Positions 1 to 29,590 of a stretch of 29,590 nt of DNA are shown here, in pieces (the stretch's first letter is position 1; every line of letters begins with the position of its first letter). The translations under genes were made by a program, and so were the position numbers. Under the pieces are notes generated by a model. It saw only the letters and a program-made list of their open reading frames with translations, had not been told where the DNA came from and searched no databases. The DNA comes from a virus. The stretch spans positions 1 through 29,590 of the IMG/VR virus record IMGVR_UViG_3300030328_003522. One strand, given 5' to 3'.

Positions 1-83
1 TTTTGTATACCAACAGCTGGTTTAACTTCATCTGCGGGAACAACACTTGATTCTACATTAAAGGCATCATCTAAATTGGTCAT
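1..83 (-). CDS. gp16: Probable small terminase subunit gp16, N-terminal fragment (runs off the window)
   Basis: An ATG at 83-81 opens two bases after the gp15 TGA and stays open to the window edge for 27 codons, beginning MTNLDDAFNVESS. In T4 the order is 13-14-15-16-17, and marine T4-like phages usually begin gp16 with a similar short acidic segment. Position and start together suggest the small terminase subunit, which recognises concatemeric DNA and regulates the large terminase gp17 at the portal. The gp15-gp16 junction (TGA, two bases, ATG) suggests translational coupling. No diagnostic domain is visible in this short piece, so the name rests mainly on synteny; another small gene could sit between 15 and 16. 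Confidence 0.65.
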   Translation of the reverse strand, partial: MTNLDDAFNVESSVVPADEVKPAVGIQ

Positions 84-85
84 CT

Positions 86-1075
86 TCATGTAATTACACC
101 AGTAAATCCAAAATCATCTCCCATTTCTATAAGATTAGTATCTTCAGTTCCAGTATAATCAATACCTTTAACTGGAGTTCCTCTTACATGTGCAGCTGCA
201 GTTGTCTTATCCTGACCTCTCTTAACGGTAAGTTTATTACCAGTAATCTTAGAAACATATAATTCTTCACCATCAATTTCAACATATTTCTTGACGGTAA
301 TTGCAGTTCCATCATTAACATTTATTTCTGTTGCATCTATTGCAATATCTTCAGCAAGATTGGTAACAACATCACCAGTGTAATCTTTAATTGCTCTTGG
401 TGTAACTTTATAAGTAACATCTCTTTCTGTGCTCTTAGCACCACCAGCAAGATAACGAACAGAAACAGACTTGACAATATCCTTCGTAGCAGAAGAAACA
501 GGGCCAAATAGATATGTCTTTGCAGTAAATCTCATTGTATAAAGTAAAACTCTACGAGATGTATAATCACCTTCATAATCATCTTGCATAGTTACATTTT
601 CTAATATAATAGGAACATCTTTCTTCTCATTTATTGATGAAAGAAGATTGATAGTTAAATTATATTGTGGTTGAAAATAAGGTAAAATTTGTTCTACAAG
701 TTGAAGAGCATCATCATTCAACTTACACATAATACCCAATTCAAATTGCATATTATATGGAACTGGGGTATATACTTTCTTTGTATCTGTTCCTGAATCT
801 GGATCTTTTACTGTTATCTGTTGAGTAGTGCTAACTTTTCTAGAAGGATCATATGTAAGACCAGTAAATTCAAATGACATTCTCGGTAATGAAATTTGAG
901 TTGCTTGACTTAATTCTGGTGCTTGCTCTAATCTTGCTAAAAACTTTTGAATTGGGCCATATGCCAAGGGAACTTTTACAACAGAACCCTCCTGTTTAAC
1001 GGTAAGATTGTTAAACAGAGTACCAAAACCAATAATGGTTTTTCTAAAGATTTCGTTATAAAAATATTCAAACAT
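86..1075 (-). CDS. gp15: gp15, tail sheath stabiliser and completion protein
   Basis: This protein forms the ring that caps the head-proximal end of the contractile tail and locks the last sheath ring before head joining. The 329 residues align by eye with T4 gp15 (272 residues): the start MFEYFYNEIFRK (T4 MFGYFYNSSFRR), VEQILPYFQPQYN at 127-139 (T4 VEQILPYFQPHFN), and TSRRVLLYTMRF near 172-183. Residues about 242-304 form an extra module absent from T4: a short beta segment with EIDGEELYV, then KRGQDKTTAAAHVRG. The same pattern recurs in the gp7-like and DUF4815 proteins of this window. The C-terminal tail after the module ends in an acidic GDDFGF motif. The start is supported by a weak AGG about ten bases upstream and by the late-promoter box at 1095-1102. 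Immediately downstream lies the probable gp16. Confidence 0.93.
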   Translation of the reverse strand: MFEYFYNEIFRKTIIGFGTLFNNLTVKQEGSVVKVPLAYGPIQKFLARLEQAPELSQATQISLPRMSFEFTGLTYDPSRKVSTTQQITVKDPDSGTDTKKVYTPVPYNMQFELGIMCKLNDDALQLVEQILPYFQPQYNLTINLLSSINEKKDVPIILENVTMQDDYEGDYTSRRVLLYTMRFTAKTYLFGPVSSATKDIVKSVSVRYLAGGAKSTERDVTYKVTPRAIKDYTGDVVTNLAEDIAIDATEINVNDGTAITVKKYVEIDGEELYVSKITGNKLTVKRGQDKTTAAAHVRGTPVKGIDYTGTEDTNLIEMGDDFGFTGVIT

Positions 1076-1094
1076 AATTATAGACCTGATATTT

Positions 1095-1102
1095 TATTTA
1101 TG
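1095..1102 (-). promoter_or_regulatory. Candidate late promoter (CATAAATA) for gp15
   Basis: The minus strand reads CATAAATA from 1102 to 1095, a match to the NATAAATA late-promoter box of marine T4-like phages and 7 of 8 to T4 TATAAATA. The box contains the TAA stop codon of gp14 (1100-1098). It ends 19 bases before the gp15 ATG, which would give a leader of roughly 13 bases. The match is short and the region AT-rich, so chance cannot be excluded. Confidence 0.55.
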
Positions 1103-2528
1103 GTACACCAAATGGGTTCTGTTCACTGAAGTCTAAAATATCATCTGCTTCAGATTGGAAGTCATCATTTTCCCCATATCCATCATCAAAATTGCTTGTA
1201 TCAACTAATCGTATCATATGAGTTGCACCTGAAGATGCTCCAGTAATTGTTTCACTAGTTAAGAATGTTCCAGTAATGTTATATATCTCAATTTCATTTG
1301 CAGTAGCATCCCATGTTCTTACTCGTGCAGTAGCTCCACTTGTTCCTCCAGTAATTGTCTCATTAAAGGAGTAATTACCAGAACCTGTGCTTCCTGGAGA
1401 AGCAATTGTAATTGTTGGTGCAATTGTATAACCAGCACCAGCATTTGTTATATGGATGGCAGATATTGCTCCAGCAGAACTTAGAATCGCTGTAGCAGCA
1501 GCACCAGTTGTAGATATGCCATTTTGTGCAGCAAATGTAATAGTTGGTGTTGTAGTGTATCCTGAACCACCAGCAGTAATAGTAACAATACCAATTACAC
1601 CATTTTCCATCTTGGAAGTGGCTGCAGCACCTACACCATCACCAAATACTTCAATTTGAGGATTGCTAGTATATCCATAACCTGGATTTACAATATCAAT
1701 ACTCTGAACTACTTTCTTAGCTTTATCATCAATAGCACCAGAACAAACAGTAATATCACCAAGTAATTTTGCTGATGCAATACCAGTCATACCACCAGCT
1801 GGTGCAGAAGATATTGCTACTCTTGGTGCATATGTATAACTATTTCCTCTATTTGAAAGACTAATATATTGAATACCTCCATTGATAATACCAGTTTCAG
1901 CAGTTGCCTGAACTGCAGTTCCAACTAGAGTTAACTTCTGAGTTCCACTAGCACCAATAAGAACATCTTCACCATCTGCACCTGGAATAGCCTCTAGAGT
2001 ATCATCAATTTCATCAACACCAGTATCAATAACTTCATCTTCGTAACGGAAGAGCTCACAACGTAATTCATAAACATAAGTATTTTTAAGTTGATAGAAT
2101 GGTTTTTCGTGCTCTACATATTTAATTTCAAATATACGATCTCCTAAAGGAAAATATATTAAATCACCTTCTTTAGGTCTTGTAGATAATTTTATATTAT
2201 CCTCATTCTTCATTAAAGGTGAAATATATGTTTCATATCTTTCTTTAGAAATGATCAAAGTTACTTCATTAGTTGCTGTAATACCAAACTTAGACAACAT
2301 TGTTGGATTATCTCCATATCCATCAAAATTATCAATATATGCTTCTATTGGATATGCATCATCAAACCTAGATGAAGTCACTTCCTTCATTATAGTTTTT
2401 TCATCCACATATTTTCTAGGCATATAATGAATATCAATACCGTACATTCTCAACTGCTCGTTAATCAAAGATTGAACGAGACTTTGTTCGCTAGATGAAC
2501 CTTGCTGAAAAAACGGGTTAAGTGCCAT
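1098..2528 (-). CDS. gp14: gp14, neck/head-completion protein with inserted beta repeats
   Basis: gp14 with gp13 closes the packaged head and forms the neck to which the tail binds. Residues 1-170 match T4 gp14: YMPRKYV at 35-41 (T4 YVPREYV), FDGYGD at 68-73, and EGDLIYFPLGDRIFEI at 120-135 (T4 EGDLIYFPMDNSLFEI). The C-terminus (DDFQSEADDILDFSEQNPFG) has the acidic tail seen in marine homologues. At 476 residues it is nearly twice T4 gp14 (256). The excess is an insertion at about 215-442 with four GxGY-type beta repeats (about 219, 275, 312 and 356 onward) followed by two GExIxGxxSGAxxxV units (about 387-442). The insertion is rich in G, T, A and I. Start is four bases after the gp13 stop, with AGG nearby. 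Identity is secure; the role of the insertion is unknown. Confidence 0.94.
   Translation of the reverse strand: MALNPFFQQGSSSEQSLVQSLINEQLRMYGIDIHYMPRKYVDEKTIMKEVTSSRFDDAYPIEAYIDNFDGYGDNPTMLSKFGITATNEVTLIISKERYETYISPLMKNEDNIKLSTRPKEGDLIYFPLGDRIFEIKYVEHEKPFYQLKNTYVYELRCELFRYEDEVIDTGVDEIDDTLEAIPGADGEDVLIGASGTQKLTLVGTAVQATAETGIINGGIQYISLSNRGNSYTYAPRVAISSAPAGGMTGIASAKLLGDITVCSGAIDDKAKKVVQSIDIVNPGYGYTSNPQIEVFGDGVGAAATSKMENGVIGIVTITAGGSGYTTTPTITFAAQNGISTTGAAATAILSSAGAISAIHITNAGAGYTIAPTITIASPGSTGSGNYSFNETITGGTSGATARVRTWDATANEIEIYNITGTFLTSETITGASSGATHMIRLVDTSNFDDGYGENDDFQSEADDILDFSEQNPFGVP
1203..1370 (-). repeat. Two GExIxGxxSGA repeats inside gp14
   Basis: Residues about 387-442 of gp14 contain FNETITGGTSGATARV and, 33 residues later, SETITGASSGATHMI, separated by a strand segment. 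The same unit appears degenerately in the DUF4815 protein (VKGKYSGATGYV; GEMIVGADSGARAIV) and in the gp7-like protein (VGKLIESLETGAKGNV). Confidence 0.75.
1395..1874 (-). repeat. Four GxGY beta repeats inside gp14
   Basis: Residues about 219-378 of gp14 carry four degenerate repeats of 40-55 residues. Each has a hydrophobic strand, an (N/G)xGxxY turn, a P-x-(V/I)-x-(I/V) strand and a glycine/alanine loop. The turns read NRGNSYTYAPRV, NPGYGYTSNPQI, GGSGYTTTPTI and NAGAGYTIAPTI. The unit also occurs in the gp7-like, gp8 and DUF4815 proteins here. Confidence 0.8.
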
Positions 2529-2532
2529 ATTC

Positions 2533-3381
2533 TTAACCTATCATATCTAATGGTGGAAGCTCATACATATTAGACATTTGTTCTCTAATGACTTCTAAAT
2601 CTTTTTGAGCATCATCATAGATTTGTCTTCCATTCAATTCTATACCACCAGGTAATTTAACTCCTGCAAATTTAATTAAATTTTGACCCCATTGCCTTTT
2701 AACAAGAGCAGTTGTATATCTTTTTAAGAATGAATCATTCCATACTCTTCCATAATCACTTGGATTTAATATTCTATAGCAATCCATAATAATATAATCA
2801 CCAGATGCGACATTTCCCCAATCAACATCTATATACAATCTATCTTGTCTTTGATTAAATCTAATCTGCTTTTGAGTTGTTAATAGGAAATTAATATCTT
2901 CAAGATATGTCTTAGTCATTGCATAACTTAATATTTCCGTCTGACCCCAATAATAAATATCATTTAAAAATAATTGATACTTAACACTAAACATATTATT
3001 AGTGATACTATTAGATCCATCATAATGGAATATTTTACTTACACCAATGACCTCTGGTGGAACCTGTAGAAAATTACTATTCTCTTCCCAATCAAATTCT
3101 ACAGTTGACCCATCAATTGTTGCTTCAGCTGTAGTTGTTGTTATTCCTATATTACCACTATTACCACCTCTAGCTCTTCCTCTTTTTACATCATTATCAG
3201 TCAACTTATATTTTAGAAATGATGGATAAACACCATCAAAATGCCTTTCTTGAAAGAACTGAATAGCGTCATCAAGAATATCTTCTATTTGTTCATCAGC
3301 AACATTAATTTCTAGTACAGGAGCTCCTAACTGCCTTTTACAGTAATCAATAAGTTCTGTTCGGGATGATGGTTGAGCCAT
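2533..3381 (-). CDS. gp13: gp13, neck/head-completion protein
   Basis: This head-completion protein binds the portal after DNA packaging and, with gp14, makes the neck. The start MAQPSSRTELIDYCKRQLG, then VADEQIEDILDDAIQFFQERHFDG (read in two parts at about 27-50), is the highly conserved gp13 N-terminus of T4-like phages. The length of 282 residues is close to T4 gp13 (309), and no inserted repeats are seen, unlike its neighbours. Conserved tryptophan and tyrosine-rich segments (YYWGQTEIL and the RQDRLYIDVDW area) fill the middle. The start has a good AGAGGT site nine to ten bases upstream, and a candidate promoter box lies at 3402-3409. gp14 follows after four bases, so the two neck proteins are probably co-translated. 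Confidence 0.95.
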   Translation of the reverse strand: MAQPSSRTELIDYCKRQLGAPVLEINVADEQIEDILDDAIQFFQERHFDGVYPSFLKYKLTDNDVKRGRARGGNSGNIGITTTTAEATIDGSTVEFDWEENSNFLQVPPEVIGVSKIFHYDGSNSITNNMFSVKYQLFLNDIYYWGQTEILSYAMTKTYLEDINFLLTTQKQIRFNQRQDRLYIDVDWGNVASGDYIIMDCYRILNPSDYGRVWNDSFLKRYTTALVKRQWGQNLIKFAGVKLPGGIELNGRQIYDDAQKDLEVIREQMSNMYELPPLDMIG

Positions 3382-3401
3382 TTACACATTACCTCTATTG
3401 A

Positions 3402-3409
3402 TATTTAGG
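3402..3409 (-). promoter_or_regulatory. Candidate late-type promoter box (CCTAAATA) for gp13
   Basis: The minus strand reads CCTAAATA from 3409 to 3402 and includes the TAA stop of the preceding 142-residue gene. It ends 20 bases before the gp13 ATG, the same geometry as the gp15 box. It differs from NATAAATA at one position (C for A), so it is weaker evidence. Confidence 0.35.
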
Positions 3410-3833
3410 GTGCGGAAGAAATGCCACCTCTAACCAAAATAGTTCCATCAGCAATTCTATAGACTGTAGCACCTGAACTTACTAAAACATCATATACATA
3501 TTTTCCTTCTTTTAAAGTTCTTGTTGAAGTTGATCCTAAAGAAACGGTGACATTTCCTTTCGTAGAACCAGTAGTAGTATCAACACCAACTACAAAAGTA
3601 GCATCAGCAGTAGTACCAGACCCTACAGATACACTTTTTATCATCTGAGAAGATCCAGACCAACCAGTTGTTGTGGCAATACCAACTGAATTTGTTGTAG
3701 AAAAGTTATAACCAGTATTTGAAGTATCTACAACTTCAAATATTGTTTTAAAATCTGCTCCTGTATTAAGTATCAAATTAGCACTAAATGCTACTCCAGA
3801 ATCAGGATCAAAAGTAATTTTTTTAGTTGCCAT
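3405..3833 (-). CDS. Small virion-type beta-sandwich protein of unknown role (142 aa)
   Basis: No named family is certain. The pattern resembles the small baseplate-upper or fibre-adaptor type beta domains that recur in marine phages. An N-terminal strand leads into NTGADFKTIFEVVDTSNTG (positions about 23-41; compare the usual 'DxGxDFxxxxxVxDxxG'), followed by SSQMIKSVSV near 60. The C-terminal pair of strands reads KYVYDVLVSS, then TVYRIADGTILVRGGIS. The centre is rich in G, S and T, and there are no cysteines or membrane segments. It starts inside the 74-residue gene (11-base overlap) and sits just before gp13, where T4 carries fibritin (wac), but it lacks the long coiled coil of fibritin. 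A virion accessory role is inferred from context only. Confidence 0.8.
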   Translation of the reverse strand: MATKKITFDPDSGVAFSANLILNTGADFKTIFEVVDTSNTGYNFSTTNSVGIATTTGWSGSSQMIKSVSVGSGTTADATFVVGVDTTTGSTKGNVTVSLGSTSTRTLKEGKYVYDVLVSSGATVYRIADGTILVRGGISSAP

Positions 3834-4047
3834 TGACCAGTTCCTTTAGTAGAGATTTAATTTCACCAATTTCATTCTTTAAATTAGCAAGATCCTCTTC
3901 AACAGTCAGTGCCTTTTCTTTAGCAACTTGTCTTGCTTTTTTGCCAGTCATATACCGTTGATATGAATCTTCATCATTATCAATAATTTGACCAGTTCTA
4001 GAATCTTTAATAAGATTAGAATGTTCTTTTACTTTGATTAAACTCAT
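3823..4047 (-). CDS. Small coiled-coil protein of unknown function (74 aa)
   Basis: The 74 residues divide into a conserved-looking head with SRTGQIIDNDEDSYQRYM at about 16-33, a short basic stretch (KKARQVAKEKA), and a C-terminal heptad segment (EEDLANLKNEIGEIKSLLKE, about 51-70) that should form a coiled coil. I recall similar short genes at this place in marine T4-like phages, always of unknown function. It starts one base after the stop of the DUF4815 gene and overlaps the next gene by 11 bases, so it is probably translated by coupling. A trimeric or dimeric adaptor between virion parts is possible. The sequence does not show more. Confidence 0.8.
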   Translation of the reverse strand: MSLIKVKEHSNLIKDSRTGQIIDNDEDSYQRYMTGKKARQVAKEKALTVEEDLANLKNEIGEIKSLLKELVNGN

Positions 4048-4048
4048 A

Positions 4049-7000
4049 TTATGCTAAAGTGAGAACTCTTAAATCAGAAACTCTAGGAACATAAGTTTGA
4101 CTATTTGAGGTCAGAACAAACTTAATTCTATAATGTTTGAAAACTGGTAAAGTATCTGCTGTAAAAGTATATTCTTTATAGAGTAACTGATTTGCTTTAA
4201 ATCCACTTGGATCACTAAATGGAACTTTCGAATCAGATCTTCCATCACTTTCAGCTAAACTAATTACTTTACCATTATTATCTAAATTTTTGTATCCAGG
4301 GAATGGAACAAATATTGGATCAAAATTAGCAGTATTACTAATTGCATAGAATGCTCTAATATCAGTGAAACTATTCTGATGACCATTCAAAATAATTTTA
4401 ATTGAACTAGCAGAATTGGATAATCCCATTTCTTTAGAGACATATTGGCAAGCATGTGGATCTTCAAATAAATCATTAACTCTACCATCAGTCTTATAGT
4501 TCTTAATTGGATTATCAACTCTATTAGAAACAAATATAGCACTCATTCTCTCCAGATCAATTACAGGAGTTATATGTGAATCAATTGTTTCTAATGTAAG
4601 TGTCATACCAAACGATCTATCACCTGCAAAATTTTTAATTGTAGTACTATTTGTTTCATTAATCCTAGATGCAATCATTCTAGGAGAATCTAGATAATTA
4701 CTCTTATTCAAAGCAATTGCTTGATATCCTTGATCTAAGAATGGTATATCAGTACCTTGACCCATACCATCACCAAGGTTAGATGCCGAAACTGTTCTCA
4801 TAACTCCAGTTACATTAGTTCCAGGAACTGTTGTATTCTGAATTTGAGGAGAAATAATCTGGAATGGTATGTTCTGCGTTGCATGGATATCATACCCACC
4901 AGTAGATTTACTTTCATTAAAATGCAATACTGGGAAACTACCACTAGTCGCAGAACTTCTATCAATTGCATATACAGGATTAGCACCCGATGTATTACCA
5001 GTTTGATCCAGTTTAAGAGTATAAGAATCAAAAGTAATTGGATTCGGATCTCTATCTGTAACTTCGCTCATTAAATGAGTTTTATTAATACGTGCTAATG
5101 ATACACCACCAACTTCATACTTAACCACTGGAGCACCTTTAAGATAATTATTTCTATCAGTTCCTCTTGTTATACCACTAATAGAACCACTACCAGCACC
5201 AGTATATTTAATAATTTCATTACCAATTTTCAATAATCCAGGATTAGTTGCACCAACACCAATTCCTTCAAATGTTTCAAAATCACTACTACTTTCAACT
5301 GAAATAGATCCACTTGAATTTGTATTATATGGTATAGATAATCTAGTTGCTGTTACATCTGATGCAACATCACTAAGGGTTACTCTATTTTGTTCATGAT
5401 GCATACCATGATTTCGATGATCAAGACTCATATGTAATCCATCATCTACGGTATTAATACTTTGAGCATAACAACTTCCAAGGCCACCATATCCTTTAGT
5501 ATTCAATGTTGTGGTTAATCCAGATACTGGATGAGTATATGTAAGTAACCCATTAAGTGCAAAAGTACCTTGAACATTATCCAGAATTAATTCATCGGTT
5601 TTACCAAGACCAACAATAGAAAGTCTAGCATTTCTACCAGCAACTCCATTTCCAATTGTTGATATACCTAAAATATCACCTACTTGATATCCACTACTAG
5701 AACTAGTTACTGTTGCAGATGTTACAGCTCCATCAGTAATAGCAACAGTTGCAGTCAAAGATTCACCATTACCTGTTATATTTGTCAGGCCAACACCAGT
5801 AAATGAGTAAGATCCAGATGCAGGAGTATATCCCAAACCAGCATTAACAATACCTAATGCACCTGTTGCTTGACCAGCATTACTGATATAATTACCAGTT
5901 GCATTAGATGCTGCACCATAGGTATGAGTTCCATCAGAGACTGCTCCTTGCTGAACCACATTACCAAAAGTAAGAGCAGTATCTGCTAATGATGTTCCTA
6001 TACCAACTCTAATCTGTCTAGAATTAATATTTAAAGAATTTGGTTGCAATCTAGCAACTTGACCATTACCTTCAGTAAGAATTGGATTGTAAATCTCCAA
6101 CGTTCCACTACTTTCAAAATCAGCACGATATATTTTAAACTTAAGATCTTCCCACTGACTTGGTTCCCATGTTGATGCGTTTTGAGATTTAAATAATGAT
6201 CCCAAATACGGCTGCTGAGAAATAAATTCATCAGTCAATATATCAGATTCTCCAATCCTAGAAATAAAGACACTATATTTGGTTGACCATGATGCTAAAG
6301 CAATAGAATACTCAGTTCCTGATCCTTCCAAATAAACAGGTGCCTTGAATTTGATATTAGTTGCAACACTTCCATCTGCAGATAGATTAATTTTCTCTGG
6401 AGGTACAACAATCTCCGAGAATGGTAATATCTTTTGCGTCGGGAATCCTCCCTTCATCGTTCTAATTTGGAATGTCATTGGAATATCCATGTCATCCTTT
6501 GTTTTGAAATAGATATCACAACTAGTAATGAATACTCCACCTTTCTCAGTAACTTGGAAAGATTGTGCTAAAGGATCGTACCAAACAGCCTCAGTGTTAG
6601 AATCTGTAATTTCTGTATTGGCATGACTATCAATAACAGCAGAACCACTAAATTCTCTAGCAGGTTTCTCTTCATTGTGATGTTTGGTTTCAAGTGATGC
6701 ATTTCTAGTAGAAATAATACTTTCTTGAACCGTTTCAAGAGTTCCTGTAGCACTATAATTGGCATCACCAAAAGTATCTGAATTATCTTTATCATTAGTA
6801 TTATTATCAATAAGAGTTAAACTCTTTACACCAGTTTCAAATTTAGGATGATTTCCAGTATTTGGATTTGGTATATAGAAACTTCCTATCAAATTAGCAC
6901 CAAGATCAGAAATTAATCTCATATTACTAATTTTTGCTTGAGCATTACTTGATTGACCTCTTAATGTCATTCCAGAATGAGCATATCCAAACCAATCACC

Positions 7001-10000
7001 TTGAGGTTGATCTGCTAAAGATTTACAGTCAACATTTAATATTGTAGTTGTTGCTGAATACACTGATGGCATCTTAGTGGAATCTCCACTTGCAGATGCA
7101 ACCTGAACAACTCCTGGAGTTCCCAAGAAAGTTTCAAGACCTGTAGCACCAACTTGAGAAATGTATGGATTCTTATTAAAGAAATCTGTAGGAGCATTAT
7201 ATGGGCCATCTCTATGATTTGCCTGTGCTACTCTAAATTTAATAAATGGTTGATCAGTTCCTTCTGGTTGTATACCAACTCCAGGCATAGTACCAATAAC
7301 AGTTTCACCTACTTGGAATGTTCCAGATTCCATAGTAATTTCCATTAATTTTGGAGTGCAATAGTTGGTTACATTAACACCATCAAAGAAAGCAAACATT
7401 TGAGTTAATGGTTTGCACTTAGTAACATCAAATTTAATATTTCTAGAACGCATTATTGTAACAACATCCCTACTTACAACTTTATCACCTAGAGACTCGT
7501 TATCCCATTGCTCAGTAACGATTTTTCTAACACCACTTCGTTTAGATGTTCCTGTCTTCCAAGTATCACGAACAGTATCAGTTTCAGTAGTTGTCCAAGT
7601 GGTTGTAGTATATTCACTTAAATTTGGACCATCACCACCATTAATCCAACCTGCCTTAATAATCTCTTCAGTAGTAGCTTGTATAGAGCTTGACCTGGAT
7701 TCAGTGCGATCTTGGAAATCTGTTCCTGTCCAAGTTGTTTCCCATGAATTCCAATGAATTGGACTCAAACCAGTTTGTGGATCAACACCCCACTCAGCTT
7801 GAGCTTGTGCCATAACTCCAGCAAAATTACCTTCAGTCTTAATAATCTTTGCTTCTATCCTTGCGGTATCAACCCAAGTATCGGATGTTGGAGAAATTTC
7901 AAGACTTGCTTGCCAGAAACTTACTAAGAATGGAGTAACACTCTCTGTTCTAGTAGCAAATTGTTGACTTAACCACTCAACTTCTTCATAATCAAGAGTA
8001 ACAATATCAGATTGTTTTCTAATATTACTTCCTTCTGCCGCAGAAAATGCCACATCAGTTGTAGCATCAACATTATCAACAGGCCCAACCATCAAATCAA
8101 TAGAAGTAGTATAATGTTGTGGTCTTACTTCTTTATGATTTGGGTCTACACTATTTTTAATTGGAACAGAAGTTTCTTGTGGATCAAGACTTGTAAAATT
8201 ATCGACAAAGAATCCAGATTTATATTGATTCATACCATCAGAATCTGGAACAAACATATTTGCTGTTTCTGATTCAAGCAAAGATAGTGATGTATAATAT
8301 TCAAGATTCTTGATTCTATCTTCAAGATCTTTAATATCTTTCATCCTATATCTCTTATGCTTTAAGAATTTAAGATTTGCATTTTTAACATTAAACAAAT
8401 ATGGTTTTAAGTCACAACTTGCAACTTCAATAGCATCATCGATTGCAATCGGAACCTCGGCTTTTTCTGATGGATCACCATATTGAACTTGGAATCTACC
8501 AGTTTTATCTAAGAAAATCCTATCTATTCTACCAACATAATGTTTAAAATTAGTAATAATACTTTCATCAGATGCTAAAATATTAGCAGCAGAATTTCCT
8601 TCTCCAGTAAAACTTCTTCCGAAGAATTCAAATGGAGATCTTGAATTTTCAGTAACTGAATAATTAGACACTTTTGGTCTAATGTCAATCATATCAGTAA
8701 CTCTTTCACCATCAAGATATGGAATATCATTACTATAATCCCAAGTATCATAAGAATTCTTTGTAGTAATATCTCCTTCGTCAGTGGATTCATAATATCC
8801 ATTAGCAAAGTATACCTTTAAACTCTTTGTTGGTGGTCTAGCATTATCCTTTCTTGTGATAAATGAATAATCATAGAAAGTAGGTCTCTGACCAGTAGTA
8901 AATTTATAATTTGACGAAATATTTCTACTTGTATTATCTAAAGTTCTAATTATTCCTTGAACACTAGATTCTTTAAAGTTAACTATTTCACCTTCTGTAA
9001 ATGGTGTTGTATTTTTTAAAATAAATGAAATTTTAGTATCGGTTTTATATTCTGCAACAATTGCTCTAGCACCACTATCAGCACCAACAATCATTTCACC
9101 AATAATTACATCTTCCGTTTTTGCACTAGGGCCATTCAATGCTGTCAACACCATTGTTGGTGCTGATGGAATAGCTGCATTATTTGATTCAAAAACAGCA
9201 TGTATTGCACAAACATCACCATAATTCAAAGATATAAATTTATCCTGAACTCTAGTTCCTAAAGGATAGGAACCATACACTAAACCATCATTTAAAGATG
9301 TGGATCCAGTTCCTGATTGTGGCGTATTTGATGCAGTAACAGTAATAGCATTTACTCTATTTTTTCTCTTAATCTTCGCAGCTGGTTTTGCTTTAGTTTG
9401 AGTTGTTATTAAAGTGCAACCAGATTGTGCTGCTCCCAAAGATTGAATCTGTAAAACAGTATTACCAGAACTAAACTGGAACATGTTGTCAGTAAGTGCT
9501 ATTGTATTACCATCAGCACCAACTAAAGCATACCTTTCCTCATCAAATGGTAAAAATGTTTTATTATCTGTAAGAGTTATAGGGCTTGATAGTTGACCAC
9601 TTCCAGTATTACCATTAAGAGTAATGTTAACACTATATTCTTTTCTAATCGTTAAAGTAGCATCTGTAAGATCAACATCAGCAATAAATGACTTTGGCAT
9701 TAATGTATATAATGCTGTTTCTTCTGATGTTTCAAGTGGAGTTTGAACAAGTTTTAGATTTGAAACATCTAAATTAGTTCCAGCAGTTCCTTTATATAAT
9801 GCACCTTCAACAACTCCTGTAACAGTAGCAATACCAGTTACAATAACTTGACTATGACCAGTATGAATACTAGTAACACCAACATAAGATTGTTCATTAT
9901 TACCCAATCCACCAAATGATAAAATATTACCTATTTTTAAATTTCCAGGAAATAATGGATCTTCACTTGTTATAGTACTAATTGAAACTGCACCACTTCC

Positions 10001-11800
10001 AGTAGAAGAAGTCATTCTTGCTGAACCATAAGTATAATAAGGTTCCTGTTTTACATTAGCAGCAAAACTTCCTATACCTTCAACAGCTGTATCACCCAAT
10101 TCTGGACCACTATAAAGTTGCTTAACATCTTCCATTCCATAAGAAGTTACTGCAGTGGCAATTCTATTTAAAGTAAGTGGTTTACCTTCAGCATTTGTTG
10201 CAGCAGTTTCAAATATAATTGGTTCTTGAACTAAAAATTCTCCTTTTTTCTCATAAACAACCATTGAAGTGCTATTACTAACAGCAGTCATTACATATCC
10301 AGTAGCACCACTATATTTTCCCTTCACATAAGCTGGAATACTAATATTTGAAGCTTCATTTAAAGTAATATGCGAAGTAAGTTGAACATCATAAAGAGAA
10401 ATATCCCACTCATTTGTATCACCATTCGATGTTGAATAAGAACCTGATTCTAATACGTGATCATAAACCCTAGCAACACCAATCTCTTTACCAGCCATTT
10501 TAAATGGAGATACCTGAGACCCCATTGTATCTCTTAAACTGACAATATAAGTATTACCTATTCCAATTACAGGATGACCTTTAACCTTATTAAGTCTTAA
10601 ACTTTTTCCAGTTTTATATGCAACACCTTGAGATTCTAATAATTTAGTTGTTCTTGGTTTAGGGGCATTTAAAAAAGTTGGAGAAATCGTCTCAATTTCA
10701 TATCCTTTAACAAATGCTTTACCAGGCCCAACTTGATATACAGCAAGATCATCAGATGCTAAAGCTCCACCTTCAGTATATGTTCCCTCTTCATATATAC
10801 CACCATTTCCAAGACCATTATTTAATGAATTCTTTAAACTAACATCAAAAGGTTTGATAGTATAATCGCCAGATTCTGCATATGTTCTACGAGCTAATTC
10901 ATCAGCTATAAAATTGTAACTTGTATTTTGCTTTTGAGATTTTAATTTTCCATTTTGAATAACTGCTAATTCAACGAAATTAGAATCATTAAAATCATCT
11001 AATGGTTTAGCATATAAGGTAGCTGTGATCTTAAGGCGATCTGCACCTGGAGCAGCATAATTGTTAAATCCTTTTGAGTTATCAGCAAGTGATGGATCTT
11101 CATCAGCATTAATAATATCTTCTTCAATTCTTAAACCAATTCTTGCACTAGGTTTATTGTCATACTGATCCAATATAATTGTTTCATCTTCAACATTAAC
11201 AAAATTACCTCTTATAAAATAAACACCATTTGAAATTGAAAATGATGACGCAGTAGAAGTCGCATTATTTGCTACACAAGAAGCAAAAGATTCTCCAGAA
11301 GGAATAAATGCATTATTCTGTTCTCCTGAAACAATATCACTATCAGCAGTTAAAAGTTCACCATCATCAAAAACTTTAATAGCACTATCTTCAACACCAG
11401 AAGACATGTATGAAACGTAAATGGTAAGATTACCTCTCTCAGATGATTCTGATTCAAGAACCTTATCAATAATTGCAGTTACACCAGTTGTCAATCCAAT
11501 TATTTTTCTACCTACTAATTGATCAATATAATAATTGACTGGAACTCCTAAATGTGTATTATTTAATTCAACAGCATAATAATTTGGAGCATATGCAGTA
11601 TTTCCTGGAATTACCTTTGCACCTTCTTTAAAAAAGTGTTGACCAAACTTTTCTATCTGATTCTGAAGAATTGACTGCAGACCAGTTAATTCTCTAGCTT
11701 GAACAGGATAACCTGGTTTAAAGAGAACTTTATGATAACCTTGTTTTGGATCAAAATCATCAAAATAAGGTGATACGTTTAAATTAGTTTGCTGGGCCAT
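4049..11800 (-). CDS. Giant DUF4815-family baseplate/fibre structural protein (2,583 aa)
   Basis: The N-terminus NVSPYFDDFDPKQGYHKVLF and following QARELTGLQSILQNQIEKFG are hallmarks of the DUF4815 proteins of marine phages, virion proteins of unknown exact position. Further family landmarks are visible. A probable coiled-coil helix RMKDIKDLEDRIKNLEYYTS lies near residues 1148-1168. A Thr/Trp-rich stretch occurs around 1340-1430, followed by MRSRNIKFD and FAFFDGVNVTNYCTPKL (about 1448-1485). YDPLAQSFQV appears near 1738, then the PYLGSLFKSQNASTWEPSQW region, and a conserved C-terminus ends YVPRVSDLRVLTLA. Inserted modules include GxGY repeats (about 1977-2065) and a GNEIIKYTG...RG unit (about 2157-2235). 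It lies between gp8 and the neck genes, where T4 has 9-10-11-12-wac, so it may replace some of those functions. The start is six bases after the gp8 stop, with no clear ribosome site. A fibre or peripheral baseplate role is inferred. Confidence 0.88.
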   Translation of the reverse strand: MAQQTNLNVSPYFDDFDPKQGYHKVLFKPGYPVQARELTGLQSILQNQIEKFGQHFFKEGAKVIPGNTAYAPNYYAVELNNTHLGVPVNYYIDQLVGRKIIGLTTGVTAIIDKVLESESSERGNLTIYVSYMSSGVEDSAIKVFDDGELLTADSDIVSGEQNNAFIPSGESFASCVANNATSTASSFSISNGVYFIRGNFVNVEDETIILDQYDNKPSARIGLRIEEDIINADEDPSLADNSKGFNNYAAPGADRLKITATLYAKPLDDFNDSNFVELAVIQNGKLKSQKQNTSYNFIADELARRTYAESGDYTIKPFDVSLKNSLNNGLGNGGIYEEGTYTEGGALASDDLAVYQVGPGKAFVKGYEIETISPTFLNAPKPRTTKLLESQGVAYKTGKSLRLNKVKGHPVIGIGNTYIVSLRDTMGSQVSPFKMAGKEIGVARVYDHVLESGSYSTSNGDTNEWDISLYDVQLTSHITLNEASNISIPAYVKGKYSGATGYVMTAVSNSTSMVVYEKKGEFLVQEPIIFETAATNAEGKPLTLNRIATAVTSYGMEDVKQLYSGPELGDTAVEGIGSFAANVKQEPYYTYGSARMTSSTGSGAVSISTITSEDPLFPGNLKIGNILSFGGLGNNEQSYVGVTSIHTGHSQVIVTGIATVTGVVEGALYKGTAGTNLDVSNLKLVQTPLETSEETALYTLMPKSFIADVDLTDATLTIRKEYSVNITLNGNTGSGQLSSPITLTDNKTFLPFDEERYALVGADGNTIALTDNMFQFSSGNTVLQIQSLGAAQSGCTLITTQTKAKPAAKIKRKNRVNAITVTASNTPQSGTGSTSLNDGLVYGSYPLGTRVQDKFISLNYGDVCAIHAVFESNNAAIPSAPTMVLTALNGPSAKTEDVIIGEMIVGADSGARAIVAEYKTDTKISFILKNTTPFTEGEIVNFKESSVQGIIRTLDNTSRNISSNYKFTTGQRPTFYDYSFITRKDNARPPTKSLKVYFANGYYESTDEGDITTKNSYDTWDYSNDIPYLDGERVTDMIDIRPKVSNYSVTENSRSPFEFFGRSFTGEGNSAANILASDESIITNFKHYVGRIDRIFLDKTGRFQVQYGDPSEKAEVPIAIDDAIEVASCDLKPYLFNVKNANLKFLKHKRYRMKDIKDLEDRIKNLEYYTSLSLLESETANMFVPDSDGMNQYKSGFFVDNFTSLDPQETSVPIKNSVDPNHKEVRPQHYTTSIDLMVGPVDNVDATTDVAFSAAEGSNIRKQSDIVTLDYEEVEWLSQQFATRTESVTPFLVSFWQASLEISPTSDTWVDTARIEAKIIKTEGNFAGVMAQAQAEWGVDPQTGLSPIHWNSWETTWTGTDFQDRTESRSSSIQATTEEIIKAGWINGGDGPNLSEYTTTTWTTTETDTVRDTWKTGTSKRSGVRKIVTEQWDNESLGDKVVSRDVVTIMRSRNIKFDVTKCKPLTQMFAFFDGVNVTNYCTPKLMEITMESGTFQVGETVIGTMPGVGIQPEGTDQPFIKFRVAQANHRDGPYNAPTDFFNKNPYISQVGATGLETFLGTPGVVQVASASGDSTKMPSVYSATTTILNVDCKSLADQPQGDWFGYAHSGMTLRGQSSNAQAKISNMRLISDLGANLIGSFYIPNPNTGNHPKFETGVKSLTLIDNNTNDKDNSDTFGDANYSATGTLETVQESIISTRNASLETKHHNEEKPAREFSGSAVIDSHANTEITDSNTEAVWYDPLAQSFQVTEKGGVFITSCDIYFKTKDDMDIPMTFQIRTMKGGFPTQKILPFSEIVVPPEKINLSADGSVATNIKFKAPVYLEGSGTEYSIALASWSTKYSVFISRIGESDILTDEFISQQPYLGSLFKSQNASTWEPSQWEDLKFKIYRADFESSGTLEIYNPILTEGNGQVARLQPNSLNINSRQIRVGIGTSLADTALTFGNVVQQGAVSDGTHTYGAASNATGNYISNAGQATGALGIVNAGLGYTPASGSYSFTGVGLTNITGNGESLTATVAITDGAVTSATVTSSSSGYQVGDILGISTIGNGVAGRNARLSIVGLGKTDELILDNVQGTFALNGLLTYTHPVSGLTTTLNTKGYGGLGSCYAQSINTVDDGLHMSLDHRNHGMHHEQNRVTLSDVASDVTATRLSIPYNTNSSGSISVESSSDFETFEGIGVGATNPGLLKIGNEIIKYTGAGSGSISGITRGTDRNNYLKGAPVVKYEVGGVSLARINKTHLMSEVTDRDPNPITFDSYTLKLDQTGNTSGANPVYAIDRSSATSGSFPVLHFNESKSTGGYDIHATQNIPFQIISPQIQNTTVPGTNVTGVMRTVSASNLGDGMGQGTDIPFLDQGYQAIALNKSNYLDSPRMIASRINETNSTTIKNFAGDRSFGMTLTLETIDSHITPVIDLERMSAIFVSNRVDNPIKNYKTDGRVNDLFEDPHACQYVSKEMGLSNSASSIKIILNGHQNSFTDIRAFYAISNTANFDPIFVPFPGYKNLDNNGKVISLAESDGRSDSKVPFSDPSGFKANQLLYKEYTFTADTLPVFKHYRIKFVLTSNSQTYVPRVSDLRVLTLA

Positions 11801-11806
11801 AGTATC

Positions 11807-13363
11807 TTAGAACTGTAATATGATCTTGATATCTTCTTTTTGATTAGAAGAACGTGTAATAGCTGGTCGTTGGTCAACATAAATCATACTTCCAGAATAT
11901 TTTTTAATTTCTGGGTTTGCCACTCCTTTAGTGAATGACTGACCAAGGTAATATGTTCTATTATTTATTGATGTAGATAGACCTGTAAATGTTGTGCTAA
12001 TTGATAGATTGGAACTACCACCAACAATTATCCTATTACCACCAACAACGGGGTCAGAAGTAAATCTATTTGTGTTATATCCATATATGGCAGCTGTAGC
12101 ACTTTGTGCTGTACCAACTGTAGTAAAACCAGCAATGGTTCTATCTTGCCAATATTTCAAAACACCTGTTGTTTGATCATAACTAACAACTCTACCAATA
12201 GCTGTTTGACCAGTTCCAATAGTTTGTTTAACTAAACTATCTTGAGTAAAGGTTACAGAACTATAACCAGTTCCTGCCAATCTTAATGCATAAGTAGCAG
12301 CTGCTTTATCTAAGTTAAGCAACTGAGTAGAGCCCCAAGCATAAGGATTTTCAATAATACCTATTCTAGCAAATTGGTTTCCTGTTATAAAGTCTGGGTT
12401 TTCTACATCATTTTCAATTCTTGCAAAAAGTAATGCATTAGTTGCACCCAATTCACGATAAACATCCTTACCATGACCTCCTGGTGGAGTAATAATTACA
12501 TCAAGAGTTGGTGGACCAGTTGGAGTTGGTATTGATCCTGCATCCAAATCAACATTACCATAAGTATATCCATATCCTTCGTTTGATATAGTTACACTTT
12601 CAATCTGAGCATCATTATTAACAACAACAGTGCATTCTGCATCAAAACCATCACCTTTAATTGGAACTCTTGTATAAGTTTGGTTAGCAGTTCCTATACC
12701 AGTTCCTCTGTCTTTAACAACAACTATTTTAATACTACCATCAACAGCATTATTTCTAATAGAACTATCTTCATTACTAGTATCCCAATTTGCAGGAACT
12801 GGCATAAAATCAGTAGAATCAAATTTAATCAAATCTGCTGGTTTAATTGTATATAAGTATTTCCAAATATAACCATCTCCAGAAGTACCAGCGATTCTTG
12901 GTTCTAAATCAGTAAATGTTGGTTCATCCAGCGAAGGTTTTCCGTCAGGAGTTTCAGGTGTAGTTCCGTTCTGTAAGCAAATATAAACACGATAATCACT
13001 ATTTACAACATAGAAATTTGCTGTATATAGTGTTGTTCCACCAGAGTTTGGAGGAGCATTGGATATACTATAATCATGCCTATAATAATCATATGTTGTA
13101 CCAGAACTCCAAGTATTTTTCTTTACTATTTGCTTAACATCAGCTGGAGTTATTTTCTTAACAGCAATCATGTCATCCCAATAATTATTGGTGTCATTAA
13201 AACTGTCTACTGGAGCTGGTGGATTTTCATCCCAATCGGTGCGAATTCCTGTAGGATTAGGTAAACCCACAAAGGCATAGTAAGCGTTCGTGTCAGTAGA
13301 AACACCAGCCACGAAGTTCTTCGCATTCAATATTCTGATTTGATCAGTTATAATAGCGGACAT
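11807..13363 (-). CDS. gp8: gp8, baseplate wedge subunit
   Basis: gp8 is a dimeric structural subunit of the T4 baseplate wedge that joins gp7 and peripheral proteins. The strongest match is the C-terminus, KYSGSMIYVDQRPAITR at about 488-504 followed by EDIKIILQF, against T4 HSGEMIYMENRPPIIM and EEINILFTF. Other matches are the WDDMIAVKKITPADVK region (T4 WTHMMGTVKVLPSMLD) and GDGYIWKYLYTIKP near 170 (T4 GDGYVWEYLFEIPP). At 518 residues it exceeds T4 gp8 (334). The extra sequence lies mostly between residues 205 and 480 and includes a GxGY-type repeat (NEGYGYTYG). An AGG six bases before ATG supports the start, and a candidate promoter box lies at 13390-13397. Confidence 0.9.
   Translation of the reverse strand: MSAIITDQIRILNAKNFVAGVSTDTNAYYAFVGLPNPTGIRTDWDENPPAPVDSFNDTNNYWDDMIAVKKITPADVKQIVKKNTWSSGTTYDYYRHDYSISNAPPNSGGTTLYTANFYVVNSDYRVYICLQNGTTPETPDGKPSLDEPTFTDLEPRIAGTSGDGYIWKYLYTIKPADLIKFDSTDFMPVPANWDTSNEDSSIRNNAVDGSIKIVVVKDRGTGIGTANQTYTRVPIKGDGFDAECTVVVNNDAQIESVTISNEGYGYTYGNVDLDAGSIPTPTGPPTLDVIITPPGGHGKDVYRELGATNALLFARIENDVENPDFITGNQFARIGIIENPYAWGSTQLLNLDKAAATYALRLAGTGYSSVTFTQDSLVKQTIGTGQTAIGRVVSYDQTTGVLKYWQDRTIAGFTTVGTAQSATAAIYGYNTNRFTSDPVVGGNRIIVGGSSNLSISTTFTGLSTSINNRTYYLGQSFTKGVANPEIKKYSGSMIYVDQRPAITRSSNQKEDIKIILQF
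11962..11969 (-). promoter_or_regulatory. Possible internal late promoter (AATAAATA) inside gp8
   Basis: The minus strand reads AATAAATA from 11969 to 11962, a full NATAAATA match about 160 bases upstream of the DUF4815 start, whose own junction carries no box. It lies within gp8 coding sequence (residues encoding NNRTYY), so it may be coincidental. Confidence 0.25.
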
Positions 13364-13389
13364 TGAACCTAATTTACTACTTTTTTTAT

Positions 13390-13397
13390 TATTTAGA
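13390..13397 (-). promoter_or_regulatory. Candidate late-type promoter box (TCTAAATA) for gp8
   Basis: The minus strand reads TCTAAATA from 13397 to 13390, overlapping the TAA stop of the giant gp7-like gene, followed by an A-rich tract. It ends 26 bases before the gp8 ATG, allowing a 20-base leader that contains AGG. It is one base off T4 TATAAATA. This would give gp8 and later genes a transcript independent of the 13-kb gene upstream. Confidence 0.4.
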
Positions 13398-16300
13398 CAA
13401 CATAATTTGTAGATTTCAAGGGGAACTTCCTCTTGACTTGTGGGCCAGTTTTAATTCCAGTAATACCATCGTTTGTATTGATACTATATGCTTGAACTTT
13501 CTGCCTATCTTTTAGTTGTAATCGACCCCAATTGTAATCACCATAGTATTCTTTATAAGTACCATCACCATAGTGTCCTTGACCTAGAGTAGAATATCCT
13601 ACTTGATTTTGTAGACCATTCCAACCTAATACTCTACTAAAGACCCTTACAGCATCTGTTGCAACATCAGAACCAAATCCAATAGTAGATATTCCAACAT
13701 GATGTGAAACTTCAAAGATATTATCCAGTGCAGTTGTTCCTACACCAACATAACTACCATCCATATTCAAAGATGTAACACCACTACCAAGGTTAGAATT
13801 ACTTATTATAAAGTAATATCCAGTTTGAACTCCACTCTTACTAATTGGATCTGGAGTAGTAATTAACGAATCTCTTAATGGAGAAAGTGGTGGAATCCAG
13901 AAATCAAATACAACTGCAGTTCCTATACCAGTTCCACCTGCAAAAACAGTTCCTGCACCAACAGCTGCTCCATTTGCATCAGAAATATTTGAACATATAC
14001 CAACACCAGTAAGAATACCAAAATCTCCTTGATATAGATCAATGCTATTTTCTTCTCTCACATATGTTGGGGGAGCAATTAATACTTGAGGAGGTCTTCC
14101 ATGTGTATATGCATATCCAGCATTAACAAGAGTAATTGATGTAACAACACCAGCAGTAATTGATGCAGTTGCAGTTGAAATAGCAGTGGTTCCAATACCA
14201 GCAAGAGAAGAAGATGGAGTAACTCCATATCCTTGTCTACCATCCACAGGGGCCTGAATAGTGACCGTAGGAGCAGTCTCATATCCCCTACCACCCGTTG
14301 ATATTGCTACAGATGTTAGATTACTCTCAGCACCAACAATTGCTGTTGCTGCAGCACCTGCAAGGTATTCGTAACTACTACTTGCATCAACTATCTGAAT
14401 ATCTTTCTGGAAATTTCTATCAACTGGGTTTTCATTCTCAGGGTCAAATTGTGGTTTACAATTATCAATCCAAATAGTAGTTGATCCCACACCAACAGAT
14501 TGAATTAAATATGCTGTTGGGAATAGATTTGGTTCATATAAAGGACGATCCTTACGAACAATTCTACCATCAATCCACTTATCTTCAAGTTGTCTAGACC
14601 ACTTAACTGGTCTTAATTCGGTAGTATCATCACCTAAACCAACACCATAATATGCGTTAGTATCAACTTGGTCGGACGATTTAACCTCAGAAACAGTTCT
14701 ATCATCTTCTAAGAAATATCTGGTATTGTAATATGGATCAAATCCAACTTGTAAATCATCACCCATCTTAACAGTTTCTATAATATCTCTATCTTTTACG
14801 TCTTCACCACCAGTTCCTCTGTAGAAGAATAAGTTCATAACATCACCTGCATTAGGTGCTTCAGTTAATGTTATTGTTCCACCACCATTGAATGTAAATC
14901 CTTCTCCAGGAACCTGAAGAACATCATTAATCGTAAGAATGATAGTTTGATTTATAACAATATTTGAACCTGTTCTTCCTTGAATAGCATATGCTTCACC
15001 AGCCTTTGTAAGTGGGAATGCTTTTCTTGCTCCATCAAATAGATCTGAGAAGTCATCAAGTCTCTCTAATTCACCAACAGTCCACATATTGAATTCATCA
15101 TGATGAACTCTCTCTAAAGTTAATCTAAATTCATTCTGAGGACCATCTCCATCCCAAGTCTTTGCTGTAGGAATTCCTACTGTTGATCCAGCACCAGCAC
15201 GAAGATCATTTGGTATTGTTAAAACATGACCAGCACCATAACCAGATCCAGTATTTGTTATTTCAAAATCAATAATACTACCAGCAGCACCAACTACAAC
15301 ATTAGCCCTTGCTCCTGTTCCACCAACACCTGGAGAAGATGAATGATACCAAAGAGGGATATTTTCATATGGTAATGGTTTATCAATTATTGCATTGAAT
15401 GTTGAAGCACCATATCCTAAATTATTTCCAACTGATATTGGGTTCTGAGTTCCAATACCTGGAATTGGATCAGTATATGTAATAGCAATACTTACAATAC
15501 TACCATTAACAACTGATGCTGTTCCAATATATTGAATACTAGGTGTTCCTGTAGAAGATAATGCAACACCAACTTTAATTTCTGTTGCTATACCAACATA
15601 TGCACTATCAAGAGCTGTGACAGCAGCACCAGTTTGAGAAATTGGGCCAGGGAATACTCTATAACCAGAACCAGTATTACCGATACTTATGTTAGTAATT
15701 ACACCAACATTGTTAAAGGTTATTGTTGCACCAGCACCAACTAATGGTTGATAACTATTACCTTCAGTCGATCCAACAGAAACAATGATACCACCAACAG
15801 GAATAGTAGCATTATTTGGATCATATGTAACAGAAGCTGCCGTTCCAGTAAAGGTTATTGATGAAATGCCAGAAAATTCAGTTAAAGTATAATCATCAAT
15901 TTCACCAGCACCTTGTAGAATACCGTTGATCATCACTATACCCAATTGAGTAGCAATACCAGTAACATTTTGTTTGTCAACCTTTAAGGTAAATGGACTG
16001 TCTACATTACCATCTCGACCATTAAACTGGTGAGAAATATCATCAAGAACATAATTTGTATTATAAGCATCAATACTTCCACCCTTAATACCAGAACGAT
16101 TAAATATTCTTCCACTAAAACTTGAGGATGTTGTAATACCAACCCAATCTCTTTCGCTAGGTCTTGAGGTAGAATTACCAACAGTAGGTTCTCCACCAAA
16201 AGGAGCCACTGAGAAATTAATCGTGCTATCTACAATATTATAGTTACCACTAAGTTTTTCTATGACTGCATATTTGCTATGATCTGTACGACCAGTTCCT

Positions 16301-19300
16301 AACCAATTACGATGAACTTTCATCTTATCAGTAGCACCATAACCAACATATACCACTTTCATCATTTCATTACCAACTTTTATATCATCTCCACTGTAGA
16401 ATGACGTTATACCACTAACAGTCATTATAACTTCACCTTTAGTAAAGTTTGCATTAAGAGATGTTGTAACACCCAGACCCACAACAGGAGATTGGATTAT
16501 ATTATCAATTGATATTAATCCTCTAGCATTTTGATTTTTACTAACGAAACTATGCGATGTTCCAACACCAACTGATGTCAAATCTAAAGGAACCGCAATT
16601 GATTTAAGTGCATCTCCTGCAGATCTTGCAAGTTTAATTACACTATCACTTATCTTAATAGCATAAACTGATGATGGAACATAAGTTATAGTTGCTCCAA
16701 TACCAGAAGTTCCAACATGAGCAAAGTGAGTTGCTGCAATTCCAATAGCATCTGTAGTTGCACCAACACCTGTAGTAGTGCATCCTATTATTGGTTGTTT
16801 AACACGATACTCAATTTCTTCTCCACTTACAAAGTAATGGTTTGGAATAGTAATGGTATTATTTGTAAGATCAACAATAGTGGAACTTGAACCATCAAAA
16901 TTCTTTTTAAATATTTCATTATCACTTTCTTTAATTGGGAATCCTGTTCTCTCAGCATAGAAAGTTCCTTCATAGACATCAAATCTACTCTTAATAGAAC
17001 CACTATTAAGTTCAATATCTCTTGGTTTACTGCCATCTTCTACAATCTTGACAGATTGCATAAATGTCTTAACTTCTACTGGAATATTAGCATTTGGAAC
17101 GAAATTTAATTCTGTTGTACAATCTCCTGAATGTCTTGTTGCATTAATTGTTCCAATTCCAGTTGTAGCTCCTGCACCTGTTAGAATATTACCATATTCC
17201 GTCATGAATACTCGATCATCATCATCGACCATCATAACTTCAGCAAATTCATAAGTATCATTCAAAGTATCTTTAATTTGAACTAAACAATATGCTCCAT
17301 CAAAATCATTAGTGTAACTTGATATACCAACAGGATAAGGAGCAGCTCTACCAGGAATCGTAGTTGCTTGTGCAGATAAATTAGCATTTCTTAGAGATAC
17401 TGTACCAATTCCAGTAGCTGATTCTGAAGATATACCTATCGTTATAGAATTAATCCATGCAGTGGTAATACCAGCCTTAGGTGTATATCCAATCTCTACT
17501 GCAGCAGTAGTTCCAACACCAACAATATAAGGTCTAAATGTTCCTAATGGTTCTGCATTAAAATTATCACTTCTATTATGAATTGATAATTGACCATATG
17601 TTTCCCATGCAACTGTTGATCCCACACCAACATTTTGATGCATGACCAAACTCAATTCATTATATTCAACGGTTCCCTCACTTGTAGCAACAGAAACAAT
17701 AATCTTAGCAGATCTTGGGTTAAATAATTGATACTTAGAAGCAGCAGCACTTGCATAATTCCTAGATCCAGATGTTAATGCAACACCAGTAGTAGATGCA
17801 GTTCCTACTGTCAGAATTCTAACTTCCGCAGGAACTCCACTAATAGCACTATGTGCTGTTCCTGCTAATACATTAGAAGCACCAATACTAACCAATGCTC
17901 TTTGTGGATTAGATGATGATCCAATAGTAGTGCTACCAAGAGCAGTTAATGAGGTAGTAACACCAGTCTCATCCAAATTCATTGAAAGAGTTACTACGTT
18001 GTAATTATTATACTCACTCTTGGTTGGGTGGAATTGAAGAACAGCTTCTGTGCCATCAACGACACTATCCATCTGACCAAGATCCATGACTGTATCCACA
18101 GAACCATATTGGTTGATCATTGATTGACCACTAACTGGATCAAATAATGAATTAACCATCATTATTTGTCTTTCACCAGTAAATAGACTATCTTTTACAT
18201 ATACAATGAATCTATTTTCTTTGTTTTCGGAAATATCATATCTTCCAACCTCTGACCAAGGATTTGGTCTTGGATTGCTGTTGAATAGATGTGAAATATT
18301 ATCAATTGGAATTGCCCTATTTCCAATTGATTCAGCATAGTCAATTAGAATCCTATTTTTGAATGTAATTTCATCGGAGAAATTACCAGCAGCTGGAGAT
18401 CTATCTTTTAGATTTTCTGTTACAACATCAAAATTCTTAACTTCATGCAAACTTTCAATAGCTTGAATATTAATAATTCCACTAACAGTTCCTGCTGTAC
18501 CAACAACCATTGCATTCTTATTTTCAACTGGAAGAGTTGATTCAACCTGAAGATTACTGAATTTTCTAAATCCTGAAGTATGGGTTAATGTATTAACAAT
18601 ATCTTTCCATTTCTCAAAGAAAACTCTAGATTTAATTGCATATGAGAAACTATGATAATATTCATTATCATGAACTACTTGTAAACTATCACTTAAGAAA
18701 CCTGTATTATATTCCCATCCATTATCAACAATAGAATAGTAATTAAGTAAGAAATTGGTATCAAATGTAAGAACTATTTCAGAAACATTTCCTTTTGCAC
18801 CAGTTTCTAGAGATTCAATTAATTTACCAACTTCAAAATCACTTGCTGCTTCTACAGTCAACCATTTACTTGCTGGATCATATTCAAAAGCAACACCTTG
18901 AACAGGGCCAACACTCGTCTCTGACCTAAGAGTTTCATTTGCATTAAACTTGTTAGCAACTAGAACAGGGTCAAATTGTGGGAAATCTCTCTCTCGAACT
19001 AATATTCCAGAAGATAAAGCAGTATTATAATTACCTGGAACTTCACCAGATGGAAGATTTCCACCAAGACTATAAGTTACAACACCAACGTTACCTAAAT
19101 TTTGATGAGGTTCTTCTGTTATTTCAAAAGTGCGGTATTGATAATATTGAGAGTCATATCCTTTACCAGTAGACCCAACACCAACACTAACATTTTCTAC
19201 AAAAACGAAATCACCTTTTTCTAATGGAAACTCTTCTGTAAGACTGTATGCAATTTTTAATGTTGCTGCTACAGTATCAGTTGAAGAATCATAAACAAGA

Positions 19301-22300
19301 TTAGTAATTCTAATTCCATTTGGGTTTGCTACTGGAACAATAATTGGAGTTACACTGGATAAACCATAAGTATTTTCGATAATATCAACATATCCTGGTT
19401 CATCTGGTGTTTCAAGATTATATCTTAAATCAACATCTTCATCTTTCTTTCTAGTAACACCATCAAGAACAACTAATGAAGGTGGTTGATTATATCCTCT
19501 ACCATATGAAGTAATACCAATAGATTTAAGACCAGAAAGTGCATCAATCTTAATAACTTGTGGAAGTTTAGATTGAGGTCTTAATGTAAAATCTGAAGGA
19601 TAATCAAAACCAATATTTTCAATCGTTGCCTTTTCAATTTTTCCTATTGAAGTACTGGAAGCTTCCAAAATTGCACCAGTACCTGTGTTTGTGCTTACAG
19701 TTGAAATACCAGGTAATCTTGTATAACCTCTTCCCTTATCTGCAATAGCAACTTCTGCAACAGGGCCATAAGCACTCTTGGATGGTGTTTTATACTTTAT
19801 TTGAGTATCTGTAGAACTTTCATAACTAGCTTCTTCTGGATATCTATCAAGATTATATGTGAAAGTATTTTTAGAATTAGCAAGAATCTGATGTCTACCA
19901 GCATAGCGACTTTCTCTAATCGAAACTGAATTATTTCCTTCAATACCTTTATCCAAAACAAGTTCTTTATTTACATCTGGATTATCGTCTGAAGTAGTAG
20001 GAACTAGATTATAATAAAGAATCTTAGGTGTATTTTCATTATATGTTACTACCACCTTACCATCAATACCTACAGTACCACTTCTAGTGACATTGAAAGT
20101 AGTCTTTAGTTCATTAGATGTATATTCATGAATAAAATTAGAATCAGTATAAAGTTTAAAATCAAATGCAGGTAAAGCTTCACTAAGTGGCGTATATGAT
20201 AGAGAAGAATCTGATACATCAAAAGTTATGGTTCCATTTTTATAAAATTCTAATGCAGGATTAACAAGATTTAAAACTCCACTTCTAGCAGTTCCACTCG
20301 TATATGCATTAGTAATACCTACAAACTTTGGTCTCTTTTGTTTGGTTTGGAAACGACTACCACAAAGTTTAATCAAATCCTTAGTAAGAACATATACAAA
20401 ATACTCCTCATCATTTACCAATCCAGTAGCAGGAGAAGATGATGTATGAACAACTCTTTGACCAGTTTTCAATTCATGATTAACAATTTCAATTGAATCT
20501 TGTTGACCTGTTAATGATGAAGTTGTTGTAATACCAGTTGCAGTAAAGTCTAATGTTCTAGCAATAAGTTTTCTATTTGCTTTATTATACTTAATTGGAA
20601 CTGTAGTAGTAATACCAGCATCAATAGTAAGTTCTACAAGATCCTTATGTTTTAATCCATGTGTGCTAGCTACTGAAACTGTTACTAAATTCTTTTCTAT
20701 AGTTCCCTTTACAGTTCCATCATAATTTTTCCTTAAACTATGACGCTTACCAGTTCCTGGATTAATAAAATATACTAAACCTTGAGTTACATTAGTTGCT
20801 CCAACTCCTACAAAGACATCTTCAGGGGTTCTTGTAGCATCCGTAGGAGTAACAGAAGCTATACCAATCCTAACTGTTGATAATCCAATTAAATCATCAC
20901 TTAACTTGGCAACAAATAAAGGTACACCTTCAGCCAGATCTACTACTGGTGCAGTAAACGCAGCATTGGCTCGGTTAGTCGATATTGATATAGATTCGCC
21001 ACCATTTCTATTGTAAATAACAGAATCACCAGTTTTTAATTTATGACCAGGTAAGTAAATCGATCTAGCAGGAATAAAGATTCTTGATATACCAGCACCT
21101 GGATTTTCAAAAGTAATAGTTGTTCCAATACCAACACCAGCAGTAGTTCCAACACCAACAGACTCTAAAGGATAGAAATAATATTCATGATCTACCGCAC
21201 CATTAAATGATGTATCAAATCCAGAACTAATTGTAAATTTTCTAGGTCTCTCTTCTACAGGAGTCTTAATAGTATGTGCAACACCAACAGTGCCGTTTTG
21301 TGCTCTTAAAATTCTTATTCTACTAGAAGCAGGATCTACATTTAAAACTTTAACTTCTTCACCATAACCAACATGATCTTTATTAGTAGTAGTTCCAGCA
21401 CCAATTCTTAAAATATCATTTTCTCTTATTCCTATTCCATTAAGAGCTTGATAAGGTTGTGGTAATGTTCCTTGAACAAACATGTAAGTAACAAAACCAG
21501 TGACTGCAGTTGCTCCAATTCCTTGAGATACAAGTAATTTTTGAGAACTAATTCCAATAGTATAACCTTTTTGAGCAATGGTAGTTGCAGTAGTTGTTAA
21601 TCCAGAAACGTAAATATTATCAAGATTTTGGAAATCTAATGGATCAGTAGCAATACCGATAAATGTCTTACGTGCTTGACCTGGATAAAATTCAATTCCA
21701 GTAACTTTAGTATTTGTTACTGCAATAGTTCCAATTCCTGGCCCATCAACTTTAGAAACTTTTGCTACTGCTTGGAAATTATCAGCTACTTTTTCCTCAA
21801 AAACAAGTTGATCACCTGTTCCATAATTAGATCCACCAGTAACAACTCCAACCTTTTCAACATTTCCCTCTCTAGCATATACAACAGTACCTTCTTGAGT
21901 TATATACTTATAAGATTGTTTTAGATAATCATAATAACTACTATCTTGAAGTAATTCATAAGGTTCAGTATTTCTAACCCAAAGAGTGTCATTTAAATCA
22001 ATTAAATCTTGATTACTTTTGGATAATGTATTAAACTCATTTGGTTGAGCCCAATAATTATCACCAATTAGATATGGGAATGCAGGTCTCTTATAATTTT
22101 GGAATGGATCAGCAGCACCATGTGCTAAATTTCCATCAGTTAAATCAGTATCAAAAGTTGCAAAATAAGCATATGTTCCATTAGGGAATTCTGGTGTTAT
22201 TCCATATCTTCCATTATTTTCATCAAGATACTTTTCATCAGTATTACTATCCCAAGTAAAGTCTTCTACAAAGAATTCTGACGGGAAAACACTTAAAGGA

Positions 22301-25300
22301 GGTCTATTTGTTTTATAATCAATAGAATATCCAGATCTTATTTGAGTTATATTACCGCCAGTACTCTTTTCATAAGCATAAGGGCCGTAAATTGGAAGAC
22401 CATCATATGACCATCCAATAATAGGTGAGTGTCTTGTTTTATTTTCTTCTGTTTGACCATTTAATAAAGTTAAATCTCTAGCACCATATATCGCAGTTCC
22501 TTCTGCATCATTTTGATAAACAATCTTTCTTAGTGTTCTAGGGCAATATGCATGAGAAATTTGCAATCCTCCACTAAGTCTAGTAGGTTTATCGATAAAA
22601 GTATCAGAAGCATCTATGTTAGAATAATTCTTTTGAACCTCATTAACTTGCCATGTAGTCATATTGACAAGGAAGTTTGCAAATTCTCCAGCTGCTTCTA
22701 CAGTAAGTGATGTTGTTGAAGCACCATATCCAACACCACCCCTAATAATCTTAACTGATCTAACTTGACCACCGATAATTTCAGGAACTAATAATGCACC
22801 AGTTCCAACACCTGCAACAGAAATCGCAGGAGGTGTATTGTAAGATACTCCTCTATTATTAATAGCAACGTCAATTATTTTACCATCTGCAACAACTGGA
22901 AGTAATTCGCAACTCTTTCCACTATACAGATCAACTCGTGGTTGTCTATTAAAATTCAAAATTTCAGAAGCACCATATCCAACACCACCAGCAGTTAAAT
23001 TAATAGATGTAACTTCACCTCGAACAAGAGGTTGAGGAATACATTCAAAGGTATTTCCTTCAATAGAATCAATACCAACAATACCTTCAACTTTAACCTC
23101 AATTGGTGGATAATTGAAATTATGAGTTGCTACACCACTAGATCTAAAGTTCTCATACTGTTTAGTCTTATAATAGAAATCCTTTACAGTTGTTCCAATA
23201 CCCACTCCAGCTAATTTGAAAGTATTTTCATCTATTACATTAATATAATATTGATTGCCACTTGTAAGACCTTCAATAGATGTTCCATCTGGATCTTTAG
23301 TATAGATAACAATCTCACCTTCTTTATAATCATGATTTAGAATTGTAACTCTATCAAGTGCAGTGTTGACACCCACTGGATTACAAGTTTTATGCTTATT
23401 TTCATATCCATCACCAGTCTCCAACAGATTAATAGCACCCACTTGTGCCTTTCCGTTTAATGAATGCATTAAATGGTTTCCTGTTCCAAAATTAGTGAAA
23501 TTTATTGTTCCAACACCAGCAACTGCTTCATCTAAATTTCTATGTAATCTTATAGTTTTATTTTCTACCCAAGGACTACCTTTATCGGTAGCAACACCAG
23601 ACCAACCAGTTCCTGGGTTTTTTGTAACTGCATAATAAGTTGCACCAGTATCTAAACCTGCTAATGCTGTTCCACCTTGAGTATCATATCTAACTCTCTC
23701 AAAATTACGGAATTTATGATAAGTTAAGAATCCTACGTTCCATTCTCCAGTAACACCAGATCCAACTACACTTGTACTAATAGCACTTCTACCATCACCA
23801 TATGTGCTAATTGCAATAACACCAGAACCAGAACCAGCATTGAAAACTACAGAATGGGGAACTGTTACCAATTTACATTCTGCTTTAGCTCCGTCTCCAT
23901 TACCACCGTTAATACTTACAGTAGGAGTCTCAACATAATCAAATCCAGGTTCTAAAACTCTAATTTCTTGGAATTTTCCTCTTGTTGCAACAAAACCAGT
24001 AGCACCAGTTCCAACACCATCGTTAATTGCTAATTCTGGTGGATTAATAACATCATAATATCTACCACCACCAACACAATCAATTGATTTAATATCTCCA
24101 TAATAAACCAAATCTTTTGATTTATAACTTAAAACTTCAGTTCCATTAATTAAAAGACCATTATAACCAATTTTTGTTGGATATCTTTTTCCATCATAAA
24201 CAGGCATATCAAACTCTCTAAAGAGTTTTTGTGGTTGAATTATTTTTTTATGGAAATCATACTTCTCAAATGTGTTATTTGTTATAGTTGTTTGAACAGT
24301 AGATTCAGATATCTTTTGATAATTTCCATCATATAAGTTAGATAAAGATTTTGCTAATTTAATATCATTATGGTTAATTCTTTCAACAAAATATAAACCT
24401 TCACCGAAAAGGAAACTCATTACAGTTCCATTTGCTGCTAATTGTGGTGTATAGTAAATCGAATCACCACTAAAGAAGTTATGGTCATGAGTTCCTGTTG
24501 TTATTCCAATAATAGTATCACCACCATTATAAGTTCCAGAAAGACTGATCTTCTGAGTGCTTGGATTTAACTTAGCACTATCTGATGATGGTAATGAGTT
24601 ACATGCAACTAAATTCTTTAACTTGGATAATGTATGAGCATATCCAACTTCTCTCATATAAACATTTTGAACATTTGCAGTGAAATTATTCAAATGTTGG
24701 TGATTATCATCAACACCAGTTCCGTCACAATTTGGTTTAGTAAGAATATTCTTTATACTAACACAAGCAGAAAGACTACTTATAGCAGCACCTCTTATTC
24801 TTAATATCTTATTACTAATAACATCAGTTACTGAATATGTTCCATCTAATGTTGTATTATTTGTCTGTATTGTTACTAAATCACCAAATCTAATTCTATG
24901 GAAATCCTCTAAAGTTACTTCATAGGTATTGTTTGAAGCATCTTGTACAGTAATAGTATCAATGTCATATCTTGTTGATATGTTAGAAATCCAATTTTTT
25001 GATTTAAAGTCATCAACATGTGCAATTTTTCCTAATGACTTTAACTTAATTTTTCCACCTTTTTTCTGATAGAATGTATTTGGAAGCTCTACATCATTTA
25101 ATACACCAGTAATTCTAACCCTTATACCATCTGTAGTAAGACCAACAGCAGTAGAATCTGCTTTTCCTAAAGCATACGCATATGTATTTTGCTTAATTAA
25201 TGCAGCATCTTTAATTGTTGTTGTAATTCCAACGACACCAACAAATTGAGTAGTTGTTGTTGATGAATATGTTGCTACTCCAACAGTTCCATTCTTATAC

Positions 25301-26412
25301 TGGAAAGTAAGAGATCCCTTATCTGGGAAACCAATTGTAGAGTCAACATCAATATAAGTTTGTGCTGTTCCGACTGTTTCAACGGTAACTTCTCCAACAG
25401 CTCTTGTGTTTGCATGAACCCTAAAATCACCGTATAATAGCGAGCTAGAACCTCCTGTACCGAACGAATCATCGACACTTACCTTGTAGTAGGTATCGGT
25501 TAAAAGACCTACTCTGATCCTTTCTACCATTGATATAGGAGCATATGCTTTACCTATATTCTCAAACGCATCTTGGAAGAGAGTTTTGTTCTCCAAATCC
25601 ATAGGATCACCTTGGATTGGTTCTACAATAATATCACGAGTCTTTTTATAATTTGCATCCGAAGGTGCAATTACGTTATCTGCAGGTCTTTCAATAGAAA
25701 CATCTTCATTAAATAAAGATCTGAATAATAACTTAAATGATTCATCAGTTCCTCTTGAACTGTAAAAATCTTTTGAATGTCGAATGAATTGTGGTTCATT
25801 TAACGACACATTTAATTCTTTTTTAAATCCAGGTAAAAATTGTTCTTTTGATTTTCTTAAAAACTCTCTTAAGAATAAAACACTTAAATTTTCAACTTGA
25901 CCACCAGAAGTTCCTATTCCAACCTTATGAGTTGCTGCTTTTGAATCAGAGAATATAAACTCCTCAGGCTCGTTTGGATTACTAAATGATGTAATACCAC
26001 TAAACCCACGAATACACCCCTCAAAGGTGCCATATGTGCGGGAATGAACAGTGCTTCCAACACCAGATATAACAGAATCAGATATAGTTCCTAAACCAGT
26101 ATATGTAACAATCTCATCATCTAACTTCAATAATCCATAACTATCAGGATATCCTAATGTGCTATTAACAATTATTTGGCTATCAAATTGAGTAACATCA
26201 GTAATAAGTGTTGTAAAACCTACAAGAGTTCCAGATTTGTTTAATTGAATATAAGAATCTAAATTATTGACAATATCAATTGGAGCACCTTGATATTCTT
26301 GTGCTTGATAATATTGACTCAAGAATTCACCCATTAAAGGATTATCATCCCTAATATGAGTAGGAAGTTGTTCTTTTACAACTTTATTAATCTGAACTCT
26401 TTTATCTGGCAT
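13393..26412 (-). CDS. gp7: Giant modular gp7-like baseplate wedge protein with YHYH domain (4,339 aa)
   Basis: gp7 in T4 is the long wedge subunit that joins gp6 in the core bundle. Residues about 1-60 and 175-245 here match the C-terminal core of T4 gp7 (1,032 residues): NPLMGEFLSQYYQAQEYQGA (T4 NFEAFCEAYIQYLSDGYGT) and DFYSSRGTDESFKLLF at 215-230 (T4 DFYSTKGIEASYKFLF). Its place between gp6 and gp8 agrees. A beta module interrupts the core at 62-143. The remaining 4,000 residues are a beta-rich array. It includes about six NHxLxxGDxVxY modules, at least seven GxGY repeats and a YHYH domain at about 1300-1430 (GWSYDGLPIYGP; NGRYGITPEFPNG). Conserved marine-phage segments follow at about 2650-2810 (SHLFNSNPRPNPW) and 3780-3880 (ILTINDVLQVPGEGF). 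The C-terminus has YYGDYNWGRL. There is no signal peptide or membrane segment. The reading frame is unbroken over 13 kb. Start is four bases after gp6. The gp7 assignment is by motif and synteny. Confidence 0.82.
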   Translation of the reverse strand: MPDKRVQINKVVKEQLPTHIRDDNPLMGEFLSQYYQAQEYQGAPIDIVNNLDSYIQLNKSGTLVGFTTLITDVTQFDSQIIVNSTLGYPDSYGLLKLDDEIVTYTGLGTISDSVISGVGSTVHSRTYGTFEGCIRGFSGITSFSNPNEPEEFIFSDSKAATHKVGIGTSGGQVENLSVLFLREFLRKSKEQFLPGFKKELNVSLNEPQFIRHSKDFYSSRGTDESFKLLFRSLFNEDVSIERPADNVIAPSDANYKKTRDIIVEPIQGDPMDLENKTLFQDAFENIGKAYAPISMVERIRVGLLTDTYYKVSVDDSFGTGGSSSLLYGDFRVHANTRAVGEVTVETVGTAQTYIDVDSTIGFPDKGSLTFQYKNGTVGVATYSSTTTTQFVGVVGITTTIKDAALIKQNTYAYALGKADSTAVGLTTDGIRVRITGVLNDVELPNTFYQKKGGKIKLKSLGKIAHVDDFKSKNWISNISTRYDIDTITVQDASNNTYEVTLEDFHRIRFGDLVTIQTNNTTLDGTYSVTDVISNKILRIRGAAISSLSACVSIKNILTKPNCDGTGVDDNHQHLNNFTANVQNVYMREVGYAHTLSKLKNLVACNSLPSSDSAKLNPSTQKISLSGTYNGGDTIIGITTGTHDHNFFSGDSIYYTPQLAANGTVMSFLFGEGLYFVERINHNDIKLAKSLSNLYDGNYQKISESTVQTTITNNTFEKYDFHKKIIQPQKLFREFDMPVYDGKRYPTKIGYNGLLINGTEVLSYKSKDLVYYGDIKSIDCVGGGRYYDVINPPELAINDGVGTGATGFVATRGKFQEIRVLEPGFDYVETPTVSINGGNGDGAKAECKLVTVPHSVVFNAGSGSGVIAISTYGDGRSAISTSVVGSGVTGEWNVGFLTYHKFRNFERVRYDTQGGTALAGLDTGATYYAVTKNPGTGWSGVATDKGSPWVENKTIRLHRNLDEAVAGVGTINFTNFGTGNHLMHSLNGKAQVGAINLLETGDGYENKHKTCNPVGVNTALDRVTILNHDYKEGEIVIYTKDPDGTSIEGLTSGNQYYINVIDENTFKLAGVGIGTTVKDFYYKTKQYENFRSSGVATHNFNYPPIEVKVEGIVGIDSIEGNTFECIPQPLVRGEVTSINLTAGGVGYGASEILNFNRQPRVDLYSGKSCELLPVVADGKIIDVAINNRGVSYNTPPAISVAGVGTGALLVPEIIGGQVRSVKIIRGGVGYGASTTSLTVEAAGEFANFLVNMTTWQVNEVQKNYSNIDASDTFIDKPTRLSGGLQISHAYCPRTLRKIVYQNDAEGTAIYGARDLTLLNGQTEENKTRHSPIIGWSYDGLPIYGPYAYEKSTGGNITQIRSGYSIDYKTNRPPLSVFPSEFFVEDFTWDSNTDEKYLDENNGRYGITPEFPNGTYAYFATFDTDLTDGNLAHGAADPFQNYKRPAFPYLIGDNYWAQPNEFNTLSKSNQDLIDLNDTLWVRNTEPYELLQDSSYYDYLKQSYKYITQEGTVVYAREGNVEKVGVVTGGSNYGTGDQLVFEEKVADNFQAVAKVSKVDGPGIGTIAVTNTKVTGIEFYPGQARKTFIGIATDPLDFQNLDNIYVSGLTTTATTIAQKGYTIGISSQKLLVSQGIGATAVTGFVTYMFVQGTLPQPYQALNGIGIRENDILRIGAGTTTNKDHVGYGEEVKVLNVDPASSRIRILRAQNGTVGVAHTIKTPVEERPRKFTISSGFDTSFNGAVDHEYYFYPLESVGVGTTAGVGIGTTITFENPGAGISRIFIPARSIYLPGHKLKTGDSVIYNRNGGESISISTNRANAAFTAPVVDLAEGVPLFVAKLSDDLIGLSTVRIGIASVTPTDATRTPEDVFVGVGATNVTQGLVYFINPGTGKRHSLRKNYDGTVKGTIEKNLVTVSVASTHGLKHKDLVELTIDAGITTTVPIKYNKANRKLIARTLDFTATGITTTSSLTGQQDSIEIVNHELKTGQRVVHTSSSPATGLVNDEEYFVYVLTKDLIKLCGSRFQTKQKRPKFVGITNAYTSGTARSGVLNLVNPALEFYKNGTITFDVSDSSLSYTPLSEALPAFDFKLYTDSNFIHEYTSNELKTTFNVTRSGTVGIDGKVVVTYNENTPKILYYNLVPTTSDDNPDVNKELVLDKGIEGNNSVSIRESRYAGRHQILANSKNTFTYNLDRYPEEASYESSTDTQIKYKTPSKSAYGPVAEVAIADKGRGYTRLPGISTVSTNTGTGAILEASSTSIGKIEKATIENIGFDYPSDFTLRPQSKLPQVIKIDALSGLKSIGITSYGRGYNQPPSLVVLDGVTRKKDEDVDLRYNLETPDEPGYVDIIENTYGLSSVTPIIVPVANPNGIRITNLVYDSSTDTVAATLKIAYSLTEEFPLEKGDFVFVENVSVGVGSTGKGYDSQYYQYRTFEITEEPHQNLGNVGVVTYSLGGNLPSGEVPGNYNTALSSGILVRERDFPQFDPVLVANKFNANETLRSETSVGPVQGVAFEYDPASKWLTVEAASDFEVGKLIESLETGAKGNVSEIVLTFDTNFLLNYYSIVDNGWEYNTGFLSDSLQVVHDNEYYHSFSYAIKSRVFFEKWKDIVNTLTHTSGFRKFSNLQVESTLPVENKNAMVVGTAGTVSGIINIQAIESLHEVKNFDVVTENLKDRSPAAGNFSDEITFKNRILIDYAESIGNRAIPIDNISHLFNSNPRPNPWSEVGRYDISENKENRFIVYVKDSLFTGERQIMMVNSLFDPVSGQSMINQYGSVDTVMDLGQMDSVVDGTEAVLQFHPTKSEYNNYNVVTLSMNLDETGVTTSLTALGSTTIGSSSNPQRALVSIGASNVLAGTAHSAISGVPAEVRILTVGTASTTGVALTSGSRNYASAAASKYQLFNPRSAKIIVSVATSEGTVEYNELSLVMHQNVGVGSTVAWETYGQLSIHNRSDNFNAEPLGTFRPYIVGVGTTAAVEIGYTPKAGITTAWINSITIGISSESATGIGTVSLRNANLSAQATTIPGRAAPYPVGISSYTNDFDGAYCLVQIKDTLNDTYEFAEVMMVDDDDRVFMTEYGNILTGAGATTGIGTINATRHSGDCTTELNFVPNANIPVEVKTFMQSVKIVEDGSKPRDIELNSGSIKSRFDVYEGTFYAERTGFPIKESDNEIFKKNFDGSSSTIVDLTNNTITIPNHYFVSGEEIEYRVKQPIIGCTTTGVGATTDAIGIAATHFAHVGTSGIGATITYVPSSVYAIKISDSVIKLARSAGDALKSIAVPLDLTSVGVGTSHSFVSKNQNARGLISIDNIIQSPVVGLGVTTSLNANFTKGEVIMTVSGITSFYSGDDIKVGNEMMKVVYVGYGATDKMKVHRNWLGTGRTDHSKYAVIEKLSGNYNIVDSTINFSVAPFGGEPTVGNSTSRPSERDWVGITTSSSFSGRIFNRSGIKGGSIDAYNTNYVLDDISHQFNGRDGNVDSPFTLKVDKQNVTGIATQLGIVMINGILQGAGEIDDYTLTEFSGISSITFTGTAASVTYDPNNATIPVGGIIVSVGSTEGNSYQPLVGAGATITFNNVGVITNISIGNTGSGYRVFPGPISQTGAAVTALDSAYVGIATEIKVGVALSSTGTPSIQYIGTASVVNGSIVSIAITYTDPIPGIGTQNPISVGNNLGYGASTFNAIIDKPLPYENIPLWYHSSSPGVGGTGARANVVVGAAGSIIDFEITNTGSGYGAGHVLTIPNDLRAGAGSTVGIPTAKTWDGDGPQNEFRLTLERVHHDEFNMWTVGELERLDDFSDLFDGARKAFPLTKAGEAYAIQGRTGSNIVINQTIILTINDVLQVPGEGFTFNGGGTITLTEAPNAGDVMNLFFYRGTGGEDVKDRDIIETVKMGDDLQVGFDPYYNTRYFLEDDRTVSEVKSSDQVDTNAYYGVGLGDDTTELRPVKWSRQLEDKWIDGRIVRKDRPLYEPNLFPTAYLIQSVGVGSTTIWIDNCKPQFDPENENPVDRNFQKDIQIVDASSSYEYLAGAAATAIVGAESNLTSVAISTGGRGYETAPTVTIQAPVDGRQGYGVTPSSSLAGIGTTAISTATASITAGVVTSITLVNAGYAYTHGRPPQVLIAPPTYVREENSIDLYQGDFGILTGVGICSNISDANGAAVGAGTVFAGGTGIGTAVVFDFWIPPLSPLRDSLITTPDPISKSGVQTGYYFIISNSNLGSGVTSLNMDGSYVGVGTTALDNIFEVSHHVGISTIGFGSDVATDAVRVFSRVLGWNGLQNQVGYSTLGQGHYGDGTYKEYYGDYNWGRLQLKDRQKVQAYSINTNDGITGIKTGPQVKRKFPLKSTNYVV
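22130..22530 (-). other. YHYH-domain region encoded within the gp7-like gene
   Basis: Residues about 1295-1427 hold the two signatures of the YHYH domain family: GWSYDGLPIYGPYAY starting at residue 1333, and NGRYGITPEFPNGTYAYF near 1400. Between them lie RPPLSVFPSEFFVEDF and an acidic stretch. The domain is known from bacterial secreted and surface proteins and from marine phage structural proteins; its function is not established. Limits are approximate. Confidence 0.75.
25984..26229 (-). repeat. Inserted 'LxxxDEIVTYTG...CIRG' module in the gp7 core
   Basis: Residues about 62-143 of the gp7-like protein separate the two halves of the conserved gp7 core. They read NSTLGYPDSYGLLKLDDEI, then VTYTGLG and CIRGFSGITSF. 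A second copy follows near residues 345-400 (DSTIGFPDKGSLTF) and a third near 3317-3385 (VGNEMMKVVYVG; GRTDHSKY). Related units are in gp15 and the DUF4815 protein. Confidence 0.65.
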
Positions 26413-26416
26413 GTTG

Positions 26417-28345
26417 TTATCTTGTTATCTGTCTTGCGGTATAACTTGGTGTAACAGTATATGTAGAACCAGATGGATCTGCTCCAGAAGCAATTTCATC
26501 GACAACCATCTCTATCTCACTAGTATCTAGTTGTAAATAAAGATCCTGTAATCCAATAACATCATTTGACTCAGGAATTCCAGAAATTTCCATAATTTCC
26601 TGCTTATCCTTTGTTTTACCTGATGTAATATTGATAGGATTTAAAGTAAGACGACCTGTAACATAGTTAATAACCCCAATATTTTGTCTTTCAACAGTAG
26701 GAGTTGTTGATCCAGGAGCATCTAAAGAAAATAATCCTAAAGTTCCAGTCTTTTTATCGGTATTTGGAGTATCAAAGAGGTAAACATTAGGTGAAATATC
26801 TAATACCCTAAAGGCACTAGACCTAATATTATACCCATCCATAGAAGAAATATGGAATTGATTACCAAAATCGATTGCATATTCAGCAAAAATATCAGTT
26901 GCAAGTCTCAAATCCCGTCTCATCTGTATTGTAGTAATATTAGAAGTGATAGATTCGTGACTTTGATCAATAACTTTCAAGAATTTACTGTATTTAAACC
27001 TTGCACCATACTTATTTAACTCCGCAGAATTAGCTAGTTTATTGATATTACTCGTTACTACAGTAGAAACGAATAATGCATTCGGAGCTTTACTAGTATT
27101 ATAGTAAATATTGCTATCAGTTTCCAAAAATAAGTATTTTAGGTCAAGAATTTCGGGAACAATACCTGCAACAGAGTATTTTCTGAGGTCTCTTTTGATA
27201 TTTTCCTTAATTGCATTCGGAACAAAGTCACCAGTTCGTGGTTTTATGCTAATAAACACCTTTCCATACTGTGGAGGAACCAATTCTTCACCTCCATAGA
27301 CTGAAATTGACTCAGTTTCAGGATAAATCTTGTTTGGAATTAATATTTCATAGTCATTTGAGGTCAAAGCACGGTTTTGAGTTGCATAAATCTGTGGAGC
27401 ATACTTTTTAACACTATCTACACTCTCAATTGCCTCTCCACCACTAGATGGAGTGTCAGCCGTAACTAGCGAAATACCGCTTGTAATGGTGTAATCTTGT
27501 GCATTCCTATTATAAGTGCATTTTCCACTAAAAGCTAGGTTACTAACACCATTTGCATCAGCACCACTAGAGATAATATAGGAAACTTCGACAATATTTC
27601 CGTTTTCTAGTGCTTTTCCAAAGATTCCATCACCAAAAATGATCTCATATTGCTCATCTTCCACCTCTTGAATGTAATAAATTAGCGATTTTCCAGTAAT
27701 TGCGGTTCCAGTGTCAGCATCAAAGAGACTATCTTGCCTTGTATAGTTGGAAAGTAGTGAAGAAGTAGATGCTGGTCTTACATTTACTGTTAAAGTGCTT
27801 AAATCAATACCACCATTGGATAAAATGAACCTTTGATTGACATTATCAGTAGAATAAGTGAAAGATTGGTCAACAACAGTGCCTTGATAGACATCTACAT
27901 CATAAAAATAAGCAACTCCGTCAATTACTGACTTAGAAACGTCTTTTGTGATGCCAAAAACGAAAGATTGACCTCCAAATGAGTTTGTAGAGACAACTGG
28001 GCCTTTTTTTAAGGTAATTGACGTTGGTGGAGGGGTAACTCCAGGTTCTACAGAGAAATTTATTGATAATGTTGATGCTTTTCTTGATCTTGGAACATAT
28101 CCGATGTTTCTTGCGAGTGCAACTACGTTTTCTCTAAGGGTTGCACTGTCAATAAAGACCTCATTAGAGATCATATTGGCATTGTATGATGTAATGTAAG
28201 TATTATATGCTAAAACATCTAAAATTGCTGACAGATTAGACCCTTCGAAGTCATAATCCGTAAAATTCGAATTGGACTGTAGATATTGTTTAAGATTGTC
28301 TTTAATCTGGTCAAAATCCAGACTAGTAAAATTTTTAAGTGACAT
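26417..28345 (-). CDS. gp6: gp6, baseplate wedge subunit
   Basis: gp6 forms the inner iris-like ring of the baseplate that holds wedges together and opens on contraction; it is related to P2 gpJ. The N-terminus contains FEGSNLSAILDVLAYNTYIT (about 34-53) and then FIDSATLRENVVALARNIGY (about 64-83), both typical of gp6/J proteins. The length of 642 residues is close to T4 gp6 (660). The middle contains EVEDEQYEIIFGDGIFGKAL and ENGNIVEVSYIISSG, the conserved beta domain of this family, and the C-terminal half has the mixed alpha/beta region with RRDLRLATDIF. It begins directly after the gp25 stop (TAAATG), implying coupled translation, and ends four bases before the giant gp7-like gene. No inserted repeat arrays are obvious here. 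Confidence 0.95.
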   Translation of the reverse strand: MSLKNFTSLDFDQIKDNLKQYLQSNSNFTDYDFEGSNLSAILDVLAYNTYITSYNANMISNEVFIDSATLRENVVALARNIGYVPRSRKASTLSINFSVEPGVTPPPTSITLKKGPVVSTNSFGGQSFVFGITKDVSKSVIDGVAYFYDVDVYQGTVVDQSFTYSTDNVNQRFILSNGGIDLSTLTVNVRPASTSSLLSNYTRQDSLFDADTGTAITGKSLIYYIQEVEDEQYEIIFGDGIFGKALENGNIVEVSYIISSGADANGVSNLAFSGKCTYNRNAQDYTITSGISLVTADTPSSGGEAIESVDSVKKYAPQIYATQNRALTSNDYEILIPNKIYPETESISVYGGEELVPPQYGKVFISIKPRTGDFVPNAIKENIKRDLRKYSVAGIVPEILDLKYLFLETDSNIYYNTSKAPNALFVSTVVTSNINKLANSAELNKYGARFKYSKFLKVIDQSHESITSNITTIQMRRDLRLATDIFAEYAIDFGNQFHISSMDGYNIRSSAFRVLDISPNVYLFDTPNTDKKTGTLGLFSLDAPGSTTPTVERQNIGVINYVTGRLTLNPINITSGKTKDKQEIMEISGIPESNDVIGLQDLYLQLDTSEIEMVVDEIASGADPSGSTYTVTPSYTARQITR

Positions 28346-28747
28346 TTATCGTGATGGAAGCAAGGCAAATTCGACTTGAGAGGGTGGAACGTCTATTCCA
28401 ACAATTCTATAACTGATAATTACATCATAATTGTTAGAATCATAATTTGGGTTAACATAGACTTCAATAATTTCTACCCTTGGTTCATAATTTTGCAAAG
28501 AGTTCTCAATTTCTTCTTTTATCGATGCAGCAGTTAATTCACTAATATTTTCAAATAATATTTCACCCACATGAGACCCAAATTCAGGAGCAAAGACCTT
28601 TTCACCAGGAGTTGTCAGTATAATATTACGAACTGCTCTTGCAATGGCATTTTCATTCTTCAAAGCAATCAAGTCACCACTTAAGGGGTTAAACTTAAAT
28701 GATAAACTAAGATCTTTAAAGGATTTGCTGACTCTTTGAGCTGGCAT
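28346..28747 (-). CDS. gp25: gp25, baseplate wedge subunit / sheath initiator
   Basis: gp25 binds the gp6-gp7 core and nucleates tail-sheath polymerisation; it belongs to the GPW/gp25 family. The 133 residues match T4 gp25 (132) in length. The diagnostic EPR motif, which contacts the core bundle in T4, is at 88-90 (QNYEPRVEII). Other family marks are LKNENAIARAVRNIILTTPG at about 29-48 and PEFGSHVGEILFENI at 54-68. No Shine-Dalgarno sequence is visible before the ATG; the upstream leader is very AU-rich. A late-promoter box at 28773-28780 sits 25 bases upstream, so this gene probably heads the wedge operon 25-6-7-8. Confidence 0.95.
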   Translation of the reverse strand: MPAQRVSKSFKDLSLSFKFNPLSGDLIALKNENAIARAVRNIILTTPGEKVFAPEFGSHVGEILFENISELTAASIKEEIENSLQNYEPRVEIIEVYVNPNYDSNNYDVIISYRIVGIDVPPSQVEFALLPSR

Positions 28748-28772
28748 TGAAAATTATATAGACAATATAAGT

Positions 28773-28780
28773 TATTTATT
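28773..28780 (-). promoter_or_regulatory. Candidate late promoter (AATAAATA) heading the baseplate operon
   Basis: The minus strand reads AATAAATA from 28780 to 28773, a full NATAAATA match. It lies in the short gap between the 53-residue gene and gp25 and ends 25 bases before the gp25 ATG, giving a predicted leader near 20 bases. It is the best-placed late promoter in the window. Confidence 0.6.
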
Positions 28781-28785
28781 AAGAT

Positions 28786-28947
28786 TTATTTGTATTCAGA
28801 AATAACCTCATAACTTTCCACCTCATTAACCGTTTCTAAATCAAAAGGATCTGCTAAACGCTCAAAAAAGTCGCTAGAACTCTCAATATCACGTTTTTTC
28901 GGAGTCAATTTATCATTTGCAATCTCTCGAAGCATTTGTGATTCCAT
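28786..28947 (-). CDS. Small acidic protein of unknown function (53 aa)
   Basis: The ORF begins MESQMLREIANDKLTPKKRD and continues with FFERLADPFDLETVNEVE, ending EVISEYK then TAA. I do not recognise it. It is acidic, largely predicted helical at its N-terminus, and has no cysteine or membrane segment. The case for a real gene is strong. AGGAGG lies six bases before the ATG, the best ribosome site seen in the window, and the gene sits alone between a terminator (28967-29006) and the gp25 promoter. The promoter-like TCTAAATA box at 28996-29003 could serve it. Expression at higher level than its neighbours is a reasonable inference; its role is unknown. Confidence 0.8.
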   Translation of the reverse strand: MESQMLREIANDKLTPKKRDIESSSDFFERLADPFDLETVNEVESYEVISEYK

Positions 28948-28953
28948 AGTTTT

Positions 28954-28959
28954 CCTCCT
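28954..28959 (-). promoter_or_regulatory. Strong Shine-Dalgarno site AGGAGG for the 53-residue gene
   Basis: The minus strand reads AAAGGAGG then AAAACT before the ATG at 28947, a near-perfect anti-16S match at optimal spacing. It fixes the start codon and contrasts with the weak or absent sites of gp25, gp6, the gp7-like gene and the DUF4815 gene. Confidence 0.85.
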
Positions 28960-28966
28960 TTGCATT

Positions 28967-29006
28967 AAAAAAGTGCCTAAAAGAACATTTGTTCTTATTT
29001 AGACAC
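28967..29006 (-). terminator. Intrinsic terminator after the 48-residue gene
   Basis: On the minus strand GTGTCTAAATAAGAAC (29006-28991) pairs with GTTCTTTTAGGCAC (28986-28973) around an AAAT loop, with one G-U pair and a two-base bulge. Six T residues (28972-28967) follow. This is a 14-pair hairpin with a U tract, the expected form of a rho-independent terminator. It would end the upstream small-gene transcript before the baseplate operon. Confidence 0.85.
28996..29003 (-). promoter_or_regulatory. Promoter-like box (TCTAAATA) inside the terminator stem
   Basis: The 5' arm of the terminator contains TCTAAATA (29003-28996), the same sequence as the box before gp8. By T4 late-promoter spacing, transcription would start near 28990, in the hairpin loop. 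Such an RNA would lack the 5' arm and escape termination, and would carry the AGGAGG site for the 53-residue gene. Confidence 0.35.
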
Positions 29007-29014
29007 CAAATATG

Positions 29015-29161
29015 TTATTTTCCTTGACCTCTGTATCTCTTTCGTGCTTTATTACGAGAGGTTGCGGAAAGTTTGCTATGTTTTCCCATTCCTTGTCGAG
29101 ATTTTTTGGGTATCGACTCAACATAAGTGCCACCCAATAGACCTGTTTTTACTTTTGCCAT
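29015..29161 (-). CDS. Small very basic conserved phage protein (48 aa)
   Basis: The ORF encodes MAKVKTGLLGGTYVESIPKK, then SRQGMGKH and a C-terminal SRNKARKRYRGQGK. Lysine and arginine dominate, with almost no acidic residues. From memory, nearly identical short proteins with the TGLLGG...PKK.RQG...RYRGQG pattern are widespread in marine T4-like cyanophages, always without a function. Charge and size suggest binding to nucleic acid or to an acidic partner; this is inference. No ribosome site is evident, and it starts three bases after the stop of the membrane-protein gene, so it may be translated by coupling. The terminator at 28967-29006 follows. Confidence 0.85.
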   Translation of the reverse strand: MAKVKTGLLGGTYVESIPKKSRQGMGKHSKLSATSRNKARKRYRGQGK

Positions 29162-29164
29162 AAT

Positions 29165-29257
29165 TTAATGTGGATTATAAAGGTTTAAGATGTAAACGGT
29201 TAGGAGGATGCCTATTACGACACCCAAACCGAGCCACGCTGCTATTGCCATAATCAT
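29165..29257 (-). CDS. Tiny single-pass membrane protein (30 aa)
   Basis: The ORF reads MIMAIAAWLGLGVVIGIL, then LTVYILNLYNPH and TAA. Residues 3-26 form one hydrophobic helix long enough to span a membrane, ending in a short polar tail. Its ATG overlaps the TGA of the upstream 50-residue gene as ATGA, a classic termination-reinitiation junction that explains the missing ribosome site. I do not recognise a family. Membrane-active roles such as a small holin-like or host-membrane modifier are conceivable but unsupported. The second methionine could also be the start. Confidence 0.65.
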   Translation of the reverse strand: MIMAIAAWLGLGVVIGILLTVYILNLYNPH

Positions 29258-29406
29258 TGTAAGGATTTCAATTTGTTATCAACGGATTCGGATGTTGCTT
29301 GAATCCGATAAGAGACATTATCTCTTCGAGAAAGTTCGGTGAGGATCTCTGATGCGAGATCCCATAACTCTTCGGTCTTGAGTTGTTTGTTAATCTTAAA
29401 TAACAC
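29254..29406 (-). CDS. Small protein of unknown function, GTG start (50 aa)
   Basis: From a GTG at 29406-29404 the frame encodes (M)LFKINKQLKTEELWDLASEI, then LTELSRRDNVSYRIQ and ATSESVDNKLKSLQ. It looks helical, with charged and leucine-rich segments, no cysteine and no membrane segment. The GTG lies 11 bases inside the end of the glycosyltransferase-like gene, and its TGA overlaps the next ATG, so three genes are linked by overlaps. There is no in-frame ATG and no ribosome site, which lowers certainty on the start. I do not recognise a family. Confidence 0.6.
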   Translation of the reverse strand: MLFKINKQLKTEELWDLASEILTELSRRDNVSYRIQATSESVDNKLKSLQ

Positions 29407-29590
29407 GAGTTTTTTCGTGGCCTACACGAATTCGAGGGTCCGCCCAGATTTCGTAACCACTATCTTGTGCATCTAAACAGAACGATACGTCTTCTCCACA
29501 CATATCTTGAACCTCACCCGATTCAAAGACTTGCATCTTAGGAGCAAACCAAGGATACTCAAGTTTCTCAAATACGCCATTCTTAATTAA
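29396..29590 (-). CDS. Probable glycosyltransferase, C-terminal fragment (64 aa visible)
   Basis: The 5' part lies outside the window. The visible frame reads FEKLEYPWFAPKM at 8-20, then MCGEDVSFCLDAQDSGYEIW (30-49) and ADPRIRVGHEKT (50-61) before TAA. YPWF, followed by an ED acid pair, a cysteine-aromatic pair, 'GYxIWxDP' and a late 'xVGH', is the C-terminal pattern of GT-A-fold glycosyltransferases of phages and bacteria. In these the (E/D)D pair is near the catalytic base and the histidine near the metal or nucleotide. Such enzymes move a sugar from a nucleotide-sugar to DNA, a virion protein or a glycan; the target cannot be told. The N-terminal DXD region is not visible. Confidence 0.7.
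   Translation of the reverse strand, partial: LIKNGVFEKLEYPWFAPKMQVFESGEVQDMCGEDVSFCLDAQDSGYEIWADPRIRVGHEKTRVI

Follow-up and report, generated by a model that had tools for sequence, protein, structure and literature searches.

Genes and features at the locus

The window, that is the whole stretch of DNA analysed here, is a 29.6-kb IMG/VR record from a T4-like phage that belongs to an uncultured, Kyanoviridae-like group of the ocean. Its gp25 shares at best 58.6% identity with that of a cultured phage (SynMITS9220M01), and among the genomes fetched Kyanoviridae are the nearest cultured relatives. Besides the genes listed in Table 1 the minus strand encodes gp6 and two very long baseplate-region genes. 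These two ORFs past gp6 span 13393–26412 (4339 aa) and 4049–11800 (2583 aa); the counterpart of the 4339-aa ORF in relatives is annotated as baseplate wedge initiator. Between the 48-aa basic gene and the 53-aa gene lies the element described in the following.

An in-frame ATG at 28965 leads to a program-called ORF of 59 aa, whereas the start of the 53-codon ORF is at 28947. We prefer the 53-residue start, which the initial annotation of this DNA had also used, since locus L003 lacks the upstream ATG and contains the 53-codon ORF only, and since most relatives have 53 codons too.

Table 1. Features around the element in the window.
Feature	Position	Strand	Basis
gp25 baseplate wedge gene, first of the structural gene run	28346–28747	−	PF04965, E 9e-15; phrog_261
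Putative second late box ATAAATA, directly before gp25	28773–28779	−	sequence; most loci of the gp25 search show NATAAATA here
53-aa gene (MLREI..D.LTPKK protein)	28786–28947	−	weak PHROG matches only
AGGAGG ribosome site, outside the hairpin	28954–28959	−	sequence
U-tract TTTTTT following the stem, with its first U (28972) paired to the stem base	28967–28972	−	sequence; T-run in 19 aligned elements
Predicted terminator hairpin: 5' arm 29007–28991, loop 28990–28987, 3' arm 28986–28972	28972–29007	−	fold, distal-stem covariation, model R1
Predicted late start (+1), first loop base	28990	−	C at −12 (Aeh1 convention, PMC1524935, source seen in part)
Putative late-promoter box CTAAATA in the 5' arm	28996–29002	−	enrichment before ORFs; invariant in 19/19 aligned elements
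48-aa basic gene upstream of the terminator, closing the upstream unit in the window	29015–29161	−	PHROG match (phrog_516)

A predicted terminator hairpin with a putative promoter box in its 5' arm

On the minus strand, positions 29007 to 28967 read GGTGTCTAAATAAGAACAAATGTTCTTTTAGGCACTTTTTT. The hairpin formed by this sequence has a folding energy of −15.3 kcal/mol (z −5.0), and none of 200 shuffled sequences was equally stable. The opposite strand folds at −9.7 kcal/mol and has no U-tract after the fold. The stem consists of 15 pairs with one bulge and few G-C pairs. As expected for an intrinsic (Rho-independent) terminator, a stable stem is directly followed by a U-rich tract and is kept by compensatory change, the latter according to a permutation test and more weakly by columns. 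At least five U stand directly 3' of the stem in the aligned elements, which is the classic terminator layout; the T-run is kept in 19 aligned elements and interrupted in L024. A generic terminator scan did not list 29007–28967, because its rule is unsuited to a bulged stem.

The initial annotation had described, within 28948–29010, a promoter box inside the 5' arm of a terminator. This observation is confirmed by the position of CTAAATA, and the interval takes in the element together with its leader.

CTAAATA as a putative late-promoter box

In phage Aeh1 CTAAATA begins at −12, according to the available part of the report (PMC1524935), and the start in Table 1 was predicted accordingly from this spacing. 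We counted the heptamer and its variants in 34 stretches, comprising the window, contigs of its clade and two stretches from other phages (L400 and L401). A copy was regarded as lying before a gene when it was found 8–80 nt upstream of an ORF start on the coding strand. This was the case for 50 of 70 copies of CTAAATA, the 50 including the elements themselves, and for 46 of 99 copies of ATAAATA. TTAAATA (4/245) and GTAAATA (2/125) were rarely located there. The TAAATA core of T4-like late promoters is enriched before genes on the coding strand, and judged by this placement CTAAATA and ATAAATA are the late-promoter class of the clade. Five cultured cyanophages show the C/A class again, e.g. P-TIM68 with 17/28 and 28/43 copies; in T4 only 1 of 31 CTAAATA copies precedes an ORF start.

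In the window itself CTAAATA occurs three times, compared to 9.9 ± 3.2 copies expected from shuffles, and all three copies are on the coding strand 20–30 nt upstream of an ORF start. The heptamer therefore appears to be avoided elsewhere and placed at gene starts. For S-PM2 a late promoter NATAAATA is on record (PMC2984593, as far as the source was available). The late box of gp25 is located about 220 nt downstream of the element, so that only the 53-aa gene would, at most, depend on the element, which would offer an extra start for gp25. With Syn9 gp33 as query we obtained no match at E 0.01 in the clade contigs, which are partial.

Conservation of the element in relatives

A search with gp25, blind to the element, yielded 80 loci. 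The fused element, i.e. the box within the terminator arm, was present in all 32 distinct loci whose gp25 shares 66% identity or more, the window among them, and in none of 41 other distinct loci, 17 of which have gp25 at about 63% identity or less while 24 come from a search with the 53-aa protein. Left out of this count were duplicates sharing identical 100 nt upstream as well as 14 loci in which the upstream region or the 53-aa gene is missing or lies off the contig end (L011, L014, L016, L022, L028, L029, L044, L045, L061, L076, L079, L339, L352 and L365). L024, scored “no” by the T-run rule on account of its interrupted T-run, contains the element and was counted as fused by hand. In each of the 32 clade loci exactly one [CA]TAAATA is found between −160 and +30 of the 53-aa start, namely the copy in the arm.

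GTGTCTAAATA is the same in all 19 aligned elements; 13 of these come from the gp25 search (including the window), and six were pattern-selected, with the conserved letters forming part of the selection. No change occurs in this set in loop AA, TTTAG, CAC or the larger part of the T-run either, whereas the distal stem varies. The distal arms covary: native arm pairs fold at a mean of −15.70 kcal/mol and permuted pairs at −13.21 kcal/mol, the native value being reached by 0 of 2000 permutations. Column-based covariation is weaker because the arm lengths differ, with 86.7% of cells paired versus 83.4% in shuffles (reached by 4 of 500), and the number of further pair types was reached by 119 of 500 shuffles. 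In the neighboring 53-aa gene third codon positions show 58% mean identity, and 64% at identical residues (44 sequences). One or two bases of the core are unpaired yet unchanged in 12 of 14 distinct hairpins, for which selection on the hairpin alone is an insufficient explanation. The covariation of the arms, the invariant unpaired core and the variable third codon positions next to it so argue that stem and 7-mer are both selected, the 7-mer being held for more than pairing.

The initial annotation had made its reading depend on relatives keeping the arm pairing together with the TAAATA core. Both are kept in the clade (32/32 loci). Outside the clade hairpins without the core do exist (L065, L088, L264, L289 and L292), and in L088, L264, L289 and L292 a separate TAAATA-type box is located downstream of the coreless hairpin. 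The fusion is thus not needed in general. Such terminators at the same place without the core in the 5' arm, together with gp25 having its own late box, could be taken to mean that the element is a terminator only and that CTAAATA is accidental in an AT-rich stem, with no RNA starting there. We consider this unlikely in view of core bases that do not vary even where unpaired, of a 7-mer that the window avoids other than in front of genes and that is enriched before ORFs, and of the 53-aa gene, which would then have no nearby late box in any of the 32 clade loci.

Position at a probable border of early and late units

Sigma-70 consensus promoters (TTGAC-N16-19-TA[TA]AAT) were found 33 times in 78,391 nt upstream but only once in 224,201 nt downstream of the element, counted over 16 stretches of which some are near-identical to each other. 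Each of the 14 stretches that extend 1.2 kb or more upstream has at least one such promoter there. The nearest one is mostly located at about −1.05 to −1.8 kb, and the window ends short of that point. The element keeps its place beside the 53-aa gene, and the gene preceding it is of at least five kinds (the 48-aa basic gene, a gene of 232–239 aa belonging to phrog_3704, and genes of 57, 59 and 86–91 aa). This pattern fits a putative border between early and late units with gene turnover on the early side.

The 232–239-aa gene replaces the 48-aa gene right before the element in the L004–L025 group and in L394. Its PHROG is labelled ferredoxin and assigned to the auxiliary-metabolic category; no Pfam match was obtained for it. 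In cultured relatives CP12, purM, oxygenase or halogenase genes are located between the 48-aa-like gene and gp25. Furthermore, five contigs (L372, L373, L375, L387 and L391) share a conserved sigma-70 promoter of the TTGACAAATACTAAATAAACTGATAAAAT type with CTAAATA in its spacer, located about 1.1–1.5 kb upstream of the element before a gene of about 255 aa. In other contigs the spacer does not contain CTAAATA. This is possibly an overlapping early and late promoter.

The location also bears on whether the hairpin terminates at all. The element might be a late promoter only, the hairpin and U run being non-terminating and the stem serving, say, as RNA-end protection or processing site; the bulged 15-pair stem has few G-C pairs, termination itself is predicted, and the T-run is interrupted in L024. 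However, the site is the end of the sigma-70 promoter zone, at least five U follow right after the stem in the classic layout, the arms show compensatory change, and relatives have terminators that differ in sequence at this site. We regard a promoter without termination as improbable.

Comparison with known systems

The closest precedent is given by T4 e, soc, 49 and I-TevI (in addition segB, and mobE of Aeh1), where, as is predicted here, the late promoter lies within the 5' part of a hairpin. For T4 e, I-TevI and endonucleases the location of the late promoter in the DNA of the 5' hairpin strand is stated explicitly in the available parts of two reviews (Uzan & Miller 2010, PMC3014915; T4 mobile-element review, PMC2988022). 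In genes of the e/I-TevI type the hairpin arises in early read-through RNA; late transcripts are missing the 5' part of it (same sources and parts). The hairpin of the T4 genes hides the ribosome site and blocks translation, as far as these sources were available, whereas the hairpin described here has a U-tract behind it and does not cover the ribosome site. We thus find one feature of the T4 class, the late promoter in the 5' strand (CTAAATA, 29002–28996), and not the other, a sequestered Shine-Dalgarno sequence or AUG: AGGAGG (28959–28954) and the AUG at 28947 are outside 29007–28972. Since the hairpin does not include the ribosome site, it would act on transcription. Translational control as in T4 e, soc and I-TevI, with ribosomes blocked on read-through RNA and late RNA free, would likewise place the late promoter in the 5' hairpin strand (PMC3014915 and PMC2988022, in part), but is very improbable given that AGGAGG and AUG of the 53-aa gene (28959–28945) are not contained in 29007–28972.

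T4-type phages and cyanophages also have a terminator followed by a separate late promoter, and place this pair of signals between upstream and late units in the order seen here; unlike here, their box stands clear of the hairpin. In T4 and five cyanophages, 11 of 105 terminators have [AC]TAAATA 3–28 nt downstream and none has it in the 5' arm. A single one, in Syn9, carries GTAAATA in the 5' arm, which belongs to the non-enriched class. With T4-like late promoters (TATAAATA; NATAAATA in S-PM2; CTAAATA in Aeh1; PMC2984593 and PMC1524935, both in part) the box shares the TAAATA core, the spacing to +1 and structural genes downstream, and it differs in the first position, which is C or A here, and in its overlap with a terminator stem. 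In the open-access literature, to which the search was confined (subscription papers being outside its scope), we found no natural case of a late promoter located in the arm of an intrinsic terminator, and the sole match of the phrase was a synthetic-circuit paper, seen in part. Late initiation inside a hairpin that frees the late RNA is established in T4 for translation; the termination version would be new here.

Origin and spread

We compared 149 distinct regions following the 48-aa gene, some of them from pattern-selected loci. By the rule used, 82 have no terminator, 17 contain a terminator and a separate TAAATA-type box downstream, and 20 contain the fused element. L264 and L289 carry GTGTCTCGAAAGAGGCAC-T6, the stem base of the window, and a CTAAATA or ATAAATA shortly after it, and L292 has a different stem with CTAAATA downstream. 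In L260 the GTGTCTCGAAAGAGGCAC-T6 stem is located elsewhere in the contig, with CTAAATA right after it. In L260 and L264 the distance between CTAAATA and the T-run is at most 5 nt. Some relatives present terminator and box in tandem, and the fused clade has no second box. The simplest story suggested by these arrangements is a fusion of a tandem terminator and late promoter, although convergence may be responsible instead.

Model R1 found one strong copy in each of 17 element-bearing stretches, weak antisense matches aside, plus one in L400. It detected no other copy at E ≤ 1 in the 34 stretches (572,976 bases) and none in 1,183,150 bases of cultured and related phages. With a single strong copy per stretch we rejected the idea of a design repeated within the genome. 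A tight pattern search in IMG/VR retrieved 58 stretches. In the loci collected for comparison 78 of 80 matches precede the 53-aa gene or gp25; L118 ends ahead of the 53-aa gene. With a loose pattern, the matches listed were mostly due to chance.

Several candidates were discarded. L124 lies in an unrelated phage in which a palindromic AT-rich terminator yields the same letters. In L400, from the same record, an unrelated 85-kb virus, this palindromic terminator (GTGTCTAAATACTTGTTATTTAGGCAC-T6, 2249–2289) has CTAAATA on both strands and looks like a chance match. TTAAATA in a 5' arm of L072 was treated as chance, since this variant is not enriched before genes. A search of Rfam gave three matches, all far below gathering scores.

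A probable one-way insulator combined with a late promoter

The element is best explained, with good probability, as a late promoter built into a one-way insulator. We infer termination, start site, factor and timing from the sequence. Polymerase from sigma-70 (early/middle) promoters about 1–1.8 kb upstream would transcribe the small genes, and this RNA would form the full hairpin with its U-tract and stop short of the 53-aa gene and of the baseplate genes. In the late phase a phage late sigma factor of the gp55 type would direct initiation at CTAAATA in the arm, with the RNA starting at about 28990 in the loop. Such a late RNA would contain the 3' arm only, form no hairpin and pass the U-tract, and it would carry the 53-aa gene with its AGGAGG leader and perhaps gp25 and gp6 as well. 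With the promoter inside the 5' arm the stop should act only on RNA coming from upstream.

The initial annotation had proposed that RNA started at the box escapes the hairpin. Folding supports this: with the late 5' end before the U-tract the residual fold amounts to 0 to −4.4 kcal/mol versus −14.5 to −19.0 kcal/mol for the full hairpin, the late RNA is unable to rebuild the hairpin in 14 of 14 distinct hairpins, and the predicted +1 is in the loop. In the predicted late RNA of the window (28941–28990, minus strand) weak pairing of the released 3' arm with the AGGAGG leader is possible (−6.3 kcal/mol, z −0.5). The further proposal of a switch insulating early from late transcription holds in part. 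Sigma-70 promoters are rich upstream and not downstream, as insulation would have it. The term “switch” is too strong, because early polymerase still crosses the late promoter before stopping; one-way insulator plus promoter describes the element better. Overall the earlier interpretation is supported at the level of sequence.

With somewhat less confidence, though still as the likelier case, we propose that the element is a phase-gated terminator of about 40 bp that works without an antiterminator, that it would stop RNA made by the host-type holoenzyme and exempt late RNA, and that it arose by tandem fusion and became fixed at the border. The exemption would come about through initiation within the 5' arm, which removes half of the hairpin.

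The element would extend the T4 idea of a hairpin formed by early RNA only from translation to termination. It would represent a compact, factor-free insulator and could mark the point where early and late units meet in uncultured marine phages. It would also provide a case of a terminator stem evolving under two constraints together, the pairing of its arms and a promoter box in the DNA.
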